From: Halobacteriovorax sp.
Lineage (GTDB): Bacteria; Bdellovibrionota; Bacteriovoracia; Bacteriovoracales; Bacteriovoracaceae
Assembly: GCA_002720865.1 (NCBI GenBank)
Contig: PBIO01000014.1
Location: forward strand, 1,177,793 to 1,241,792
DNA length: 64,000 nt
Direction: 5' to 3'
The notes under the pieces: generated by a model
Database searches by the model: none
What the model saw: the letters and a program-made list of their open reading frames with translations, nothing else
Told to the model about the DNA's origin: nothing
Shown here: positions 1 to 64,000 of the stretch, piece after piece
How positions within the stretch are numbered: position 1 is the first letter of the stretch
Layout: each line of letters starts with the position of its first letter
Translations under genes and position numbers: made by a program

Positions 1-1
1 T

Positions 2-1219
2 TCTATGGCCATGGCGGCAGTCTTACTTGGATTCTCTTCGGCCACTCAAGATATTGCTATCGATGCATTTAGAATTGAGTCTGCTGAGAGTGACTTACAG
101 GCCACACTTGCAGCGACTTATATTGCCGGTTATAGAATAGGAATGATCGTGGCAGGGGCTGGCTCTTTATATCTTGCCCAGTTCTTTGGTTCTACAAAAG
201 CGGATTATTCTCATACTGCTTGGATGTACACATATTTTGTTATGGCCGCTTGTATGCTTTTTGGGGTTGCTACAACTTTAATGAGACCTGAGCCCGAGGT
301 TAAAATTTCAGATATTGAACACTCGACAAAAGATTATTTTAATTTCTTTTTACTCTTCCTCGTGATTGCCGGTTGTTTCGTGGCCACCTTTGCTTTAAGT
401 GCTGACCTAGTTGCCATGGCAAAGAAAAGTCTTTCAGAACTATTTGGTAATAAGGCCTTAGCAGGACTATTGGTTGGAACAGTTAGACTTGCCGTTGCAA
501 TCGGTGTGGCCGCACTCTGCGCTTTAGGAATTGGAAAGTCAGGAGTTGTTAATACGGATATGGTTGAAGAGGGCTATGTTGCTCCAGTTAAAAACTTTTT
601 TGAACGCTATGGTAGTTCATTAGCTTGGTCACTACTTGCTCTTGTTGGACTTTATCGAATTTCGGATATTGTTTTAGGGGTGATTTCAAATGTGTTTTAT
701 CAAGACTTAGGTTTTACGAAGATTCAAATCGCCAATGCTGTAAAAACCTTTGGAGTCTTTATGTCGATCCTTGGCGGTTTTCTTGGTGGAGTCCTAACGA
801 CTAGGTTTGGTGTTATAAAGATGCTTTGGTGGGGAGCTATTTTGGCAGCCGGGACGAACTTACTCTTTATGCTACTCGCTAGTATGGGGCAAAACACTTT
901 TATGCTCTATGGAGTTATTGCAGCTGACAACTTAGCAGCGGGGTTAGCTTCAGCAGCTTTTGTCGCTTTCCTATCTAGCCTAACTGATATTTCTTTTACA
1001 GCCGTTCAGTATGCGATTTTTACTTCATTAATGACTCTTCTTCCAAAAGTTCTTGGCGGTTATTCTGGAAGTATGGTGGATGCCATTGGTTATCAGTGGT
1101 TCTTCGTCTTTACGACTTTAATTGGTGTTCCCGTTCTTTGGATTGTTCATATTTGTGGAAAAAAATTCGAATTAAATGAGTCAGCAGGAGAGAATGCGGT
1201 CTATGCCGAAAATGATTAG
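2..1219 (+). CDS. ampG: AmpG-like MFS muropeptide permease (5' end outside window)
   Basis: Inner-membrane transporter of the major facilitator superfamily. The AmpG family imports anhydromuropeptides from the periplasm for cell-wall recycling. The signature seen is ATQDIAIDAFRIE about 14 residues into the visible part, which is diagnostic of AmpG-like permeases. About ten hydrophobic segments follow. The frame is open to the left window edge (a TCT codon precedes the first ATG) and the N-terminal helices are missing, so the gene is cut by the window. The YceI gene starts 3 bases after its stop, so the two are probably co-transcribed. In a predator, import of cell-wall fragments would fit prey digestion, but that is inference. 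Family assignment is firm; substrate is by analogy. Confidence 0.85.
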   Translation, partial: SMAMAAVLLGFSSATQDIAIDAFRIESAESDLQATLAATYIAGYRIGMIVAGAGSLYLAQFFGSTKADYSHTAWMYTYFVMAACMLFGVATTLMRPEPEVKISDIEHSTKDYFNFFLLFLVIAGCFVATFALSADLVAMAKKSLSELFGNKALAGLLVGTVRLAVAIGVAALCALGIGKSGVVNTDMVEEGYVAPVKNFFERYGSSLAWSLLALVGLYRISDIVLGVISNVFYQDLGFTKIQIANAVKTFGVFMSILGGFLGGVLTTRFGVIKMLWWGAILAAGTNLLFMLLASMGQNTFMLYGVIAADNLAAGLASAAFVAFLSSLTDISFTAVQYAIFTSLMTLLPKVLGGYSGSMVDAIGYQWFFVFTTLIGVPVLWIVHICGKKFELNESAGENAVYAEND

Positions 1220-1221
1220 GA

Positions 1222-2187
1222 ATGAATTTAAAAATATTTAGCAGTTTTCTTATTCTTTTACTGTTCCCCCTTAATCTATTAGCGAAGGGGGAGCAGAAAA
1301 TCTGGTCCATTAACAAAGATCATTCTGAGCTAACTTTTAAGGTGGGATACCTTTCTATCTCCTCTATCACGGGTAGGTTCGAAAAATTTTGGGGACAGAT
1401 CCGCTTTGATGAGGATGGGGTATTACCTAATAAGGTAAATTTTCATTTAGAAGTAAAGTCGGTCAGCAGTGGAAGTGAGATGAGAGACGGGCATTTAAAG
1501 TCTAGTGACTTTTTTAATGCCAAAAAATATCCCTATATTAAATTCAAGTCCGAAAAAATTGAGGCCCTCGAACCTGGCTGGTTTAAGGTTGTGGGGGAGC
1601 TAGAAATAAAGGATATTACAAGAGAAGAAGAATTTAAAATTTTTATTTCAGAGATTATTGATGATACCTGGGGTTATAAATCAAAATTTATAAAATTCGC
1701 AGGAAGTATAGATAGAAAGGATTATCAACTAGATTGGAATAAAGGGATAAAAGGCAATGAGCTTCTCGTTGGAATGGAAGTCGATCTATTAGGACAGTTT
1801 CAAATTCAGCCAGTTAATAGAAAAACTCCACCCTCTAAACATATGATTCCTAATACGAAATTTTCTAAACTTCGAGATAAATTTAAAACCGGTAAAATTT
1901 CAAAAGAAGAATTTGATAATTCAGTTCTTAAGATTGAAACAGAAATAGAAAAGAAAGTAGCTGAAACTAAATCAGCTACGGAAGAAGTCGTTTCAGGAGC
2001 AAATGAATACGAGGCTCTCGTAAAGCAAGCTGCCTTACTAATTATGAGACTCATCGGCTTTGTTGCTCTATGGATGGGAATTCTTGGTCTTAGAAAGAAA
2101 ATTAAAAATGATACGATCTTTGGTACCGTTATAAGTCTGTATACTGTGATTTATCTTTGGGCCTTTTGGTTTGTGCAATTCGAATAG
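1222..2187 (+). CDS. YceI-domain protein with C-terminal membrane tail
   Basis: Exported protein. Residues 1-21 are a signal peptide ending around LLAKG. Residues 27-195 are a YceI domain, seen in WSINKDHSELTFKVGYLSIS, the GRFEKFWGQIRFDED segment and the SSDFFNAKKYPYIKFKS segment. YceI proteins are periplasmic lipocalin-like barrels that bind isoprenoid-type lipids. Unusually, the barrel is followed by a charged helical linker (about 205-260) and two hydrophobic helices (about 268-315), making the protein roughly 130 residues longer than a usual YceI. The start lies 3 bases after the ampG stop, and DoxX follows 13 bases downstream. Context suggests an envelope or redox-lipid role shared with DoxX; this is inference. 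Confidence 0.8.
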   Translation: MNLKIFSSFLILLLFPLNLLAKGEQKIWSINKDHSELTFKVGYLSISSITGRFEKFWGQIRFDEDGVLPNKVNFHLEVKSVSSGSEMRDGHLKSSDFFNAKKYPYIKFKSEKIEALEPGWFKVVGELEIKDITREEEFKIFISEIIDDTWGYKSKFIKFAGSIDRKDYQLDWNKGIKGNELLVGMEVDLLGQFQIQPVNRKTPPSKHMIPNTKFSKLRDKFKTGKISKEEFDNSVLKIETEIEKKVAETKSATEEVVSGANEYEALVKQAALLIMRLIGFVALWMGILGLRKKIKNDTIFGTVISLYTVIYLWAFWFVQFE

Positions 2188-2200
2188 TAAAGGAGAGACT

Positions 2201-2593
2201 ATGTTTGAAGAAAAAAAGAATGACATCGCATTACTAATTTTAAGACTTGGAGGGGGAGGCTTTATGCTGGCTCATGGTGTTCCAAAATTAATGAAATTTT
2301 TTGCTGACGTTCCAATCAAGTTTGCAGACCCTCTTGGAATTGGGATGATGGCCTCTCTTGTGCTTGCCGTGTTTTCTGAGTTCTTTTGTGCAATCGCCTT
2401 AATGGCAGGATTCAAAACGAGATTTTGCTCTCTAACTCTTGCCATCACAATGTTTGTGGCAGCCTTTGTGGTTCACTTAGCAGATCCCTTTGGGCGTAAA
2501 GAAAAGGCCATTATGTATCTCGTGATTTATATCGCTCTAATCTTTAGTGGCGGGGGCGCTTTTTCTGTTGATCGACTAATGAAGAAGGCTTAG
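2201..2593 (+). CDS. DoxX family membrane protein
   Basis: Small inner-membrane protein of 130 residues with about four hydrophobic helices. The N-terminal LLILRLGGGGFMLAHGVPKL segment is the typical DoxX opening, and a GFKTRFCSL turn precedes helix 3. DoxX proteins are linked to membrane redox and thiol homeostasis, with poorly defined chemistry. The ATG at 2201 is chosen because AAAGGAGAG sits 7-8 bases upstream; an upstream in-frame GTG lies inside the YceI gene and has no such site. The stop overlaps the convergent typA stop by 4 bases. It probably belongs to the ampG-yceI transcription unit. Confidence 0.85.
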   Translation: MFEEKKNDIALLILRLGGGGFMLAHGVPKLMKFFADVPIKFADPLGIGMMASLVLAVFSEFFCAIALMAGFKTRFCSLTLAITMFVAAFVVHLADPFGRKEKAIMYLVIYIALIFSGGGAFSVDRLMKKA

Positions 2594-4431
2594 TCCTTCT
2601 TCGTTCTTACAACAGAGCGCTTATTAGCGGCGAGCTCTTTTTTACGAATACGAACATTGAGTGGTGTTACTTCAACCCACTCATCGTTGTCGATCCAGTC
2701 CATGGCCCACTCAAGAGTTCTAGGTCTTACGGGTGGTAAAATGACGTTCTGATCTTTACCGGCTGTACGAACCGAAGAAAGGTGCTTTTCACGGACGCAG
2801 TTAACATTAGCTTCGTTTACCTTATTATGCTCACCAATAACTTGCCCTTCATAAGTCTGCTCTCCTGGAACAACAAATTGTTCGCCGTTAGGAAGTAGAT
2901 TAAAGAGAGCGTAGGGAGTAATTTTTCCCGCACGGTCAGAGATAAGGGCACCGTTTTGACGGGCATTCATATCACCGGCATAAGGCTTATATCCAAGATA
3001 CTCTGAAGACATAAGTCCTTCACCGCGAGTGTCTGTTAGAAATTTTGAACGATAGCCAATAAGACCACGAGATGGGATATCAAACTCAACTCTTGTTCTA
3101 TCTTCAGTTATCGGATTCATTCCAGACATAATACCCTTACGTAGTGAAAGGGCCTCAGTGATGGCTCCTGTGGTATCGTTAGGAACATCCATGACAACTT
3201 TTTCAAATGGTTCAGTTCTTACTCCGTCTTCGTCTTTAAAAAGAACTTCCGGACGGCTAATCATAAACTCAAAACCTTTTCTTCTTAGCTCTTCAAAAAT
3301 AATGGCAAGTTGAAGCTCCCCCCGTCCTTTTAGTTTATAAATTTTAGGATCGTCAGTAGCTTCGTATTGAAGGGCAACATTTAGCTTACAGGATTCATCT
3401 AAGAATTCCTCAAGCTTTCTTGACGTCAAGTATTCTCCTTCTCGACCTGAAAGTGGAGAAGTGTTTACTGAAACGTTTACGGCAACGGTAGGTGGTTCAA
3501 CATAGATTCTTTCAAGAGCTTCTTCATTTCCTTGAACCACTATGGTGTCACCGATAAAACCGTCGGCCATACCAGCGAGAAGAATAATTTCACCGGCTGA
3601 GGCTTCATCGGCATCGGCCGTAGCTAGCTTATCGTAGACTTGAATATTGGAAGCCTTGAAGTTTTTATTTTTTCCTTCAGCAACCATACAAGTATAGCCT
3701 TCATGTTTTTTAATTGTTCCTCTTTGGATTCTCCCTACACATTGCTGACCAAGAAATGTTGAGTAAGCCAGATTGGCCACGAGCATTTGAAAAGGTCCTT
3801 CTTTATCTAGGTTTGGAAGAGGGTAATAGTCGCTCACGATAAAATCTAAAATATCGTGCATATTTTCTTTTTTATTTGTGGGGTCAAGTGTGGCCCAACC
3901 TTCTTTTGCGGAGGCGTAAAGAAAAGGAATATCGATATCAAAATCTTCAATCTCTAAGGACATAGCTAAGTCTAAAAGAAGATCCTCTACCTCGCCTTTT
4001 ACTTCAGCGATTCTTTCATCAGGTCTGTCGATCTTGTTGATGATTACACCGACTTTTAAATTTCTTTTTAGAGCTTTTTCTAATACAAAACGAGTTTGTG
4101 GGAGTGGTCCTTCCGAGGCATCAACTAAAAGTAAAATACCGTCAACCATGATAAGACCACGTTCAACTTCTCCACCGAAGTCCGCGTGGCCTGGAGTATC
4201 TAATAAATTAATTTTTGTATCTTTCCAAAAGATGGCACAGTTTTTTGCAGTAATTGTAATTCCACGTTCTTTTTCAATTTCCCCAGAATCCATCACTCGA
4301 TCTTCAATCTGATCTCTTTCATCGTAAACGCCTGACTGCTGAAGTAGTCCATCAACAAGTGTCGTCTTACCGTGGTCAACATGGGCCACAACGGCGATAT
4401 TTTTAATATTTGAAAAAGATTGAGTGCTCAT
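2590..4431 (-). CDS. typA: Ribosome-associated translational GTPase TypA/BipA
   Basis: Cytoplasmic translational GTPase related to EF-G. It binds the 70S ribosome and supports 50S assembly and growth under stress. The G1 motif AHVDHGKTT is at residues 15-23, the switch-II motif DTPGHADF near 76, and NKID near 130. EF-G-like domains II, III and V follow, together with the TypA-specific C-terminal region (RGLIGYRSKFLTDTRGEG near 450). The length of 613 residues is normal for the family. The start ATG is at 4431. The DUF938 gene ends 7 bases upstream of this start on the same strand, so the pair may be co-transcribed. Convergent with doxX, with a 4-base overlap of stops. Confidence 0.97.
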   Translation of the reverse strand: MSTQSFSNIKNIAVVAHVDHGKTTLVDGLLQQSGVYDERDQIEDRVMDSGEIEKERGITITAKNCAIFWKDTKINLLDTPGHADFGGEVERGLIMVDGILLLVDASEGPLPQTRFVLEKALKRNLKVGVIINKIDRPDERIAEVKGEVEDLLLDLAMSLEIEDFDIDIPFLYASAKEGWATLDPTNKKENMHDILDFIVSDYYPLPNLDKEGPFQMLVANLAYSTFLGQQCVGRIQRGTIKKHEGYTCMVAEGKNKNFKASNIQVYDKLATADADEASAGEIILLAGMADGFIGDTIVVQGNEEALERIYVEPPTVAVNVSVNTSPLSGREGEYLTSRKLEEFLDESCKLNVALQYEATDDPKIYKLKGRGELQLAIIFEELRRKGFEFMISRPEVLFKDEDGVRTEPFEKVVMDVPNDTTGAITEALSLRKGIMSGMNPITEDRTRVEFDIPSRGLIGYRSKFLTDTRGEGLMSSEYLGYKPYAGDMNARQNGALISDRAGKITPYALFNLLPNGEQFVVPGEQTYEGQVIGEHNKVNEANVNCVREKHLSSVRTAGKDQNVILPPVRPRTLEWAMDWIDNDEWVEVTPLNVRIRKKELAANKRSVVRTKKD

Positions 4432-4438
4432 AGAATTC

Positions 4439-5029
4439 CTACTTCTTATAAATCAATGTTTGGTTATTGGCCGGCATGACAATATCATCCAGAAGTTTAA
4501 AGCCTCTTTTTTCAAATTGTTCATGAACGTCTTTAAAGTCTCTAATACCTTGATGAGGGGCCATCTGTCCCAAATTAAGATGGAATTCTTCATTACTTTT
4601 TGAAGTAAATTCACCATTATAGCTAAAAGGACCGTAAACAATAAACAGTGAGCCAGGTATAAGGTTGGCTCCGGCTAGGCTTATGAGCTCCTTAACCATA
4701 TCAAAAGGCATTATATGAAAGGTATTGGCGGTATAAAGAACATCGATATTTGAGGCAGGAAATGAGTCTTCTCCCAACTTAAAACTTAAGGGACCTTCTA
4801 TATTTGGCAACTTAGCTTCCTCTAACCACATCTTAATACCTTGGTGATACTGAGGTTGATCTGACGTTATCCAGGTCAGGTGAGGAAACTTTGGGGCAAA
4901 GTGGACAGCATGCTGTCCGGTTCCTGAGCCGACCTCAAGAAGGCGTTTTCTGTCCTTAAGGTGCTTACTTAAGACATTGTGAATCGGACCTGCGTTTCTT
5001 TCGCAAGAGGGGGCAAATGGTTTTTCCAT
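4439..5029 (-). CDS. DUF938 family class I SAM-dependent methyltransferase
   Basis: Predicted cytoplasmic methyltransferase of 196 residues, a typical size for DUF938. The opening KPFAPSCERNAGPI is the family hallmark. The SAM-binding motif I LLEVGSGTGQHAVHFA lies at residues 34-49, followed by the Asp of DQPQYH and the YTANTFHIMPFD motif near 110. The substrate is not established for the family. It lies 7 bases upstream of typA on the same strand, with no terminator between them, which suggests a shared transcript. The gene is divergent from the GreA-like gene; 43 bases separate the two starts. Confidence 0.85.
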   Translation of the reverse strand: MEKPFAPSCERNAGPIHNVLSKHLKDRKRLLEVGSGTGQHAVHFAPKFPHLTWITSDQPQYHQGIKMWLEEAKLPNIEGPLSFKLGEDSFPASNIDVLYTANTFHIMPFDMVKELISLAGANLIPGSLFIVYGPFSYNGEFTSKSNEEFHLNLGQMAPHQGIRDFKDVHEQFEKRGFKLLDDIVMPANNQTLIYKK

Positions 5030-5072
5030 AGAGGTATTTTAGTTATTTATAACTATTTGGTAACATCAATCT

Positions 5073-5552
5073 ATGCAAAAAAAGAAAATTCTCAAAAAGC
5101 TTATTGATAACGTAAAAGAGGAGCTAGACGGGCTTAAGAAGGCCTATGATAGCACTCACTCCCTAATGACAGCGCCAGATATGAAGTCTGAGGGTAAGTA
5201 TGATACCCGTGGAATTGAAGCTGGTTACTTAGCAGGCGCACAAAAAGTTCGTGTCACCGAACTAGAGCAAGAACTTCAGCTCTTAGAAGAGATCAAGGTC
5301 AGGGAATTTAAACCTGATGAAGAGGTTGCCATAGGTGCTTTGGTGGAACTTGATCTAAACGGCTTTATTAAAAAGTATTTTATATCTCCCACTGCTGGTG
5401 GAACCATGGTTGAAGCGGATGGGGAGTCTATCTTAGTTATTTCTGTTTTTTCTCCTATAGGGGCTGAGGTTCTTCAGTTAAAGGCCGGAGATGATTTTGA
5501 GCTTGAAACTAAGGGAGACCCTAGGGAGTACAAGATACTTTCGGTATCTTAA
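5073..5552 (+). CDS. GreA/GreB-like transcription factor
   Basis: Cytoplasmic protein of 159 residues. The N-terminal half is a charged helical hairpin (residues 1-80) rich in Lys and Glu. The C-terminal domain matches the GreA/GreB FKBP-like fold: VISVFSPIGAEVLQLKAGDD and then a KGDPREYKILSVS ending resemble the SPIGRALLG and TREYEIL motifs of GreA. Gre factors enter the RNA polymerase secondary channel to rescue backtracked complexes. This protein lacks the canonical GreA N-terminal opening, so it may be a divergent regulator rather than the housekeeping GreA. No strong ribosome-binding site is visible before the ATG. A minus-strand terminator starts immediately after its stop. Confidence 0.7.
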   Translation: MQKKKILKKLIDNVKEELDGLKKAYDSTHSLMTAPDMKSEGKYDTRGIEAGYLAGAQKVRVTELEQELQLLEEIKVREFKPDEEVAIGALVELDLNGFIKKYFISPTAGGTMVEADGESILVISVFSPIGAEVLQLKAGDDFELETKGDPREYKILSVS

Positions 5553-5590
5553 AACAAAAAGGCCACCGACTCGTCTCCAAGGCAGTGGCC
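5551..5590 (-). terminator. Rho-independent terminator of the candidate small RNA
   Basis: On the minus strand GGCCACTG (5590-5583) pairs with CGGTGGCC (5568-5561) around a 14-base loop, giving an 8-bp stem with one G-T pair. It is followed by TTTTTGTTTT. On the plus strand no T-run follows, so the element terminates leftward transcription. It begins at the stop of the GreA-like gene. Confidence 0.7.
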
Positions 5591-5700
5591 ATTATATAAA
5601 ACTTTGCTTCCCCAAGCGCACTAGAAGTCGAAGGACCATCGTCCGACTCGACTTCAAGATGAAGAAGTTATACCGGCCATGACGAAGTTTTTCGATGCCC
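5552..5700 (-). ncRNA. Candidate structured small RNA
   Basis: No credible gene lies in 5553-5804, but the minus strand reads as a structured transcript that ends at a strong intrinsic terminator. A hairpin at about 5622-5655 pairs GAAGTCGA with TCGACTTC, with a further GGAC/GTCC stem and a GATG loop. The octamer CGAGTCGG occurs twice, once in this hairpin and once in the terminator stem. A nine-codon open frame (ATG GCC GGT to TGA) lies near the proposed 5' end, so a tiny peptide or leader is possible. The 5' end is uncertain because no clear promoter was found. It does not match tmRNA, SRP RNA or 6S RNA as far as can be judged by eye. Confidence 0.4.
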
Positions 5701-5738
5701 TGTGTAAAATTAACTAATAGCTAAGATATTGAAATTTA

Positions 5739-5754
5739 GGGGGACAATGCCCCC
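5739..5754. promoter_or_regulatory. G5/C5 palindrome in intergenic region
   Basis: GGGGGACAATGCCCCC forms a 5-bp G-run/C-run inverted repeat with a 6-base centre. It lies about 40-55 bases upstream of the proposed 5' end of the minus-strand RNA and downstream of the tetR stop. No T-run follows on either strand, so it is not a normal terminator. It could be an operator or an RNA hairpin; function unknown. Confidence 0.3.
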
Positions 5755-5804
5755 AATTTGATTAATTAGAAGGAAGACTTTCGTCATCTACCCATGAAAA
5801 AGAG

Positions 5805-6446
5805 TTAGGACTTCCAACGATCCGGGTTTGCCTTGAGAAAATCTAACATGGCTTCTACTAGGTTGTAGATGGACTTCTTCTTCTCTTCAGGCTGGAAATT
5901 GGGCTGATTCTTGATCTTTTCTTTCATCATTGGAGCGTTCATCATAACGCCAAAATGCACGATATCTCCGAAAATCATTCGCATGGCCCAATGAATCCCT
6001 TCATATGGTACTTCCTCACCCACATCCTGTCTTATTTTCTTAACGAAGAATTCGTGACCAGGAGGTCCCATATTTCCTTTGCAATCGCTAAAGGCTTCAT
6101 CTGGAATATTATCTAATTTCTCGTTGAGGAATATTTTAAAAGTATTAAGAAGGGGGGAGCCATTATTGACAAAAAAATCAAAGACACGCCAAGAAAATTC
6201 TTTCGTATCAATAGTATCATCTGAACCTATATGAGCGATTGATTCTTCCATCCACCTATGGTTTTGTTGAAAAACCTGGGCATAAAGATTTTCTTTATTA
6301 TCAAAGTGATAATTTATAGCTGAAAGATTTACTCCTGCTTCCTTAGCGATATCTCGAACTGAAGTTCCACTAAATCCTTTTTCAGCAAAAAGATGATTGG
6401 CAACTTCTACAATTTTTTGTTTTGTGTCTTTTTCTTTAGCGTTCAT
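5805..6446 (-). CDS. TetR family repressor, CecR/YbiH-like
   Basis: Cytoplasmic transcriptional repressor of 213 residues. The N-terminal TetR helix-turn-helix is seen as IVEVANHLFAEKGFSGTSVR followed by DIAKEAGVNLSAINYHFDNK. The C-terminal ligand domain resembles the CecR/DUF1956 type. The ATG at 6446 is preferred over the in-frame ATG at 6462-6464 because AAGGGA sits 9 bases upstream of it and nothing resembles a site before the earlier one. The start overlaps the RND gene by 11 bases, so it is the last gene of the efflux operon. It probably binds the tandem 18-bp repeats in front of the operon and is thereby autoregulated; this is inference. Confidence 0.88.
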   Translation of the reverse strand: MNAKEKDTKQKIVEVANHLFAEKGFSGTSVRDIAKEAGVNLSAINYHFDNKENLYAQVFQQNHRWMEESIAHIGSDDTIDTKEFSWRVFDFFVNNGSPLLNTFKIFLNEKLDNIPDEAFSDCKGNMGPPGHEFFVKKIRQDVGEEVPYEGIHWAMRMIFGDIVHFGVMMNAPMMKEKIKNQPNFQPEEKKKSIYNLVEAMLDFLKANPDRWKS

Positions 6447-9400
6447 TTGTGGCCATCCCTTCATTTTTAAGTGGGTTTTTAATTTTAAATAGCTTCTCTT
6501 GCAGTTTTCCTAAATCTTCTAAAATGGCATAGGCACAAGGAACCCAAACCAGAGTAAGGATTGTTCCACTGGTTAAGCCCCAGGCCATTGCCAAGGTCAT
6601 GGGAATCAAGATGGCGTCATTTCCTCCGATTCCATAGGCAGTTGGGAGGAGTCCGCTTATGGTTGTAAGCGATGTTACGAGAACTGCTCTAAGCCTCATT
6701 CCAGAGGCCTTGACGAGAATATCATGTAAGGGAAGTTTTCCTTCCTCTTTCATCTGATCAATAAAGCTAATAAGGACAATCCCTGAGTTAACAATAATTC
6801 CACCAAGACCAATGACTCCAATAAGGGCGAGAAAGCTTATGGGACGTTGATGAAAAAAGAAGGCCACAGAAAAACCAAGTAACCCTAGAGGAATAGTGGT
6901 CATTATAATCGCCGGTCTTAAGTAACTCTTAAAGAGAAAAACAAGGAGGGCAAAAATACCAATTAAGCTTAAAACAAGTGCGTTGGCCAAAGACTCCATA
7001 CTTTCTTTTGTGTTCTCTGCGGCACCACCGAATTTTAAGCTAACACCTGGATACTTTGAATGTAGCTCATTATAAATATTTGTTAACTTTCTGTTGGCTA
7101 TCATGGAAGTGATTTTATCTTCACTGACATTTCCAGTTAAAGTTTTAGAAATTTTAAAATCAAACCTCTTTATCTGAGGAGTTCCTTGCTCAACACGAAA
7201 CTTGGCAAAGCTACCGAGGGGTACGAGGTTTCCTTGTCGATCTAGAATTCGGATATTCTGAAGGTCTTCAATATTCTCTCTAAAGGGTTCATCAAAACGG
7301 ACAATAAGATCGATATCTTTATTATTAAGAGTAACTTTTGCCGTTCTATTGCCACTAATGGCCGTTTTAATCGTTTGGCCAATATTACTTACATCAAGCC
7401 CTAGGCGATCAGATTTCTCATAATCGATATCAACAAAGACTTCATCGTCTCCAATAACATCATCGATTCTAAGGTCGGTGATCCCTGGAACCTTTTCTAA
7501 TTCTGATTTAATTCCATTGATCATTCCATAGATTTCTTCTACATCATTTGATCTAAAGGTGGCCTCAATTGCGTTACCAACTGGGGGACCATTAACTAGG
7601 GCTTCGTACTCTAAACTTTGTATGCTTTCTAAGTTTACTTCTCGGAGTAATTTTAACACCTCGGAAGAAGATTTATTCAGTTTGAAGTCTTCACTAACAT
7701 AGATACTTAACATCCCAACGCTATTACCTTCTTTTGCTTTTGGGTCTCCAGGGCCCATAGAGGCGGCGCCGGCTCTTCCTATAATATGAACAGCATCGTT
7801 TCCAAGCTTAGCTTTTACTTTTCTAGAAAGCTCTTCAATAGCTTTAGTGGTCTCTTCAATTCTTGTTCCCTTAGGAGTCTCAACTCTTGCAATATAGGCC
7901 TCTGTTTGCTCGGCAGGAAAAAGAATAAATTTATTAGCCTTTATCATCATGAAAAAACTAAAAATGATGATGAAAGAAAAACCAAGACCTACTAAATAGC
8001 GTCTCCTGACCATAATATTCATAAAGTTTTCAAACTTCGCTTCAAACTTGGCAAACCAGTCTACATGCTCATTCTCAACTTTCTGTTTTACTTTTTTTCC
8101 GGCCCATTTAAGCCTCATAGGTAAGAAAAAGAAACTCTCTGCCAAACTAAGGAGTAGGGAAAGTGAAACAACAATAGGAATCCAGCGAATGAACTGTCCC
8201 ATTACTCCTTTCGTAACTAACATGGGCATAAAGGCTGCGATTGTTGTAAAAGCAGTGGCCGTAATAGGAAGCCAAAGCGTTCTTACTGATTCACTGGCCG
8301 CATCTGAAGGAGACATTCCCTCTTGTCTTAATCTGGTGAAGTTTTCAGAGATCACAACGGAGTTATCAACCAACATTCCTAGGGCAATAACCAAAGCAAG
8401 TACCGTAATAGTATCGATATTCATTCCAAAACTTGGCATAAGCCCAAGGGTTCCCATAATGGCCAAGGGAAGTGAAAGTGAAGCCACTAGTCCAATTCTT
8501 CCAGGTAAAAAGAAGAAGAGAAAAACAACGACTAGGACAAGACCACTGACTGCATTACTTGTAAGAACATCGACTCTATTTGCTACTTTAGTTCCTTCAT
8601 TATTATAAATATGAAAATCATAGGAGGGATTTCTCTTTTTAAAGTTCTCCATCTTCTTTTTAATCTGGTTCACCATTGTAACAGTATCGGCGCCACCTTT
8701 TTTCGTAACGATAACAAGAGTTGACTCTTCACCGTTATGGGAAGCATAAGTCGTTAGCTCTTCTTCTCCATCGATGACTTCAGCAATATCTTTAAGAAAA
8801 ACAGTCTGACCGGTAAAGTTTGATCTTATTACAATATTCTCAAGCTCTTTTTTATCTTTAATTTTTCCTTCGATTCGGATTAGCTTTTGTATTTTTTCAT
8901 TCTTTATGGCCCCGCCCGGAGTATTCGTATTTCTACTTCGAACTTTTCCTAAAACTTCGTCAGTGGCAATATGCTGAGCCTTCATCTTTTCGATATTAAG
9001 ACGAATATGAAAGGCTCTTTCAGCATAGCCAGTAAGCCTGGCCGACTTTACCGTGTTTAAATCTTCAATATCTTCCGCCAGAGAGTCTGCGAGAAGATCC
9101 CTTGCTCTATCCTGGTTACTCCCGGTAATTGCAAATTCAAATACAGGGAATTCTTCACTATTCATCTCAACAAACTTAGGAGCATCTCTTAAGTCTCCAG
9201 GAAGTCCTGTTGTTCGGTCGACTGCTTTTTGAATATCACTCATGGCCTCATCAACATCAACTTTTGGATCATCGATATCAACAACAACCACAATCGTAGA
9301 AAGTCCAGCTTGGGAGATAGATCTAACTCTTTTTAAACCAGAGACCCCTCGAATTTCATCCTCAAGTGGCTTTGTGATTTTTGTTTCAATATCCTTTGCC

Positions 9401-9567
9401 GTAGCTCCATCATAGGAAGTTATAATGGTGGCCGTACCCATTGAAACAGAAGGGAAAGACTCTGCGTTCATTTTCCCAAGTCCCATAAGCCCAAATACGA
9501 CAAGTCCAATAGAGAGGACAACCGTGAGTTTTGAGTTCTCTATGAAAAAGTTTGCTAGATTTTTCAT
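6436..9567 (-). CDS. RND family efflux transporter
   Basis: Inner-membrane proton-driven efflux pump of 1043 residues, the normal length for AcrB-type RND proteins. Two repeated halves are visible, each with a large periplasmic loop. The proton-relay helix carries GMLVDNSVVISENFTRL near residue 397, where AcrB has two adjacent Asp residues and this protein has Asp-Asn. A second half motif GLGGIIVNSGIVLISF is near 935. The ATG overlaps the TolC-type stop (TAATG). RND pumps normally work with a periplasmic adaptor and an outer-membrane channel; here the channel gene is upstream but no adaptor gene is present. Substrate unknown. Confidence 0.95.
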   Translation of the reverse strand: MKNLANFFIENSKLTVVLSIGLVVFGLMGLGKMNAESFPSVSMGTATIITSYDGATAKDIETKITKPLEDEIRGVSGLKRVRSISQAGLSTIVVVVDIDDPKVDVDEAMSDIQKAVDRTTGLPGDLRDAPKFVEMNSEEFPVFEFAITGSNQDRARDLLADSLAEDIEDLNTVKSARLTGYAERAFHIRLNIEKMKAQHIATDEVLGKVRSRNTNTPGGAIKNEKIQKLIRIEGKIKDKKELENIVIRSNFTGQTVFLKDIAEVIDGEEELTTYASHNGEESTLVIVTKKGGADTVTMVNQIKKKMENFKKRNPSYDFHIYNNEGTKVANRVDVLTSNAVSGLVLVVVFLFFFLPGRIGLVASLSLPLAIMGTLGLMPSFGMNIDTITVLALVIALGMLVDNSVVISENFTRLRQEGMSPSDAASESVRTLWLPITATAFTTIAAFMPMLVTKGVMGQFIRWIPIVVSLSLLLSLAESFFFLPMRLKWAGKKVKQKVENEHVDWFAKFEAKFENFMNIMVRRRYLVGLGFSFIIIFSFFMMIKANKFILFPAEQTEAYIARVETPKGTRIEETTKAIEELSRKVKAKLGNDAVHIIGRAGAASMGPGDPKAKEGNSVGMLSIYVSEDFKLNKSSSEVLKLLREVNLESIQSLEYEALVNGPPVGNAIEATFRSNDVEEIYGMINGIKSELEKVPGITDLRIDDVIGDDEVFVDIDYEKSDRLGLDVSNIGQTIKTAISGNRTAKVTLNNKDIDLIVRFDEPFRENIEDLQNIRILDRQGNLVPLGSFAKFRVEQGTPQIKRFDFKISKTLTGNVSEDKITSMIANRKLTNIYNELHSKYPGVSLKFGGAAENTKESMESLANALVLSLIGIFALLVFLFKSYLRPAIIMTTIPLGLLGFSVAFFFHQRPISFLALIGVIGLGGIIVNSGIVLISFIDQMKEEGKLPLHDILVKASGMRLRAVLVTSLTTISGLLPTAYGIGGNDAILIPMTLAMAWGLTSGTILTLVWVPCAYAILEDLGKLQEKLFKIKNPLKNEGMATNER

Positions 9568-11018
9568 TATAAATTCCTATTTAACTCACAAGGAGTATCT
9601 GTAAAAACATTAAAATAATCGATAAGTAAGTTGATGACCGCAAGCTTTGTTGAAATCTCATCTAAATTTGACTGTAGGTAAGCATCCTGCTCTTGAACTA
9701 ATTGCTGAGCTGATATTCTGGCCTGGCTATATTTTCTTTTTGAAACACGTAGGGATTCTTTTAAATGTTTTGTATTTTCTTTTTGATTGAAAACTATTTC
9801 ATTTAGAAGCGCCACCGACTTGATGGTTTGTGTATGGTAGGCTTTCACTTGTCCCAAGGCCTGTTTTTTCTTAGCTGAGTACATCTTTTTATTAATCTCT
9901 TCTTGAACTTGTCTCGTATCTTTTTTAGTACTTCCTAGGGGCATAGAGAATTGCAGTCCAACAGATACCGTGCTTCTTCCATCATCGCTCAGATCGTCTA
10001 AAGAATCGGATTGATTAAAGGCTTTTCCTGTTGATTCGTATTCACCCACCAGTTTTAGATCTAGGCTGTCATAAGAGTTAGTGATTTTTTTCTGGGATCT
10101 TTCTTCATCATTTAAAAAATCAACTACCTCATCGTACTTAGTAAAATCTAAAGGGGCTGATTCAAACTTTTTAATAACTGCGGAACAGGCTAAAACAGTT
10201 CCAACAGTTTGATCTATATTATATGGGGCCAGTTCGATTTCAGATTCCGACAACTTTGGAAGGAGCAATTTTAATTGCTGCTGTAGCTGACTTTTTTCCC
10301 ATCGGATTGAAATCAAACCGGCCTTTCTTGATGAAATTTGTGAATTGTATCTTGCGATCTCGCCTTTATCAGCGACACCACTTTTAAATCTTCTTTTTGC
10401 TTCCTTGAGCTGTTGCTCAGAGGAGGCGAGAAGTGTTTTTGTTATTTTTAGTGCCTCTTCATTGGCCACTAGGGACCAGTATAATTTTCTTATATTATTT
10501 CTAAACCCAGCTATCTGAATTTCCCTTTCCAGATTTGCTCGTTTACTGGTCACATGAGCAAGGTTTAAGTTTGCTCTAGAGGTTCTTCCAAATAAGTCTT
10601 TATAAAGATCTAGGCTCAAAGAAACACCGTAACCGGTTGTCGTGGCATTTGCTAATTGAGTAGAGGTGCTCTTTTCAGTAAAAACTTTACCACCTAAAGC
10701 CGCTCCATATTTAAGAGGCTTATTAATAGAGACCATCATATTTTTATATTTAGTTGTGGTGGGCATAAAGCTGTTTAGGCTTTTTTCATCACTATCTAAA
10801 ATATTCGCCGAGGCAGAAACTGTAGGGGCATAGATATCGCGAGCCCTGGTCCTACCAGAATCTACGGCCAAGAATGAGGCCTCAATATTCTCAATGCTAG
10901 GGGGGCTTTCTTTAATAAGTTTATCAAGGAAGCCTTCATCTAGTTTAACAACCGGGGAAGCCTGAACGGCCACTACAGATAGGAAAAAGAAGAAGAGTAA
11001 GAAGATCAAGTTTTTCAT
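9567..11018 (-). CDS. TolC-family outer-membrane efflux channel
   Basis: Outer-membrane channel protein of 483 residues, exported by a signal peptide (MKNLIFLLFFFFLSVVAVQA). The rest is helical and shows the TolC-type two-fold pattern, with long amphipathic helices at about 135-235 and 360-460 and barrel-strand segments such as TGYGVSLSLDLYKDLFGR and STVSVGLQFSMPLG. The start at 11018 is chosen because AGGTG lies upstream and the signal peptide begins there; a longer in-frame version would begin in the operator region. It is the first gene of the channel-pump-repressor operon and ends in a TAATG overlap with the RND gene. Confidence 0.9.
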   Translation of the reverse strand: MKNLIFLLFFFFLSVVAVQASPVVKLDEGFLDKLIKESPPSIENIEASFLAVDSGRTRARDIYAPTVSASANILDSDEKSLNSFMPTTTKYKNMMVSINKPLKYGAALGGKVFTEKSTSTQLANATTTGYGVSLSLDLYKDLFGRTSRANLNLAHVTSKRANLEREIQIAGFRNNIRKLYWSLVANEEALKITKTLLASSEQQLKEAKRRFKSGVADKGEIARYNSQISSRKAGLISIRWEKSQLQQQLKLLLPKLSESEIELAPYNIDQTVGTVLACSAVIKKFESAPLDFTKYDEVVDFLNDEERSQKKITNSYDSLDLKLVGEYESTGKAFNQSDSLDDLSDDGRSTVSVGLQFSMPLGSTKKDTRQVQEEINKKMYSAKKKQALGQVKAYHTQTIKSVALLNEIVFNQKENTKHLKESLRVSKRKYSQARISAQQLVQEQDAYLQSNLDEISTKLAVINLLIDYFNVFTDTPCELNRNL

Positions 11019-11030
11019 AAATACACCTAT

Positions 11031-11066
11031 TTCAAACGTTCGTTTTAATTCAAACGTTTGTTTTAA
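11031..11066. promoter_or_regulatory. Tandem 18-bp operator repeats of the efflux operon
   Basis: Two adjacent copies, TTCAAACGTTCGTTTTAA (11031-11048) and TTCAAACGTTTGTTTTAA (11049-11066), differ at one position. Each contains an AAACGTTYGTTT core, and the second holds a perfect CAAACGTTTG palindrome. They lie 13 bases upstream of the TolC-type start, downstream of a possible promoter (TTGAGA, 17-base spacer, TACTTT on the minus strand). The position fits the operator of the TetR repressor that ends the operon. Confidence 0.7.
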
Positions 11067-11147
11067 AGTAGGATAGAATTGAAAAAATCTCAAGCTCTTT
11101 ATTTACTCTAAGTACTTGAAAATATTATGTATAAGAAAAATATGGAA

Positions 11148-12326
11148 TTAGAGAGAGTTGTAAAGCTTTTGAACTTCCTGAATCAATCCCTTTAGCTCCC
11201 AGGCCTCGGCATCATCCACAGAATCGGCCAGTAGCTTTGATTTGCTCTTTAGCTGATTAATATTTGAGATCACCTGCGATGACTTTTCAATATCAGCGCT
11301 GATCAATTGCTTTGCATCTCCAAGGAGACTGGACATGACATCTCTTATGGCGTGAGTTCCCTTTTCAAGCTCCGCTTCTAAAATGGCCAAGTTCTTTACC
11401 TTCGCTTCCCTTGGGTTTGCCACGGCCCATTCTCTATAGGCCCGTCCTCTTAAAATATTCCAGGCACGATTATCTTTTATTGGAATCTCTAAACCGGTTT
11501 TTAAGTCTCTAACATAGACAAATTTATCGTCACCTTTTTTCAAAATAAACTCCCAAGCTCCTTGGGAAGAGTCTTGCCCTTCTAGTTTTAATTTTACTAT
11601 GTCAGGGTTTTTAGTTTTGATACTTGATGGATCAACTGAAGGTTTATAGGGGTTAAGGGAAGGATTACGAGTGATTTCTTTTTTAGAGGTGTCCGTAGCG
11701 AATCCTTCTATCCAAGATTTTGACTCGCTCGCTTTATCATTCATTGTTCTAAACGAATTTCTCATACTGACCATTTCAAAATCATCAATATCTCTGGCTA
11801 AATCTCTTAAGTCTTTTTGGACCGCTGCTGGAAGTTTTTTTCCGTCGTCTAAGGCATCCAAACCTTTCTGTAAGGCTTGCTTATTATAGGTGTACCCAGA
11901 CATTTGAATAAAATCTGAAGTTTCATTATTTAGGGCATGAGCAAAGGAGTTCTCATTTCCAATATGCCTTTGATTAAAGGTTTTGTTAAGAATTGATTCG
12001 GCAAGTTCTCTTTCATTTAAATGTCCTTGCTTTGATAGGATATCTTCAAGCTCTTTTCTTCTTTCAAAGAAATCCATTTGAGATCTAATAGGACCTGAGT
12101 TATGAGCATCATCGATAAACTTCGCAATTACCTTTTCATCGGCAGTACTTAAGCTTTTTGGGATAATATCTTTTACATCTTTAAGTTTTGATTGAAGGGC
12201 TTCAGGTCTTAATGGAAAACGCCCGTTAATCTTTTGATCAACGACTTTACCAAGGGCCTCTACTCCTTTTTTACATGCAAAGGAGGGAGGACTAAAAAAT
12301 AGAAATAAGACTAAATAAGCTCTCAC
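11148..12326 (-). CDS. Exported protein of unknown function
   Basis: Protein of 392 residues with an N-terminal signal peptide (MRAYLVLFLFFSPPSFACKK) starting at a GTG. Cleavage is likely before or near the Cys-Lys-Lys, so the product is periplasmic or surface-located. The mature part is mostly predicted helical and charged, with a central segment (about 230-300) richer in strand-like residues (SSQGAWEFILKKGDDKFVYV). Only two Cys or fewer are visible after the signal. No family is recognised. It is followed after 27 bases by the efflux promoter region and preceded by the peroxiredoxin-like gene on the same strand. No function is proposed. Confidence 0.7.
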   Translation of the reverse strand: MRAYLVLFLFFSPPSFACKKGVEALGKVVDQKINGRFPLRPEALQSKLKDVKDIIPKSLSTADEKVIAKFIDDAHNSGPIRSQMDFFERRKELEDILSKQGHLNERELAESILNKTFNQRHIGNENSFAHALNNETSDFIQMSGYTYNKQALQKGLDALDDGKKLPAAVQKDLRDLARDIDDFEMVSMRNSFRTMNDKASESKSWIEGFATDTSKKEITRNPSLNPYKPSVDPSSIKTKNPDIVKLKLEGQDSSQGAWEFILKKGDDKFVYVRDLKTGLEIPIKDNRAWNILRGRAYREWAVANPREAKVKNLAILEAELEKGTHAIRDVMSSLLGDAKQLISADIEKSSQVISNINQLKSKSKLLADSVDDAEAWELKGLIQEVQKLYNSL

Positions 12327-12353
12327 TTACGTCTTATCGGGTACTTAGCCTAT

Positions 12354-13088
12354 TTACTTAAGCTCTTTAAGAAGGTCTAAGGGGTCGATTCTATTAGTGT
12401 AATCGGCGTCTGCATGGGCGAAGCTAATGGTCCCGTCTTTTTGGATAATATAGGTTCCAGGCATGGGAAGCTCATTATTTGTATTGTCTTGTGCCCTAAC
12501 TAGGTTAATTCCAAATTTTTTATAGAGCTCATTAACTTTTTCATCTAGCTTAAAAGCAATTCCAAATTTCTTTGCAATTGAATTTTCTACATCTGTATAC
12601 ATAGGAAAGGTGTAATTATTTTTCTTTAGAGTTTTAGAAATCTCGCGTGGGCTATCTGGAGTAAGAAAGATTAACTGATAGCCTTTTTCTTTAAACTTAG
12701 AATAGTTTTGATGATAGGCTTTTAGCTCTAAATTGCAATAAGGGCACCAAGAGCCTCTATAAAACTTTAAAACAACGGGTCCATTTTTAAGAGTTTCAGA
12801 AAATGGTTTTCCTCCCATATGAAACTCAGGAGCTTTGGCACCTTTTTGTTTTGAGGTTTTTTCTATTCCAGAATTTCTAAGTTCTTTTATGGCGCGGGCG
12901 AATTCCGCTTTAATTTTAGGGTCTCTCTTCTTAGATTTAGAGGCTTCCTTTCTTTTTGCCAGCTCTTGAGTAAGGGTTAACGGTGAAGAAGGACTAGTCT
13001 TATCGTCCGCTGCTAAGATAAGCTTGGGAGACGAGACAAATATAAACATAGCTAAATAGATTTTGACGATGAGCATGTTTTTTTTCAT
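12354..13088 (-). CDS. Exported peroxiredoxin-like (AhpC/TSA) protein
   Basis: Protein of 244 residues with a signal peptide (MKKNMLIVKIYLAMFIFVSS to about ILAA). A charged linker is followed by a thioredoxin-fold domain from about residue 90. The active-site segment VVLKFYRGSWCPYCNLEL carries a CPYC pair in the peroxiredoxin position. The GTYIIQKDGTISFAHADADY segment near the C-terminus is typical of AhpC/TSA-like families. It would act on peroxides or disulfides in the periplasm. The start at 13088 is chosen because AGAGGAAAC precedes it; a longer in-frame form overlaps the divergent gene. Promoters of both genes must lie in the 63-base divergent gap. Confidence 0.82.
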   Translation of the reverse strand: MKKNMLIVKIYLAMFIFVSSPKLILAADDKTSPSSPLTLTQELAKRKEASKSKKRDPKIKAEFARAIKELRNSGIEKTSKQKGAKAPEFHMGGKPFSETLKNGPVVLKFYRGSWCPYCNLELKAYHQNYSKFKEKGYQLIFLTPDSPREISKTLKKNNYTFPMYTDVENSIAKKFGIAFKLDEKVNELYKKFGINLVRAQDNTNNELPMPGTYIIQKDGTISFAHADADYTNRIDPLDLLKELK

Positions 13089-13151
13089 GATGTTTCCTCT
13101 TTTGATTGAGGGAAGTGTATAGCAAAGCCCAATGAAGAGGTCGAGGTTAAT

Positions 13152-13988
13152 ATGACGCAAAAATTTAAGATAACTATCCCACTGGCCATTTTGGTTACTT
13201 TAATTACAGTAATTTATCAGCGCTCAACCGGACCGACCTATCCCAAAAAAGTTATGATTGGAGAGGGTGACGCCGCAGTAAAAGTAAAATTTCCAAGAAG
13301 TCATGGAGGAAGTACAGGTGCCCCAGTTGATGTACCTAAAGTCTCAAAAAACATGCAAGGAACGATTACTTACAAGCGATATCCAACCAATGACGCCTGG
13401 ACAACCGTCGCCCTAAAAGATGAAGGTAACTTTCTTAGATTTGATCTTCCCAACCAGCCACCGGCCGGGAAATTAATGTATTACCTAACATTGAATATCG
13501 ACGGAAAAGTTCAAAATATAGCTTCAGTTAAGGACCCTATTTTTATTAGATATAAAGGTGAAGTTCCAACTTATATTTTAGCTCCCCATATCTTTTTTAT
13601 GTTCCTTTCAATGCTTTTGTCGGCCTTGGCTTTATTTGAAGCGGCCTTTGAGACAAATTCATTTACGAAAATTTCTTATTATGTAACCGGCTGCTTAATG
13701 TTTGGAGGAATGGTTCTCGGACCTCTTGTTCAAAAATTTGCTTTTGGCGTGTACTGGGCAGGTTTTCCTTTTGACTGGGACTTAACAGATAATAAACTTC
13801 TTATCATGGTTATCTTTTGGAGTATTGCTGCCATTCTTAATTATCGAAAACCTAATAGAGTGGCCACAGTCATAGCGGGTCTTGTTTTATTTTGTATGTA
13901 TGCCATCCCTCATTCCACAATGGGTTCTCAATACGATTACGAAAAGGGTTCTGTGGAAATTAAAGATGGCTTTAAGGACAAAGTTTAA
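13152..13988 (+). CDS. Membrane protein with periplasmic beta domain, unknown function
   Basis: Inner-membrane protein of 278 residues. Residues 5-22 form a first helix. Residues 25-140 are a hydrophilic, strand-rich domain that resembles a periplasmic Ig-like or FixH-like module (MQGTITYKRYPTNDAWTTVA). Four hydrophobic helices follow, at about 145-165, 175-195, 215-230 and 235-255. A GGTT-like start context (AGGTTAATATG) supports the ATG. The adjacent convergent gene encodes a DUF2231-like membrane protein; their 3' ends overlap by 17 bases. No specific family or function is recognised. Confidence 0.65.
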   Translation: MTQKFKITIPLAILVTLITVIYQRSTGPTYPKKVMIGEGDAAVKVKFPRSHGGSTGAPVDVPKVSKNMQGTITYKRYPTNDAWTTVALKDEGNFLRFDLPNQPPAGKLMYYLTLNIDGKVQNIASVKDPIFIRYKGEVPTYILAPHIFFMFLSMLLSALALFEAAFETNSFTKISYYVTGCLMFGGMVLGPLVQKFAFGVYWAGFPFDWDLTDNKLLIMVIFWSIAAILNYRKPNRVATVIAGLVLFCMYAIPHSTMGSQYDYEKGSVEIKDGFKDKV

Positions 13989-14424
13989 CTTTTACTCCGG
14001 TGCCTAGATCGTAAACTGTCTCGGCACCACTATGTCCAGTTAGAATCAGATAATAAGTCCCAATAGATAAAAAGATAAATAAAATGATTCCAAGAACCTT
14101 TTTTGGAAATTTAAACTGAAGCGGTTCATAGAGAAGTCCAGCCAAATAAAAATACAACGCCATATGGGCCAAGTCATCATGCTTTTGTAAGGCAGCGATT
14201 GAGCAGGCCGTATTCTTAACGGCATCGTAGGCCTCATCCCCAAGAAAGAGATTCACCATATAGGTAAGAAGGCCCCCATAGAAAAAAAAGCGAAAAGCGT
14301 AGGTCCATGTCTTTTCAAGATGTTTTGGTTTACCGAGCGCGTCAAGGAGCATCCAGACAGGGCTTAGTCCCATTAAGACAATGGGAAAATGGGTAAACAA
14401 GGCATGGTAAAGCTCAGTTCTCAA
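13972..14424 (-). CDS. DUF2231-like four-helix membrane protein
   Basis: Inner-membrane protein of 150 residues with about four hydrophobic helices. Two motifs match DUF2231 proteins: HALFTHFPIVLMG near the N-terminus and LTGHSGAETVYDLGTGVKV near the C-terminus. The conserved histidines suggest heme or metal binding, which has been proposed but not settled for this superfamily. The 3' end overlaps the upstream convergent membrane gene by 17 bases. It is divergent from the M28 peptidase gene. Confidence 0.7.
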   Translation of the reverse strand: MRTELYHALFTHFPIVLMGLSPVWMLLDALGKPKHLEKTWTYAFRFFFYGGLLTYMVNLFLGDEAYDAVKNTACSIAALQKHDDLAHMALYFYLAGLLYEPLQFKFPKKVLGIILFIFLSIGTYYLILTGHSGAETVYDLGTGVKVKLCP

Positions 14425-14479
14425 TTAGGTTTCCAAGTTTTTTATGATATGCATAAACCCTATTATAGAGAGGTACAAA

Positions 14480-16327
14480 ATGAAAAGAGCTTTAAGCTTT
14501 GTCCTAATTTTTTCAGCAATCGTCGCAGTTTCTAGCACTCCAAGAGTTTCTCATATTCTTTTTGAAACCCTAGAGACCTTGGCCAGTGACTCTCTTGAAG
14601 GAAGGCAGCCTGGAACACCTGGCGGTGAAAAGGCCGTGGATTATTTGGTACAAAAAATTAAAGACATGGGAGTCACTCCTTTTGGAAGAGGTGGTTATAA
14701 GCAAGATTTTACCATCTTCACTAAAATGGAAAAAGTTGGCGACAATAGCGCTTCGATTGAGGGCGTAGTTGCTCCAAAATTTCAGCCGCTTTCAATGTCT
14801 TTGACTGGTAGCTTAAAAGAACGTGAGCTTGTTTTTGTTGGCTATGGAATCTCAATTCCAAAATCAGATGAAAAGCTTGTGTATGATGATTATGAGGGTC
14901 TTGATGTAAAAGGTAAGATCGTTGTTTTTATGTCAGGGGACCCTGCCATTGGAAATAGTGAATCAAAATTTAGAGACCCTGCTTATATTACTTATCGAAC
15001 ACTTTTTTATAAGATCAAAAATGCCGCTGCTCATGGAGCTGCTGGAGTTCTCTATGTTCAAGACCCACTTTCTTTAACTCGCTCAGAAGAAGATCCCTTC
15101 TTTGATGAGCGCGAAGGTGGAGGTGATCGAATTGATACAGTGGCCGGGCAAGTTAGAATGGATTTTATCAATCAGTTCCTAGGACAAAAAAGCTTAAGGG
15201 CTCGTCAAGAAGAGATTGCACATACACAAAAGCCATCTTCAGAAGTTCTTAATAAAAAAGCTAACCTAAGTGTAAAGCTTGAAAAGAAAACCGGAAGAGT
15301 TTCTAACGTGATTGCTTACCTTCCAGGAACAGACGAAGAACTTAAAAAAGAAATAATAGTCATAGGTGCTCATATGGACCACCTCGGTTATGGGGGGCCA
15401 AGTTCGCTTGGTGATCGAAGAGTTCGGGCCATTCATAATGGAGCAGATGATAATGCTTCAGGAACAGCTCTTGTCATGGATATGATTAAAGAGCTTAAGG
15501 ATAAGAATCTTAAGCGAACGGTTATAGCTGTACTATTTAACGCCGAAGAGATGGGACTTCTTGGTTCGGCCCACTTTATGAATAGCTGGCCTCGATATGA
15601 ACCTAGTTATGGAAAGATTGTGGCCATGCTAAATTTTGATATGGTGGGACGTTTTAAAAAATCAGTTCAAGTTATGGCGACAGACTCGGCAAAAGAATGG
15701 AGTGGTATCCTAAAGAATATTACTCCTGTGGACGAGCACCCATTTGAATTTTCAAAGGAGAGCGTAGGCTCTAGTGATCATGCTTCTTTTGCCAACTCAA
15801 AAGTACCTGTTCTCTTTTTTACAACTGGCGGTCACGACGATTATCATCGGCCTAGTGATGATGCTAGCAAGATTGATTATTCCTCAATTCAAAAAACAAG
15901 GGTTTTTGCCACAGACTTAATTGAGTTCATGGACAATAATGATTCAAACTTAACATTTAATCCGGACTTCTCGATGGGAACTGGTTCGGATCGCCCTCGT
16001 GGTTATGGAGCTCATTTAGGTTGTGTTCCAAAATTTGGGCAATCGGATGATATCGTAGGGGTTCTTTGCACTGGGACTTCTCCAAACTCACCGGCAGAGT
16101 CAGCTGGTATGCAAGCTGGAGATATTCTAAGCAGAGTTGGAGAGATTGATATAAAGAATATTTACGACCTCGTTTTTGCTCTCAAATATTACCGAGCAGG
16201 TGATAAAGTCTTACTAAGTTGGAAAAGGGGTAGGGCAATATTAACAAAAGAGGTAACGCTAACAAAAAAAGGCGGAAGTAAATCTCTCCATAAGAGCTGT
16301 CACTTTCCTCTCGCTCATGAATTATGA
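14480..16327 (+). CDS. Exported M28 family metallopeptidase with PA and PDZ domains
   Basis: Zinc aminopeptidase-like enzyme of 615 residues, exported through a signal peptide (MKRALSFVLIFSAIVAVSST). The PA-like insert lies around residues 115-200. The di-zinc M28 core shows the ligands in order: GAHMDHLGYG, HNGADDNASGTA, FNAEEMGLLGS, MLNFDMVGR and TTGGHDDYHRPSD. A C-terminal PDZ domain follows at about 505-600 (GTSPNSPAESAGMQAGDILS). It likely trims peptides in the periplasm or outside the cell. The start at 14480 is preceded by AGAGAGGTA. Its last 11 bases overlap the next gene, so the two are probably translated together. Confidence 0.93.
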   Translation: MKRALSFVLIFSAIVAVSSTPRVSHILFETLETLASDSLEGRQPGTPGGEKAVDYLVQKIKDMGVTPFGRGGYKQDFTIFTKMEKVGDNSASIEGVVAPKFQPLSMSLTGSLKERELVFVGYGISIPKSDEKLVYDDYEGLDVKGKIVVFMSGDPAIGNSESKFRDPAYITYRTLFYKIKNAAAHGAAGVLYVQDPLSLTRSEEDPFFDEREGGGDRIDTVAGQVRMDFINQFLGQKSLRARQEEIAHTQKPSSEVLNKKANLSVKLEKKTGRVSNVIAYLPGTDEELKKEIIVIGAHMDHLGYGGPSSLGDRRVRAIHNGADDNASGTALVMDMIKELKDKNLKRTVIAVLFNAEEMGLLGSAHFMNSWPRYEPSYGKIVAMLNFDMVGRFKKSVQVMATDSAKEWSGILKNITPVDEHPFEFSKESVGSSDHASFANSKVPVLFFTTGGHDDYHRPSDDASKIDYSSIQKTRVFATDLIEFMDNNDSNLTFNPDFSMGTGSDRPRGYGAHLGCVPKFGQSDDIVGVLCTGTSPNSPAESAGMQAGDILSRVGEIDIKNIYDLVFALKYYRAGDKVLLSWKRGRAILTKEVTLTKKGGSKSLHKSCHFPLAHEL

Positions 16328-17447
16328 TGTCGTCGTCCTTGGTGCAGGTGCTGCCGGTCTTATGGCCGCGGCCACTGCAGGAAAACGAGGCAAGAAGGTT
16401 CTTCTTCTAGAGCATAATAAATCAGCTGGGAAAAAAATCCTAATCTCAGGTGGCGGAAGAGCTAATTTCACAAACCTAAAAGTTACCCCAAATGACTATA
16501 TCTGTTCTCAAAGAAATTTTCATAAATATGCCTTAAAAGAATATCGAGAAAAAGATTTTATTGAACTTGTGAAGTCCTATCATATTAAGTTCTTTGAAAA
16601 AAAACTTGGTCAACTTTTTTGCGAAGTTAGCGCCAAAGAGCTCCTCTCTATGCTTTTAAAAGAATGTGAAAAGGCAGGTGTAGAAATTGTCTATGGGGCA
16701 AGTGGAATCGAGGTGAGCGAGCAATATAAAATTCGCTGGAAAGAAAACTCTGTAGACACTGAAAAACTAATAATTGCTACTGGTGGGCTTTCTGTTCCAA
16801 CAATTGGTGCCACTGACTTTGGGCAGACCTTGGCTAAAAAGTATGGGCATAAGATTATCCCCATGAGACCTGCGCTAGTAGGCCTAAAAGTTAATGGAAC
16901 TTCTGAGCTTTCAGGGCTTTCTCAGGTTGCTGAAGTGAAAGTGGGTAAGTTTAAAATTATAGAAGATGTTCTTCTAACCCATAAAGGCTTAAGTGGCCCT
17001 GCTATTCTTAAATCTTCTTTGCACTGGGAAAAGGGAGAAGAGCTTAAAATAAATTGGCTTCCTGATGAGAACCTAGATGAGCTTTTGACTCAGTCTAAAA
17101 AAACGATCTCTCAAGTCCTTCATAGTAAATTACCCAATAGGCTCTTGGATTTTCTAGTTCCAGAAAATAAAAAGCCTCTAAACGAAATGCCTAAAAAAGA
17201 AATCAATAAGGCTAAAGAAAGACTAAGAAATTTTGAAGTTCTTCCCACTGGGACAGAAGGCTATAGAAAGGCTGAAGTCACAGCAGGAGGGGTCGATACT
17301 AGCGATATAAATCAAAAAACGATGGAAAGTACTATTTCCCCGGGATTATATTTTATAGGTGAAGTGCTCGATGTTACCGGGCAGCTGGGTGGATATAATT
17401 TTCAGTGGGCCTGGTCTTCAGGTGTTATTGCAGGTCGCTCGGTATAA
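16317..17447 (+). CDS. YhiN/HI0933-family FAD-dependent oxidoreductase
   Basis: Cytoplasmic flavoprotein of 376 residues, close to the family length. The N-terminal Rossmann motif VVVLGAGAAGLMAAATAGKR is followed by an acidic ribose-binding Glu (LLLEHN). The family motifs GKKILISGGGRANFTN and, near the C-terminus, AGGVDTSDINQKTMES and GEVLDVTGQLGGYNFQWAW are all present. Members are annotated as NAD(P)/FAD-dependent oxidoreductases, including the BaiN type; the native substrate here is unknown. It overlaps the M28 gene by 11 bases and the convergent DUF2288 gene by 23 bases. Confidence 0.92.
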   Translation: MNYDVVVLGAGAAGLMAAATAGKRGKKVLLLEHNKSAGKKILISGGGRANFTNLKVTPNDYICSQRNFHKYALKEYREKDFIELVKSYHIKFFEKKLGQLFCEVSAKELLSMLLKECEKAGVEIVYGASGIEVSEQYKIRWKENSVDTEKLIIATGGLSVPTIGATDFGQTLAKKYGHKIIPMRPALVGLKVNGTSELSGLSQVAEVKVGKFKIIEDVLLTHKGLSGPAILKSSLHWEKGEELKINWLPDENLDELLTQSKKTISQVLHSKLPNRLLDFLVPENKKPLNEMPKKEINKAKERLRNFEVLPTGTEGYRKAEVTAGGVDTSDINQKTMESTISPGLYFIGEVLDVTGQLGGYNFQWAWSSGVIAGRSV

Positions 17448-17742
17448 GCTCAATAAGGACATAGGGCTGAATAATAATAAACTTCGCAAGCTTTAGATTT
17501 TTATTTTCATCCCACTTTTTTACTTCTTCTTCGCTAGGCTTTCTAAGAGCTCCAGATTCAAGCCATAGCTTAATAAAATCAACTTTATCTTGAGCCACGG
17601 CCACGGCCGCATCCAGAAGTTCAACACCTGTAACAATAAAGACGGCCCCATGATCATGATGCTGTTTTAAAGGGGCCCAGTCAGTCTCTTCAACTTCTGT
17701 TTTTAACTTTTCTTTAAGCTCGTTTATTTTTTCTTCACTCAT
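17425..17742 (-). CDS. DUF2288-like small cytoplasmic protein
   Basis: Protein of 105 residues. The pattern LKTEVEETDWAPLKQHHDHG, a VELLDAAVAVAQDK segment, a Trp-containing LWLESG and a terminal IIQPYVLIEL resembles DUF2288, a small family of unknown function. No signal peptide or membrane helix is visible. The start ATG overlaps the stop of the upstream membrane gene by 4 bases (ATGA), so the two form a small operon. Function unknown. Confidence 0.65.
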   Translation of the reverse strand: MSEEKINELKEKLKTEVEETDWAPLKQHHDHGAVFIVTGVELLDAAVAVAQDKVDFIKLWLESGALRKPSEEEVKKWDENKNLKLAKFIIIQPYVLIELIPSDLQ

Positions 17743-18191
17743 TTGATTTCTCTATATTCCGCTTCTATGGTTTCACCTTGCTCAACATGTGAATGAGAGA
17801 AAGACTCTCGAGTAAACGGTCTTCCTCCAGTTCTAACCACTCTAACCTGTGTATTTAAAAGTGACTTCTCTCCGGTCTCACCTGAGATGGCCACAAGCCA
17901 CGCTATAACAACTAAGACAGGATTGTTCTCCCAATAGGAAAGAGTCGCAAGTGTGGCCACAAGAATCCTTGGGGCAAAGAAAAAGCCTAACCACCAAAAT
18001 AGTCCTCCAAAAGCCACGTTTGAAAATAATAAAGTCAGGCGAGGGAAGAGGGTTATAAAAATTAGAAAGAAAACCCCATGGTTTTGCCAAAAGATTGCAT
18101 TCCTAAACTCAACTTCTGTTGAGTTCATTAAAAGGGTAGTGGCTCCGGTAATGGCCAAGAAAATAATAGCAATCTTCATAATAGTATTCAT
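17739..18191 (-). CDS. Small membrane protein of unknown function
   Basis: Protein of 150 residues with an N-terminal hydrophobic helix (about 5-20) and two to three further hydrophobic segments (about 38-110), followed by a hydrophilic tail rich in Arg and Glu. It may span the membrane four times, with the tail in the cytoplasm. The ATG at 18191 is the first possible start; MKIAIIF four codons later is an alternative. Translationally coupled to the DUF2288-like gene through an ATGA overlap. No family recognised. Confidence 0.6.
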   Translation of the reverse strand: MNTIMKIAIIFLAITGATTLLMNSTEVEFRNAIFWQNHGVFFLIFITLFPRLTLLFSNVAFGGLFWWLGFFFAPRILVATLATLSYWENNPVLVVIAWLVAISGETGEKSLLNTQVRVVRTGGRPFTRESFSHSHVEQGETIEAEYREIK

Positions 18192-18227
18192 GAAGGACTA
18201 TTTAACAAATAATAAGTCATTTTCCAA

Positions 18228-18785
18228 CTAGGCGCGGGAAGTATTATCTTTATCAGGATTGACGAATTCACCTTTAACTATGCGAATTCCGTAATCAATG
18301 GCGGAGAGAGAGCTAATGAGCATTGCAATATGCAGGAGATGACTATTCATCACCCCTGCTTGAAGATAATTGATAAACAGGGCCAATTGTATGGCAATGG
18401 TTAAAGTTCCAAGTCTTCGGTAGGGAATATGATGGAGCACTTCCACTCCATGCTTTGCCATAAGAGTTAGACCCGCCGCTAGAACGACAATATCTTTAGA
18501 GACCAGGAGGAAAAACTTCCAAGCCGGAATCGCACTTGTATAGAATGTGGTTATGGCCACAGAAAGGAGAAGTAGCTTATCGGCAATTGGTCCTAAAGAT
18601 TTTCCAAATTTTGAATGCCAATTAAAATTAAGAACTAAAAAAATATCAATATGAGTAAAGATCACGGCCATGATGAGAAAAAGTCTTATTGAATACGGTG
18701 CGAACGGGTAGTAGGCCGCAATGGCCACTCTTGAGGTGGTCAAAAGATTTGGTATAAATCTATAAGGACTTTCAAAATTCATCAT
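18228..18785 (-). CDS. CDP-alcohol phosphotransferase-like protein with degraded active site
   Basis: Membrane protein of 185 residues that follows the PgsA/PssA-type fold: an N-terminal PYRFIPNLLTTSRVAIA segment and a GKSLGPIADKLLLL segment line up with CDP-alcohol phosphatidyltransferases. Active enzymes carry four metal-binding Asp residues and an AR pair. Here the first Asp position is Thr44, the second is Asp47, the glycine after it is Ile48, the AR pair is Val51-Leu52, the third Asp is Gly65, and the fourth is Asp69. Catalysis as usually described is therefore unlikely. It starts only 15 bases from the divergent amidotransferase-like gene. It may be a non-catalytic membrane protein or have a changed substrate. 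Confidence 0.72.
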   Translation of the reverse strand: MMNFESPYRFIPNLLTTSRVAIAAYYPFAPYSIRLFLIMAVIFTHIDIFLVLNFNWHSKFGKSLGPIADKLLLLSVAITTFYTSAIPAWKFFLLVSKDIVVLAAGLTLMAKHGVEVLHHIPYRRLGTLTIAIQLALFINYLQAGVMNSHLLHIAMLISSLSAIDYGIRIVKGEFVNPDKDNTSRA

Positions 18786-18800
18786 GATATTAATAGTTTA

Positions 18801-19550
18801 ATGGATAGTTTAAATAAAGATAGAGAGGGGCTAAAAATTCTCCTCATCCAGATTCGTGAAGACCCTACAGTTAGGGAGGAAGAGCATCAAAGCTTTGCAG
18901 ATTATTCTGGAGTAGATAAGTCTCAAATTGAAATTCTAGATGTCTTTGAGAAACCAATCTTCTCAAAAGAGGTTCTAAAAGGCATTGATGCGGTTTTTAT
19001 TGGGGGAGCAAGTGAAGCCTCTGTTTTAGAACCAGGAAAATACATTTTTATTTCTTCTTGTATAGAGCTGATTAAGGATTTAATTGACCAAAAAATTCCG
19101 ACGTTTGCCTCTTGCTTTGGCTTTCAGCTGGCCGTTTTAGCACTAGGTGGAGAAATTATAAGAGATACTGATAATTTTGAAATGGGAACTCTGCCTATCA
19201 GCCTTACTGATAGAGCTAAGAGTGATCCAATTTTTAGGAATACTCCATCAGGCTTTAGGGCCGTGTCTGTTCATCAAGAAAAAGCTATTGAACTTCCTTC
19301 AGGATGCGAGCTATTGGCCTATACAGATGAATGCCTTCATTCTTTTAAAGTTGAGAATGCTCCTTTTTGGACATTTCAGTTTCACCCAGAGCTCGACCGA
19401 ACTAGGCTAATGCAAAGGTTAAGCGTTTATAAAGAAAAATATACTGAAGACCCGGCTCACCTGAACAATATCTTGGATTCTATTCAAGAAACTCCTGAGT
19501 CAAATCTTTTGGTTAAAAATTTTGTGGATAATATTCTTTTAGGAAAATAA
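18801..19550 (+). CDS. Class I glutamine amidotransferase-like protein
   Basis: Cytoplasmic protein of 249 residues with a class I GATase fold. The nucleophile elbow is seen as ASCFGFQLAVLALGG with Cys105, and the His-Glu of the triad as FQFHPELDRT near residues 197-199. Such standalone proteins (GuaA-N-like, GATase1_2) transfer or hydrolyse glutamine amide groups; the partner or acceptor is not evident here. The start is 15 bases from the divergent CDP-alcohol phosphotransferase-like gene. The last codons run into a terminator that serves the opposite strand. Confidence 0.85.
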   Translation: MDSLNKDREGLKILLIQIREDPTVREEEHQSFADYSGVDKSQIEILDVFEKPIFSKEVLKGIDAVFIGGASEASVLEPGKYIFISSCIELIKDLIDQKIPTFASCFGFQLAVLALGGEIIRDTDNFEMGTLPISLTDRAKSDPIFRNTPSGFRAVSVHQEKAIELPSGCELLAYTDECLHSFKVENAPFWTFQFHPELDRTRLMQRLSVYKEKYTEDPAHLNNILDSIQETPESNLLVKNFVDNILLGK

Positions 19551-19600
19551 AAAAAGGACCCGCGACATTTAACTGGGAGATTGAATCTCACAGGTCCTTT
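19544..19600 (-). terminator. Intrinsic terminator, mainly leftward
   Basis: AAAGGACC (19553-19560) pairs with GGTCCTTT (19593-19600), with a smaller inner stem GAGATT/AATCTC in the loop. On the minus strand the stem is followed by TTTTTTATTTT, so it ends the gene that stops at 19607. On the plus strand CTTTAAG follows, so it may also weakly end the gene stopping at 19550. Confidence 0.7.
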
Positions 19601-19606
19601 AAGAGC

Positions 19607-20152
19607 TTACGCTCCGTAGTCAAAATCAACAGTAACAGCTCTGCCTTTTGAATCATCGATGATGATGCTTGTGCAAACATCCACGCTCCAAACATTTTCA
19701 CAGGCCGTATATTTCATACCTTTAGGAGTTTTGTTTTTTACAAAGTTATCGATCATCAAAATATTTTGATCGAAGTCCATGACTTCTTGATGATCGTCGT
19801 CGTCATTAAAAAGATGCATATATTCGCTATCTGAGTATTCATCACTTTTAAAGCGAGAAACGCACTCTGAGATCGAGAGTTCTTCAGGGCAGACATAGCC
19901 AATATTGCCCTTCTCATTTTGAACAAGATAATTAACCACAGCCTTTAGGTTTCTATATTGTGAACCCTTTAGCACTTTAAAATATCTAACAGAGCTGATC
20001 CCTCCGAAGTCGGCCTGATTCCGGCCAAACTCATAATTTTCTTCCACTGCCGTATGGATACGGGATGGAACCTTCAGTCGTTTGATTTGAGTGCTGCTTG
20101 CCATAGCAGTGATTGAGGATACGGCGATTAAGCTGATGATTAATTTCTTCAT
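19607..20152 (-). CDS. Small exported protein of unknown function
   Basis: Protein of 181 residues with a clear signal peptide (MKKLIISLIAVSSITAMASS). The mature part is acidic, with a DDDD stretch near residue 118 and four Cys (about 91, 97, 153, 159) that could form disulfides. No family is recognised. It stands alone, with a good promoter upstream and a terminator directly downstream, so it is probably a single-gene transcript. Confidence 0.68.
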   Translation of the reverse strand: MKKLIISLIAVSSITAMASSTQIKRLKVPSRIHTAVEENYEFGRNQADFGGISSVRYFKVLKGSQYRNLKAVVNYLVQNEKGNIGYVCPEELSISECVSRFKSDEYSDSEYMHLFNDDDDHQEVMDFDQNILMIDNFVKNKTPKGMKYTACENVWSVDVCTSIIIDDSKGRAVTVDFDYGA

Positions 20153-20191
20153 TTCTTTCTCCCAGAGTGTGTGTGCGTCTTGCGCATGGCA

Positions 20192-20220
20192 CTTATAGCC
20201 TAGGATCAGATTTTGAACAA
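20192..20220 (-). promoter_or_regulatory. Sigma-70-type promoter
   Basis: On the minus strand TTGTTC (20220-20215) and TATAAG (20197-20192) are separated by 17 bases. Transcription would start about 30 bases before the ATG of the exported protein at 20152. Read by eye against the -35/-10 consensus. Confidence 0.5.
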
Positions 20221-20258
20221 TTATAATAGTTTGATTTCTTCTATCTATTAATTAGATG

Positions 20259-21506
20259 CTACGGAAGGATGATTACTTCTCCGCGGGCCTCTAAGTCTTT
20301 GAGAACACGGTAGTGACTTTCACTAAAGGAATCGAGGTCATTTTGCTTTATAGCTGGAAGTAGTTTCTTCTCTCTCATCTTAGCCAAATGCTTTTTTAAG
20401 AGAGTTGGGGTCTTGGAGACTAATTCGTCTGGGCTTAGAACAACAGTGTTAGAGCTGTTCATCGTAGAGCTAAGATATTCTTGGAAACCTTTTCTTCCGT
20501 TTTTCCCCGTTAGGACCACATGGTCACCCTTTCTTAGCTTTGACCTAAGATGGCTTATGGCCCGTTTTTTATTACCGTCAAACTTTGCTAGAAGCTCAGG
20601 CCAATTGACCATTCTTAAATTTAAATATTGGGATGAGCTTGGGTTATAAGAGCCGTCTTCAAAAGCTAAGACATTCTTTCTAAAAAAGAGATCTTTTCCT
20701 GTTAGGGATTTTCCCGTTGGATCAAAAATAACAAAATCCGCAAATTTCTTATCGACGAGATCTACAGTAGGGATACCTACCTTTCTCATTCCCTTTGACC
20801 ACTCTATACTATCAAGTGAAATAGTTTTCTTTTTTACTCCATCCAGTAAAGATTCAATAAGGTCGTCACCAGCGGGAATCTTCTGACCTGAAAAAAGATA
20901 GTGAATGAGATTAACTCCAAGTTTACCTAGCTCAGAATGTTGCTGTTCTAAACTTGTCTTACCAAAATTAAGATGAATTTTTATTTCCTGAAATGCGCCC
21001 CTGGGGTTTCCAAGGTCTGCAAACTTTATCCCTAGCCAACCATGTCCTGAACCGTCGACATTAGAAGTGACAGTATTTGCAATTGAAAAAACTTTTACAC
21101 CTCTTTTATATTCACTTTTATGTTCTAAAATGGTGGTAAATTCTTTTTCTAGCATTTGATCTAATCGTTGTTCGCTAACGTAACGAACTCCGCCTCCGTA
21201 AAGACGATCAGACTCCTCTTTGCCATAAGCTGAGATAGTTTTTACTACGGTCTCACTTGCTCTTTTGGCTTCAAAGAATTTAGCTGAAATTCCTTGACCA
21301 GCCCCGATTTCAGCAAAGCTTCCTTTAACGGAACCTTCCATATCATTTATGGACCTGGCCTTTTGGACAGGTGAGAGCTTTCGTGAATTTCTTAGAATGA
21401 CCTCGACACTTTCCGTGCAAGAGATCTGACTTGCGGGCAGGCGTGAGCTCTGATGGGCACAGGAAATTAAACTAAAAAATAGACTTAGATAAACGATGAC
21501 TCTCAC
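20259..21506 (-). CDS. Lipoprotein form of a large uncharacterised bacterial family
   Basis: Protein of 415 residues if it starts at the GTG at 21506. That start gives a lipoprotein signal (VRVIVYLSLFFSLISCAHQS) with lipobox LISC; a longer in-frame form lacks this. The body has a strong family look: SFAEIGAGQGISAKFF near the N-terminus, then VKTISAYGKEESDRLYGGG, GHGWLGIKFADLGNP and GKLGVNLIHYLF. I recall these features from a widespread family often labelled nicotinate-nucleotide adenylyltransferase or TonB-dependent receptor in databases. Neither label fits visible motifs, so I treat the function as unknown. A lipid anchor would place it in the envelope. Confidence 0.6.
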   Translation of the reverse strand: MRVIVYLSLFFSLISCAHQSSRLPASQISCTESVEVILRNSRKLSPVQKARSINDMEGSVKGSFAEIGAGQGISAKFFEAKRASETVVKTISAYGKEESDRLYGGGVRYVSEQRLDQMLEKEFTTILEHKSEYKRGVKVFSIANTVTSNVDGSGHGWLGIKFADLGNPRGAFQEIKIHLNFGKTSLEQQHSELGKLGVNLIHYLFSGQKIPAGDDLIESLLDGVKKKTISLDSIEWSKGMRKVGIPTVDLVDKKFADFVIFDPTGKSLTGKDLFFRKNVLAFEDGSYNPSSSQYLNLRMVNWPELLAKFDGNKKRAISHLRSKLRKGDHVVLTGKNGRKGFQEYLSSTMNSSNTVVLSPDELVSKTPTLLKKHLAKMREKKLLPAIKQNDLDSFSESHYRVLKDLEARGEVIILP

Positions 21507-21632
21507 GTTTAACTTTTCGGTAAATGGGCTGATTTGTTTAGTATGAGAGTAATTTAGTCGGAAAGGTGAGGCGCCGACCCCCCGACGCCTCAACAAAGCA
21601 AAAATCCCCTAAATGCGAACCATTCGGTTCAA

Positions 21633-21904
21633 TTATTTAAATATACGCTTCAAGCCTAGTGGCAATCTTTCAGCCAGTAGGGTTGAAATAATTTGCTGTA
21701 TTCCAAATTCTTTTATTCTTTTATTAGGAAGGCTTACCAAAATCTCCCTTGGCCTCTTAACCTTCGCTATTGTACTTCTTCTCGATTTATCTAAATCTGA
21801 TAAATTAATCACCCCAAATCCCCCACGGTTTCAGCTTCTTCTAACTGTTGAATGTCCTTAGCCGAGAAGGAATGTACACCAAGATGAGCAGTGTCACAAC
21901 GCAC
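21633..21904 (-). pseudogene. Frameshifted remnant of an unrecognised gene
   Basis: Two overlapping minus-strand reading frames join into one 90-residue sequence if one G is restored in a GGGG run near 21815. The first part reads from a GTG at 21904 (VRCDTAHLGVHSFSAKDIQQ) and continues to VGDLG, where a TGA appears. The second frame continues VINLSDLDKSRRS and ends at the TAA at 21633-21635. The 272-base length is one short of a whole number of codons, as expected for a one-base loss. The composition looks like coding sequence. The family is not recognised, and the inverted-repeat element sits just upstream of its 5' end. Confidence 0.35.
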
Positions 21905-21915
21905 TGTGTAATAAT

Positions 21916-21925
21916 GAAAGGTTTA
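21916..21925. repeat. Left copy of 10-bp target-site duplication
   Basis: GAAAGGTTTA here and at 22153-22162. One extra T (21926) separates this copy from the left inverted repeat, so an 11-bp duplication with one mismatch is the alternative reading. Confidence 0.6.
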
Positions 21926-21926
21926 T

Positions 21927-21964
21927 AAACTGACCTACTTGAATGGTGATGAAAAAAGCCAGGT
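21927..21964 (+). repeat. Left terminal inverted repeat of MITE-like element
   Basis: The arm begins AAACTGACCTACT, continues with ATGGTGATGAA at arm positions 17-27, and ends GCCAGGT. The reverse complement of 22115-22152 matches 33 of 38 positions; the five differences are at arm positions 14-16, 28 and 31. Confidence 0.75.
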
Positions 21965-22114
21965 AAGCAAGGAGCTAACAGTTTTTGGTGGTCACTCTAA
22001 GTTTTATCGACGCGCTATAGGGAAGCTGGTTTCTTTTTAGATCAAAATCAGTCCAGTGGGGTTCAAACCTCTATAAATCATCAATTCTAAAGAGATCTTT
22101 GAGTTCGGTTTGAG

Positions 22115-22152
22115 ACCTGGCATTATTCATCACCATGGTAGTAGGTCAGTTT
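22115..22152 (-). repeat. Right terminal inverted repeat of MITE-like element
   Basis: On the minus strand this arm begins AAACTGACCTACT and ends GCCAGGT like the left arm. Its last base abuts the right copy of the direct repeat. Confidence 0.75.
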
Positions 22153-22162
22153 GAAAGGTTTA
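22153..22162. repeat. Right copy of 10-bp target-site duplication
   Basis: GAAAGGTTTA, directly adjacent to the right inverted repeat. Its last three bases are the TAA stop of the minus-strand NADAR gene. Confidence 0.6.
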
Positions 22163-22714
22163 GAGCTTACCGGCCTTAATCTTCTCTCTGATATCAACGA
22201 GCATTATACCTAGTTTGTTTAGACCTGAGCCATCCCCAGCGTCTCCCCAGTACTTATCTCTTTTCGTATGCTCAATGATTGGAGCATTGCCTGTAGAAAG
22301 CAAAAGCTCCTTTAGGTTTTGATGTTGTGTATATTTGGCCACGAGGGCCTTGTACATAATCTGATCTTTAACTTCCTTCCAGTTACCTCTTTTTGGGTAA
22401 TTCTTGTCACGACCACGCTTTGCAGCCTCCTCGGGAGAACCTGCTTGGCGAACGTATTCCTGGAGTTCTTTTTTATCGTATTTATGGGCCTGGTAGTAAT
22501 GTTCACTTGTGCCCCAAAGTTTTCCGTCAACCTTGATAGGGAAAAGAGCAAAATTGGAAAATTCACCATAAGGGTTTTTACGACTATAGAACTTAACTGG
22601 AGAGTTATCTTTGTTCTGAACGATTGGGGTCCAAGTTTTTCCTACTGGTACGTCTCCCGTGCTTGCACAAGAGCCAATGATCAGAGAAATCACGCCTGCT
22701 ATTAGAAATTCCAT
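22160..22714 (-). CDS. NADAR-domain enzyme with lipoprotein signal
   Basis: Protein of 184 residues. The NADAR (YbiA/DUF1768) domain spans about residues 38-180: KFYSRKNPYGEFSNFA, then WGTSEHYYQAHKY, then LLLSTGNAPIIEHTKRDKYWG and DGSGLNKLGIMLVDIRE. NADAR enzymes are N-glycosidases acting on riboflavin-pathway intermediates or on ADP-ribosylated guanine. The oddity is the N-terminus, MEFLIAGVISLIIGSCAS, which has a hydrophobic helix and a lipobox-like IIGSC, so the enzyme may be exported and lipid-anchored. GAGGT precedes the ATG with normal spacing, supporting this start. Immediately downstream is the MITE-like element. Confidence 0.85.
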   Translation of the reverse strand: MEFLIAGVISLIIGSCASTGDVPVGKTWTPIVQNKDNSPVKFYSRKNPYGEFSNFALFPIKVDGKLWGTSEHYYQAHKYDKKELQEYVRQAGSPEEAAKRGRDKNYPKRGNWKEVKDQIMYKALVAKYTQHQNLKELLLSTGNAPIIEHTKRDKYWGDAGDGSGLNKLGIMLVDIREKIKAGKL

Positions 22715-22774
22715 TTTTTACCTCATTTTTGAGGGGGGAAAATATCAGAAAATTTTGGGAAAGAAAAATCAGAT

Positions 22775-22837
22775 GCCGGCCAAATACAGCGCTCAAAAGG
22801 GGTCTATCGCGCATTGAGGGTGCCATATATGGCCGGC
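22775..22837. other. Long-range inverted repeat in intergenic region
   Basis: GCCGGCCA (22775-22782) and TGGCCGGC (22830-22837) are perfect inverted repeats 47 bases apart, with a smaller GCGC/GCGC pair inside. The segment lies in the 270-base gap between the divergent NADAR and hydrolase genes. No T-run follows, so it is not a clear terminator. It could be a structured leader or small RNA. Confidence 0.35.
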
Positions 22838-22985
22838 GGTATGACTCGTGTTATAGCAATTTAATAAAAGAACAGCTTTTTGATGACGAACAAATAGCAG
22901 GCTTAAGCTTTTGAAATCCTTAAATTTACAAATTCTGCGACGATAAATTAAAGTCTGCCTAGCATAACCCGATGAATTTATAGCT

Positions 22986-23774
22986 ATGTTAAAGATTTTA
23001 GACGTTATCTATTTAGGAATGAATCTTCCGAGCCTCAAAAAAGAGGTCGAGGACCAAGAGACTTATCAAAGCTTTACAAAAAAAGTGGTGCGAACAAACG
23101 ATGAGTCATGCGTTTGGATTTGTTTTCCTGGCTGGAACATGCCCATTGAAAGAGCTGAGTCAGTTGGCTTTCTTCCTAATCAAGGGACAAAGATAATTTA
23201 TCAAGGACCCATGAGTGTAATCGGATTGACTCCAAAGCAGACGGAAGAATCCTTAGTAAGATTAAAAAACGATATTTTGATTACTCTCGATAGAGAAGGT
23301 TTATTCAATCGACCCATCAAAATCTTTGGCTTCAGTGCAGGAACTCTTCCGGCCTTTTGGTTGGCCAATCATTTAGAAGTGGCAAAGCTCATTGCTGTAA
23401 GTACTGGCTATAGATTGGGAGAGGGGATTTTTAATTCTTTAATAACTCTAGAGACGAAAAGAGCTCTTTCAAAAGCGGGCTGGAATAAAAATGCATACGA
23501 CACTCGAGTCGCTCCTTTTAATCAAGAAAATAATATTGAAAACTTACCTGAGGGAGAAGTGACAATCTTCGCCGGGAAGCATGATACTTATGTTCCGCAT
23601 GAACATTCAGTAATTATGTTTGAAAAATTAAAAGATGCCGGCAAAAAACCTAAGTTTCACTCTTTTGATTTACTGGATCATGTTTCTATTGCGCTTTATC
23701 TAGGTTGGCTTAATAAAAAAGGAAAGGATCCCTATGAATTAGAAGAGCCTATTGAAGACTCTCTTGCGTCTTAG
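22986..23774 (+). CDS. Alpha/beta-hydrolase fold protein
   Basis: Cytoplasmic protein of 262 residues without signal peptide. A strand-turn VWICFPGWNMPIERAES fits the oxyanion region. The nucleophile elbow is KIFGFSAGTLPAFWLA with Ser117 in G-F-S-A-G. The Asp is in FAGKHDTYVPHEHS near 201 and the His in LLDHVSIALYLG near 233. This gives a complete Ser-Asp-His triad for an esterase, lipase or thioesterase. The substrate is not evident. It is convergent with rlmN, overlapping by 26 bases. Confidence 0.78.
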   Translation: MLKILDVIYLGMNLPSLKKEVEDQETYQSFTKKVVRTNDESCVWICFPGWNMPIERAESVGFLPNQGTKIIYQGPMSVIGLTPKQTEESLVRLKNDILITLDREGLFNRPIKIFGFSAGTLPAFWLANHLEVAKLIAVSTGYRLGEGIFNSLITLETKRALSKAGWNKNAYDTRVAPFNQENNIENLPEGEVTIFAGKHDTYVPHEHSVIMFEKLKDAGKKPKFHSFDLLDHVSIALYLGWLNKKGKDPYELEEPIEDSLAS

Positions 23775-24792
23775 CTTTTAGTTGTCCGCAAGCAGCTAAG
23801 ATTTCATCACCTTTTGTCGTTCTTACCATTGTCATTAGTTTATAAGAAACCAAAATCGATTTAAACCTTATGACATCTTCTGTTGAAGGTTTTTTATAGG
23901 CAGAACCAGGGTAAGGATTAAAGGGAATTAAATTGATCATGGCTTTTTTCCCTAAGAGAATCTTCGCTAATTCATGAGCATCTTCGTCTCGGTCTGTAAG
24001 CCCATTAATGAGTAAGTACTCATAGGTGATAACTTGCCTATGATGAAGTGGAACGGCTTCCAGAACTTCCATTACTTCAGGAAGTGGATAACCTCTATTC
24101 ACAGGAATTAGTTGATCTCTAATTTCTTTAACTGGAGAGTGCAGGCTTAAGGCCAGGTTTACAGGAGGCATTTCATGCCAGCGTTTTAATCCAGGCAGAT
24201 AACCCACAGTCGATAAGGTAATTTGACGTGGGCTTAAAGCGTAGGTCTTCTCGTGTGTCAGAATCTCAAGGGCCCTTTTTACTTCATCAAAATTATGAAG
24301 AGGCTCGCCCATACCCATCATAACAATATTTGGAAGTGGCTCATTACTCTTTTTAGATCGTAAATAGTTTACGGCGTACATATACTGTCCGACGATTTCA
24401 CCGGCCTTTAAGTTTCTTTTTAGTCCCATGGTTCCCGTATAACAAAAGTCGCAGTTCATAGCGCAACCAACTTGAGAGGAAATACATAAGGTATACTTTT
24501 TGTAGAAGGGGATAAGGACGGATTCCACTTTTTCTCCGTCTTCCATTTCCATTAGAAACTTGATGGTGCCATCTTTAGCGGTTTGAGTTGAAGCTGGTTT
24601 GGGTAGCTCTTTTGAGAAGCTCTCTTCTAGATCCTTCAACATCTTTTCGCAAAACTGCGGGAGATAGTTTTCTTTTTCACCATTGAATAAATATCGAAGT
24701 AATACTTCGCCTTGTTTTTGCGAATGACCTCTTGATAAAAGCCATTCATTTAATGATTCGAGGTTATTTCCGTAGAGACTTGGCTTATTCAT
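23749..24792 (-). CDS. rlmN: Dual-specificity RNA methyltransferase RlmN
   Basis: Radical SAM enzyme of 347 residues that methylates C2 of A2503 in 23S rRNA and A37 in some tRNAs. The iron-sulfur motif CAMNCDFC (Cys110, Cys114, Cys117) follows CISSQVG. GMGEPLHNFDEV and LALSLHSPVKEIRDQLIPVN are family motifs. The second catalytic Cys lies in ILAACGQLK near residue 337. Length is normal. It is the last gene of an operon with DCC and HTTM genes; the gap to the DCC gene is one base. Confidence 0.97.
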   Translation of the reverse strand: MNKPSLYGNNLESLNEWLLSRGHSQKQGEVLLRYLFNGEKENYLPQFCEKMLKDLEESFSKELPKPASTQTAKDGTIKFLMEMEDGEKVESVLIPFYKKYTLCISSQVGCAMNCDFCYTGTMGLKRNLKAGEIVGQYMYAVNYLRSKKSNEPLPNIVMMGMGEPLHNFDEVKRALEILTHEKTYALSPRQITLSTVGYLPGLKRWHEMPPVNLALSLHSPVKEIRDQLIPVNRGYPLPEVMEVLEAVPLHHRQVITYEYLLINGLTDRDEDAHELAKILLGKKAMINLIPFNPYPGSAYKKPSTEDVIRFKSILVSYKLMTMVRTTKGDEILAACGQLKAKTQESLQ

Positions 24793-24793
24793 A

Positions 24794-25189
24794 CTAACCT
24801 AAAAAACGGGCTCTTTCTTCAGGAGTTGGTAGACGGCAGCTGTCTTTTTTTCCAAACATAAGATATCGATTGTTTGCTATCCTTTTATAAACAAAGTCTC
24901 TAATGACTTTGGGGAAAATCATTCCAATATATCCTAGAAAGTTCCATGGGAAGGGAAGCTTTTTAATGACCATCAAAACAGCGGTGGATCTAACGTAGAT
25001 TTCCCCATCAATATAAAGAACAAATGTATCGAGATCTCTTGTATATTCTACAGGAAGTTTTTCCTGCGCTGTATTTCCCTGCAAAGAAGCTACAGTAAAC
25101 TGCTCTTTTTCATCCCATCTAAAAAGAAAGTCGATAAAGCCATTACAAAGGCTACAAACGCCGTCAAAAAATAAAATGGGCTTATGCAC
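24794..25189 (-). CDS. DCC family thiol-disulfide oxidoreductase-like protein (DUF393)
   Basis: Protein of 131 residues. The opening PILFFDGVCSLCNGFIDFL carries the DxxCxxC-type signature of DUF393 (YuxK) proteins. An RSTAVLMVIKKLPFPWNFLG segment is also typical. These proteins are thioredoxin-like and often sit next to HTTM membrane proteins, as here: the HTTM gene ends 4 bases upstream. The pair may act together on membrane or exported substrates; the biochemistry is not established. Confidence 0.88.
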   Translation of the reverse strand: MHKPILFFDGVCSLCNGFIDFLFRWDEKEQFTVASLQGNTAQEKLPVEYTRDLDTFVLYIDGEIYVRSTAVLMVIKKLPFPWNFLGYIGMIFPKVIRDFVYKRIANNRYLMFGKKDSCRLPTPEERARFLG

Positions 25190-25193
25190 TTGT

Positions 25194-26180
25194 TTAACCT
25201 CTGTTTATTCCACTTACATAATAGCTATATAAAGCTTTTAAACGGCCTCTGGCAATGGGCAGGTAGTGAAGATAAAGTTTCTTTGGTTTATCAAGTATAT
25301 ACTCTTGAACATGGTGTGGTTCGATAAAGAGAATAAAGGAAAAAAGCATCATCCACTCAAAGAATCCAATACTCATAGTTAATTCAATTCCAATATGAAG
25401 ACCGATTCCCGCAAAGACGACTGGATATCTAAGCTCTTTGATCCAGATAAGTGTACCCAGTGCCCACTCGATAAAAAGAGCCGACCAGGTCATGAACTTT
25501 ACGGACCATAAATAGTCAAAGACGTGGGGAATAACGACTCTTTGAAAAGAGAGAAGTCTTGCTGTGTAATAAGTTGCAGTTCCATCAAGCCACATATCTC
25601 CGTAGGACTTAAAGATAAAGGTCGCTAAATAGACTAAGCTAAACTGAATTTGAAGAAGCCTTACAGTGGTATTTTTAATAGTTTTAATTTTTTCGCCGGT
25701 TTTTCTAAAACGAAGCCAGGCATCTACAGAAAGGGCAGCCCCAGAGGGAGCGAACATCATTAAAAAGGCCATACATTTTAAAACCGTATCCCCACTGTTT
25801 AGAATCATAAAGTTTCTATTTTGAAGAGAAACCATAACGATAAAGCCCAGGATACTAGCTATTCTTGTTTTAAAGCCTATTGTAATTAAAATAGAAAGAA
25901 GTAAGTAAGAATACAGAATTACCCACATGGCAATATCTGTCGGTGCAAACCAATTGAATACATTAATTCTAAAGCCACTATACAATTGTTGAGATAGGCC
26001 AATCGGCATTGTGCTTCCAAAGTTTGTCCCGTACCAAACGATAGCATCCGGGATTAAAGAAGCAGCATTGAGAATATTTAGAAGCCCAAAAAGAATTCTA
26101 AAGACGGCTAAAGAAGTAGGAGCCTCGTCTGAAAAAAAGAATTTGTCCCAAGCTTTGGCAAAGGATTTAATTGAAAACAT
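25194..26180 (-). CDS. HTTM-domain membrane protein (gamma-carboxylase-like)
   Basis: Membrane protein of 328 residues with about eight hydrophobic helices. The pattern SLAVFRILFGLLNILNAASL, followed by WLRFRKTGEKIKTIKN and MWLDGTATYYTARL, fits HTTM proteins, the transmembrane part of vitamin K-dependent gamma-carboxylase-like enzymes. Only the membrane region is present; the C-terminal luminal domain of true carboxylases is absent. It lies between a small companion protein and a DCC protein, all with gaps of 2-4 bases, so the three are very probably one functional unit. Confidence 0.85.
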   Translation of the reverse strand: MFSIKSFAKAWDKFFFSDEAPTSLAVFRILFGLLNILNAASLIPDAIVWYGTNFGSTMPIGLSQQLYSGFRINVFNWFAPTDIAMWVILYSYLLLSILITIGFKTRIASILGFIVMVSLQNRNFMILNSGDTVLKCMAFLMMFAPSGAALSVDAWLRFRKTGEKIKTIKNTTVRLLQIQFSLVYLATFIFKSYGDMWLDGTATYYTARLLSFQRVVIPHVFDYLWSVKFMTWSALFIEWALGTLIWIKELRYPVVFAGIGLHIGIELTMSIGFFEWMMLFSFILFIEPHHVQEYILDKPKKLYLHYLPIARGRLKALYSYYVSGINRG

Positions 26181-26182
26181 AA

Positions 26183-26731
26183 TTAGTTTCTCGCCACTGT
26201 GTTAAGGTCTTCAGGAAGCTTAAAAAAGACTTCATCCTCAGATAGTTTTGGATCCCATTTCTTTAGAGGGATCATATTTTCTTGTTTTCCATGAATAATT
26301 TTAACTTCAATCCAACGACGAATTAGCTCAGCTCTTAATATTGGGTTTCCTTGTTCAGCGTACTTATCAACCATATACTTAAGAGAGGGTTTCCAAAGAA
26401 CAGCGTGGCTATTCTGACGAACATTGTCTTTTGACCACTTAGTCCAGCGCACTCTTCTAAAAGGAAATAGAAAGTTTTCCTCTAGAGAGTCTTCTACGTT
26501 CTTTGTTATAATTGTTCCGTCTTGATAATAAAGGCGAGCATAAATATTAACATCATATCTAAGTGGGTTTGGTGAGAACATATTCCAGCCCTGCCAAATC
26601 CCCATACCCATCACAACTGGACTTGTCTTTTCCTTTGCCACCTTAAACAAAAGCGAGTCAAAGGGCAGACCATGCAAGAAGATCAGTGTTAAGTAAGAGA
26701 TAATACCTAAGTTTATAAACCATTTTTTCAT
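26183..26731 (-). CDS. HTTM-associated single-pass membrane protein
   Basis: Protein of 182 residues with one N-terminal membrane helix (about 5-24) and a periplasmic domain. The segment GIWQGWNMFSPNPLRYDVNI resembles the W-x-MFSPxP motif of small proteins that accompany HTTM genes. It is the first gene of a four-gene operon with HTTM, DCC and rlmN, 2 bases before HTTM. Function unknown, but co-dependence with HTTM is likely by context. Confidence 0.72.
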   Translation of the reverse strand: MKKWFINLGIISYLTLIFLHGLPFDSLLFKVAKEKTSPVVMGMGIWQGWNMFSPNPLRYDVNIYARLYYQDGTIITKNVEDSLEENFLFPFRRVRWTKWSKDNVRQNSHAVLWKPSLKYMVDKYAEQGNPILRAELIRRWIEVKIIHGKQENMIPLKKWDPKLSEDEVFFKLPEDLNTVARN

Positions 26732-26776
26732 GGCCTATTTTTAGCTTAAGTAAAACGAAATGAGAGGGGGTTTAGT

Positions 26777-26810
26777 AAAGATTACAGCCATCTAAGTGGC
26801 TGTAATCTTT
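26777..26810 (-). terminator. Intrinsic terminator of the repeat-protein gene
   Basis: AAAGATTACAGCCA (26777-26790) and TGGCTGTAATCTTT (26797-26810) form a perfect 14-bp stem with a 6-base loop, 10 bases after the stop of the large repeat-protein gene. The U-tract is short (TTT), so efficiency is uncertain, but position and stem quality fit a terminator. Confidence 0.65.
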
Positions 26811-26819
26811 GAGTAATTC

Positions 26820-29800
26820 TTAAAGGTCTCTAATAGTACAGTTGTTGCTTTTGGCGTATCTAAAAGTTCTATTAAAGTAGGCGATTTTCTCACCCACAAC
26901 ATCAAAGTTGATAAAGAGTCCACAATTGCTAGCCTTTTTCATCATGGCCCTAAAGACAAATGGGTTACTCCATACATACTTTCCAAAATTAGCATAAAGT
27001 TTAGCGTATTCTTTCTGATTTTTTTCTACGAGCATTTTATGAAGAGTTTTCGAAGCTCTCTTAACTGCTCGTTTGATACTTGATCTTTCACTTCTTTTAC
27101 AATCAGAAATTGATTCATTGGCGTTACAATAACCAAGTTCATCTTTACCAAGGTCAAAATACTTATCACTTAGTTTTGTGGCTTCCTTTTTAATAGAGTC
27201 TAAACCTGCAGATGAAGTATTTAGAACATGGAGGTGATCGATAAAGTTTTTATCAAATGAAAACTCAGCTGCAATTTGCGTATAACCTAAACGGTCCTTC
27301 TTATCTCCAGGTACATTAACCGCGAGGGCGTCTGGCATAAAAGTATCAGCAGAGAGTTTAGCAATTGATTTTCTAAGCTTTTTAACCTTGGTTTTATCTA
27401 CAATAAAGGCCCAGAGAAAATGTCCTCTTTCACTTGTTTTAAGAACCTGATTGTTTTTATTTGTAACAGTTCCCTTACCAGCATAGAAAAGTTTAAAGGA
27501 TTCCCTATGACGATTGATAAGACGTCCTTTGCTACCGGCTAGATAAATACCGTAATCAGTCTTTGATGTTAGGCCACGCTTATGTGATTTAACTTTTGAT
27601 ACTGCGTGAATCTTACCTTTCATAAATCTTAGAGATACGAATGGTAGGAGTGGAACACCTAGTTTAAAAGTTGAAATCCTTCCGCTTAACTTTGAAGTTG
27701 ATTCACTTAAGAACTCAACCGACTCGTTAGTAGGGTCAGCAGCCAGCTTTTGAACTGGGATTGCATTACCTTTTAGAAGGTCTTCGTAAGCTTTTCTATT
27801 TTCTTCAGTTGATATATCAATTCTAAAGCTCATCCCTTCAGCATATCTAGATAGGTGTGATCTAGATAAAGAAGTAAACGGAATCCCTAATGAACTAGTA
27901 CCAGTTTTTGTCTTTGTTCCTTTAACTTCAACTAAAACTTCATCAAAATCAATTTTCTTAACATGAAATTTTTGGCCACCAGAAACAACAAAAGTTTGAT
28001 TAAGGCTAAGCACATAGTAAGCAACTCCACCAAAGAACATGATTCCACCTTCAGTCTCATAAACAACTGAATCACCAATATTCCAAGAATCAACTTCTTC
28101 TGCTTGAAAAGGAACTTTTCTTGAAAAGTCTTCTAGCATTTTTGGATCTTCTACTTTTCCTTTGATTTGAATTTTTCCTGATTTAACAGGAGCGACACCT
28201 ACCATCATGCTAAAGTGCTCTAGAGCGCCAGTAGCTTCTGGATAGTTCCAAACTCCTAGGACTCCAAGGCCAACGGTGTACTCAATATACTTCGTAACCA
28301 TATAACCATTGGTACCGTGATCTCTTTGTAGTGAATTATCTTCGTAAGCATCTTTATCTGAATTAGCTAGGTTAATGGCCCTTGTGTACTTGTTGAAGTC
28401 ACCAAAAAAGAGAGGCATAACGCTAAAACTAACTTTATTATTTCCTGTTTCCTGTTCTTCACCTGGCGGCTCTTCTCCAGGAGGTTCTTCTGTTCCACCG
28501 GTTGACCCACCAGTTGAGTTTGAAGAGGTTTCACCTTCGCCGCTAGTTGAAGAGTTTGAGTTTGATGCAGTTTCGCCTTCACCTGTAGAGCTAGAGCTTG
28601 ATGCAGAAACTTCTTCTCCGCCAGTATTTCCAGATGAACCAATTGTTTCTCCAGAAGCACTATTTGTTGAATTACTTGCACCGCCAGTTGAACCAGTTGT
28701 ATTTGAACCAGTTGTTCCAGTAGATCCTGTCGATCCCGATGAGCCAGCTGTGCCTGCTTCACTTCCTCCAGACGTTGAGCCCGTTCCACTACCTGTTGTA
28801 GTTCCAGTACTTCCAATCGAGGCTGATCTCGAAGAGCTTGAAGTATTGCTGGTTGAGCCTATTCCATTCACACTACCAGTAGATGAATTTGAAGAAGTAG
28901 AGCTTACTTGAGCTCCAGAGCCACTTGCTGAAGCTGTACTTGTTCTTGATGAGTTACTTGAGACTGAACCGATACCATTAACTGAACCACTTGTTGTTCT
29001 AGTTGAAGTATTTGAACCAGTCACACCACTTCCGCTAGCAGAGCCAGTTGAAGTAGCTGTGTTATTTACATTCCCGCTTCCGATTCCATTAACAGAACCA
29101 GTTCCGGTTTGTGTTGTTGTTCTTGAACCAGAAACACCTGAGCCACCAACTGTTCCGGAAGCTGTTCTTGAGTTTGTTCCTGTGGCCGAACCGATTCCAT
29201 TAACAGATCCAGATCCTGATTGAGTTCTACCGGCTGAACCAGAAACACCAGAACCACCAACTGTTCCAGAAGCTGATCTAGAGTCTGTCCCAGATGCGGA
29301 ACCAATTCCGTTTACTGAACCAGATGCTGATCTTGAATTTGTTCCACTAGCAGTAACACCGTCACTACCAACGGCCCCTGTTCCACTTTGAGTTGTATTT
29401 GCTGAGGCTGAGCCAATTCCGTTCACAGAACCTGAAGCCGATCTAGAATGAGAGCCTGTTGCACTTCCATCGCTACCAACAGAAGCTGTAGCAGATTGAG
29501 TTGCTCCACCAGAACCGATTCCTGCAACTGAACCAGTCACTCCACGGCTTCCACTTGCAGTAACTCCGTCTGAATCAGCTGCACCTGAACCACCTATTGA
29601 GCCAGAGGCTGAGGCCACGTTTCCAACTTGAGCGTTACCAGAACTTACGGCAGTTCCAGAAACTCCAGAAGAGCTTGCTGTTGCTGATTGATTTGTTCCT
29701 ACATTTCCCGCGATCCCTGCAACATTTGCTGAAGCATTATCATTGGCCGAGGCGCTAACCCCACTTGGACCAACAGAAGCGGCCCTTGTCGTAGTAACTG

Positions 29801-30410
29801 ATCCAACTGAGCCAGCAGTTGCTGAAACAGTATGGCTTCCACCAATTCCACCATTTCCATTTGTTCCAACAGAAGCTTGTTGTCCACCAGCGATACCAGC
29901 GACGTTAACATTTCCGCCTCCAGTAACTTGTCCATTCGTCACACCAGCGTTCACACTACCAACATGAGTATTACCAATTGTTATGGTTCCGTTTGAAGCG
30001 GTCGCTGTAAATCCAGCATTAGTAGCAGCATTGTTTGCAGCATTTGCTGCATTTGTTGCTCCCGTTGTTACTGCATTACCAGTTGAGGTGGCTGCATTAG
30101 TAACCGCTGAAGTTCCACTTGTCGCTGCATTGGTTGCACTTGAAGCAACATTTGATACAGCCGATGTGGCCGCTCTTGTTACTGGAATAGGAATCCCACC
30201 TGAACCACTTATTCCAGCGCTAGAAGGAGAAAAAGTATTTCCGCCAGATCCGCCTCCGGCGGCAGAAGAGACTGCATTGGTCACGCCACTTCCTATTGAA
30301 GTAACCCCAGAGCCTACACTACTTACGGCACTACTAAGCCAAGCATGGGCAGGATTAATATATAAAGATGTAAAGACCATATAAATGGTCAGCGTTTTGA
30401 TGATGGTCAT
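26820..30410 (-). CDS. Large exported Ser/Gly/Thr repeat protein with globular C-terminus
   Basis: Protein of 1196 residues. A signal peptide (MTIIKTLTIYMVFTSLYINP to AHA) is followed by about 620 residues built almost only of Ser, Gly, Thr, Ala, Asn and Val. Within this, a 37-residue unit repeats exactly: the Asn of its NGIG motif falls at residues 330, 367, 404, 441, 478 and 515. An acidic Pro-rich linker (EEPPGEEPPGEE near 640) leads to a 540-residue mixed domain with no recognised family. The layout is that of a fibrous stalk carrying a folded head, so a surface adhesin or spore-coat-like fibre is possible. It is flanked by hairpins on both sides. Confidence 0.8.
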   Translation of the reverse strand: MTIIKTLTIYMVFTSLYINPAHAWLSSAVSSVGSGVTSIGSGVTNAVSSAAGGGSGGNTFSPSSAGISGSGGIPIPVTRAATSAVSNVASSATNAATSGTSAVTNAATSTGNAVTTGATNAANAANNAATNAGFTATASNGTITIGNTHVGSVNAGVTNGQVTGGGNVNVAGIAGGQQASVGTNGNGGIGGSHTVSATAGSVGSVTTTRAASVGPSGVSASANDNASANVAGIAGNVGTNQSATASSSGVSGTAVSSGNAQVGNVASASGSIGGSGAADSDGVTASGSRGVTGSVAGIGSGGATQSATASVGSDGSATGSHSRSASGSVNGIGSASANTTQSGTGAVGSDGVTASGTNSRSASGSVNGIGSASGTDSRSASGTVGGSGVSGSAGRTQSGSGSVNGIGSATGTNSRTASGTVGGSGVSGSRTTTQTGTGSVNGIGSGNVNNTATSTGSASGSGVTGSNTSTRTTSGSVNGIGSVSSNSSRTSTASASGSGAQVSSTSSNSSTGSVNGIGSTSNTSSSSRSASIGSTGTTTGSGTGSTSGGSEAGTAGSSGSTGSTGTTGSNTTGSTGGASNSTNSASGETIGSSGNTGGEEVSASSSSSTGEGETASNSNSSTSGEGETSSNSTGGSTGGTEEPPGEEPPGEEQETGNNKVSFSVMPLFFGDFNKYTRAINLANSDKDAYEDNSLQRDHGTNGYMVTKYIEYTVGLGVLGVWNYPEATGALEHFSMMVGVAPVKSGKIQIKGKVEDPKMLEDFSRKVPFQAEEVDSWNIGDSVVYETEGGIMFFGGVAYYVLSLNQTFVVSGGQKFHVKKIDFDEVLVEVKGTKTKTGTSSLGIPFTSLSRSHLSRYAEGMSFRIDISTEENRKAYEDLLKGNAIPVQKLAADPTNESVEFLSESTSKLSGRISTFKLGVPLLPFVSLRFMKGKIHAVSKVKSHKRGLTSKTDYGIYLAGSKGRLINRHRESFKLFYAGKGTVTNKNNQVLKTSERGHFLWAFIVDKTKVKKLRKSIAKLSADTFMPDALAVNVPGDKKDRLGYTQIAAEFSFDKNFIDHLHVLNTSSAGLDSIKKEATKLSDKYFDLGKDELGYCNANESISDCKRSERSSIKRAVKRASKTLHKMLVEKNQKEYAKLYANFGKYVWSNPFVFRAMMKKASNCGLFINFDVVGEKIAYFNRTFRYAKSNNCTIRDL
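28757..29438 (-). repeat. Coding 111-bp tandem repeats (37 residues each)
   Basis: Six SGSVNGIGS-type starts are spaced by exactly 111 bases inside the large repeat protein. The copies keep the GSVNGIGS block and a GSGVSGS block about 20 residues later, and vary elsewhere. They are coding repeats, not CRISPR. Confidence 0.8.
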
Positions 30411-30478
30411 CAGCTTTTTCCCCTCAAAAAGATTTTGTTGGGTTGTATAAAAGCTGATGCGTTAATTCAAGGAAATAT

Positions 30479-30512
30479 AGTTATGATGACAAGAATACTC
30501 GTCATCATAACT
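30479..30512 (-). terminator. Perfect hairpin, probable terminator
   Basis: AGTTATGATGAC (30479-30490) and GTCATCATAACT (30501-30512) form a perfect 12-bp stem with a 10-base loop. It lies 15 bases after the stop of the gene ending at 30528. No long U-tract follows on the minus strand (ATATTTCC), so it could instead be an operator or leader hairpin for the large repeat gene downstream. Confidence 0.45.
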
Positions 30513-30527
30513 AACTGAAATTAAAGA

Positions 30528-31025
30528 TTACTTATTATGAACTAAGCGTTTTTTTCCGTGACCTGGAAAAGAGGCGTAAACAAATTCAGGTTTAACTTCA
30601 AACACTAGGCCCTTTCCAAACTTTGGATGATCTAGAATATCGTCCATGACGTATTCATTTCTGATTGAATAAGGCTTTGCTTCGCCGCTGGCCCCTTCAA
30701 GGTCAATCCCACCAGTCATAGGCTCAGCTTCATAAAAAGATTTAAAGCCTCCACGGGTAGTTGGTTTAAGATCGATATCAAGCCAAGTATCAAAGTGAAT
30801 AGTTTTGTCTTTTATTTCTTTGATTTTACATTTTCCAACGACCATAGGTGATCCATAGCCTTCGGAAACCCTGTGGATAAAAACCCAATTGTTTTGGCCC
30901 ATCTCAACGATACACTTATCTAGAATTTCTTGCTTTGGTGATAGAGTTACTAGAACTTCTCCACTCCAATTTTTTGCGTGTTCTGGTCCGGCTGCTGGAC
31001 CTCTAACCATAAGGTAAAGTGACAT
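30528..31025 (-). CDS. Small protein with C-terminal HPxxGxGxV domain
   Basis: Cytoplasmic protein of 165 residues without signal peptide. The C-terminal 45 residues (YVMDDILDHPKFGKGLVFEV to KKRLVHNK) form a small beta-rich module with a HPKFGKG core, a strand FVYASFP and a terminal basic RLVH. The same module occurs in the 78-residue protein at 34746. Similar modules appear in Tudor- or CarD-like nucleic-acid-associated proteins. The N-terminal part (1-110) is not recognised. Its transcript probably ends at the hairpin 15 bases downstream. Function unknown. Confidence 0.65.
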   Translation of the reverse strand: MSLYLMVRGPAAGPEHAKNWSGEVLVTLSPKQEILDKCIVEMGQNNWVFIHRVSEGYGSPMVVGKCKIKEIKDKTIHFDTWLDIDLKPTTRGGFKSFYEAEPMTGGIDLEGASGEAKPYSIRNEYVMDDILDHPKFGKGLVFEVKPEFVYASFPGHGKKRLVHNK

Positions 31026-31078
31026 ATTGTTCTCCTTCAGAATCTCAGTATTTTAAAGGAAATACTCGTATTAGTCAC

Positions 31079-31771
31079 TTACTGACAGGCGTCAGATGGT
31101 AAAGGCTTACCAAACGCGGATTCAGCGTTTTCGAGCATGATTTGCTGAAGCTTTTTAAGGTCTAAATTAAGTAAGTTTGCAGCCTTTTCATAAATGTCCT
31201 CAATTCTATAGTCCTCCATGTCATCAGTTTCAAGAAGAAGCCTATGATTTGGAATATGAGTAAAAGACCTAAAGCCGCCGCTTTTTTCATCATAAAGCTT
31301 CGGTCCATAACTAAAGAAAACATTGTATCTTAAAAGCTGGGAGGTCATATCTGGATTTCCATTATAGTCGTGGAAGATAAGACTGCCCCTGTAATTTAAT
31401 TTTTTAATTAAGTTTAAAACATCCGGGTAAGCTCGCACGCAGTGAAGAACTAGGGAGTTAACTTCAGCATCAATGGCCAATTTTATTTGTTTTTCAAAAA
31501 CTTCAAGCTGTCTTTGAATAGGAACTTTTATCTTTCGATCCAGTCCCATCTCTCCCATGGACATAAAGTGCTGATGCTCAAGAAATTCTTTAATAAGCTC
31601 ATAAGCTTCATCGATGACAATCTCATCAATATACCAAGGATGAATCCCAAGACAAAAGGGACCCTCGGGCTTTAGGCCTTGGTCAAGGGCCTTTCTAATA
31701 TCGACACTAAGCACTTGGCTTTGCCTAATGGAATCTCGAACCTGATGAGTATGAGAGTCAAAGAACTGCAT
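31079..31771 (-). CDS. TatD-like metal-dependent hydrolase
   Basis: Cytoplasmic metallohydrolase of 230 residues with a TIM-barrel TatD pattern: QFFDSHTHQ at the N-terminus, FMSMGEMGLDRK, SLVLHCVRAYPDVLN, SLIFHDYNGN and HRLLLETDDMED carry the metal-binding His, Glu and Asp residues. TatD proteins are DNases and related phosphodiesterases. The ATG at 31771 is chosen because the protein begins with the family motif there, and it overlaps the tcdA stop (TAATG); a longer in-frame version would add 43 basic residues. It is coupled to tcdA. Confidence 0.85.
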   Translation of the reverse strand: MQFFDSHTHQVRDSIRQSQVLSVDIRKALDQGLKPEGPFCLGIHPWYIDEIVIDEAYELIKEFLEHQHFMSMGEMGLDRKIKVPIQRQLEVFEKQIKLAIDAEVNSLVLHCVRAYPDVLNLIKKLNYRGSLIFHDYNGNPDMTSQLLRYNVFFSYGPKLYDEKSGGFRSFTHIPNHRLLLETDDMEDYRIEDIYEKAANLLNLDLKKLQQIMLENAESAFGKPLPSDACQ

Positions 31772-32544
31772 TAACTTGTTATACTTTTGATGGCCTGGTG
31801 AGCAGCTGCAAAACCAAAAGAGCCAGTGAGAAAAGAAGCGGAACCAAGACCGCCATCGCAATCTAGTTTCAAACGGTCTTGACGTGTGGAGGTTTGGCAA
31901 ATCTCTCCGTTTTTATCGGGGTAAGAAACTTCTTCTAAGGAGTAAACACAATCCACTCCAAAGGGGACGGTTTTATCTCTTGTAAAATTATATTCTCTTT
32001 TAAGATTTTTTCTTATGAGAAAAACAAAGGGATCTTTTTGAGTAAAGTTTAAATCCCCAGATCTAATTAAAGTCGGATCTGTTTTTCCGCCAGCCCCGCC
32101 AACAGTGCAAATCTTTATTCCCCTTTTTACACATAAGTCGATTAGAAAGAGTTTGTTCCACATGCTATCAAAGGCATCGACTATATAATCAAAGTCATTA
32201 TCTAAAATTTCTTCAGCATTTTCTTTGGTGAAGAACTTTTCGATAAGATTGACTTCGCAATTTGGATTTATCTTTAAGACTCTTTCTTTCATGACGGCGA
32301 TTTTACTTTTTCCAATTGTTCCGTCGAGGGCGTGAAGTTGTCTATTCACATTAGAAAGACAAACGTCATCAAGATCAACCATCGTGATTCTTCCAACACC
32401 ACTTCTGGCCAGGGCCTCAACAGTCCAAGAACCAACGCCGCCAATTCCCATCACGCAGACATGGGCCTGCTTAATTTTTTTAGCGGCCTCTTTTCCTAAG
32501 AGGGATCCGATTCCATTAAATCTAAAGTCTGTACTTTCTGACAT
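31771..32544 (-). CDS. tcdA: tRNA threonylcarbamoyladenosine dehydratase
   Basis: E1-like enzyme of 257 residues that dehydrates t6A37 of tRNA to the cyclic form ct6A. The nucleotide-binding loop is HVCVMGIGGVGSWTVEALAR, with Arg-rich LSNVNRQLHAL near residue 70, DYIVDAFDSMWNKL, and a TVPFGVDCVYSLEE segment. Length is normal. The stop overlaps the TatD-like start by one base. Another enzyme of the same tRNA position (TrmO) is encoded at 61504, although the two are not linked. Confidence 0.93.
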   Translation of the reverse strand: MSESTDFRFNGIGSLLGKEAAKKIKQAHVCVMGIGGVGSWTVEALARSGVGRITMVDLDDVCLSNVNRQLHALDGTIGKSKIAVMKERVLKINPNCEVNLIEKFFTKENAEEILDNDFDYIVDAFDSMWNKLFLIDLCVKRGIKICTVGGAGGKTDPTLIRSGDLNFTQKDPFVFLIRKNLKREYNFTRDKTVPFGVDCVYSLEEVSYPDKNGEICQTSTRQDRLKLDCDGGLGSASFLTGSFGFAAAHQAIKSITS

Positions 32545-32558
32545 GGGCTTCTTTTAGC

Positions 32559-32587
32559 GCGTCACTAAAATATCGTCAATATGACGC
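32559..32587. promoter_or_regulatory. Possible enhancer repeat upstream of sigma-54 promoter
   Basis: GCGTCA (32559-32564) and TGACGC (32582-32587) form an inverted repeat. A third TGACGC lies at 32656-32661, 74 bases from the second, about seven helical turns. The position, roughly 110-140 bases upstream of the -24 element, fits a binding site for a sigma-54 activator, but this is inference. Confidence 0.35.
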
Positions 32588-32694
32588 TTTGCGTGATAAC
32601 CTTTTGACCCGTTTAACCTGGGGTAAAAAAGAACCGGAGCAAGAGGCACCTGCCATGACGCACCTCATACCTCTTGAAAATTATGAAATCAATT

Positions 32695-32711
32695 TTGGCA
32701 CAGGCATTGCT
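32695..32711 (+). promoter_or_regulatory. Sigma-54 (RpoN) promoter
   Basis: TTGGCACAGGCATTGCT matches the -24/-12 consensus: TGGCAC, five bases, TTGC, with exactly ten bases between the invariant GG and GC. It lies about 55 bases before the ATG of the exported Arg-rich protein, on the same strand. Confidence 0.8.
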
Positions 32712-32764
32712 TTAAGTAGCCTAACCAAGAAATGTACACGACGTGCAAAGAGAGAGGAGAGAAT

Positions 32765-33595
32765 ATGAACTTTAAGAGTCTTACAAAAATACAATTAGGT
32801 GTTGCGCTATTTGCTAGCGTTTTATTTTTAGGTGATGCCTTAGCCACGACGCCACAGGCGCGGAGGTTAGCCCGGCAAATTTCGGTAGAATCAACTGAAG
32901 CTTATAGAATCGCAGATCGTAGATCTGGATTTGGTCATAGAGAGCAAATGGCCTTAATGGATTTAAGAGATCTTCAAGATTCAGCTCGCGACTTAGAAAT
33001 GGATATTAATTTACCAAGAAGAGCGCAAAATGCTTTAAGCCGAGTTGAAACATCATTAAATAGAGCTGAAAGATCAGCCATCGCTTTAAGAGCTTACAAC
33101 AGAGTAAGCATGAAACTTTCTAATATCTCTATGAATGTTCGTCAGATCAGAAGAGAAGTTAGAGGTGGAGGACAAGGTCCTGGACAACTTCGTGGTGTTA
33201 AAAGAATGGCCCGTAAATACGAGCAAGACATCAGAACTGTTCTTCAATCAATCAGAAGCCAAATTCGTCCTCGTGGACAACGTGGACCTAGAGTTCAGGA
33301 AAAAATGAGAGCTCTTCGTCAACTTAAGCAAGAAGCGGCTCATTTCTTAAACGTAGCTGAAACTGCTTTAAGACCAAGAAGAGTTAAGAGGGCCTTTGAA
33401 AACTTAGCGGCCACTCATAGAATGACTCGTATGGAAGTTCAGCCACTTCTAAGAAGAACTGGTACTGGAATGTATATGAGACAAGCATCTCAAACCCTAA
33501 GAGAAATCGGTCAACGTCTAGACAGAGTAGGCGGTGGACACGGTCCTATCGGTGGCGGTTTTGGAGATGACTTCGGAACTTTTCCAAGATTCTAA
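32765..33595 (+). CDS. Exported Arg-rich helical protein, RpoN-controlled
   Basis: Protein of 276 residues. A signal peptide runs through VALFASVLFLGDALA, and the mature part starts near Thr-Thr-Pro. The rest is strongly basic, with about one Arg in six, and predicted to be helical, with a Gly-rich tail (VGGGHGPIGGGFGDDFG). The ATG at 32765 is preceded by AGAGAGGAGAG, a strong ribosome-binding site. A consensus sigma-54 promoter lies upstream, and a terminator follows the stop by about 50 bases, so it is a single-gene transcript. No family recognised. Such a basic exported protein could bind nucleic acid or a polyanionic envelope polymer; this is speculation. Confidence 0.75.
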   Translation: MNFKSLTKIQLGVALFASVLFLGDALATTPQARRLARQISVESTEAYRIADRRSGFGHREQMALMDLRDLQDSARDLEMDINLPRRAQNALSRVETSLNRAERSAIALRAYNRVSMKLSNISMNVRQIRREVRGGGQGPGQLRGVKRMARKYEQDIRTVLQSIRSQIRPRGQRGPRVQEKMRALRQLKQEAAHFLNVAETALRPRRVKRAFENLAATHRMTRMEVQPLLRRTGTGMYMRQASQTLREIGQRLDRVGGGHGPIGGGFGDDFGTFPRF

Positions 33596-33644
33596 GAATA
33601 ACAATTGCGCCAGAAACTTCTCCCAGATGGAGTTTCTCAAAAAA

Positions 33645-33676
33645 CGGGCCCTGCTAACGCGGGGCTCTGTTTTTTC
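33645..33676 (+). terminator. Intrinsic terminator
   Basis: CGGGCCCTGC and GCGGGGCTCTG form a GC-rich stem around TAAC, followed by TTTTTT (33671-33675). A second hairpin (AGAAACT/AGTTTCT) lies just upstream. Ends the Arg-rich protein gene. Confidence 0.8.
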
Positions 33677-33791
33677 TCTACAAAAACTCATAAAAAATTA
33701 ACAGTTTAACGCATCTCATATGGTATTTTTTCCTGACGGTTTTAGTTTTGTAATGTTAGGATTTCCCGAAATTAAATTAAGGGACATATAA

Positions 33792-34262
33792 ATGAAATCA
33801 CTATTCGCTATCTTTGCTATTTGTTTTTCACTAAACGTATCTTCAGAAGGTCTTGAGTCAATCAATCAAGAATTTTTATTAGATGATCCTGCAGGTCTTG
33901 AGTTTGGTTTTCCCCATGAAATGTATTTAGAAAGAATTAAAGTTCAGCCGGAACTTTTTGGCGATACCACTGTTCGAATGATTGGTATGGCAAATGATCA
34001 ACCTTTTGACCTTGTAAGAAGAGTAAAAAATAGAGGACAAGAAAATAATCAATTCCATGTAGAAGCTATTGTATGGAGTGATAATATTGGTGGTTCTGCC
34101 TGTGACGAAGAGATTATTAAAAAGATTAAACTTAGTTTTAAGGTAGATAAGAAAACTCATAAAACTAGTGAGCATCGCTTTACAGCAACTCGACTTTATA
34201 CTTATGACAATTGTCATAGTCCTTTTAGCATTAAAGAATTTTATTATTCTTTGATGAAGTAA
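33792..34262 (+). CDS. Small exported protein of unknown function
   Basis: Protein of 156 residues with a signal peptide (MKSLFAIFAICFSLNVSS). The mature part has the look of a single beta-rich domain with two Cys (about residues 103 and 140) that could pair. No family recognised. It is followed after two bases by another small exported or membrane protein, so the two are likely co-transcribed. The segment between the upstream terminator and this gene must hold the promoter, but none is clear by eye. Confidence 0.62.
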   Translation: MKSLFAIFAICFSLNVSSEGLESINQEFLLDDPAGLEFGFPHEMYLERIKVQPELFGDTTVRMIGMANDQPFDLVRRVKNRGQENNQFHVEAIVWSDNIGGSACDEEIIKKIKLSFKVDKKTHKTSEHRFTATRLYTYDNCHSPFSIKEFYYSLMK

Positions 34263-34264
34263 TA

Positions 34265-34630
34265 ATGAATCAAAAGAAAAAAATCTTTTTAGGTGTTTGG
34301 GTCCTGGTTACAGCGGCCCTTTTTTATTTTTTTGGACCAAGCTCTAAGGCTCCAGTGCCTGATGAGGTTGAGCTAGAGGTTAAAGTTGTGACTCCCAAGA
34401 ATGGGGAAGGACAAGAGCCAGTGAACCCACAAGACGAGCTACCAGCAAAGCTAAAGGGAAGAATTGATAATGTTCTAGGTCGAATTGAAGATATGTGGGA
34501 TCCCACTGGAAGAAAGGTTAAAGACGTTGAAGAGCGTATGGATGCTCTAGAAAATGCCCTTGAAGAAAATAACCCAGAGCTTGCGGAGCAAATCCTCTCT
34601 GAGATTGAAGTTATTGTTTCAGAAAAATAG
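34265..34630 (+). CDS. Small single-pass membrane protein
   Basis: Protein of 121 residues. One N-terminal membrane helix (residues 7-22, FLGVWVLVTAALFYFFG), a Pro/Glu-rich linker (about 25-60) and an acidic helical C-terminus (ALENALEENNPELAEQILSE) that may form a coiled coil in the periplasm. No family recognised. It lies 2 bases after the preceding small exported protein, so the two are likely one operon. Confidence 0.6.
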   Translation: MNQKKKIFLGVWVLVTAALFYFFGPSSKAPVPDEVELEVKVVTPKNGEGQEPVNPQDELPAKLKGRIDNVLGRIEDMWDPTGRKVKDVEERMDALENALEENNPELAEQILSEIEVIVSEK

Positions 34631-34745
34631 AGATTTCAATAGGTTCCGATTTTTCAATTGTGAACAACTCATATAAATCCTCGTATTTCTATACATTAGA
34701 CGTTTGTTTAGGTATGATGCGTCCTCATTTAACGAAGGATTTGAA

Positions 34746-34982
34746 TTGAGCCGTGTACAAGGTTTGCGTACCAAAACGCAGAAGAAAAAGTATCTTAAAG
34801 AACTTATCGATGCTGAAGCCATTCGTCCGGAAGCTTATAATATAAAGAACTCATATGAAGTAGGTGATTTTATTAATCATCCTAAGTACGGTGATGGTTT
34901 CGTTGAAGAGATCATGACTGAAACAAAGATGAGAATCTTTTTTCTCGATTCAGAGAGAGTTTTTATTCACAGCAAAGCCTAA
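34746..34982 (+). CDS. Small protein with HPxxGxGxV domain
   Basis: Protein of 78 residues. A basic N-terminal segment (RTKTQKKKYLKEL) is followed by the module YEVGDFINHPKYGDGFVEEI and a terminal RVFIHSKA. The module is shared with the C-terminus of the 165-residue protein at 30528. The TTG at 34746 is preferred because GAAGGA lies 6 bases before it; an earlier TTG at 34704 lacks such a site. The basic tail and beta module suggest nucleic-acid binding. Followed by a strong hairpin. Confidence 0.68.
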   Translation: MSRVQGLRTKTQKKKYLKELIDAEAIRPEAYNIKNSYEVGDFINHPKYGDGFVEEIMTETKMRIFFLDSERVFIHSKA

Positions 34983-35000
34983 TTATAGGTCTTCGGACTT

Positions 35001-35040
35001 AATTCCCTAGAGCCTTAAGTTTAAGGCCCTAGGGGAATTT
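35001..35040 (+). terminator. Long hairpin, probable bidirectional terminator
   Basis: ATTCCCTAGAGCCTTAA (35002-35018) pairs with TTAAGGCCCTAGGGGAAT (35021-35038) around GT, a stem of about 16 bp. It lies 20 bases after the small gene ending at 34982 and about 20 bases after the convergent 44-residue gene ending at 35059. Confidence 0.7.
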
Positions 35041-35058
35041 AAAGAAATTAAAAAAGCA

Positions 35059-35193
35059 TTACATAATCATTGGTTCTTCAGACTGAAGAACAGACTTGAT
35101 AAATTCCGCTTCCAATTCCCTAAGCTTCTCTACTTCCAATTTTTGGCGTTCCTCTTGATTGGTGAGGACATTTAGGAGCCATTCCAGGGCCAT
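35059..35193 (-). CDS. 44-residue acidic helical protein
   Basis: A short open frame encodes MALEWLLNVLTNQEERQKLE followed by a Glu/Lys-rich helix and a QSEEPMIM end. AAGGA sits 8 bases before the ATG, a good ribosome-binding site. The composition (heptad-like Leu and alternating charge) suggests a short coiled coil, perhaps membrane- or protein-associated. It is too short for family recognition. It is divergent from the nuclease gene and convergent with the small gene at 34746, with a shared hairpin. Confidence 0.55.
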   Translation of the reverse strand: MALEWLLNVLTNQEERQKLEVEKLRELEAEFIKSVLQSEEPMIM

Positions 35194-35220
35194 AGGTTCA
35201 TCCTTGTTTTAGTGGTGACT

Positions 35221-35252
35221 AAGATTAGTCTTACTAATATTTTAGATTAGTC
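35221..35252. promoter_or_regulatory. Repeated GATTAGTC sites in divergent intergenic region
   Basis: AAGATTAGTC (35221-35230) and TAGATTAGTC (35243-35252) are direct repeats 22 bases apart, that is about two helical turns, with partial inverted copies (GACTAA, ACTAAT) around them. They lie between the divergent 44-residue gene and the nuclease gene and could bind a regulator. Weak evidence. Confidence 0.3.
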
Positions 35253-35313
35253 GTGCGTAGTGTAAAGAGGGGAGGTATCGTCAGCTTTACATTCCTGATA
35301 TATATTCCTCCTC

Positions 35314-36960
35314 ATGGCCGAATTAACTCAAAACCGCTTAAAAACAGGGTATTACCACAGCAACTTTCTGACGTTGATTAACTTCGTGCACAAACAATAT
35401 GAGGACATTCTTAAAAAAGAGGAAAAGCTCTTCATAAAGAAATTTAAGAAGCTTCCAAGACCTGCGGCCATGCTCTATGTACGGTTAATTTCAAGATCAG
35501 CTCCGCTTTTTAGACTTGATAAGCTGAACTACCCGGAAATAAAAGACATGATGGGAGCGGCTAAGGTTTTGGCGAAAGAAGGGTTTCTTGTCATTGATGG
35601 AGATTGGGAGCTAGAAGAGCAACTCAGACTTTTTACAAAGCCAGACCTAATAGATTTTCTAAAGTCCTTAGAGGTTAATGCTAAAACTTCTTGGTCCAGG
35701 TCAGAGGCTGTAGAGGAAGTTGAAGCTTATTACGAATCAGATTTTTTAGATTGGGTGAATAAAGATCATACAACTCTTCTTCCCCTTGGGGAGGAGATCG
35801 TTCTTCTTTTTAGATTGCTCTTTTTTGGTAATTTAGAACAAACCCTTAGCGACTTTATCTTAGAAGATATTGGAGTTCTTCGATACGAAAAATATAGAAC
35901 CACTAAAAAAGATCGTTTTTTTGATAACCGAAAAGTTATCGATGAGACCTATAAGCTGATTGAGCTTCAGGGGGAGTTGTACTTTGCCAGGGAAGCAGGG
36001 GATGAATACGAAGTTGAAGATTTGATGAAGCAAGTTTTAAAAATTAAATCTAAACCTCTTAAGAGAAAAAAAGAAAAGCTTTGCCGTATGGCCGGTCAGT
36101 TCTTTGAAAAACAAAAGGATTTTGAAAGGGCGCTTTATTACTATAAAAAATCAAGTCTTCCCCCCGCTAGAGAGCGAGCTGTTCGAGTCCTTGATAAGTT
36201 AGGGGAAGAAAAAAAGGCTCTAAGCTTATGTGAAAAAATTGGACGAGATCCTATTGATGATAGTGAGAAAGATTTTTTTCTTATGTACCGAGAAAAGTTA
36301 AAAAGAAAACTTGGTAAGGAATATAAAAAGCAAGAAAGAGAGGTCTTTTATACTGAAGAGTTAAAGGTTCCTAATCCAAAAGGAATAAAGATTGAGCCAT
36401 GGACCTTAGCTCAAATTGAAAAGACAGGGTTAAAAGGTTTTTATGTTGAAAACTATTTATGGACTTCGCTATTTGGTCTGATTTTCTGGGATATTATCTT
36501 TAAATCAAAACCCGGGGTGTTTTACAACCCCTTTCAAAGGGGACCAAACGATCTTTACTCAGAAGACTTTTACTTGTCTAGGAAAAGTGAAATTGACAAG
36601 AGAATCAAATGGATAGGTAATAAAGATTGGGCAAATAAAGTTTTAGACATATATGACAAAAAGAAATTAACTGCGAATTACTTAGTTAGATGGAAACAAG
36701 TAAAGAAATCAGATATTAAAAAAGTTTTAAGTAAAGTTCCAAGTGAGCATATTCAGGCCGTAATGGAGCGAATGAGTAAGAGCCTTCGCCATCATAGCGC
36801 AGGATTTCCAGACTTGTTTACTTATCATCCTCGAAAGAAAGAATATTGCTTGGTTGAAGTAAAGGGACCGGGGGATCAATTACAGCAAAGCCAAAAGCGT
36901 TGGCTTAGATATTTTAAGGAAAGACAAATTCCATGCAAAGTTTTAAAAGTTGTTTATTAA
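35314..36960 (+). CDS. FAN1-like nuclease with VRR-NUC domain
   Basis: Cytoplasmic protein of 548 residues. The C-terminal VRR-NUC domain is clear: HHSAGFPDLFTYHPRKKEYC, then LVEVKGPGDQLQQSQKRW, giving the PD-(D/E)xK catalytic set Asp, Glu and Lys. The N-terminal 230 residues are helical (KLPRPAAMLYVRLISRSAPL near 45 fits the FAN1 wedge region), and a TPR-like region (KRALYYYKKSSLPPARERAVR near 280) follows. FAN1 nucleases resolve interstrand cross-links and flap DNA. The gene overlaps the next by 28 bases and begins a four-gene run ending in a pseudouridine synthase. Confidence 0.88.
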   Translation: MAELTQNRLKTGYYHSNFLTLINFVHKQYEDILKKEEKLFIKKFKKLPRPAAMLYVRLISRSAPLFRLDKLNYPEIKDMMGAAKVLAKEGFLVIDGDWELEEQLRLFTKPDLIDFLKSLEVNAKTSWSRSEAVEEVEAYYESDFLDWVNKDHTTLLPLGEEIVLLFRLLFFGNLEQTLSDFILEDIGVLRYEKYRTTKKDRFFDNRKVIDETYKLIELQGELYFAREAGDEYEVEDLMKQVLKIKSKPLKRKKEKLCRMAGQFFEKQKDFERALYYYKKSSLPPARERAVRVLDKLGEEKKALSLCEKIGRDPIDDSEKDFFLMYREKLKRKLGKEYKKQEREVFYTEELKVPNPKGIKIEPWTLAQIEKTGLKGFYVENYLWTSLFGLIFWDIIFKSKPGVFYNPFQRGPNDLYSEDFYLSRKSEIDKRIKWIGNKDWANKVLDIYDKKKLTANYLVRWKQVKKSDIKKVLSKVPSEHIQAVMERMSKSLRHHSAGFPDLFTYHPRKKEYCLVEVKGPGDQLQQSQKRWLRYFKERQIPCKVLKVVY

Positions 36961-37673
36961 TCCTCTTTATACTTCCACAAGTAGGGTTCTCAAAAAATAT
37001 TGGAATGTCCTTAGGTGCTTTTGTAAATAGCAGCTCTGTTTTACGAGGGGCACAGACCTGGTCAAAACCTTCTTTTATGGCAGGGCCAAGTTTTACTTTA
37101 TTTAATAAGGTTTCCGTAAGAGGGCCATCCCTACAGTATTCTCACTTTAATAGAGAAAGTCCTTTTGAGCTTGGAGCTGGTGTGTCGTTGATAGACGACG
37201 ATGAGCCTCTTCTTGCATTAAGTGGTCAAGATGAAGATTATCGAAACCAACGGGAATCTACCTGGGAGTTGCAGCTAAATTTTAAGTATAAGTTTGGTTT
37301 CTTTAATAAATTCTTTATAGGCGCTATGGTTGGAAAAGATATTGATGAGACTAAGGGGCTCTACTCAGAGCTTCAACTTGGAGTTCCTGGACTCTTAAAA
37401 TACACCAGTTTTGAATATAAGATCAGTTTCGCTGAATCTGCCGTAAACCGCTATTATTATGGACCTCGGGCCATTTCAGGTCGTGGCTGGCAGGAAATCT
37501 CGTTTAAATATGTTATGCTGCCTTCCGCAGGAATTGTGCCATGGAATGGAGTTGTGATAAACACTCTAGCGTACTCTAAAGTTTTGCAGAATCAGAATAA
37601 GAGTGCCGACTATATTCGTTTAAGAGATACGAATTTAGTATTTAGTAGCGTATTTATCTGGAACCTTTTTTAA
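36933..37673 (+). CDS. Outer-membrane beta-barrel, MipA/OmpV-like
   Basis: Protein of 246 residues with a signal peptide (MQSFKSCLLILFILPQVGFS). The mature part alternates short hydrophobic strands with turns and ends in a C-terminal Phe (SSVFIWNLF), as in barrel proteins. VSVRGPSLQYSHFNRESPFE and LGAGVSLIDDDEP resemble MipA/OmpV-family barrels, which scaffold peptidoglycan enzymes or transport small molecules. The start lies inside the nuclease gene (28-base overlap), and the methyltransferase gene starts 3 bases after its stop. Confidence 0.65.
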   Translation: MQSFKSCLLILFILPQVGFSKNIGMSLGAFVNSSSVLRGAQTWSKPSFMAGPSFTLFNKVSVRGPSLQYSHFNRESPFELGAGVSLIDDDEPLLALSGQDEDYRNQRESTWELQLNFKYKFGFFNKFFIGAMVGKDIDETKGLYSELQLGVPGLLKYTSFEYKISFAESAVNRYYYGPRAISGRGWQEISFKYVMLPSAGIVPWNGVVINTLAYSKVLQNQNKSADYIRLRDTNLVFSSVFIWNLF

Positions 37674-37675
37674 AG

Positions 37676-38536
37676 ATGGGACAAAAAAAACCTAAGGGAT
37701 TAGAAGCTTTTGAAAGCTTTTATAAAGAAATATATGGAGCAAGGTGGGACGAGCTTAGGACCGCCCTTTGTTCTGTTAAAAAAGTATCCGCTCTAATCAA
37801 TCCCTACTCAAAAGAAAGTCCCAAGGGTGATATGCTATGGGATGGAGTTTTAGAAGCTCCTAGTTTTGAAAGACCTAGCGGAGAACCACTCAACTACTAT
37901 TTATTAGATGCCGCCTCAGTTCTTTGTGCTAGGGCCTTAAAGGCAAGTCCAGAGCATAAAGTTCTTGATATGTGCGCAGCCCCTGGTGGTAAAAGTTTGG
38001 CCATACAGTTTCAAAGAAAAGAAGGAGAGTTGGTATCAAATGAGTTAAGCCGAGACAGAAGGACTAGACTTAGAAGAGTACTAGATGACTATATTCCAAA
38101 AGAGCTCCAGGAAAATATTCGCGTGACAGGGTTTGACGCAACCACATGGTGTCTCCACGAAAAAGAAGCTTTTGATCGAATCCTTTTAGATGCTCCCTGC
38201 TCAAGTGAAAGGCATCTTCTTGAAAGTCCTGATAAGCTCGTAGACTGGAAAGGAGGTCGTAGTAAAAGGCTCTCAAAACTGCAATATTCACTCTTGGCCT
38301 CAGCTACGCAGGTTCTTAGGCCAGGAGGAAGAATTGTTTACAGTACTTGTTCTATATCCCCTCTAGAGAATGATAAGGTTGTTGAAAGGCTATTTAAAAA
38401 AAGACCGGAAGGGCTTAAGTTAGTTAAAGAAGAATTACTTTTAGGTCAGCAAACAGAATTTGGAACAATAATCCTCCCTGATAAAGATGGATGGGGACCA
38501 CTCTATATCGCGATAATTGAGAAAGAAGATGTCTAA
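37676..38536 (+). CDS. RsmB/NSUN-type RNA cytosine-C5 methyltransferase
   Basis: Cytoplasmic enzyme of 286 residues, SAM-dependent. Motif I is KVLDMCAAPGGKSLAIQF near residue 97. Both catalytic cysteines are present: Motif IV as LLDAPCSSERHL near 168 and Motif VI as YSTCSISPLENDKV near 223. The protein lacks an N-terminal NusB-like domain, so it is shorter than RsmB and closer to NSUN4/RsmF-type core enzymes. The RNA target is not evident. It overlaps the pseudouridine synthase start by 8 bases. Confidence 0.9.
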   Translation: MGQKKPKGLEAFESFYKEIYGARWDELRTALCSVKKVSALINPYSKESPKGDMLWDGVLEAPSFERPSGEPLNYYLLDAASVLCARALKASPEHKVLDMCAAPGGKSLAIQFQRKEGELVSNELSRDRRTRLRRVLDDYIPKELQENIRVTGFDATTWCLHEKEAFDRILLDAPCSSERHLLESPDKLVDWKGGRSKRLSKLQYSLLASATQVLRPGGRIVYSTCSISPLENDKVVERLFKKRPEGLKLVKEELLLGQQTEFGTIILPDKDGWGPLYIAIIEKEDV

Positions 38537-39365
38537 AAAAATCAGTAAAAAGTTAAAAGTCAAAGAAGGTGATCCACTCGTTGCTTGTGACTTTGTTTCT
38601 TCTCGAGTCGAGCTATCAAAAGAGAAAATTAAAAAGGCCATGATGAATGGTTCTTGTTGGTTAAAAAAGCAAAATAAAAAAGGTACCAATAGAATAAGAA
38701 AAGCTAAAACTCCTATTCGAGTTGGGGATACGGTTGAGTTTTACTTTGATCCCGATATCGAGTTTCCAAGTTCTGAGGGCTTTGAGGTTGTATTTGAAAC
38801 AAAGCATTTTGGAATTTGGAATAAAGTTCCTGGAATGCTCTCTCAAGGGACTCGCTACGGCGATGCAGGTTCTGTCTTAAAAGAGGTTTCCTCGTTAAGA
38901 AAGCAGGCTTTTCTAATTCATAGACTCGATAGGGAAGTTGGGGGATTAATTGTTGTTGGATATTCTCATAAAGCGGCCACGAAACTATCAGAGCTTTTTC
39001 GAACCGATGCAGTTGTTAAAAAATATCGTTGTTGGGTTCTAGGAATTCCAGATGAAGTCGAAGGCGTTATCGAAGAACCACTGGATGGAAAAGAATCTAA
39101 AACCTCTTATAAAATCATAGATAAATTTGAGGGAAAGGCCTGTTTAGAGATTAGAATCTATACAGGAAGAACCCATCAAATCAGAAGACATCTTGATTTT
39201 CTAGGCCATCCAGTCATCGGGGACCCTAGGTATGGCAGAGGAAATAAAGACGAACGTGGATTACAGCTAGCTAGTTATTACCTTGAGTTTGAAGACCCCT
39301 TTCATAAAAGGCCTGTCCAAGTTTCCTTAGACGAAGAAGTCTTGTCTAATTTTTTAAGTATTTGA
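38529..39365 (+). CDS. RluA-family pseudouridine synthase
   Basis: Cytoplasmic RNA-modifying enzyme of 278 residues. The catalytic segment is AFLIHRLDREVGGLIVVGYS, with the Asp in HRLDRE. The conserved YTGRTHQIRRHLDFLGHPVI segment is also clear, and a GDPRYGRGN motif follows. An N-terminal S4-like segment (residues 15-65) is plausible. The ATG at 38529 is chosen because GAGAAAGAAG precedes it; an upstream TTG adds four residues. RNA target unknown. Last gene of the four-gene run. Confidence 0.9.
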   Translation: MSKKISKKLKVKEGDPLVACDFVSSRVELSKEKIKKAMMNGSCWLKKQNKKGTNRIRKAKTPIRVGDTVEFYFDPDIEFPSSEGFEVVFETKHFGIWNKVPGMLSQGTRYGDAGSVLKEVSSLRKQAFLIHRLDREVGGLIVVGYSHKAATKLSELFRTDAVVKKYRCWVLGIPDEVEGVIEEPLDGKESKTSYKIIDKFEGKACLEIRIYTGRTHQIRRHLDFLGHPVIGDPRYGRGNKDERGLQLASYYLEFEDPFHKRPVQVSLDEEVLSNFLSI

Positions 39366-39385
39366 AATTATTGTACTTTGCTTAT

Positions 39386-39438
39386 TTGTCTAACTTATGT
39401 CTATAGGTGGGTTAGACAGGTCTATGCTAACCTAGACA
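39386..39438. promoter_or_regulatory. Cluster of TGTCTA/TAGACA half-sites (probable MerR-B12 operator)
   Basis: Five half-sites fall in 53 bases: TGTCTAAC (39387-39394), TGTCTA (39398-39403), GTTAGACA (39411-39418), GGTCTA (39419-39424) and TAGACA (39433-39438). The first and third make a GTCTAAC/GTTAGAC inverted repeat. The cluster sits right in front of the operon encoding a MerR-B12 regulator and photolyase. LitR/CarH-type proteins bind clusters of this kind at light-controlled promoters, so autoregulation is likely. Confidence 0.6.
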
Positions 39439-39455
39439 AAGAGTAGGAGGAACTA

Positions 39456-40829
39456 ATGAAAATACTCGTTACAGGTGCAACCGGATTTGTTGGAAAATAT
39501 GTCCTTAAAGAATTGGCCTATAGAGGTCACGATATTGTCGTAACAACCAGAAATCCAGAGAAAGCTAAAAAGAATATTGATCTCCCCCATGATGCCTTCA
39601 AGTGGGACCCCATGACAGAGGCGCTACCGATGGAAGCCTTAGAGGGTGTTGATTCAGTCATCCACCTTCTTGGAGAGAATATCGCAGCAGGCAGATGGAC
39701 GAAAACTCTTAAAGATAAAATTTATTACTCAAGAGTGACAGGGACTAAAAATCTAGTTGAAACTCTAAATAAATCATCAGCCACAACCTTGGTTTCTGCA
39801 TCGGCCGTAGGCTTTTACGAAAGGAATGTTGGAGATAAGGAGTTAACTGAAGATTCACCTAAGGGTGAAGGTTGGCTTGCTAAGGTTTGTCATGATTGGG
39901 AGCAAGAAGCACTTGCTGCCAAAGAAAAGAGAACTTGTATCTTTAGAATTGGTGTGGTCCTCGGCTCCGACGGTGGGGCCATGGATAAAATGCTTTTTCC
40001 TTTTAAGATGGGAGTTGGCGGTAATCTTGGCAATGGGAATCAGTGGATGAGCTGGGTTCATGTAAAAGATTTAGCAACTATGCTAGTTAAAGCGGCCGAA
40101 GATTCCACCTATGAAGGATTTTATAATGCCACTGCTCCTCATTCTGTGACAAATGCTACTTTTACTAAAACACTAGGAAGAATTTTAAGTAGACCGACAT
40201 TATTTCCGGTTCCATCCTTTGTTTTAAAAACACTCTTTGGAGATATGTCGACGATCTTATTGGATTCACAAAAAGTTGTGCCTAGAAGATTGGAAGAGAA
40301 GGGATTCAAATTTGAATTTAGCACACTTCCGGAAGCTCTTGAGGATGTCTGTCATAAGAGAAAACTTCCTCCAGGTGATAAAAAGGTAGTTCATCAAAAA
40401 CTTGAGAAAGCTCAATGGCTTCCAGATGATAGAAAAAAAGTGTTTTCCTTCTTTTGTAAGCCAGAGAACTTAGAAGAAATTACTCCTAAATGGATGAATT
40501 TTAAAATCCTAAGATCTTCGACACCTGAAATTCAGGAGGGAACAGAGTTTGATTATAAATTAAGGGTCAGAGGCCTTCCTATAAAGTGGAAAACAATTAT
40601 TAAGAAATGGACTCCTGATGAGGAATTTATTGATTGGCAAAAAAGAGGACCTTACGAAACTTGGTATCACACTCATAAATTTACTCCTTATAAGGGAGGA
40701 ACTTTAATGGAAGATATTGTTTATTATAAAGTTCCAGGAGGCTTTCTAGGAGAGTTGATTCTAGGACCTATTATTAAAAGAGATATCGAAAAAATATTTG
40801 CTTATAGAAAGCAGAAGATAGCGAGTTAA
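39456..40829 (+). CDS. TIGR01777-type epimerase fused to SRPBCC domain
   Basis: Cytoplasmic protein of 457 residues made of two parts. Residues 1-295 are a Rossmann-fold epimerase of the TIGR01777 type: ILVTGATGFVGKYVLKELA, HLLGENIAAGRWT and SASAVGFYERNVGD with the Tyr of the SDR site. Residues 305-457 form an SRPBCC (START-like) ligand-binding domain, KAQWLPDDRKKVFSFFCKPE to the end. Such fusions often sit near photolyase and light-regulator genes. The start ATG has GTAGGAGG upstream. Followed after 2 bases by the MerR-B12 gene. Confidence 0.88.
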   Translation: MKILVTGATGFVGKYVLKELAYRGHDIVVTTRNPEKAKKNIDLPHDAFKWDPMTEALPMEALEGVDSVIHLLGENIAAGRWTKTLKDKIYYSRVTGTKNLVETLNKSSATTLVSASAVGFYERNVGDKELTEDSPKGEGWLAKVCHDWEQEALAAKEKRTCIFRIGVVLGSDGGAMDKMLFPFKMGVGGNLGNGNQWMSWVHVKDLATMLVKAAEDSTYEGFYNATAPHSVTNATFTKTLGRILSRPTLFPVPSFVLKTLFGDMSTILLDSQKVVPRRLEEKGFKFEFSTLPEALEDVCHKRKLPPGDKKVVHQKLEKAQWLPDDRKKVFSFFCKPENLEEITPKWMNFKILRSSTPEIQEGTEFDYKLRVRGLPIKWKTIIKKWTPDEEFIDWQKRGPYETWYHTHKFTPYKGGTLMEDIVYYKVPGGFLGELILGPIIKRDIEKIFAYRKQKIAS

Positions 40830-40831
40830 TT

Positions 40832-41776
40832 ATGGAAAAGTCAGATTATTCAATTCAGTTTGTTTCCAAAATTACAGGTATCAATCCTCATACGATTAGG
40901 GCCTGGGAGAAACGATATAGCGCGGTGGTTCCTGAAAGAACTTCAAATGGAAGGAGGTTGTATAACGAGCAGCAGGTGGAAAGGTTAACGATGCTTTATG
41001 ACCTGGTGTCCATTGGAAATAATATTTCTGATATAGCCAATCATTCTGATGAGCACTTAAAAGGACTTCATGAGCAATTCGTTGATAAAGAAAACTTGGC
41101 CGTCGAACGAACGGTAGTCGAGGAGATCGACTTTAATAGAGTCTTGCAGAATTTGATGCTAGCACTAGATAATTATAAATTAGATATTATCAATCATGAG
41201 CTTGAAAAGTTGACAGCAAATCTGGATCCAAGAGCTTTTGCGCTAGATCTTTTAGCCCCTCTTTTACATGAAGTTGGAGTTCAAGTTTCCAGTAAAAGGA
41301 TCAATATAGGACAAGAGCATAGTCTCTCTGCCCTTATTCGTTTTCATGTAGGTAAAATTCTTTTTGGCATGAAAAGAAAAAATGTCATTAAAGATAAAGC
41401 TATTATTCTAACGACTCCAGAAGGAGAACTTCATGAGTTTGGTATTATGGTTGGAGCTCTCTTATGTGCGCATTACGGTCTTAATTATGTATATTTAGGG
41501 GTCAATATGCCAGCAGAGTCTCTCGCGGACACAGCAAAGCAGATTGAAGCGGGAATAGTTCTAGTTGGAATTAGTCCTTTTATGAATAAAGAAAAACCAG
41601 ATTTTACTAAAAGTTATATTAATAATCTTAGGAGTCAGTTACCAGAAAGTACTAATTTGTGGATTGGTGGTGGAAATATTGATCCTATAGAATACGCTGC
41701 AAAACAAATCGAACTGATTCCCTCTCTTCAAAGCTTAGACTTGGCATTGAATAAAGTTAAGCAAACACTGAAATGA
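40832..41776 (+). CDS. MerR-family regulator with B12-binding domain (LitR/CarH-like)
   Basis: Cytoplasmic photoreceptor-type repressor of 314 residues. Residues 6-70 are a MerR helix-turn-helix (GINPHTIRAWEKRYSAVVPE). Residues 105-190 are the helical bundle above the cofactor, and 190-310 the Rossmann B12-binding domain. The lower His ligand is in GELHEFG (His201), equivalent to DxHxxG. Glu162 and His163 of the QEH motif are present, but the Trp normally ten residues before the Glu is Val152 here. Loss of this Trp could change adenosylcobalamin handling or light response. The gene overlaps the photolyase gene by 4 bases. Confidence 0.85.
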   Translation: MEKSDYSIQFVSKITGINPHTIRAWEKRYSAVVPERTSNGRRLYNEQQVERLTMLYDLVSIGNNISDIANHSDEHLKGLHEQFVDKENLAVERTVVEEIDFNRVLQNLMLALDNYKLDIINHELEKLTANLDPRAFALDLLAPLLHEVGVQVSSKRINIGQEHSLSALIRFHVGKILFGMKRKNVIKDKAIILTTPEGELHEFGIMVGALLCAHYGLNYVYLGVNMPAESLADTAKQIEAGIVLVGISPFMNKEKPDFTKSYINNLRSQLPESTNLWIGGGNIDPIEYAAKQIELIPSLQSLDLALNKVKQTLK

Positions 41777-43152
41777 AAAAGGGACTGGTTTGGATAAGAA
41801 GAGATTTACGCCTGCATGATCACGCCGCTCTGAGCGCAGCAACTAAAGAATGTGATGAGGTCTATCTCGTTTTTGTTTTCGACAAAAAAATTCTAGATAA
41901 GCTTGAGCCAGAAGATCGAAGAGTTAGCTTTCTTTATGAATCTTTATGGGAAATTGAAGAAAAGGTGGGGATTCATACTCTTATTGGAGACCCTGTAGAC
42001 CTTATCCCTAAGCTATATAAAAAACTCAAGATAGATCAGCTCTATTTTAATCGCGACTATGAGCCCTATGCTTTGAAAAGAGATAACAAAGTTATAAGAG
42101 AGCTCAAAGAAGTCACAACATATAAAGATAGTGTTTTTTATGAGCCCCATGAAATTTTAAAAGGTGATGGAACTCCGTACACCGTTTTTACTCCTTATAA
42201 AAGAAAGTGGTTAGAGGCGTTCTTAAATCAAGGAAAAACAATTTCAGATTATAAAGTTAATATTAAAAAGATTAAAAATGGAAACTCTAAGCTTGGTCCA
42301 GCTCTCCTTAAGAAGATGGGCTTTGAGAAAACTGAAAATATTTTAGTGGGCGGGACCTCTAAGGGGAAAAAACTATTATCATCTTTTGATAAGAAGATTG
42401 AAAAGTATGACGAGACCAGAGACTTTCCGGCCATGGAAGGAACTTCCAATCTTTCCGTCTATATAAGATTTGGCTGTATCTCTATTAGAGATATGATCAG
42501 ATTGAGCCTAAAAAAGAACTCAAAAGGTCATGACGTTTGGTTAAGTGAACTTATATGGCGAGAGTTTTACCAAATGATTCTCGGCCAATTTCCTCATGTG
42601 GTTAAAAAAGAATTTAAACCTAAGTATGAAGGTATACCCTGGTCAGGAACTTCTAAAGAATTTAAGGCCTGGAAAGAGGGGAAGACTGGTTTTCCAATTG
42701 TTGATGCTGCCATGAGGTGTCTTAATGAGACGGGGATGATGCCAAATAGACTTCGAATGGTAGTGGCCTCATTTCTTTGTAAAACTCTACTTATCGACTG
42801 GAAAAAAGGTGAGAAGTATTTTGCTAGTAAGCTCCTCGATTTTGATTTGGCTTCAAATAACGGAGGCTGGCAGTGGTCCTCTAGTACGGGCTGCGATGCT
42901 CAGCCCTATTTTAGAATCTTCAATCCTTACTCTCAGTCTCAAAAGTTTGATGGGGAAGGGGAGTTTATTAAAAAATGGTGCCCGGAACTTGCTAGCTTAG
43001 ACTCTAAAAAAATCCATCAGCCAGACCTTGCAGATATGCTTGAACTTGCTGAAGCTGGCTGTTCATTAGGGAAAGACTATCCATTTCCAGTAGTTAGTTA
43101 TTCTAGGAACCGTCAAAAGGCTCTTCAAATGTATAAGAAAGCATTGTCTTAA
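41773..43152 (+). CDS. phrB: Deoxyribodipyrimidine photolyase
   Basis: Light-driven DNA repair enzyme of 459 residues. The N-terminal antenna domain opens with GLVWIRRDLRLHDHAALSAA. The FAD-binding C-terminal domain shows the family motifs KGHDVWLSELIWREFYQMIL, TGFPIVDAAMRCLNETG, NRLRMVVASFLCKTLLIDW and DFDLASNNGGWQWSSSTGCD. Length is normal for class I CPD photolyases. The start overlaps the MerR-B12 stop (ATGA), so its expression is probably under that regulator. The stop is one base from the convergent small gene. Confidence 0.95.
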   Translation: MKKGLVWIRRDLRLHDHAALSAATKECDEVYLVFVFDKKILDKLEPEDRRVSFLYESLWEIEEKVGIHTLIGDPVDLIPKLYKKLKIDQLYFNRDYEPYALKRDNKVIRELKEVTTYKDSVFYEPHEILKGDGTPYTVFTPYKRKWLEAFLNQGKTISDYKVNIKKIKNGNSKLGPALLKKMGFEKTENILVGGTSKGKKLLSSFDKKIEKYDETRDFPAMEGTSNLSVYIRFGCISIRDMIRLSLKKNSKGHDVWLSELIWREFYQMILGQFPHVVKKEFKPKYEGIPWSGTSKEFKAWKEGKTGFPIVDAAMRCLNETGMMPNRLRMVVASFLCKTLLIDWKKGEKYFASKLLDFDLASNNGGWQWSSSTGCDAQPYFRIFNPYSQSQKFDGEGEFIKKWCPELASLDSKKIHQPDLADMLELAEAGCSLGKDYPFPVVSYSRNRQKALQMYKKALS

Positions 43153-43153
43153 T

Positions 43154-43357
43154 TTATTTTGTTATAGGTTTCTTTAGAGACTCTTTTTTAGATGGCTTTT
43201 GTATTTTATGCTCATGCTTATGATCTTTATGTTTGGCATGGGCCGCCTTTAAGAGGGTTTGGACCCAAAGAGGTTTCGCCTTTGCTTCTACGGGGTGGTC
43301 CTGGCAGGCCAAGCAAATAGAAGGAAATAAAAAGAGTAAAAACACTATTCTTTTCAT
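43154..43357 (-). CDS. Small exported His-rich peptide
   Basis: Protein of 67 residues with a signal peptide (MKRIVFLLFLFPSICLAC). The mature part has a cluster of His and Lys (KAAHAKHKDHKHEHKIQK), which could bind metal. It also has a Cys right at the cleavage region, so a lipoprotein is conceivable (SICLAC). No strong ribosome-binding site precedes the ATG, so translation is not certain. No family recognised. Confidence 0.45.
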   Translation of the reverse strand: MKRIVFLLFLFPSICLACQDHPVEAKAKPLWVQTLLKAAHAKHKDHKHEHKIQKPSKKESLKKPITK

Positions 43358-43403
43358 GCTAACTTATCGTCATTCTAAAAATTGAATAAAGGATGGGCGA
43401 CCA

Positions 43404-45113
43404 ATGAAGATTTATCTACTTATTTTCAGTATGTTACTAAGTTTTTCTTGCACAAAAAAGAGATCAAATGGCTCAGGTAAGAAGGTCCTTCATGTTTATA
43501 CTCAGGATGTTCAAGGATTTGATCCGGTTTATGCTGCGAACGTTTCAACAGCAAAAGAAGTCGCAAAAGTGTATGAGGGCCTACTTGAATATCATTATTT
43601 AAAAAGACCTTATGTACTTCAGGGAAACCTAGCTGAAGGGTTGCCGACTGTTAGTGAAGATGGACTGACTTATACTTTTAAGATTAAAAAAGGTGTGATG
43701 TTTCATGATGATCCAGCTTTTTTAAATGGTAAAGGACGAGAGCTTGTGGCCAGTGATTTCGTTTATTCCATTATGCGAATTGCTGATAAGAAACTGGGAT
43801 CTTCAGGTTGGTGGCTTTTTGACGATAGAATTGAAGGCCTAAATAACTGGCGTGAAAATGGAAATTCTGATTATTCACTACCAGTTTCAGGACTTAAGGC
43901 CATCGATTCTCATACCCTCCAATTCAAGTTAACAAAGGTTTATCCACAATTCTTATATGCCTTAGCCATGTGTTATTCTTATGCCATCCCAAAAGAAGCA
44001 GTTGCTAAATATGGAAAAGACTTTCCTATGCATGCGGTGGGAACGGGACCATTTATATTAAAAGAATACGTCGTTAAGTCTAAATTTAGGTATATCAAAA
44101 ACCCCAATTATAGAGAAAAATATTTTCCTACTGAAGGAGCTCCAAGGTATAGCGAATTTGTAAAAAACTATGCAGGAAAGAAACTACCTCTAGTTGATGA
44201 AATTGATGTTAGGGTCATTTTAGAAAATCAAACACAGTGGCTTAACTTTTCAGCGGGAAAAATAGATTATTTAGATATCCCTAAAGATAATTTTGATTCA
44301 TCAATTATTGGAAATAAATTATCAGAGGACTTAAAGAAGAAAGGGGTGCATTTAGAAGTTGCTCCTAGTCTCTCTACCTACTATGTAGCCTTTAATCAAT
44401 CTCATGAAGTACTTCGAAATGTTCATTTAAGAAGAGCCATTAGTCTGGCCATAGATATCGATGAGTACAATAAGCTTTTTTATAATGGAACAGGGTTATC
44501 GGCTCAATCCATAATTCCCCCAGGTCTTTCTGGTTATAAAAAAGATTTTAAAAATCCTTGGAAGGGAAAAAATATTGAAAAGGCAAAGGAGCAATTAGCT
44601 CTAGCGGGCTACCCAAACGGCAAAGGTCTTCCCAGAATAACCCTCGATACAATGAACAAGACTCATCATAGGCAACAAGCTGAATACTTTAAAAAAGAAT
44701 TAGCTGCGGCAGGCATAAAAATAGAGACCATAAGTTCAACCTTTCCCGAGTTCAAAAGAAGAATTCAAAATAGAGAGGTTATGCTCTTAACTTATGGATG
44801 GATTGGTGATTATCCAGATGCTGAGAATTTCTTTCAATTACTATATGGACCTAATAAACCACCAGGAACAAACTACGCTGGTTATAATGATGAAGAGTTT
44901 AATAAACTGTATAAAACAAGTACAGTTATGGCACCATCTGAAAAAAGAAAAGAGCTTTACGAAAAGATGAATCTCATGGTCGCTGATACTGTCCCATGGG
45001 TTTACTTAATTCATTTACAGGAGTACTTCTTGTTTCATGATCACTTAAAGAATTTTCTTAAATCTGATTTTATTTATGGGTTTGAGCAGTACTTAGATGT
45101 GGTTAAGAAATAG
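43404..45113 (+). CDS. OppA-like peptide-binding lipoprotein (SBP family 5)
   Basis: Periplasmic solute-binding protein of 569 residues. The lipoprotein signal is [16 protein letters not shown] with lipobox LSFSC. The body fits family 5 binding proteins for oligopeptides: [53 protein letters not shown], and the C-terminal lobe with [17 protein letters not shown] and [16 protein letters not shown]. It would deliver peptides to an ABC permease, but no permease genes lie nearby. It is convergent with ung, overlapping by 11 bases. Confidence 0.9.
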
Positions 45114-45777
45114 ACCAATCTATAGGAGTGATCCCTTTAGACTTTAAGAAAGCATTGGTTTTTGAAAAATGTCTACTTCCAAAGAAACCTCGATAAGCAG
45201 CGAGGGGAGAAGGATGTGGACATTTTAGTATATAGTGTTTATTTGAATCAACTTTAGAGGCTTTTTTTTGAGCGGGACTTCCCCATAGTAGAAAAACTAA
45301 GTCTTCTCTTTCTTTATTTAAAACTTCAATAACTCGATCGGTGAACTTTTCCCATCCTTTCCCATGGTGGCTACCAGCTTTAGATTCTTCAACGGTTAGA
45401 ACAGCATTTAAAAGTAAAACACCTTGTTCCGCCCATGAGATTAAATGGCCATGCTCAGGGGGGGTGATCCCCAAATCACTTTGAAGCTCTTTAAAGATAT
45501 TCCTTAAACTTGGTGGAATCTTGACCTCTGGCTTAACTGAAAAGCACATACCATGTGCCTGATCAGGACCATGGTAAGGGTCTTGCCCAATAATAACGAC
45601 TTTTACATCTTCAAAGGGAGTTTTATCAAAGGCCGAAAAAATTTCAGATGAGTTAGGATAAATGATTTTCTTCTTATATTCACTCTCTAAAAATTTACGT
45701 AATTCTTTAAAGTACTTTGCCGAAAAGTCTTCTTTTAATTGATTCTGCCAAGTTTCTTCTATTGTCCAAGTTCCCAT
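45103..45777 (-). CDS. ung: Uracil-DNA glycosylase, family 1
   Basis: DNA repair enzyme of 224 residues that removes uracil from DNA. The catalytic water-activating motif is [20 protein letters not shown], and the Leu-intercalation loop is [39 protein letters not shown] and [11 protein letters not shown] are also family motifs. The ATG at 45777 gives the usual UNG length and N-terminus; a longer in-frame start at 45876 adds 33 basic residues and cannot be excluded because neither start has a clear ribosome-binding site. Confidence 0.93.
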
Positions 45778-45924
45778 AATGGGTATTTTTATCAGCTGAG
45801 CAGAATTATTCAAGAACTTCTTAGTTGTTGATGGGTGTTCGCGACGCGTCTTGGGTTTTGTATTCAACTTTAACATCCACCCATAATTAGTGTATCATTT
45901 GCCTATTGAAGGGGATACTAAGGA

Positions 45925-47295
45925 TTGGAATCGAAGAAATATTCACTTTTCACTAAAATCACAATTAGTTTTATAAGCTTGTTGGTATCACTTTTATGCC
46001 TGGAGGGAGGACTTAGGCTTGCTGGTCTTTATGTTTACTCCAGTCAGGAAAGAAACTTCGTTCCTTATGAAGAGCCCAAAGATTATGTCAGAAACCGAGT
46101 TTACGAAAAATATAAGCTTGGAAAAAGCTCAGGTGTCATAGTCGCCATCGGGGACTCTTTCACCAATGCTGGAAATGTAAAAAGCTATTATTCTTATCCT
46201 TATTTTCTCTTTAAATTGTTCGAAGAAAGTTCTCAGCCAAAGTCCGTTATTAACATGGGACTATGTGAAGATAGCACAATTCGTATTTACGATAGGTTAG
46301 TAGAATTCTTTAAAATTACCCCTAAAGAGGAGTTAAAAAACTTAGATAAGATCATAATGTTAGTTGGGTCAGCAGATAAGTTTGAGAGGTATGAAAACTA
46401 CGAAAGCGACAGGTTTCAAACAATTTTTTATGATATGGAGAACCCAACTTTTTTTAAAGAACTAAGAATTTATAAAGTCTTTCGACATATTAAATTGGTT
46501 TTATTAAACAAGTATTTAACTGAAGGATTGGAAACAGGTGAAGATTCTTTTGACGACGTTAATAAACTTTATTCTGAATTAGCAGTTAAGTATGAAATCG
46601 GTAGTACCGAGCGCCCAGAAAATTTTAAGGAGCTTCTAAAGAAGATGCCCGATAGTTTTAAAGACTATTCAGAAAGGCTACACCTGACCCTATCCACCCC
46701 GATTCAGCTAATTCATTCGCTCTCTGTCTACCAGTCCAAAATACTAACCTCCGAAAAAAAGCATGATGAGGCAGTCTTTTGGTTGCTTGATACGGCCCTG
46801 CGATTCCCAGTAGAGTTTTTCAATGGGGAAATGGATGATGCTTATTATCGATTAGTTCAAACTTATCAGATTCAAAGTCGTTATGAGAGTTCTGATATTA
46901 AGGATTTGTTGGATAAAATTATTTCTAAAAGCCCAGAGGTTGAAAAGTTTATTAACTTCAAAGAGTTTAAAGAGATGACCCTTAAGTGGGAGGAAGTAGA
47001 TAAAAATATTCAAGAGGAACGAAATAAATCATGGGATAAAATCGTAAAGCTTGTAAAAGATAATAAGGTCGAGTTAGTTTTGATGAATTATCCGACAGAG
47101 TATGTATCTGCAAATGAAACATTAAAAAGAGTAGCTAAAGAGAATCAATTAGTCTTTATAGATAACTTTGAATACTTTAAGCCACTAATTGAAAAATATG
47201 GGAGAAGTAAAATTCTTGAAGACGATGATCATTTTACACCTTTTGGCTATGAACTATTAGCAAAACATATATTTTCAAAAATAAATCAAAAGTGA
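45925..47295 (+). CDS. Membrane-anchored SGNH-hydrolase-like protein
   Basis: Protein of 456 residues with an N-terminal membrane helix (about 10-30). The SGNH pattern is visible: VIVAIGDSFTNAGNV carries the catalytic Ser in GDSF, and ILEDDDHFTPFGYELLA carries the DxxH. Between these lies a long helical insert (about 200-360). Such proteins are acyl- or acetyl-group hydrolases or transferases acting on surface polysaccharides. It starts at a TTG preceded by AAGGA and overlaps the next gene by 4 bases. It opens the glycan-type region. Confidence 0.75.
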   Translation: MESKKYSLFTKITISFISLLVSLLCLEGGLRLAGLYVYSSQERNFVPYEEPKDYVRNRVYEKYKLGKSSGVIVAIGDSFTNAGNVKSYYSYPYFLFKLFEESSQPKSVINMGLCEDSTIRIYDRLVEFFKITPKEELKNLDKIIMLVGSADKFERYENYESDRFQTIFYDMENPTFFKELRIYKVFRHIKLVLLNKYLTEGLETGEDSFDDVNKLYSELAVKYEIGSTERPENFKELLKKMPDSFKDYSERLHLTLSTPIQLIHSLSVYQSKILTSEKKHDEAVFWLLDTALRFPVEFFNGEMDDAYYRLVQTYQIQSRYESSDIKDLLDKIISKSPEVEKFINFKEFKEMTLKWEEVDKNIQEERNKSWDKIVKLVKDNKVELVLMNYPTEYVSANETLKRVAKENQLVFIDNFEYFKPLIEKYGRSKILEDDDHFTPFGYELLAKHIFSKINQK

Positions 47296-48947
47296 AAATG
47301 GCCTTTAAAGAAAGAAAATTCTTACTAGGAACTTTAGGGGCAATAGCTTTTTATCTGTTAGCCTACGCTTATACTTTAGGGCATAAACCAATGCTTGGTG
47401 ATGATTCCTATCTTGGTTTAGTGAATGAAACGCCGATGATTTTTGGTGAAAAGTGGAATGCAAACCCAATTGATGCAAGTTCTCTGAACTGTGAAAATGC
47501 TTTTGAAAAAGAAAAACTAATTTCAAGTAGCCTTTACTCATCAAGTGTTGAGCCCTCGTTATTTTTTCGTTCAGGTGAAGAGAAGTACCCTGTCCTCTTT
47601 AACAGAAGAAACGGGGGAGTACCTTTTTATTTTTTTAAGTTAGTAAGTAAGTCTTTAGGAGTTAAAAATACAAAAATACTTTTTAGCGCGAGTATGGGCG
47701 TCCTCAGCTTGTTCTTTTTGGCACTGGGAGTACGCCGATTAATGGGAACTGAGGTTGCTCTTGCCAGCGTTTTTATGAGCAGTATTTCCCCCATTTTTCT
47801 TATCGCAAAATCGGATCTAATCTCAGAGGCCATTACGGTGCCTTTGTTTCTAGCGTTATTTTTTCTGATTCAAGGTAGAAAAACCTCAGAGAAAATCCTC
47901 TGTGTCCTCATCTTTTTATTTGCGGTTCATATAAAGATTGTATCGATTCTCATGGTTATTCCTCTGTTAATTCTGTTCTTTGATAACTTTAAATCGGAGC
48001 GCAGGTTCACTTTTTTAGCTGCTTTTTCAGTAGTAATCTACTTTTCAATTTTACTTTTCACTCCAGGTGGTGAGCTAGAATTATTAGTAAGAAGATCAGG
48101 GCAAGGCTTTTATAAAGGAGGTGCTGACTGGTTACTCTTTGCGAATAACTTTCTAGCATTTTTAGTTTCTCCAATTCATTTCATGGATGATCAATTCTTG
48201 GATGTTCCGTATATTTTAAATATTAAAGAGCGTTTTTTAAGTTTTTCAATTTTGGAGTGGGGAACCTTTTTGGGCTTAATTGGACTTGTTATTTTAAACT
48301 TTAAAGAGAGATACATAAAAAAATTATTACTAGCTCTCATGATTTATTCAGTCGCACTATTTTTTCAAGGGCATGGGGAAATAACATACAGCTCTCACTT
48401 CACCGAATCCTTTCCCCTTTACTCTATTTTGATAGGAGGCCTACTCGTATATAGTTTGAGGAGTCATAAAAAAATTCGTGTTATTATGTCGATCGGTTTT
48501 GTAGCTATTTTTCTTTTTCAATCCGTAAAATGGTCTTCGCTCTATCGAGAAAAGGGAGCACATCCATTACTAAGCATACAGTTTTATGAAGAGATAAGTA
48601 GATTTTTAGTAAAAAAAGATATTAACCCAATTGTGATTGATGGTGAGATTGAACTAGGTGCAATTGAAACTCTAACCGAAGAGAAAACAAAGCCTATCTA
48701 TACGGAGTCGATGGCTAAGGGACTACAGTATATTCATAACTGCAGTAAGGAGAAAGAAGGTCATCTCTTAGTTTATCTTAGACCTTCGGTGTATTATGAC
48801 GACCAAAGAATCGGTTATCAACATATAACGTACTCCAATGATACGGTTGTGGAGGAATTTAGTAAGAGTGGAATTCAGTTAGTAGACGAGAAAACCTTTT
48901 ATCATAACGGTGATGCTATCTATTGGCTTGCCCGGTTTCAGCTCTAA
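47292..48947 (+). CDS. Multi-pass membrane protein, GT-C glycosyltransferase-like
   Basis: Protein of 551 residues with about ten hydrophobic helices, the first at 10-26. After the first helix an acidic segment MLGDDSYLGLVNETP resembles the catalytic Asp loop of GT-C (PMT/ArnT-like, family 39) enzymes. A C-terminal soluble domain follows at 430-551. GT-C enzymes move sugars from lipid carriers to acceptors outside the membrane. Translation is coupled to the SGNH gene (GTGA overlap); an ATG two codons later is an alternative start. Assignment is by layout and motif, not firm. Confidence 0.6.
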   Translation: MKMAFKERKFLLGTLGAIAFYLLAYAYTLGHKPMLGDDSYLGLVNETPMIFGEKWNANPIDASSLNCENAFEKEKLISSSLYSSSVEPSLFFRSGEEKYPVLFNRRNGGVPFYFFKLVSKSLGVKNTKILFSASMGVLSLFFLALGVRRLMGTEVALASVFMSSISPIFLIAKSDLISEAITVPLFLALFFLIQGRKTSEKILCVLIFLFAVHIKIVSILMVIPLLILFFDNFKSERRFTFLAAFSVVIYFSILLFTPGGELELLVRRSGQGFYKGGADWLLFANNFLAFLVSPIHFMDDQFLDVPYILNIKERFLSFSILEWGTFLGLIGLVILNFKERYIKKLLLALMIYSVALFFQGHGEITYSSHFTESFPLYSILIGGLLVYSLRSHKKIRVIMSIGFVAIFLFQSVKWSSLYREKGAHPLLSIQFYEEISRFLVKKDINPIVIDGEIELGAIETLTEEKTKPIYTESMAKGLQYIHNCSKEKEGHLLVYLRPSVYYDDQRIGYQHITYSNDTVVEEFSKSGIQLVDEKTFYHNGDAIYWLARFQL

Positions 48948-48950
48948 AGA

Positions 48951-49955
48951 TTACTTTTGAGTAAACTTTTTTAAGGTTTCGAAAGTAGATTTAAAGTTAA
49001 AATTTAAAACATTAGATATTTCAGTACAACATATCATAGGTTTTGAGCACATGAATTTCGGCATCTTTCTAATCTGAGCTAAAAACGTTTCTCTATTTTT
49101 ATGATTTAGATAGATGGCATCGTCATTACTCATTAGTGAGCATCGCTTAATTCCACCTGCAGGGGTAATCCTAAGTTGAAAATATTCGCATGAATAACGC
49201 TTATGCATTTTCTCTAGTCGGAAGAAGTCGAGAACTCCATCTGACATCATTATGTATTTATTTTCTTTCTTTTGATTATGTAGAAAAGTCGCGACCTCAG
49301 TAATTGTGCTTTTCTTTGGAACAAGTAAATAGTCTTTTTCTTTGGCAAGACCAGCCTCTGCGTAAATTGGATAGATTTTTATTTTAACATTTAGCTCTTT
49401 TGCTAGTGCTGTTAATTTTGGAACATCATCTTTGTTATGATCTCCGTAGCACATATTAGTGGTTACGTTAACCTTAAGCCCTCGCTTTCGAATTTCTTTT
49501 ATAACCTCTATATTTTTTTTAAAAGAACCTTTCCCGCGATTTTTATCGTGATTTTCTTCCATCCCATCGAAGCTAATAATTAAAGTATCAAGCTCTTTTG
49601 CTACATCATAAATTTGATTATGAGGATCGGTACATGAGGTGTTTAAGCTCACATGCATTCCCAAGTCTTTTTTAGCGTATTTAATTATCTCTATAATGTC
49701 TTTTCTTACGAGTGGCTCTCCCCCCGTGAGATGCAAGAAGTAAACACCGGCCTGCTGTAAGGCCCAGATCATATTTTTTGAATCTTCCGTACTTAGGTCC
49801 TCACTTTTTTTACGAATTTGATAGCACATGGGACACTTAAGGGGACATAAGTAAGTTGTAACCCAAGTGGCCACAAGTGGAATCTGACGATTAAAAAATA
49901 CTACTAGGATAGTATTCTTTACGAGTATGATTTTTCTCCAAAGTCTTAAAAACAT
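48951..49955 (-). CDS. Radical SAM enzyme, SPASM-like (first of three)
   Basis: Iron-sulfur enzyme of 334 residues. The radical SAM cluster motif is TTYLCPLKCPMCYQI (Cys37, Cys41, Cys44), with FLHLTGGEPLVRKD as the GGE motif and TLIISFDGMEENHDKNRG as a typical middle strand. The C-terminal region has further cysteines (YSCEYF, GIKRCSL, KFMCSKPMICCTE), suggesting a second cluster as in SPASM-type enzymes. Substrate unknown. It lies between a GT-C-like protein and the aminotransferase, facing left. Part of the radical SAM trio of this locus. Confidence 0.85.
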   Translation of the reverse strand: MFLRLWRKIILVKNTILVVFFNRQIPLVATWVTTYLCPLKCPMCYQIRKKSEDLSTEDSKNMIWALQQAGVYFLHLTGGEPLVRKDIIEIIKYAKKDLGMHVSLNTSCTDPHNQIYDVAKELDTLIISFDGMEENHDKNRGKGSFKKNIEVIKEIRKRGLKVNVTTNMCYGDHNKDDVPKLTALAKELNVKIKIYPIYAEAGLAKEKDYLLVPKKSTITEVATFLHNQKKENKYIMMSDGVLDFFRLEKMHKRYSCEYFQLRITPAGGIKRCSLMSNDDAIYLNHKNRETFLAQIRKMPKFMCSKPMICCTEISNVLNFNFKSTFETLKKFTQK

Positions 49956-50079
49956 ATTTCTCTATTATAAGGTAGAGTTGAGTAATTAGTGATTTATATT
50001 AGCAAAATTTTCTAAGCCTTGGTGGCGGCGCGTAAGTCCTTGTTTTTATGAGAGGATTCTTAGTTGTATTTTTAGCTCT

Positions 50080-51276
50080 TTAGTTAAAGCTATTATTTGT
50101 GGCATAGAGCTTCAATATCTTAGAAATATAAATTCTATCCTTTTCAGTCAACGATTCATACACAGGAAGTTGCACATAGTGGTTAATTGCAAAACTAAGA
50201 CCGGGGAAATCTTTTAGCTCTCCTAGGGGGTCCATGATTGAACTACCAAATCCCGTGTCTATTCCATGTTCAGAAAGAAAGGCACTACATTTATGAGCAT
50301 CATCAACAATGGCGATGAAGTAATAAATCACGTCACCTTTTTTCCGACTTAAAAACTGACAATCATCTTTTAGTTCTTCTTTGATTTTGTTAACAAAGTT
50401 TAATCTAAAATTTAAAAAGTCCCTATGTTTTGCTAACTGTATCAGTCCATATTTAGCCTGAATATTTGAAAATTTTTTGAAGTCAGATAAATTTCCTCTT
50501 TTAGGCTTATTCATCATAACCTTTACTTTTTTTAAAAGCTTAGCATTCCTCAATAAACTCTTGAAAAGAGGAGTTGTTCTTTTTGTAAAAACAAGGCTTT
50601 CTATATTGGATAAAAAAATTCTCTTGAGTAAAAAAAGGGTTGAAGGATATTGAAGAGAGGAGATCACCCTCCTCGAATATTCTTCGAGCTGTTTATCGTT
50701 AGTTAGAAGAATGCCACCAGTAAAGGTATTAATTAGCTTGCAGTAATCAAAACTGTAGAAAGCAGCGTGTCCTAAAGTTCCGACAGCTCTTTCCTCTATT
50801 TGAGTACCATGTGCGTGAGCACAATCTTCTATCACAATTAGGCCTTGCTCTTTGGCTATATTAATTACTTCTTCATCACAAGAGTTTCCTAAAAGATGAG
50901 TTACGAGAACCGCCTTGGCATCAGGACCAATTTTTTCTCTAAGCGAACTAGCAGACATGGTTCCACGTTTTTTATCTATATCAACTAGCTTGTACTTGAT
51001 AGACATGTTCTCAAGTAAATCTTTAACAATATATGAAGTATAAGCGGGAATTAGTAGGTGCTCGTTTTTATTAAATTGGTAAAACTCTAAAATGATTTTT
51101 AGAGCTTGAGCTCCACATGCCGTTGCAATTGCGTACTTCGTACCGATAGAGGAACCAAATCTCTCCTCAAAGTCTTTAACTTCTCTACCTTTGATAAAGC
51201 TACGATTTAAAAGCGAGTCGAATATGATACGAAACTGTCTAGGAATAAGTCTGTTTCGCCTTCTAATGAGCATCAT
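50080..51276 (-). CDS. DegT/DnrJ/EryC1/StrS-type aminotransferase
   Basis: PLP enzyme of 398 residues that typically transfers an amino group onto a keto-sugar nucleotide. KYAIATACGAQALKIILEFY, LLIPAYTSYIVKDLLEN and VIEDCAHAHGTQIEERAVG match the family. The PLP-binding Lys is in FYSFDYCKLINTFTGGIL near 198, followed by the usual double Gly. Members make amino sugars for O-antigens, capsules and antibiotics. It starts 88 bases from the divergent AsnB gene, so the two share a promoter region. Confidence 0.9.
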   Translation of the reverse strand: MMLIRRRNRLIPRQFRIIFDSLLNRSFIKGREVKDFEERFGSSIGTKYAIATACGAQALKIILEFYQFNKNEHLLIPAYTSYIVKDLLENMSIKYKLVDIDKKRGTMSASSLREKIGPDAKAVLVTHLLGNSCDEEVINIAKEQGLIVIEDCAHAHGTQIEERAVGTLGHAAFYSFDYCKLINTFTGGILLTNDKQLEEYSRRVISSLQYPSTLFLLKRIFLSNIESLVFTKRTTPLFKSLLRNAKLLKKVKVMMNKPKRGNLSDFKKFSNIQAKYGLIQLAKHRDFLNFRLNFVNKIKEELKDDCQFLSRKKGDVIYYFIAIVDDAHKCSAFLSEHGIDTGFGSSIMDPLGELKDFPGLSFAINHYVQLPVYESLTEKDRIYISKILKLYATNNSFN

Positions 51277-51364
51277 ATTTATGCCAATTGTTATAAAACT
51301 AGTTTAGTGTATACTTCTAAAGGTTTATTGTAAATTCTGCGACATACTTTAAATAGGATAAAAA

Positions 51365-53263
51365 ATGTGCGGTTTTATCGGATATTTTCAACGGCAAGAA
51401 AAAGATAAAGAGTTTCACGATAGCTTTATTATTAAAGCACAAAATATACTTGAGCATCGTGGACCTGACTTTTCTGGAGCAAAAGAAGTTGGAGCCTGCG
51501 GATTTGTTCACAATAGATTAAAAATTAGAGACCTAAGAGATGTCGCAAACCAGCCTATGTCTAACGAAGATGGAAGCTTATGGTTATTATTTAATGGAGA
51601 AATATATAATACTGAAGAATTAAAAAGTAAGTTTAACTTGTTAGAGCCTCATCACGCTTTTAAATCAAAAATGGATGGAGAGGTTATTCTTCACTTATAC
51701 GAGGAAATAGGTATTCGCTGCCTTGAATATTTGAACGGAATGTATTCTATTGCAATTTGGGATTCAAAGAAACAAGAGCTTCATTTAGCAAGAGACTCAT
51801 TTGGGATTAAGCCATTATTTTACTATCAGAGTCAATCAACCTTTTTCTTTGCTTCAGAGATAAGCGGACTAATTCCATTCTTAAGTGAATCTCCAAAAGT
51901 AAATACAAATTCGTTGCAATCATTTCTTCAGATAGGATACTTTATTGGAGAAGAAACGGCGTTTGAAAATATTAAAGAAGTTCCTCCTGGAACCGCACTT
52001 ACAATTTCAAAAAATAAGGTTGTGCAAAATTCATTTAAGTATTCTTCTTACAGCGAAAATCTTAATTATTCTTATTCGCCAGAAGAGTTTCGAAATCAGC
52101 TACAAAATTCAGTAGACCGACAACTTGAGTCGGATGCTCCTTTAGGAATCATGCTCTCTGGAGGATTAGATTCTTCGAGTCTCGTAGCTTTAGCTAGTTT
52201 GGCCAGGAAAGGAAAAGCTCTTACCAGCTTCTCTCTTACATTTGATGAAAAACGCTTTGATGAATCTCGCTTTTCTCAAATTGTGGCAAACAAATTTAAA
52301 ACAGAGCATTATGAGATTAACATCAGGCCCTCCGACTTTATAGACTCCGTTGGATCTTCGATTTCTTTTCTCTGTGAGCCGACCTCAGATGGAAGTGCTA
52401 TCCCCACTTTTCTGTTGGCAAAAAAAGCCAAGGAACACGTAAAAGTTTTACTTTCCGGAGATGGGGGAGATGAAGTCCTAGGTGGCTATGACACTTATAT
52501 TGCCCATAAGGTTAGGAGACTATACCGCTTTATTCCTAGGCTAATTAGAGAGGGAAGCATTGAGAAGTTTATAAAAGTACTGCCAACAAAATTTGATAAA
52601 ACTACTTTTGAGTATCAGGCAAAGTTATTTATTTATGGTGCTTCTCAAAGTACGCCTCGCTCCCACTGTTCTTGGAGAACAATGTTAACTAATGAAGAAG
52701 TTGAATTTATTGTTAGCGATAAATCAATTTTAACCAAAGGTAATTCGGCTCAGGAATTCTTTGAAATTGCTTATGAAAAGTATAATCAAGAGAAAGACGA
52801 GATCAGAAAACTGATCTTAATGGACCAAGAAATTCATTTGCCTTATAAAATATTGAAAAAGACTGATCGAATGACGATGGCCCACTCTATAGAAGCAAGA
52901 GTTCCCTTTTTGGATTTAGAGTTTGCTCGTTATGTGAGAGGAATACCTACTGCAAAGTTAGTTAAGGGCTTTTCAAAAAAAGATGTCTTTAAAAAAGCTA
53001 TGAAGGGTCTTATCCCAGAAGAAATTATACATAGAAAGAAGAAAGGCCTACTTGTTCCATATTCGAGTTGGCTTAGGGGTGAGCTAAAGGAATTCTCCTA
53101 TGATATTCTTTTTTCAAGTAATACTGATCTCTCTTACCTTTTTGATTTAAAGTTCATTCAGAAACTATGGGATCAGCATCAAAATTCGACTAGAGACAAT
53201 GGGCATGCTCTTTGGGGTCTCATTAACTACTTTTTGTGGCATAAAAAATTTATTAAAAGATGA
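51365..53263 (+). CDS. asnB: Glutamine-hydrolysing asparagine synthase (AsnB)
   Basis: Enzyme of 632 residues with both domains complete. The glutaminase domain begins MCGFIGYF (catalytic Cys2). The synthetase domain has the PP-loop IMLSGGLDSSSLVAL near 262 and LLSGDGGDEVLGGYDTY near 372. It makes asparagine from aspartate and glutamine, but AsnB-like enzymes in glycan clusters can instead amidate a carboxyl sugar such as a uronic acid. Location inside this locus and the divergent aminotransferase favour the second idea; this is inference. AGGAT precedes the ATG. Confidence 0.9.
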   Translation: MCGFIGYFQRQEKDKEFHDSFIIKAQNILEHRGPDFSGAKEVGACGFVHNRLKIRDLRDVANQPMSNEDGSLWLLFNGEIYNTEELKSKFNLLEPHHAFKSKMDGEVILHLYEEIGIRCLEYLNGMYSIAIWDSKKQELHLARDSFGIKPLFYYQSQSTFFFASEISGLIPFLSESPKVNTNSLQSFLQIGYFIGEETAFENIKEVPPGTALTISKNKVVQNSFKYSSYSENLNYSYSPEEFRNQLQNSVDRQLESDAPLGIMLSGGLDSSSLVALASLARKGKALTSFSLTFDEKRFDESRFSQIVANKFKTEHYEINIRPSDFIDSVGSSISFLCEPTSDGSAIPTFLLAKKAKEHVKVLLSGDGGDEVLGGYDTYIAHKVRRLYRFIPRLIREGSIEKFIKVLPTKFDKTTFEYQAKLFIYGASQSTPRSHCSWRTMLTNEEVEFIVSDKSILTKGNSAQEFFEIAYEKYNQEKDEIRKLILMDQEIHLPYKILKKTDRMTMAHSIEARVPFLDLEFARYVRGIPTAKLVKGFSKKDVFKKAMKGLIPEEIIHRKKKGLLVPYSSWLRGELKEFSYDILFSSNTDLSYLFDLKFIQKLWDQHQNSTRDNGHALWGLINYFLWHKKFIKR

Positions 53264-53268
53264 AGACT

Positions 53269-54225
53269 TTAAAGAACGGAATTTGAATTGAAAGCGGACC
53301 AAGCCTCACATGAGGTGCACTCGTCAAAATCCTTAAGCTTTTTAAAAGATGCAGCAAGACCAATATTTTTGAGCTCTTTGTAAGGAATAACTTCTTGAAC
53401 TCTACCACATTTTTTTAAGTCTCCATTTACTTCGACTCTAGCAAAAAGCTTTCCTGCAAAGCATCTGGCGATCAAATCTTCTGTATACAGTGATTTCCAA
53501 TATTCAAGTGAAGTTAATGAGTTTTTAAGATACTTATTTCCTTTTTTCTTTTCATTTATCATAAACTCGACGGCCTCAAGAATCTGCTCTTTACTCATCG
53601 CTTTATCATAGGGCTCGTAAGTTAATTTTAGCTCTGCAACAGGCTGAAAGGAGAAAGGGACATCGATCGTTTTAGCAAAGTCTAAGATCTCATTTAGACG
53701 GTTATAATTGTCTCTAGTAAAAACACAACAGGCATGAGTTTTTATGCCTTCTTTTTTTAATAGTCTTAAGGCTTCGACAGCTTTGGTAAAACTTCCATCT
53801 CCTCGATACATGTCATTTGTAGACTCTATTCCGTCCAGGCTTATAACAACTTGGAAGCAGTTTCTTTTTAAAAAGTCGATTTTCTTTGGAACTAAGATTC
53901 CATTGCTGTTAACGCTAATGAGAACACCGTTACTTCTTGCTTTTGTAACAAATTTTTCAAAGTCTTTGTGAACAAGAGGTTCTCCACCGGTAAGGGATAG
54001 AACTTTTAGATTTTCCTTAATCGCAGTATCTAAATAATTGAATAGTTCTTCGCTAGAAAGCTCCGGGGTTGTAAGACCCGGTAGTCCACAGTAACTGCAA
54101 TCAAGATTACATCTGTTCGTTAAAGACCAAGTCAGGATGAAGGGCTTCTCTTTCCCAAGCGTCTTGTATTTAAGAAGCTCACCGGCAAGAGAGGCAAAAT
54201 CTAAATATTCTTTTAACTTTATCAA
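53269..54225 (-). CDS. Radical SAM enzyme, SPASM-like (second of three)
   Basis: Iron-sulfur enzyme of 318 residues. The cluster motif is SLTNRCNLDCSYCGLPG (Cys39, Cys43, Cys46), the GGE motif is VLSLTGGEPLVHKDF, and VVISLDGIESTNDMYRG follows. C-terminal cysteines (ARCFAG, LKKCGR, DECTSCEAW) suggest an additional cluster. It starts at TTG with AGAGGT upstream. It is paralogous to the enzyme at 54430, with similar C-terminal KNSL and AGKLF blocks. The two are divergent, 204 bases apart. Substrate unknown. Confidence 0.87.
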   Translation of the reverse strand: MIKLKEYLDFASLAGELLKYKTLGKEKPFILTWSLTNRCNLDCSYCGLPGLTTPELSSEELFNYLDTAIKENLKVLSLTGGEPLVHKDFEKFVTKARSNGVLISVNSNGILVPKKIDFLKRNCFQVVISLDGIESTNDMYRGDGSFTKAVEALRLLKKEGIKTHACCVFTRDNYNRLNEILDFAKTIDVPFSFQPVAELKLTYEPYDKAMSKEQILEAVEFMINEKKKGNKYLKNSLTSLEYWKSLYTEDLIARCFAGKLFARVEVNGDLKKCGRVQEVIPYKELKNIGLAASFKKLKDFDECTSCEAWSAFNSNSVL

Positions 54226-54290
54226 CTTTGGTACCTCTATTTCTTAGTGGCCTAAGTTCTCTATGTTGACGTTGGTATGCCTCTGATAAT

Positions 54291-54322
54291 CTATGATACT
54301 CGAGAATCGAGAAAAATCATAG
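54291..54322. promoter_or_regulatory. Nested inverted repeat between two radical SAM genes
   Basis: CTATGAT (54291-54297) pairs with ATCATAG (54316-54322), and an inner CTCGA (54299-54303) pairs with TCGAG (54307-54311). It lies midway between the two divergent radical SAM genes and has no T-run, so it may be an operator or a leader hairpin. The 203-base gap otherwise shows no gene. Confidence 0.35.
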
Positions 54323-54429
54323 GGTGAGAGGTGACTTAAGTTATTGTTATTACGAGTTATTGGGGTAGCATCACATTGGGTTTTGGTATAGAATAAAGAT
54401 TAGTCTATTTAAGCAAAGGTACTGGTGTT

Positions 54430-55416
54430 ATGAAAATTTTAGATAAGTCAAAAGTCTTTGGTAAAATAATGGCTAATAAGGTTGGCTTAACTCAAAACCC
54501 AGTAGCGGCGCGGTGGGTGATCACAAATCGTTGTGGATATCACTGTAGTTATTGCAACACCCATGAATATGAACACAAAGATATGGATAAAAAGGATGTC
54601 GATGTTATCCTTGAGAAGATTAAAACTCTCGGAATAAAACGGCTTTCAATTAGTGGTGGAGAACCACTGATCGGTGATCATTTCTCATATATTATTGATA
54701 AGTGCAGAGAGTTTGGAATCTCTCCAATCGTTAACACCTCTGGGTTTCACTTTGAAAAACAGATTGAATCTCTAAAAAAGACTGACCTTATTCAGTTTAG
54801 CTGCGATGGTCCTGAAGAGGTGATGACAAAAACAAGAGACGATAGGGCTCATAAAATACTTGAAGATGCCGTAAAGCTTGCCGTAGAGAATAAAATTAAA
54901 TTCTCATTTGCTTGTACAATGACCAAGTACAATACAAATCCAGAAATGCTTAACTATATGCTTGAATTGGCGAAATCTTACGATACCGTTGTAGCTTTCC
55001 AGCCTTTAAAAGAAATGCATGGGAAAAATTCTAGCTGTCAGGATTTAATGCCTACGATTAATAATGTTCGTGAATCCGTAAAATTTTTAATTGATAAGAA
55101 AATAGCTGGGAACAAAAATATTCGAAACTCACTAGAAGGTTTGAATCATATTAAAAATTGGCCAAGCTATGAAAAGCTATTCTGTACTGCGGGAAAACTT
55201 TTTATCATTATTATGCCTGATGGGGCTGTTGTTTCTTGTGATCGCTTATCCTACGAAGTTGAAAGTAATACAAACTTAATTTCAGACTCCACAGAGGAAT
55301 GCATGGATAAACTAGAAACTCCAAGCTGTGAAGGATGTGGTTTTTGTGGGGCAACAGAGTTAAATCATGTTTATTCTATGAACTTTTCCCCGATTAAAGA
55401 TCTTTTAAAGCTTTAA
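54430..55416 (+). CDS. Radical SAM enzyme (third of three)
   Basis: Iron-sulfur enzyme of 328 residues. The cluster motif is ITNRCGYHCSYCNTHEY (Cys35, Cys39, Cys42), with RLSISGGEPLIGDHF as GGE motif and LIQFSCDGPEEVMTKTRDDR. C-terminal cysteines (EKLFCTAGKLF, VVSCDRLS, PSCEGCGFCGATE) suggest a second cluster. It resembles its divergent neighbour at 53269 over the whole length. It is convergent with the aldolase gene, overlapping by 23 bases. Substrate unknown; context suggests modification of a sugar, lipid carrier or small peptide. Confidence 0.87.
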   Translation: MKILDKSKVFGKIMANKVGLTQNPVAARWVITNRCGYHCSYCNTHEYEHKDMDKKDVDVILEKIKTLGIKRLSISGGEPLIGDHFSYIIDKCREFGISPIVNTSGFHFEKQIESLKKTDLIQFSCDGPEEVMTKTRDDRAHKILEDAVKLAVENKIKFSFACTMTKYNTNPEMLNYMLELAKSYDTVVAFQPLKEMHGKNSSCQDLMPTINNVRESVKFLIDKKIAGNKNIRNSLEGLNHIKNWPSYEKLFCTAGKLFIIIMPDGAVVSCDRLSYEVESNTNLISDSTEECMDKLETPSCEGCGFCGATELNHVYSMNFSPIKDLLKL

Positions 55417-56173
55417 ATAGAGAGACCGCTTTTCTTGCTTCACAATCTAAAAATTTAAAATCAACACTATAAGCAATAAATTTAGCGCCATTTTTCTTTT
55501 CAGCTTCTAGCTTTTCTAAATCAGGTTCTACTAAATGGATTCCAAAAGCCTTAGAGTATTTGATCGCACAATCACGAACAGTGCTTACGGCCTCGAGGTA
55601 TTTTGGATGATTAAAATCTCCAGGTACCCCAAGGGATGAAGACAGGTCATAGGGACCAATCATCAAAGCATCAACTTCATTACAACTTAGAATACTTTCA
55701 ATATTCTCAACTGCCTTCGTACTTTCAATTTGTACTATAAGAGGAATTTCATTTGAAACGGTATTCATATATGAAGAGAAAGAGTTTCCATATTTTTGAG
55801 CCCTGCTCAAACCAACCCCTCTATTTCCTCCGTGCTGCGGATAGTGCATCCAAGAGTGGATCAACTTAACTTCTTTTGAAGAACAAATATTCGGGACGAT
55901 AATCCCTTTCGCACCGGCATCAAGTAAGCGTTTAATCTGAGATTCGTTATGTGAACTGACTCGAACGATAGGGCAAACATCCTTTAAATCGATAACTCTA
56001 ATTAAGTCCTCAGCTTCTCGCAGGCTGATACTTGAGTGCTCAAGGTCAATAGTCAACCAGTCGAAGCCAGCATCACATAGGATTTCAGCAATACTTGGAT
56101 GGGCCAAAGAAATCCAAGAACCCAGTGTGAATTGATGATTTTGTAATTTATTTTTTAATTTTAGGGAGCTCAA
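55394..56173 (-). CDS. HpcH/HpaI family class II pyruvate aldolase
   Basis: Cytoplasmic metal-dependent aldolase of 259 residues. FTLGSWISLAHPSIAEILCD, FDWLTIDLEHSSISLREAED, GAKGIIVPNICSSKEV and RGVGLSRAQKYGNSF match the HpcH/HpaI family, with the metal-binding Glu and Asp in LIVQIESTKAVEN and IGPYDLSSSLG. These enzymes condense or cleave pyruvate with aldehydes to give 4-hydroxy-2-oxo acids, including 2-keto-3-deoxy sugar acids. The TTG start has AGAGG at good spacing. It overlaps the SIS gene by 26 bases, so the two are translated together. Confidence 0.88.
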   Translation of the reverse strand: MSSLKLKNKLQNHQFTLGSWISLAHPSIAEILCDAGFDWLTIDLEHSSISLREAEDLIRVIDLKDVCPIVRVSSHNESQIKRLLDAGAKGIIVPNICSSKEVKLIHSWMHYPQHGGNRGVGLSRAQKYGNSFSSYMNTVSNEIPLIVQIESTKAVENIESILSCNEVDALMIGPYDLSSSLGVPGDFNHPKYLEAVSTVRDCAIKYSKAFGIHLVEPDLEKLEAEKKNGAKFIAYSVDFKFLDCEARKAVSLFKALKDL

Positions 56174-56693
56174 AATGGTTACCTCTTATGAGTTCATAAC
56201 TTAAGGCTAAAGAAAGCATTTCACTAGTATGATGAAAATTTACATTTTGAATTAAAGGAATTGTTTTTGGGTTTAGATTTTCTTTAGGTCCAGCTGAAAA
56301 AATTACTGTTTGCATTCCTTGTTCTGCGGCCCAAGATAGGGCATCCATTATTCCAAGAGCAGATGGTGATGCACTAGAGCATGATAGGCCTATAACGAGA
56401 CAGTCTTCTGGTGAAATATTTCTTGCTTTACCTTCAAGCCAAGTTCGATAAAGTTTTTCAAATCCGACGTCACCGGCCAAGGCCGTTAGTGCGATTGAAT
56501 CTTCCGGGGCCATGACATTTTTACCGGTCAAGCGACTAGCGTCTGAGGCAGCATGAGAGGAAACGGCCAGGTTACCACCATTTCCAATATAAAAGACAAA
56601 TTTAGCGTTATTAAAACTGGCCTGAACCCTTTGCCATGCGTCAGATCTTGTTATCGCTGCGAATTTTTCTTCAAAATTTTCTAGATCCAACAT
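56148..56693 (-). CDS. SIS-domain phosphosugar isomerase (GmhA-like)
   Basis: Cytoplasmic protein of 181 residues with one SIS domain. KFVFYIGNGGNLAVSSHAAS, GDVGFEKLYRTWLEGKARN and CLVIGLSCSSASPSALGIMD follow the GmhA (sedoheptulose-7-phosphate isomerase) pattern. It probably isomerises a ketose phosphate for a surface sugar. The ATG at 56693 fits the family N-terminus; an upstream TTG at 56729 would add 12 residues. Coupled to the aldolase, which suggests that it supplies the aldehyde or phosphosugar substrate for that enzyme; this is inference. Confidence 0.82.
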   Translation of the reverse strand: MLDLENFEEKFAAITRSDAWQRVQASFNNAKFVFYIGNGGNLAVSSHAASDASRLTGKNVMAPEDSIALTALAGDVGFEKLYRTWLEGKARNISPEDCLVIGLSCSSASPSALGIMDALSWAAEQGMQTVIFSAGPKENLNPKTIPLIQNVNFHHTSEMLSLALSYELIRGNHFELPKIKK

Positions 56694-56771
56694 TCGTCTA
56701 TAATAGGCTAGCTTAAAATGACCCGTCAAATCCCGAGCTTAATTGTACTGGATTCGGTGACGTGATATTGT

Positions 56772-58052
56772 TTGAAAATGCATCTTTTTAGAGCTTTAAA
56801 AATCGTTATTTATAAGGATTCCAATTCATTTAGACAGTATGTTTTTAACGAATTATCTTCGAGAAATACAAAGATTTCTTTGGTCTTAGGAGTTTATAAT
56901 AATGTACCAAGTTTTATAAAAGTCGCTATGGTTTTCATCTACGGACTTAAATCTTTTTTGGTAACAAAAGAAATTAAAGAATCTACACCAATAATCTCAT
57001 CTTCAATTTATAAAAACGAAAAAAGAAAATTTGCCCTAATTGAAAGTTGTATAGGACCCAAGCAAATCTCTCCACTGAGCTTTTCCTGGCTTGGGGTCTT
57101 AAACTTTTCTCTCTACATTAAAGTATTAGGTTTTTTATTAGAGGGAAAACTTCTCAGGATCCTTTGTAAGCTAGTGAGGAAACATGATTTCTTAGTCGCT
57201 TGTAGAGCTTCTAGTCTCATCTTTTACTATTTAAGGATTGTTCAAATGGAGCTCAATCCAAAGGTGGCATACTCTTTAGTTTCCAGTGACTCCAATCCCT
57301 ATGCTTTAGGAACAAGCTTCGCTTTTTTAAAAAAGAACTTGAAAACAATTTATATCACTCATGGACACTTACCCGAAGCTCCACCTCGAAACTTTTTTGA
57401 TTTTTCATTTTTTGATGGAGAGGCTATGGCCGATGTTTACAAAAGGATGGGGGAAATTAAGGGTAAGTATTTTTTAATAGGGGCTGAAGGTTCTTATAAT
57501 CCACTTGATCTAAGTGGCTTAAAAAAAGAAAACAAATGTATAGGAATATTCCTGTCCTTAGTAACGGACTGGAGCAGTTTAGGGCTTCTTGTGGGGCAAG
57601 TCTCAGAGGTATTCAAGACTGATCGTATTTTGGTTAGACTGCATCCAAATGAGATCATTAGAGATAAAAAGGGTGTGAAGTTCCTTGAAACTATCCCGAA
57701 TGTTACGATCTCGACCGCTGAAACCTTGGCCATAGATGATATTAAAAGCTGTGATTTAATTATTACTGGAAACTCAAGTGTACACCTTACTATCTTAAAG
57801 TATGGAAAACCTACTCTCTATGTAAAAGGTGTTGATGCGGTTCCACACGATTTTTATCGTTTTGTGGAGAAAGGAATTATACCTTATTTGGAAGATTTAA
57901 GTTTTTACCGATTAGACGATATGCTACAGTTTTATTCAGGTAGTTGGACAAAAAAGTTTGAGTATTTTGATAGCTCCTACCCCTATAACTCAGTTAATAA
58001 AGACTATAGTAAAGAGAGTATTGCTAAAGCCTTTAAGGAGATTTTATCGTGA
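56772..58052 (+). CDS. GT-B-like surface polysaccharide transferase
   Basis: Protein of 426 residues without signal peptide. The C-terminal half shows a GT-B-like pattern: IFLSLVTDWSSLGLLVGQVS, RILVRLHPNEIIRDK, then CDLIITGNSSVHLTILKYGK and PTLYVKGVDAV, similar to CDP-glycerol- or sialyl-type transferases of capsule clusters. The N-terminal half includes hydrophobic segments, possibly membrane-associated. It starts at TTG 56772 or at the ATG two codons later. It overlaps the CMP-sugar synthetase gene by 4 bases, so it probably uses that product as donor. Confidence 0.65.
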   Translation: MKMHLFRALKIVIYKDSNSFRQYVFNELSSRNTKISLVLGVYNNVPSFIKVAMVFIYGLKSFLVTKEIKESTPIISSSIYKNEKRKFALIESCIGPKQISPLSFSWLGVLNFSLYIKVLGFLLEGKLLRILCKLVRKHDFLVACRASSLIFYYLRIVQMELNPKVAYSLVSSDSNPYALGTSFAFLKKNLKTIYITHGHLPEAPPRNFFDFSFFDGEAMADVYKRMGEIKGKYFLIGAEGSYNPLDLSGLKKENKCIGIFLSLVTDWSSLGLLVGQVSEVFKTDRILVRLHPNEIIRDKKGVKFLETIPNVTISTAETLAIDDIKSCDLIITGNSSVHLTILKYGKPTLYVKGVDAVPHDFYRFVEKGIIPYLEDLSFYRLDDMLQFYSGSWTKKFEYFDSSYPYNSVNKDYSKESIAKAFKEILS

Positions 58053-58708
58053 TTTCAGCTTATCTTTTTATAAAGGAAGAAAGCGAAAGAGTCCCCAATA
58101 AAAACTTTGTGGAAGTTGGTGGTAAACCACTTTTTCAATGGATCATTGAAACGCTTCAAAAAGTTAATAGAATAGATCAAATTGTAATTAATACGGATGC
58201 CCCTCAAATCCTTTCATCTGACCTCCTTAAAGCTAGTCATAAATTTCAAGTTATAGAACGAGAAGAGAAGTTAAGAGGAAATAAAATTACAGCTAACCAG
58301 TTAATTGAATCTGATATTGAAAAATTTTCGAACAAATTAATTCTTAATGTTCATGTTACAACTCCTTTTTTATCTGTAGAGACAATTGATAAAGGAATTG
58401 ACTTAATTTTAAACAGCAGCAGTGGTTCAATATTTGGCGTAAATGAAATTTACCATCGCTTTTATGACTCTAAATTAAACCCTGTTAATCATGATCCTAA
58501 GGACTTAGTGCCGACTCAGCAATTGTCACCTCTCTATATGGAGAATTCATCTCTATACATATTCAAAAAAGAATCATTTGAGAAACATGGCAATCGAATC
58601 GGACCCGACTCTAAAATAATCGAAGTGCCTAAGCTAGAGGCCCTAGATATCGATACAGAGGAAGACTTAATTTTAGCTAAGGCTTATGCGAATTATTTAA
58701 AAGCATAG
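58049..58708 (+). CDS. CMP-sugar synthetase (acylneuraminate cytidylyltransferase-like)
   Basis: Cytoplasmic nucleotidyltransferase of 219 residues. The N-terminus AYLFIKEESERVPNKNFVEV matches the CTP-binding loop of NeuA/CMP-KDO synthetases (R-x-P-x-K-N). IDQIVINTDAPQILS, LILNVHVTTPFLS and EALDIDTEEDLILA are further family features. It should attach CMP to a nonulosonic or other ulosonic acid. Translation is coupled to the transferase (GTGA overlap). No NeuB- or KdsA-type synthase is in the window; the nearby HpcH-type aldolase might replace it. Confidence 0.85.
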   Translation: MISAYLFIKEESERVPNKNFVEVGGKPLFQWIIETLQKVNRIDQIVINTDAPQILSSDLLKASHKFQVIEREEKLRGNKITANQLIESDIEKFSNKLILNVHVTTPFLSVETIDKGIDLILNSSSGSIFGVNEIYHRFYDSKLNPVNHDPKDLVPTQQLSPLYMENSSLYIFKKESFEKHGNRIGPDSKIIEVPKLEALDIDTEEDLILAKAYANYLKA

Positions 58709-58741
58709 GTAGTCATCATTAATCTAAACGAAGGGGAATAA

Positions 58742-59011
58742 TTATTTTAAATATTTTCCAAAAACTTTTAACTTCTCGCATGACTCTTCATGCTTCAAAT
58801 CACAGCCGGCCTTAAACCAATTCGCTGCATTTTTCTTAATTTCTTTTTGGTCCAATCTTTTAATTTCTTCAATAAGAGCATATTCCTTTAGACCCGCTTT
58901 GTAGCAAGCCTCACCATTACTATGCTTTCGACATTGATGTGACCATTTTACGACTCTCGTAGCACAGGACTGGAATAATAATATGAACATTAGAGCTGTT
59001 ATCAATTTCAT
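58742..59011 (-). CDS. Small Cys-rich lipoprotein, Sel1/Hcp-like
   Basis: Protein of 89 residues with lipoprotein signal MKLITALMFILLFQSC (lipobox LFQSC). The mature part has a regular Cys pattern (NGEACYKAGL, then ANWFKAGCDLKHEESCEKL), like disulfide-stapled Sel1/Hcp repeats. The ATG at 59011 has GGAGAA upstream and overlaps the stop of the preceding thioesterase gene (ATGA). A longer in-frame version would bury the signal. Role unknown; Sel1-type repeats usually mediate protein contacts. Confidence 0.7.
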   Translation of the reverse strand: MKLITALMFILLFQSCATRVVKWSHQCRKHSNGEACYKAGLKEYALIEEIKRLDQKEIKKNAANWFKAGCDLKHEESCEKLKVFGKYLK

Positions 59012-59454
59012 GAGTTCTCCGTTTTCTTCTTTACCCAAAGTTTTTTATCTACCAAGGCGACAATTTCGTCTTCTTGGTCTTTGACTTCGATAGTAAAACT
59101 TGGTTCCCATTTTCCTTCAGTCTCAACTTTCTGTCTAATTTTTGTTACTTCAAAGTCACTTATCTTGAAGTGAGCGGTGACCTTTCCTTTTCCAGGCTTT
59201 TTGAACTGGATACTAGCAGCCTTATCCCAAACAAGATATTCCCGCCCTAACTTCTCCATTAAGATGAGCATATAAAAGGGGTCGCACATGGAATATAGTG
59301 ATCCGCCGTAGTGAGTTCCTACATAGTTTTTATTATAAAATCTAAGAGGCATTGAAACGAGAAATTCATCTTGATTATCCCCTACAATCTTTACTTTTAT
59401 TCCTGACGCGAAAAAGGGGGGCCAAAAGCTCATTAATTTAAGAAGTTTGTTCAT
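59008..59454 (-). CDS. DUF4442/PaaI-like hot-dog thioesterase
   Basis: Cytoplasmic protein of 148 residues. The pattern NKNYVGTHYGGSLYSMCDPF, MLILMEKLGREYLVWDKAAS and GKGKVTAHFKISDFEV fits DUF4442, a hot-dog-fold thioesterase-like family. Substrate unknown, probably an acyl-CoA or acyl carrier. The gene starts one base from the end of the outer-membrane protein gene and overlaps the Sel1-like lipoprotein by 4 bases, forming a three-gene operon. Confidence 0.82.
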   Translation of the reverse strand: MNKLLKLMSFWPPFFASGIKVKIVGDNQDEFLVSMPLRFYNKNYVGTHYGGSLYSMCDPFYMLILMEKLGREYLVWDKAASIQFKKPGKGKVTAHFKISDFEVTKIRQKVETEGKWEPSFTIEVKDQEDEIVALVDKKLWVKKKTENS

Positions 59455-60426
59455 TTAGATTGTTATCTTGAATTCTACGCCAACAGTTTTACCGAGATCA
59501 CTTTTTATTACCACAGGCACACCGCTAGATTTCCCTTCCACGTCATCGATTTTGGTAACACCGCCGTAAATACCACCGAAAAGAGATGGCCAAAGTAGCG
59601 AAGTTCTCGCTCCAAACCTAAAGTAATATTCAGTGGCCGTTGCAAATTGAGTAAGATTACCTGAACTGGTATCTCGTGATTTATATGAGCTGGTTTGCTC
59701 AAATCCAAGCTCAGACCAAAGAGAAGACTCATTCCTGGCCATATATTTTTGAGCCTTGATACTTATAAGATAACTTCCATATGAGTTAATTTTATCTACG
59801 GTAGCATCCGTTAAATCAACTTCATCAGCTTTTAACCTTAAAGTATAAAAAAGCTTTGCCTGCCATTCCCAATTGCCCTTCATGGGCTTTCCAAACTGAA
59901 CCCCGCCTTCAAAGACGTGACCGCCGTTTGAAACATTTCCAGGTTTCCCATCACCGGTACCAGCAGAGGAAGTAGACTTTGGAACCCCTTCTTCTTTAGT
60001 GAAAATTCCCGGGCTAAAATTAAAAAGAATATCCATAATGGTTGTTCCGGAGCTTCCATCTTTTATTCTCGCTTTAACCCCGAGTTTAAGGTCAGTAAAA
60101 CCTTTATTTTCGTGAGTCAAAACTAAGCCTGTACTGTCGTTAGGATAGGTGTCTTTAAGAATATTAGTTTGCTTGTCGAAATTAAAAACAAGGGTTAGGT
60201 CGTCAAAAAGCCCAAACAAATAATTAAAAGAAACGGAGTCAGCAGATAGCTCACGGTCCCTAGTTTTAGTGGTTCCTTCAATATAATCCCCATCTACAGA
60301 TGCGTTTGAATAATCAAAGCTTAGGTTTGAATCCATTTGCTTAGGCATATGCATAAAACTTTTAATATCAAAGTTTGCATAGGCCATGGCCGGATAAAAA
60401 AGCATTACGAGTAAAATATTTCGCAT
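59455..60426 (-). CDS. Outer-membrane beta-barrel protein of unknown function
   Basis: Protein of 323 residues with a signal peptide (MRNILLVMLFYPAMAYA). The mature part is a series of amphipathic strands and turns, with aromatic residues at strand ends (SLWSELGFEQTSSYK, ATEYYFRFGARTSLLWP) and a short hydrophobic C-terminus (GVEFKITI). It probably forms a barrel, perhaps a transporter or porin-like protein. No family recognised. It opens an operon with the thioesterase and the Sel1-like lipoprotein (gaps of 0 to -4 bases). Confidence 0.68.
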   Translation of the reverse strand: MRNILLVMLFYPAMAYANFDIKSFMHMPKQMDSNLSFDYSNASVDGDYIEGTTKTRDRELSADSVSFNYLFGLFDDLTLVFNFDKQTNILKDTYPNDSTGLVLTHENKGFTDLKLGVKARIKDGSSGTTIMDILFNFSPGIFTKEEGVPKSTSSAGTGDGKPGNVSNGGHVFEGGVQFGKPMKGNWEWQAKLFYTLRLKADEVDLTDATVDKINSYGSYLISIKAQKYMARNESSLWSELGFEQTSSYKSRDTSSGNLTQFATATEYYFRFGARTSLLWPSLFGGIYGGVTKIDDVEGKSSGVPVVIKSDLGKTVGVEFKITI

Positions 60427-60571
60427 ATCATTATTGTAGGGAGAATTAGATACCTTAGCAAATAAGGTTACTTAGAGCGGCTTTTATCGTATGTTGCTAC
60501 GCGTACAACGCTTGTCAAAACAATTGGAATTACATAAACTGCCTGCACTTTCTAATCTAATGGAGAACATT

Positions 60572-60826
60572 ATGGAAGTCGTTAAGCAAACGGATGAGTA
60601 CACTGTAATTAAGAAAAGATCTGGTCGCTTCGGTGTTAAGAATGCCGCAGGTAAGTGGATCAATGGCGAAGAAAAAGTGAAAATCCTCGTTGCTGAAGGT
60701 CTAATCAAGGCAGCCGTTCCAGCTGAGAAACCAGCGGAAGAAGCGGAAGCGCCAGCAGAAGAAGCGCAAGCTGCTCCTGCCGATGAAGCCCCAGCTGAGG
60801 AAGCAACTGCACCTGCAGCTGAGTAA
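60572..60826 (+). CDS. Small conserved protein with Ala/Glu/Pro tail
   Basis: Protein of 84 residues. The N-terminal 50 residues (TVIKKRSGRFGVKNAAGKWI then NGEEKVKILVAEGLIKAA) look like a small conserved domain; similar short proteins with KRSGRYAV and NGEEKVxIL motifs occur in other proteobacteria. The tail is a low-complexity run of Ala, Glu and Pro. The ATG at 60572 has GGAGAAC 3 bases upstream of the ATT-ATG start region, better than any earlier in-frame start. Followed by a terminator. Function unknown. Confidence 0.72.
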   Translation: MEVVKQTDEYTVIKKRSGRFGVKNAAGKWINGEEKVKILVAEGLIKAAVPAEKPAEEAEAPAEEAQAAPADEAPAEEATAPAAE

Positions 60827-60851
60827 TTTCAGAATTCATCTAAGAAAAATA

Positions 60852-60876
60852 AGGGGCTCATTGGGCCCCTTTTTTG
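60852..60876 (+). terminator. Intrinsic terminator
   Basis: GGGGC (60853-60857) and GCCCC (60865-60869) form the stem, followed by TTTTTT (60870-60875). Ends the small conserved gene. Confidence 0.85.
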
Positions 60877-60892
60877 TTTGAGGAGGTAACAA

Positions 60893-61507
60893 ATGAAAAT
60901 GTTTTTATCTTTTGTTTGTGGGACACTTTTTGGTGTTTTTATTGTGATCAACCTTTGGCAACCAAATTTAGAATCTAAAAAAACTAAAAATGAAGATAGT
61001 GCCGATGTTCAAATAAAAAGGTTTGAAAAGAACTTCAAATTAAAGGATCTGAATAAAAAAAGTAGAAGAGATAAAAGCATCGCTGATCAAATGGATGACG
61101 ATTTAAAAGATATGCAAGATCAAATGGAACGGGCTTTTAAAGATACAGGCTCCATCTTCAAGATGATGGAAAACTCAATTCAAGACGCCACCATCGGAGC
61201 TATGGGAGTTAAGGTTGGAGAGATTGTTGAAAAAGTAACAAATGATTCGGTTATTTTGGAGATGGATATTTCTAATATCGATAACTCTTCAATAAATATT
61301 GAAGTTAAAAACGGACAGGTCTCAATTTCTGGGGAAGCTCGTATTGAGAAAAGAGAAGAAGGCAGCGGTATCAACTCTAAAAGAGTGATGGTTACCTCTT
61401 TTAGTAGGGTGCATCCAGTTCCTACAGGAACAAGAGCTTCAGGACTTAGAATTGAAAATAAAGACGAAAATACACTCCAAATGATTTTTCCAAAAGTTGA
61501 TAAATGA
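60893..61507 (+). CDS. Membrane-anchored Hsp20-like protein
   Basis: Protein of 204 residues. Residues 4-22 are a membrane helix (FLSFVCGTLFGVFIVINLW). A charged helical linker with DQMDDDLKDMQDQMERAF follows. The C-terminal 90 residues resemble an alpha-crystallin domain: SVILEMDISNIDNSSINIEV, KNGQVSISGEARIEKREEG, and SFSRVHPVPTGTRASGLRIE with the closing LQMIFPKV. Small heat-shock proteins are normally soluble; an anchor would place this one on the membrane, probably facing the periplasm. The ATG has GAGGAGGT upstream. It overlaps trmO by 4 bases. Confidence 0.75.
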   Translation: MKMFLSFVCGTLFGVFIVINLWQPNLESKKTKNEDSADVQIKRFEKNFKLKDLNKKSRRDKSIADQMDDDLKDMQDQMERAFKDTGSIFKMMENSIQDATIGAMGVKVGEIVEKVTNDSVILEMDISNIDNSSINIEVKNGQVSISGEARIEKREEGSGINSKRVMVTSFSRVHPVPTGTRASGLRIENKDENTLQMIFPKVDK

Positions 61508-62181
61508 ATATAGAGCCTCTTTGCCATATTCAAACAGCCTTCAAAGATAAGTTTGGCATACCTAGACAAAGTGGGCTGATTCCAGAAGCTCTTGGGATTC
61601 TTGAGTTTGAAAATAATAACTTTAACCGAGAGGCCTTAAGGGGAATTGAAGATTTTTCTCATCTTTGGCTAAGCTTTATTTTTGATAAGGCCATCAAAGA
61701 CGGTTCAAAAAGTTTAGTTCGACCTCCAAGGTTAGGGGGTAAAGACAAAATGGGTGTTTGGGCAACTCGCTCACCCCATAGACCTAATCATCTTGGCTTA
61801 ACAGTAGTTAAATTACTTAAAGTTGAATCCTTAGAGAAAACCATCTCAGTTGTAGTAGGGGGAGTTGACCTCCTTGATGGGACTCCTATCGTTGACCTAA
61901 AACCTTATGTTCCCTACGCTGATATCGTTAGTGAAGCCAAGTCCGCATGGGTACCAAGCCCAGAAAAAATCTTTAAACCCAAGGTATTTTGGAAAGAGGG
62001 AGTTAGGGAGCTGCTGAGTGGTGAGGAAGCGGAGTTAATAGAAAAGGTTTTAGAACAAGACCCAAGGCCTAGTGCTCAAAAGGATGATAAAGACTCTTAT
62101 GTCTTTAAAATATTTGATTACCAAGTAAAGTTTGAAAATGGGAAAGAGGAATTTAGAGTTTCAAATATAAAAAAGCTCTAG
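61504..62181 (+). CDS. trmO: tRNA (N6-threonylcarbamoyladenosine37-N6)-methyltransferase TrmO
   Basis: Cytoplasmic SAM-dependent enzyme of 225 residues that methylates t6A37 in tRNA-Thr. FGIPRQSGLIPEALGILEFE, VWATRSPHRPNHLGLTVVKL and VVVGGVDLLDGTPIVDLKPY are TrmO/YaeB motifs. Length is normal. Translation is coupled to the membrane Hsp20-like gene (ATGA overlap). The stop overlaps the convergent metG gene by 4 bases. With tcdA (31771) the window encodes two enzymes acting on the same modified base. Confidence 0.94.
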   Translation: MNIEPLCHIQTAFKDKFGIPRQSGLIPEALGILEFENNNFNREALRGIEDFSHLWLSFIFDKAIKDGSKSLVRPPRLGGKDKMGVWATRSPHRPNHLGLTVVKLLKVESLEKTISVVVGGVDLLDGTPIVDLKPYVPYADIVSEAKSAWVPSPEKIFKPKVFWKEGVRELLSGEEAELIEKVLEQDPRPSAQKDDKDSYVFKIFDYQVKFENGKEEFRVSNIKKL

Positions 62182-64000
62182 CCTTCTACTGACGGAAAAT
62201 ACTCAGCTTGCTTTCCAATTTTATGTCCGGCCTCTATTGGTTTACCAAGCTCATCAACTGAAAGAACAGATTCAGGCAAGTTTAAGCTTTGTCTTAGCTT
62301 TTCCATTGTCTCTGGGGCAAAAGGGGAGAGCATTATCATTAAATTTTTAAGGATAAAGAAGCTTGAGTAAAGAGCATCCGCGCGTTCAGTTTCATCATGG
62401 CGGTCATCGTGAGGTTTAAATTGAGTGAATAGACCATTGATGATTCTGGCATAGTTTTCAACCATGAAGAGAAGTTTAGCGTAATCTCCACGATCCATCA
62501 TTCGAATATAATTCTGAACGACTTTATAAGTTTCTTTTTTAGTTTTTCCTATAAGCTTACCATTAGGAACGACCCCATCAAATTTACCGTTACAAGCTGA
62601 AATCGGTTTTTCGATGGCGGCATTTAGAGGTCCTGCAAGAAACTTATTTCTTTCTTTAAAAACCTCAAAATCAAAGTTTGAGTTCTTTTCTCCTAATGAG
62701 AGTATCGCAAGAAAGTATCTGATTTGATCAGCGGAATACCCCATCTTTGTCAGGTCATCGGCATTATAGAAATTACCCTTTGTCTTACTCATCTTTTCAC
62801 CATCCGCATGGAGGTGATAGTTAGCAAATACTTCAGTCATCTGAAGTTCGCCTTTAACGGGTTGTCTATAGGGATCTTCTTGAGTTCCAAGCCAGAGGGC
62901 TCCCTGCATAAGAACATAAAAATAAATATTGTCCTGACCTAAGAACTGATAAACCTTGGATTCTGGATCCGTCCAATAATCTTTATAGGTTTCTGGGTCC
63001 TTACCCTGCTTCTTTAAAGCCGCTCTTGTAAATCCAAGAGGGGCAACTAAAGATTCCGGCCATACATAAAAAGTCTTCCCTTTCATCTCTGGATCAAGCT
63101 CAGGAGGAACTGGAATTCCATTGGTAACATCTCTTGTGATTGAACGGTGGGCCCAGCCATCCACAAGTTTTGTATCGATTCCATTTTCTCCTAATAAATC
63201 TTGACCAAGCTCTAAGTTACTTAGGCTTTCAAATTGAGCTACAATCGTTTTGCCTGGGGCATATCTACTTTTTAGTTTAGGAAGGACTTCTTTTAATTCT
63301 TTAAACTTTTCTTCATGTTCCTTTGAGAATTGAAGAGATGGAAGAACAGTATTAAATGTTTCTAGATAAACGACTTTACGCCACACTTTAGCTTTGCTTC
63401 CAATCCAGTCCTTAAGCTGATCTGAGACTTTCCACATATCTAACCACCAATGGGCAGTGGGTTTTAAAACTGGTGTTGCTTCACTAACTGTTGATTTCGG
63501 ATTTTGAAGCTCTTTAGGTTCGTATACTTTGCCGCAATCATCACATTCGTCGCTATAAGCTTTTTGATTGCCGCAATCCTGATTAGGGCAAGTTCCATAA
63601 ACAAAGCGGTCCGGTAAAAACATCTCAAGTTCAGTGTCATACCATTGCTCGGTTGTTTTTTTAGAGAGCATTCCGTTTTTATGTAGCTTCCTGAGGACAT
63701 CTTGGCAGATGGCCACATGGTCTTCATACATTTCTTCCCGTGAAGTCCCAGAGTAAATTGAAGGATTCACTTGATAATTATTTAAAGAATTAATTTGAGA
63801 GGCATGTATCTCATCCACAAACTCCTTTGTGGAAAGACCTTTTTGTTTGGCGACAACTTCAGAGTTGGAACCATGATCATCGGTACCAAAAACAAAGAGA
63901 ACGTTTTCTTCACCAATAAGGAGCTTGTTCCAGCGGCTACAAATATCGGCTGGAATTATACAGCCGGCCATATGGCCAATATGAATAGGACCGTTGGCGT
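62178..64000 (-). CDS. metG: Methionyl-tRNA synthetase (5' end outside window)
   Basis: Class I aminoacyl-tRNA synthetase that charges tRNA-Met. The frame is open to the right edge and carries the HIGH motif at the border (GPIHIGHMAGCI). TDDHGSNSEVVAKQKGLS, the zinc cysteines CPNQDCGNQKAYSDECDDCG, and the KMSKS motif as DGEKMSKTKGNFYNADDL are all present. WPESLVAPLGFTRAALKK marks the catalytic insert. The N-terminal 5-15 residues lie outside the window. The C-terminus ends without a dimerisation (EMAP) domain. It converges on trmO with a 4-base overlap. Confidence 0.96.
   Translation of the reverse strand, partial: ANGPIHIGHMAGCIIPADICSRWNKLLIGEENVLFVFGTDDHGSNSEVVAKQKGLSTKEFVDEIHASQINSLNNYQVNPSIYSGTSREEMYEDHVAICQDVLRKLHKNGMLSKKTTEQWYDTELEMFLPDRFVYGTCPNQDCGNQKAYSDECDDCGKVYEPKELQNPKSTVSEATPVLKPTAHWWLDMWKVSDQLKDWIGSKAKVWRKVVYLETFNTVLPSLQFSKEHEEKFKELKEVLPKLKSRYAPGKTIVAQFESLSNLELGQDLLGENGIDTKLVDGWAHRSITRDVTNGIPVPPELDPEMKGKTFYVWPESLVAPLGFTRAALKKQGKDPETYKDYWTDPESKVYQFLGQDNIYFYVLMQGALWLGTQEDPYRQPVKGELQMTEVFANYHLHADGEKMSKTKGNFYNADDLTKMGYSADQIRYFLAILSLGEKNSNFDFEVFKERNKFLAGPLNAAIEKPISACNGKFDGVVPNGKLIGKTKKETYKVVQNYIRMMDRGDYAKLLFMVENYARIINGLFTQFKPHDDRHDETERADALYSSFFILKNLMIMLSPFAPETMEKLRQSLNLPESVLSVDELGKPIEAGHKIGKQAEYFPSVEG

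Follow-up and report, generated by a model that had tools for sequence, protein, structure and literature searches.

Based on our analysis of a window of 64,000 nucleotides of Halobacteriovorax sp. DNA (the whole stretch under study), we propose that a MITE and an insertion sequence (IS) that shares its ends and resides in the same genome duplicate ~10 bp of target DNA and insert at the stop codons of genes, a reading to which we assign a probability of roughly 0.82. The 226-bp element in the window is a MITE. Such elements are common and this one is ordinary of its kind; it is the insertion rule that is out of the ordinary. The element and its surroundings are arranged as follows.

21916..21925, no strand: left copy of the target duplication, 10 bp, GAAAGGTTTA
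21926: extra base T between the left duplication and the MITE
21927..22152, no strand: MITE, 226 bp, one of several copies in the genome that share their ends
21927..21964, + strand: left terminal inverted repeat, resembling the IS right end (ACTTG..TGGTGAT)
21965..22114, no strand: gene-free MITE interior, matched by no IS interior examined
22115..22152, - strand: right terminal inverted repeat, resembling the IS left end (ACTACC.TGGTGATGAA)
22153..22162, no strand: GAAAGGTTTA, right copy of the duplicated target, ending in the NADAR stop codon (final three bases)
22160-22714, - strand: NADAR-domain gene, 184 aa (PF08719, E 4e-34)

The first-pass annotation, made from the window alone, had described an inverted-repeat element with arms of 38 bp, and these lie exactly where it placed them: the arms measure 38 nt each and are complementary at 33 of 38 positions (87%). 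Its description of the element holds, with the length corrected from 227 to 226 bp and the spacer from 151 to 150 nt. The limits are AAACTG at the start and CAGTTT at the end. The direct repeats claimed on both flanks are likewise present, and the match extends to 11 of 11 bases if the T preceding each copy is included. No open reading frame of at least 60 aa lies inside the 226 bp. A stable RNA fold is predicted on both strands. The fold z-score of -6.7 (none of 200 shuffles equally stable), together with the recurrence of the element in the genome (best E down to 1.8e-86), shows that it is not a product of chance. The TAA stop of the NADAR gene (22162-22160) falls within the right direct repeat, as had been noted, and the end region of the gene is matched, without the element, in a genome of the same genus, G001. 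The accompanying remark that one gene had survived insertion proved too narrow, as retention of the stop is the rule for the MITE and for much of the IS group.

Searching G000, the genome from which the window is taken (4.9 Mb in 33 contigs), with the MITE returned eight copies or derivatives. Five are full copies: the one in the window, those on contigs C31 (at 349 kb), C32 (at 2.8 kb) and C14 (at 641 kb), and a fifth divided between contigs C8 and C11, each of which starts with a part of it, the two parts overlapping exactly by 78 bp. A further copy on C14 (at 735 kb) has decayed ends, and two derivatives of 162 and 52 bp carry internal deletions. Pairwise identity is ~78-98% and the duplications vary between copies (TGAAAGGTTTA, TAAAATCTTA, TAAAAGAGGTTA, GACTATTTA, TACATAATT and others), which is the outcome that the first-pass annotation had named as support when it suggested searching the genome with the arm. 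In the 52-bp remnant, on C31 at ~133.8 kb (L208), the left arm is joined to the right arm; on one side of the remnant lies a stop codon, on the other a terminator-like hairpin (GGCCCCGGTAAACGAGGCC-TTTT).

The same annotation had also proposed looking for the empty site in a close relative. Insertions are missing from G001 at all three loci compared, and these vacant sites show that the insertions are real. At the NADAR locus the G001 region is free of the element and the gene ends close to the same point, with 29 additional bases separating the stop from the left flank; at the 641-kb locus on C14 the flanks, once joined, give a gapless alignment to G001; and the G001 site corresponding to the 349-kb copy on C31 holds no element. 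Multiple copies, shared ends, differing duplications and empty sites are thus all in evidence, and the annotation of the element as a MITE stands. Bacterial MITEs such as Correia/NEMIS, RUP and YPAL/RU-2 are short, non-coding elements with terminal inverted repeats and a target duplication that are mobilised in trans (PMC2229807). The window element is like them in being short and non-coding, with terminal inverted repeats and a target duplication, and differs from them, in a comparison of features rather than of sequence, in its ~10-bp duplication and its stop-codon target.

The genome also holds a likely source of the transposase. Sixteen contig ends bear MITE-like terminal repeats but continue into other interior sequence, eight of them of the type AAACTGACCTACWACCGTGGTGAT... 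and eight of the type AAACTGACCTACTTGGGTGGTGAT..., which we take for the two ends, left and right, of a single IS present in nearly identical copies that interrupted the assembly. By common ~10-bp direct repeats, 14 of the 16 ends pair into seven insertions (for example TTAATCAATTAT, C5 end with C26 end; AGTTAAGTTTTA, C20 end with C28 end; TTTAGATCATTA, C14 end with C32 end); the seven pairs are clear, one of the seven having one mismatch, and the ends on C18 and C31 are unmatched. The left end of the MITE resembles the right end of the IS, and the right end of the MITE its left end, over ~28 bp; a contig search with an exact 27-base end pattern gave zero matches. The longest left-end contig includes the beginning of a zinc-ribbon protein, so that in G000 the IS is known from its ends and the start of its transposase, with the interior unassembled, and full-length relatives of ~290-305 aa are found in other genomes. 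A transposase-bearing element with the terminal repeats of the MITE, as the first-pass annotation had anticipated, is therefore present. We infer that this transposase would move the non-autonomous MITE in trans.

What kind of enzyme is this transposase? The named genomes contain 258 stretches encoding it, and of 369 genomes examined in the phylum 136 have the family; among the 80 matches listed, most belong to Bacteriovoracaceae, Halobacteriovorax and Bdellovibrionales, with some in Granulosicoccus and Fibrobacteria, and none of the plasmid records carries it. The delimited IS elements are mostly 1.0-1.2 kb long, with inverted repeats that mostly begin ACTG[ACG]CC. The zinc-ribbon cysteines are conserved, and D119/D120, D198 and E231 are invariant and putatively catalytic. 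The predicted structure (pLDDT 83) comprises a zinc ribbon, a helical region and an RNase-H-like core, which with the conserved D, D and E makes the protein a transposase of DDE type in the broad sense. Its best match among solved structures is the transposase of ISCth4 (IS256 family), and retroviral integrases also match the fold. Given the low TM-score of 0.38 by query and the 12% identity, the likeness to ISCth4 reflects a shared RNase-H-like fold rather than IS256 membership. No Pfam family spans the group, which yields scattered weak matches such as DDE_Tnp_IS1595 (3 of 32 proteins; best E 0.002). The NCBIfam IS1 model finds all 32 transposases remotely, through the zinc ribbon and a portion of the core; the scores printed, 33.8, 34.6 and 37.1 bits, lie far under the curated cutoff of 100 for the IS1 family. 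IS1 makes a duplication of 8-9 bp, as against ~10 bp for the partner IS, which is encoded in a single frame of ~290 aa. The IS is poorly described; a name for its group may already exist.

Insertions are associated with stop codons. In G000, every one of the 13 insertions that show a clear duplication has a native stop no more than 9 bp from the centre of its target (for the window copy, the NADAR stop inside the repeat), as do 7 of 9 such sites in the relatives; the counts refer to reconstructed empty sites and to stops of frames of at least 100 codons, genes here being long open frames rather than curated ones. Such a near-stop zone covers ~1.7% of genome positions and ~7% of non-coding positions. 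Many targets are the junction of two convergent genes whose stops overlap. Because the element end (TAAACTG) can itself make a stop, we also counted stops lying wholly in host DNA, using 89 non-redundant elements with 174 flanks. Of these stops, 47 fall in the 14-bp zone at the junction, where zones of the same length farther out average 1.6, a 29-fold excess for stops within 16 bp (Poisson p ~1e-50, with the flanks treated as independent), and there is a single-base peak at -9. Start codons show no peak at the junction, and in a small control set of seven IS4/IS5-type elements of the phylum none of the 14 flanks lies near a stop. Of 78 classified sites, 25 seemed to lie inside an open frame once the flanks were joined; none of the 25 has a clear duplication, which leaves the joined frame unreliable, and they were counted neither for nor against. 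Copies in distant relatives mostly have no clear duplications, and the empty sites there are uncertain.

We suggest the following mechanism. The transposase of the co-resident IS would mobilise the MITE, and insertion duplicates ~10 bp at a degenerate palindrome of the form ~TAA-N3-TTA. In the aligned duplications this motif is weak, marked by an A (position 3) and two Ts (positions 8 and 9), and it presents a stop codon whichever strand is read; a plain TTAA target was rejected, TTAA being found in only 9 of 22 defined targets. Insertions occur where this palindrome contains the actual stop codon of a gene, often the stops of two convergent genes, and since the stop lies in or beside the duplicated bases the gene retains a stop and remains undamaged. 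In its fullest form, which we rate at about even odds, the proposal is that the transposase group actively picks gene 3' ends, recognising the two-way stop palindrome together with some further feature of gene ends, while the duplication keeps or restores the stop.

Selection offers the most serious competing account: MITE and IS would be ordinary elements weakly drawn to A+T-rich targets, and their insertions at stops simply the survivors, those in genes, promoters and terminators having been lost. We hold this to be a real, if somewhat doubtful, possibility. Selection against insertions into genes and promoters surely acts, and it could yield part of the association; in a genome that is mostly coding, loss of intragenic insertions is expected, the motif at the target is A+T-rich as well as weak, and the over-representation of TAA among junction stops fits a sequence preference. 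Yet TAG and TGA are targeted as well, and of 19 insertions in intergenic intervals of at least 40 bp, 13 are no farther than 12 bp from the stop, where uniform placement predicts 2.6. Nor is the motif sufficient for the association, since non-coding positions scoring at least as high are near a stop in only 13-16% of cases, and a stop is overlapped by only 8.5% of the TTAA sites that lie outside the interiors of coding regions. The weak motif accounts for only a share of the association, and purifying selection may account for more of it. On the whole we infer an active preference beyond selection, which seems somewhat more likely than selection alone.

Two other accounts concern the element itself. 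It is improbable that a different transposase moves the MITE, the IS with matching ends being merely a cousin: the MITE interior indeed matches none of the IS interiors examined and the similarity is confined to ~28 bp per end, but those outer bases are nearly identical down to end-specific differences, and MITE and IS agree in duplication length and type of target. Less credible still is an immobile structured RNA or regulatory hairpin serving this gene, whether terminator-like or mRNA-stabilising. The very stable fold on both strands and the location immediately 3' of a stop codon would suit such a hairpin; however, copies stand at several unrelated genes with differing direct repeats, an Rfam scan of the region gave nothing above the gathering score, and a terminator-like tail is absent. 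An RNA conserved at one position, which the first-pass annotation had put forward as the alternative, is refuted by the absence of the element from the same site in G001. A secondary role of the inserted hairpin in transcript ends is possible.

What are the implications of insertion at stop codons? Landing on stops and duplicating their bases would allow the elements to multiply at little cost to genes; they seem to have a harmless landing place, and low-damage insertion would help to account for their persistence in compact predatory-bacterial genomes. If the preference is active, the transposase would be a compact enzyme that inserts DNA directly behind genes, and the ~290-aa protein would encode general safe-harbour targeting at many sites. 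Tn7 inserts behind glmS, a safe landing site, through a dedicated targeting protein for that one site. IS1272 has inverted-repeat targets and replaces inverted repeats (PMC5678879). The present elements resemble Tn7 and IS1272 in inserting where little harm is done, and differ from the one site of the former and the inverted repeats of the latter in using many unrelated gene ends with a ~10-bp duplication. Searches of the open-licence literature found no paper describing an IS that targets stop codons.

Some further observations concern the neighbouring genes and a related genome. The open frame adjoining the element on its other side (445 aa, 20259-21596, - strand) has no Pfam match at E 0.001. 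The NADAR protein begins with a lipoprotein-like signal (MEFLIAGVISLIIGSCAS), from which it may be predicted to be exported, unusual for a domain of ADP-ribose chemistry. In G016, a genome of the same family, a second MITE family of <200 bp occurs at two loci (L052 and L055), with shared AAACTGACCTACTT ends, ~10-bp duplications and an unrelated interior.

Follow-up and report, generated by a model that had tools for sequence, protein, structure and literature searches.

RS2, one of three radical SAM enzymes that are encoded close together in Halobacteriovorax sp., forms a conserved two-gene module with a DegT-type aminotransferase: the genes are adjacent or one gene apart. This association suggests that the pair aminates sugars via radical chemistry. 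By analogy, we think that there is about a 50% chance that the locus encodes a sugar pathway for a surface glycan, in which RS2 oxidizes a hydroxyl to a ketone, DegT aminates the ketone, and the other two enzymes (RS1 and RS3) have this or a neighboring intermediate as their substrate. The glycan setting of the locus is well supported.

The locus and its genes

We analyzed 64,000 nt of contig PBIO01000014.1 (GCA_002720865.1). This whole stretch is "the window," and coordinates refer to it. The genes of the locus are:

45925..47295, + strand: SGNH/GDSL-type protein (possible acyltransferase or esterase), 456 aa; weak match to Pfam GDSL, below cut-off
47292..48947, + strand: membrane glycosyltransferase, PMT_2 type, 551 aa; Pfam PMT_2 27.6 bits, cut-off 26.1
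48951..49955, - strand: RS1, Twitch-type radical SAM enzyme, 334 aa; Pfam Radical_SAM 91 bits
50080..51276, - strand: DegT/DnrJ/EryC1-type sugar aminotransferase, 398 aa; Pfam DegT 157 bits
51365..53263, + strand: AsnB-type glutamine amidotransferase, 632 aa; Pfam Asn_synthase 297 bits
53269..54225, - strand: RS2, Twitch-type radical SAM enzyme, 318 aa; Pfam Radical_SAM 92 bits
54430..55416, + strand: RS3, Twitch-type radical SAM enzyme, 328 aa; Pfam Radical_SAM 64 bits
55394..56173, - strand: HpcH/HpaI class pyruvate aldolase, 259 aa; Pfam 117 bits
56148..56729, - strand: SIS-domain protein, GmhA-like sugar-phosphate isomerase (weak); Pfam SIS_2 15.9 bits, cut-off 27
56772..58052, + strand: probable glycosyltransferase-like protein, 426 aa; no Pfam family above cut-off
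58049..58708, + strand: CMP-sugar synthetase (acylneuraminate/Kdo cytidylyltransferase superfamily), 219 aa; Pfam CTP_transf_3 64 bits

A preliminary description had placed three radical SAM enzymes, with CxxxCxxC and extra C-terminal cysteines, at 48951-55416, beside an aminotransferase and AsnB. The open reading frames, Pfam matches, and motifs agree with this. All three enzymes exceed the cut-off for Pfam's Radical_SAM (PF04055, 29.5 bits), and AsnB also matches TIGR01536 (438 bits, cut-off 267).

Some of the other assignments are weaker. The SIS-domain gene overlaps the aldolase gene, and its product matches GmhA models with E about 1e-5. The glycosyltransferase-like protein reaches only 17 bits against NCBIfam's BFO_1060 glycosyltransferase; it has a homolog in another genome of the phylum (G015; 25% identity, E about 1e-19). 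The only sizeable extra open reading frame (58742-59011, - strand, 89 aa) looked lipoprotein-like by eye and not like a peptide precursor. Between the radical SAM genes, one 15-codon open reading frame (TTG start) has a ribosome-binding-like site. metG lies near the radical SAM pair both in the window and in G020 (60% identity), and since it is on opposite sides relative to its own direction, we do not claim synteny. We recognized no Wzx, Wzy, NeuB, or ABC exporter in the window locus, so the evidence for the glycan's destination is indirect.

The genome (4.9 Mb) has 36 radical SAM matches, and three starts would fall within 5.6 kb in about 0.025 of random placements. Another radical SAM-rich locus in this genome contains 11 open reading frames with CX3CX2C, along with four paralogs (28-49%) of the SGNH/GDSL-type protein. 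By position alone, the clustering of RS1-3 is modest evidence; the conserved gene associations are stronger.

Twitch-type radical SAM enzymes

The three enzymes had been described as SPASM-like, which is wrong. The seven-cysteine motif of SPASM, as defined in PMC6231123, is CX9-15GX4C-gap-CX2CX5CX3C-gap-C. RS1, RS2, and RS3 each have one CX3CX2C and one CX9-15GX4C, and in our motif scan, CX2CX5CX3C was absent from all three. Similarly, no match to Pfam's SPASM was reported for any of them at E <= 0.1. We dropped the SPASM label because the seven-cysteine set is missing; the enzymes keep only the shortened set for one auxiliary cluster. RS1-3 are Twitch-domain radical SAM enzymes with a single predicted auxiliary cluster.

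RS2 has the cluster motif CNLDCSYC and C-terminal cysteines at 255, 273, 303, and 306; all 30 aligned relatives keep these four auxiliary cysteines. RS3 has CGYHCSYC and C-terminal cysteines at 252, 270, 291, 300, 303, and 306, of which C252, C270, C300, and C303 are the auxiliary set (C291 and C306 are also present). Both have the later CX2C. In RS1 (C-terminal cysteines 256, 272, 303, 309, and 310), the auxiliary cysteines are C256, C272, C303, and C310, a CX6C variant that is shared with its ortholog in G103. We modeled RS2 (AlphaFold2; pLDDT 88.5, pTM 0.88) and RS3 (pLDDT 84, pTM 0.86), and both models align near full-length with the SkfB fold.

RS2 and RS3 are divergently transcribed paralogs, as had been noticed: they are each other's best match within the genome (30% identity, E about 5e-33). 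In a tree, RS3 groups with a sequence from G020 (support 100/100), and RS2 groups with its DegT-linked relatives (support 99/97). Because each clusters with orthologs from other genera, and not with the other, they are old paralogs. The tree rules out a recent duplication and places them in separate old subfamilies.

Conservation of the RS2-DegT pair

Homologs of DegT with E <= 1e-30 were found in 4 of 368 Bdellovibrionota genomes, and the RS2 profile matched at E <= 1e-100 in the identical 4 genomes. (The profile was built with 3 of the 4 RS2 sequences included.) The probability of sharing these genomes by chance is 1.3e-9, which is a rough guide that ignores kinship and post hoc thresholds. 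Thresholds on E values for orthologs were set after the hits were known, at most 5-9 candidates per genome were scored in the phylum searches, and several assemblies are fragmentary.

In G015, G023, and G109, the two genes are contiguous or overlapping; in the window, AsnB alone lies between them, on the opposite strand. The module is known from these four genomes only. G103, a fifth genome, has a divergent DegT-like fragment that the end of the contig truncates; a Twitch radical SAM gene and the RS1 ortholog follow it on the same strand. Near the next match to RS2 (G341, 2.7e-50), no DegT was found in the stretch read. DegT itself matches PF01041 over residues 22-202 and reaches no NCBIfam subfamily cut-off; by alignment and a motif check, it retains K180, which we take to be the PLP lysine.

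The module's neighbors fit the glycan-type setting that had been proposed. In G015, it is surrounded by GT2, SDR, 2-hydroxyacid dehydrogenase, two cytidylyltransferases, a second DegT, SIS, and GT1. A distant archaeal relative (L079, 30% identity) is encoded directly after an STT3 oligosaccharyltransferase, in a neighborhood of GT2, PMT_2, and GT1 genes. Homologs adjoin sugar enzymes within the phylum and, more distantly, in this archaeal cluster, and do not lie consistently away from glycan genes, though for two more distant relatives (L080 and G341), no sugar gene was recognized nearby.

The orthologs of RS1 (G103; 33% identity, E 2e-53) and of RS3 (G020; 43% identity, E 1e-84, one of two Twitch radical SAM genes in tandem) are each paired with one further Twitch subfamily. 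A pattern search of genome contigs with RS3 alone gave 25 matches, none of them relatives. RS2-DegT is the one firm functional link; RS1 and RS3 are tied to sugar chemistry more weakly, by the mixed pairings in G020 and G103.

The aldolase and the cytidylyltransferase

Homologs of the HpaI aldolase and of the CMP-sugar synthetase are near each other in 6 of the 9 other loci that we read. The aldolase (PF03328, 117 bits, cut-off 25) is similar to YfaU (PDB 2vws, E 4e-35) and reaches no NCBIfam equivalog cut-off. The CMP-sugar synthetase (PF02348, 64 bits, cut-off 22.6) is similar to NeuA from the PDB (E 1e-6) and is 43-44% identical to the gene product adjoining RS2-DegT in G015. It scores 69 bits against the PseF model (cut-off 206), so it is not PseF itself. 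The stretches read around the aldolase and cytidylyltransferase genes of six other genomes contain no open reading frame with the radical SAM motif, so the two modules may have different substrates. For epimerase, cyclase, and phosphatase genes in these loci, the Pfam scan covered L184 and part of L185.

Proposed pathway

We infer the reactions, the substrates, and the order of steps as follows. The locus (about 45.9-58.7 kb) would supply a surface glycan with an unusual sugar or sugar acid, both amino-bearing and CMP-activated, that its enzymes would make and transfer. HpaI would make the acid skeleton from pyruvate, the cytidylyltransferase would activate it, and AsnB might amidate a carboxylate. 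RS2 would take hydrogen from a sugar carbon, and its fully cysteine-ligated auxiliary cluster would accept a second electron, so that a hydroxyl becomes a ketone. DegT would aminate this ketone, as in butirosin synthesis, where BtrN is followed by an aminotransferase. According to the accounts of BtrN in PMC9012708 and PMC6231123, four cysteines ligate the cluster that is thought to accept the electron. RS1 and RS3, as sister-type enzymes, might perform a second oxidation, an epimerization, or a C-O or C-N cleavage. It had been proposed that the three enzymes perform successive steps on an intermediate, which is plausible; the preliminary interpretation as a whole is partly supported.

Against this proposal, dehydrogenation cannot be told apart from other Twitch/SPASM reactions by fold or sequence, and the closest folds include peptide-modifying enzymes. 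Similarity networks are poor predictors of function in this radical SAM subfamily, as stated in PMC6231123.

More broadly, and at clearly less than even odds, the Bdellovibrionota and, more distantly, some archaea may have a general toolkit for surface-glycan sugars, made up of Twitch radical SAM enzymes that can stand in for one another and are often accompanied by B12-binding ones. RS2-DegT would be a portable radical amination module that replaces the usual NAD-dependent oxidation ahead of transamination, and RS1 and RS3 would perform further radical steps on the same sugar.

Alternative explanations

RS2 might instead act on an amino sugar made by DegT, by radical deamination (like DesII), epimerization (like NeoN), or decarboxylation (like BlsE). 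We put its chance at about three in ten. BlsE is RS2's top match both by Foldseek and, over residues 33-179, by sequence in the PDB, which counts for RS2 acting after DegT; DesII also aligns with the RS2 model (Z 19.2, 292 residues, 5.2 A). The gene association is silent on the order of steps. The four-cysteine auxiliary cluster fits a two-electron oxidation, going by the treatment of such clusters in PMC9012708, but is not decisive.

Many SPASM/Twitch enzymes crosslink or epimerize small ribosomal peptides, and the top fold matches include SkfB and SuiB, so we asked if RS1-3 mature such a peptide. This reading is disfavored, and we consider it quite unlikely. Among open reading frames of at least 15 aa in the gaps between the radical SAM genes, there were only ones of 15, 16, and 24 codons and no convincing precursor, as had been reported, and no conserved short peptide genes were found in the window locus. 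RS2 and DegT genes that overlap or abut in three genomes leave no room for a precursor between them, and RS2's own subfamily adjoins sugar genes. A fused RRE is larger than 34-38 residues, which is all that precedes the first cluster cysteine (residues 37, 39, and 35 in RS1-3), so these are too few for a fused RRE.

It is similarly improbable that RS1-3 modify a lipid or lipid-linked carrier (like HpnH or GDGT synthase) and not a nucleotide sugar. The PMT_2-type transferase gene adjoins RS1, and the HpnH and tetraether synthase models score RS1 at 77 and 60 bits, weak matches that fall far short of the cut-offs. But enzymes like DegT and the cytidylyltransferase act on soluble sugars, and no lipid-tail enzymes were recognized in the locus.

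Finally, PADLOC's pVip models match RS1, RS2, and RS3 (58-72 bits) and viperin folds align with the RS2 and RS3 models (Z 20-24), but we rejected antiviral ddhCTP synthesis by a prokaryotic viperin as very improbable: the three pVip scores are alike, as is typical of superfamily cross-matches, NCBIfam's NF038283 gives RS1 and RS3 just 52 and 48 bits (cut-off 180; RS2 is not among the matches listed), and viperin is not known to have the auxiliary-cluster cysteines that RS1-3 bear.

Comparison with known systems

Sugar-acting radical SAM enzymes are known mainly from antibiotic pathways. In searches of the open-licence PMC literature, we found no description of a radical SAM-DegT pair or of radical SAM sugar steps in surface glycans. 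If our proposal of oxidation by RS2 and amination by DegT is correct, it extends radical sugar chemistry to cell-envelope sugars, offers a defined two-enzyme system for assay, and helps to explain many unassigned radical SAM genes in bacterial and archaeal surface-glycan loci. The earlier phrase "little-described use" was right in spirit, but radical SAM genes among rfb and glycosyltransferase genes were already in print, without a function in the portion of PMC4267127 that lists them: in the rfb region of the 36-kb plasmid of Brachyspira hyodysenteriae, there are six, among glycosyltransferase, epimerase, and cytidylyltransferase genes. That region is from a spirochaete, its listing reports no DegT pairing, and we compare it with the locus by gene content (PMC4267127).

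SkfB, a Twitch sactisynthase, resembles RS2 in its domain and single auxiliary cluster (Z 25.3). It carries an RRE at its N terminus and acts on a peptide (PMC6231123). In contrast, RS1-3 have no extension of the length of a fused RRE, and the scan for open reading frames of at least 15 aa in the gaps gave no convincing precursor gene.

In the making of 8-amino-Kdo, a CMP-type sugar acid receives its amino group through KdnB and KdnA, a dehydrogenase and a DegT-family aminotransferase. Unlike the radical SAM enzyme RS2, KdnB is an alcohol dehydrogenase. KdnA (PDB 5k8b) is not the best PDB match of the window's DegT (E 2e-12 vs. 4e-26 for 5u1z).

BlsE, the cytosylglucuronate decarboxylase of blasticidin S synthesis, acts on a cytosine-linked sugar acid. 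Its Foldseek match to RS2 spans the whole length (TM 0.72), and it aligns with the RS2 model near full length (Z 24.4, 280 residues, 3.2 A). It differs in being just 20% identical and in belonging to a nucleoside antibiotic pathway. (NCBIfam's BlsE model gives RS1 63 bits; the cut-off is 400.)

BtrN's fold is only a middling match to RS2 (Z 16.8, 208 residues, 2.7 A), well below SkfB, BlsE, SuiB, and anSME, and BtrN is not among RS2's PDB sequence matches at E <= 1e-5. BtrN acts on an antibiotic cyclitol, in the 2-deoxystreptamine pathway, while a surface glycan is proposed for RS2. Yet in both systems, a Twitch radical SAM enzyme is paired with an aminotransferase, which in butirosin synthesis is of the DegT family. 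Like BtrN, RS2, alone among RS1-3, combines four auxiliary cysteines with an aminotransferase partner, and the predicted route from hydroxyl to ketone to amine is the same.

Three Twitch-like radical SAM enzymes

The preliminary description placed three SPASM-like radical SAM genes in this locus. All three open reading frames are where it put them, and each has a Pfam radical SAM match above the cut-off:

48951-49955, minus strand, RS1 (above the Pfam cut-off)
53269-54225, minus strand, RS2 (above the Pfam cut-off)
54430-55416, plus strand, RS3 (above the Pfam cut-off)

The label "SPASM-like" should be replaced. A motif search found CX3CX2C and CX9-15GX4C in each protein and CX2CX5CX3C in none of them. 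As defined in a passage of PMC6231123, SPASM domains have seven cysteines and two clusters, while the Twitch domain is a shortened form with one cluster, so we consider all three to be Twitch-like. RS1 ends in CX6C, not CX2C, as does its ortholog in another Bdellovibrionota genome (G103). Among the best 25 matches listed per protein, no NCBIfam model reached its own cut-off. AlphaFold2 models of RS2 (pLDDT 88.5, pTM 0.88) and RS3 (pLDDT 84.0, pTM 0.86) align over nearly their full length with the known enzymes SkfB, BlsE, SuiB, and anSME. Sharing a fold does not reveal function.

The locus

The gene order (about 45.9-58.7 kb) is SGNH-like protein, PMT_2-type membrane transferase, RS1, DegT aminotransferase, AsnB, RS2, RS3, HpaI aldolase, SIS protein, glycosyltransferase-like protein, and cytidylyltransferase. 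Several assignments are weak: the SIS and SGNH matches are below the Pfam cut-offs, and the 426-amino-acid glycosyltransferase-like protein matches no Pfam family above the cut-off. The locus has a G+C content of 35.4%, versus 39.0% in the remainder of the window, and a profile search found no RS2 match at E ≤ 1e-38 in two congeners (G001 and G002). This fits an accessory locus. Three radical SAM starts fall within 5.6 kb in about 0.025 of random placements, which is only modestly unusual because the genome has 36 radical SAM matches.

Between the cytidylyltransferase and a DUF4442 gene lies an 89-amino-acid cysteine-containing reading frame (58742-59011, minus strand) that looks lipoprotein-like by eye. 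Also, metG is about 7-10 kb from the radical SAM pair both in the window (62178-63971) and in genome G020 (L058:826-2793), on opposite sides relative to its own direction. This is perhaps a shared insertion region, or chance.

RS2 and DegT as a two-gene module

We searched 368 genomes of the phylum with a three-row profile of RS2. Eight genomes matched at E ≤ 1e-38, four of them at E ≤ 1e-100 (the window's genome, G015, G023, and G109). Three of these four had supplied the profile's rows, so G109 is the independent find (its contig is identical in sequence to JAURDE010000108.1, from a Bdellovibrionota MAG). With the window's DegT as a single query, hits at E ≤ 1e-30 came from four of the 368 genomes, again the same four. 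The chance of drawing the identical four blindly is about 1e-9, a figure that ignores kinship and the choice of thresholds. The RS2 and DegT genes overlap or abut in G015, G023, and G109; in the window, they are separated by AsnB, which is encoded on the opposite strand. The four RS2 proteins group together in a tree (support 99/97).

The neighbors elsewhere are often sugar genes. The order in G015 is GT2, 2-hydroxyacid dehydrogenase, SDR, cytidylyltransferase, DegT, RS2, SPASM radical SAM, second DegT, FAA hydrolase, second cytidylyltransferase, SIS, and GT1. In G023, RS2 and DegT are followed by three more radical SAM genes and by an SDR; one of the three has a weak match for B12 binding. 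In G109, the pair is followed by two B12-binding radical SAM genes and by genes for SIS and GDSL proteins. For the next best match (G341), near a DUF2079 membrane protein and a solute-binding protein, we recognized no sugar enzyme in the three reading frames scanned. A second archaeal relative (L080, 29%) adjoins an amine-oxidase-family gene and a TraG-type ATPase. We recognized no sugar gene in that neighborhood, which counts against a universal glycan setting.

The first archaeal relative (30% identical to RS2) belongs to a glycan cluster that contains STT3 and, counting this relative, three genes with a radical SAM motif (L079, JABHZQ010000023.1): STT3, RS2-like, SDR, GT2, radical SAM, LPG_synthase_TM, PMT_2, GT2, radical SAM, and GT1.

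Partners of RS1 and RS3

The only close relative of RS3 (G020; 43%, E = 1e-84) is in tandem with another Twitch radical SAM gene, and the gene for RS1's closest relative (G103; 33%, E = 2e-53) overlaps another. These two partners are most closely related to each other (100/100 in the tree). A single Twitch subfamily is thus the partner of RS3 in one genome and of RS1 in the other. The window has both RS1 and RS3. In G103, the pair is preceded by a DegT-like fragment, truncated where the contig ends. It matches the window's DegT (24%, E = 6e-12 with composition adjustment off) and the DegT of G109 (E = 7e-13, default settings), and no Pfam family was reported for its 279-amino-acid reading frame. 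The class-V aminotransferase after the pair looks cysteine desulfurase-like by eye, and we gave it no weight.

A separate CMP-sugar module

The HpaI and CMP-sugar synthetase genes (55394-56173 and 58049-58708; L182-L187 elsewhere) recur together as a module of their own. A search of 334 genomes with the cytidylyltransferase gave 17 with a match at E ≤ 1e-15, so this gene is not particular to RS2. We examined nine loci besides the window's (G015 and eight others), leaving out seven matched genomes. An HpaI homolog (39-46%) is nearby in six (G113, G074, G107, G092, G033, and G121); G015, G364, and G259 have none nearby. The genes in between in G107 encode an NAD epimerase, a cyclase, a HAD phosphatase, and a 2-hydroxyacid dehydrogenase homolog. 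Kdo is made by way of an isomerase, condensation, a phosphatase, and CMP-transfer. By analogy, we infer that this module might follow a Kdo-like logic, with a pyruvate aldolase replacing the PEP-dependent synthase. It is possibly an undescribed CMP-sugar-acid pathway.

Other loci rich in radical SAM genes

For a Brachyspira plasmid, PMC4267127 lists six genes for radical SAM enzymes interspersed with rfb and glycosyltransferase genes, so such glycan loci are already in print, without a function in that listing. In searches limited to open-licence papers, we found no description of the RS2-DegT module.

The window's genome has a second, larger locus of this type (L168-L170, G000:C14:about 483000-538000), with 11 CX3CX2C reading frames, four paralogs (28-49%) of the window's SGNH protein, GT1 homologs, and a SIS protein; 10 Pfam radical SAM matches lie at 483-533 kb. 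It also encodes homologs (35% and 30%) of a radical SAM protein at L056:10121-11272, whose Pfam SPASM match (residues 30-92) precedes its radical SAM match (139-283, slightly below the cut-off), opposite to the usual arrangement. Another stretch (L064, G020:C35:40000-59999) has seven CX3CX2C reading frames within 15 kb, and methyltransferase, SDR, and glycosyltransferase-9 genes alternate with several of them.

Proposed chemistry

Similarity networks are poor predictors of function in the Twitch/SPASM subfamily, according to a passage of PMC6231123. RS2 may instead catalyze a BlsE- or DesII-like reaction rather than the one proposed here. The simplest reading is that RS2 would oxidize its substrate and DegT would then aminate the product, because of the precedent of BtrN in the butirosin pathway, the four auxiliary cysteines of RS2 (invariant in 30/30 aligned relatives), and the predicted PLP lysine in its DegT partner. 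As described in part of PMC9012708, BtrN is a Twitch enzyme that oxidizes an amino-cyclitol hydroxyl; four cysteines ligate its auxiliary cluster, the likely electron acceptor, whereas in MoaA one iron stays available to the substrate. With four cysteines for its auxiliary cluster, RS2 resembles BtrN.
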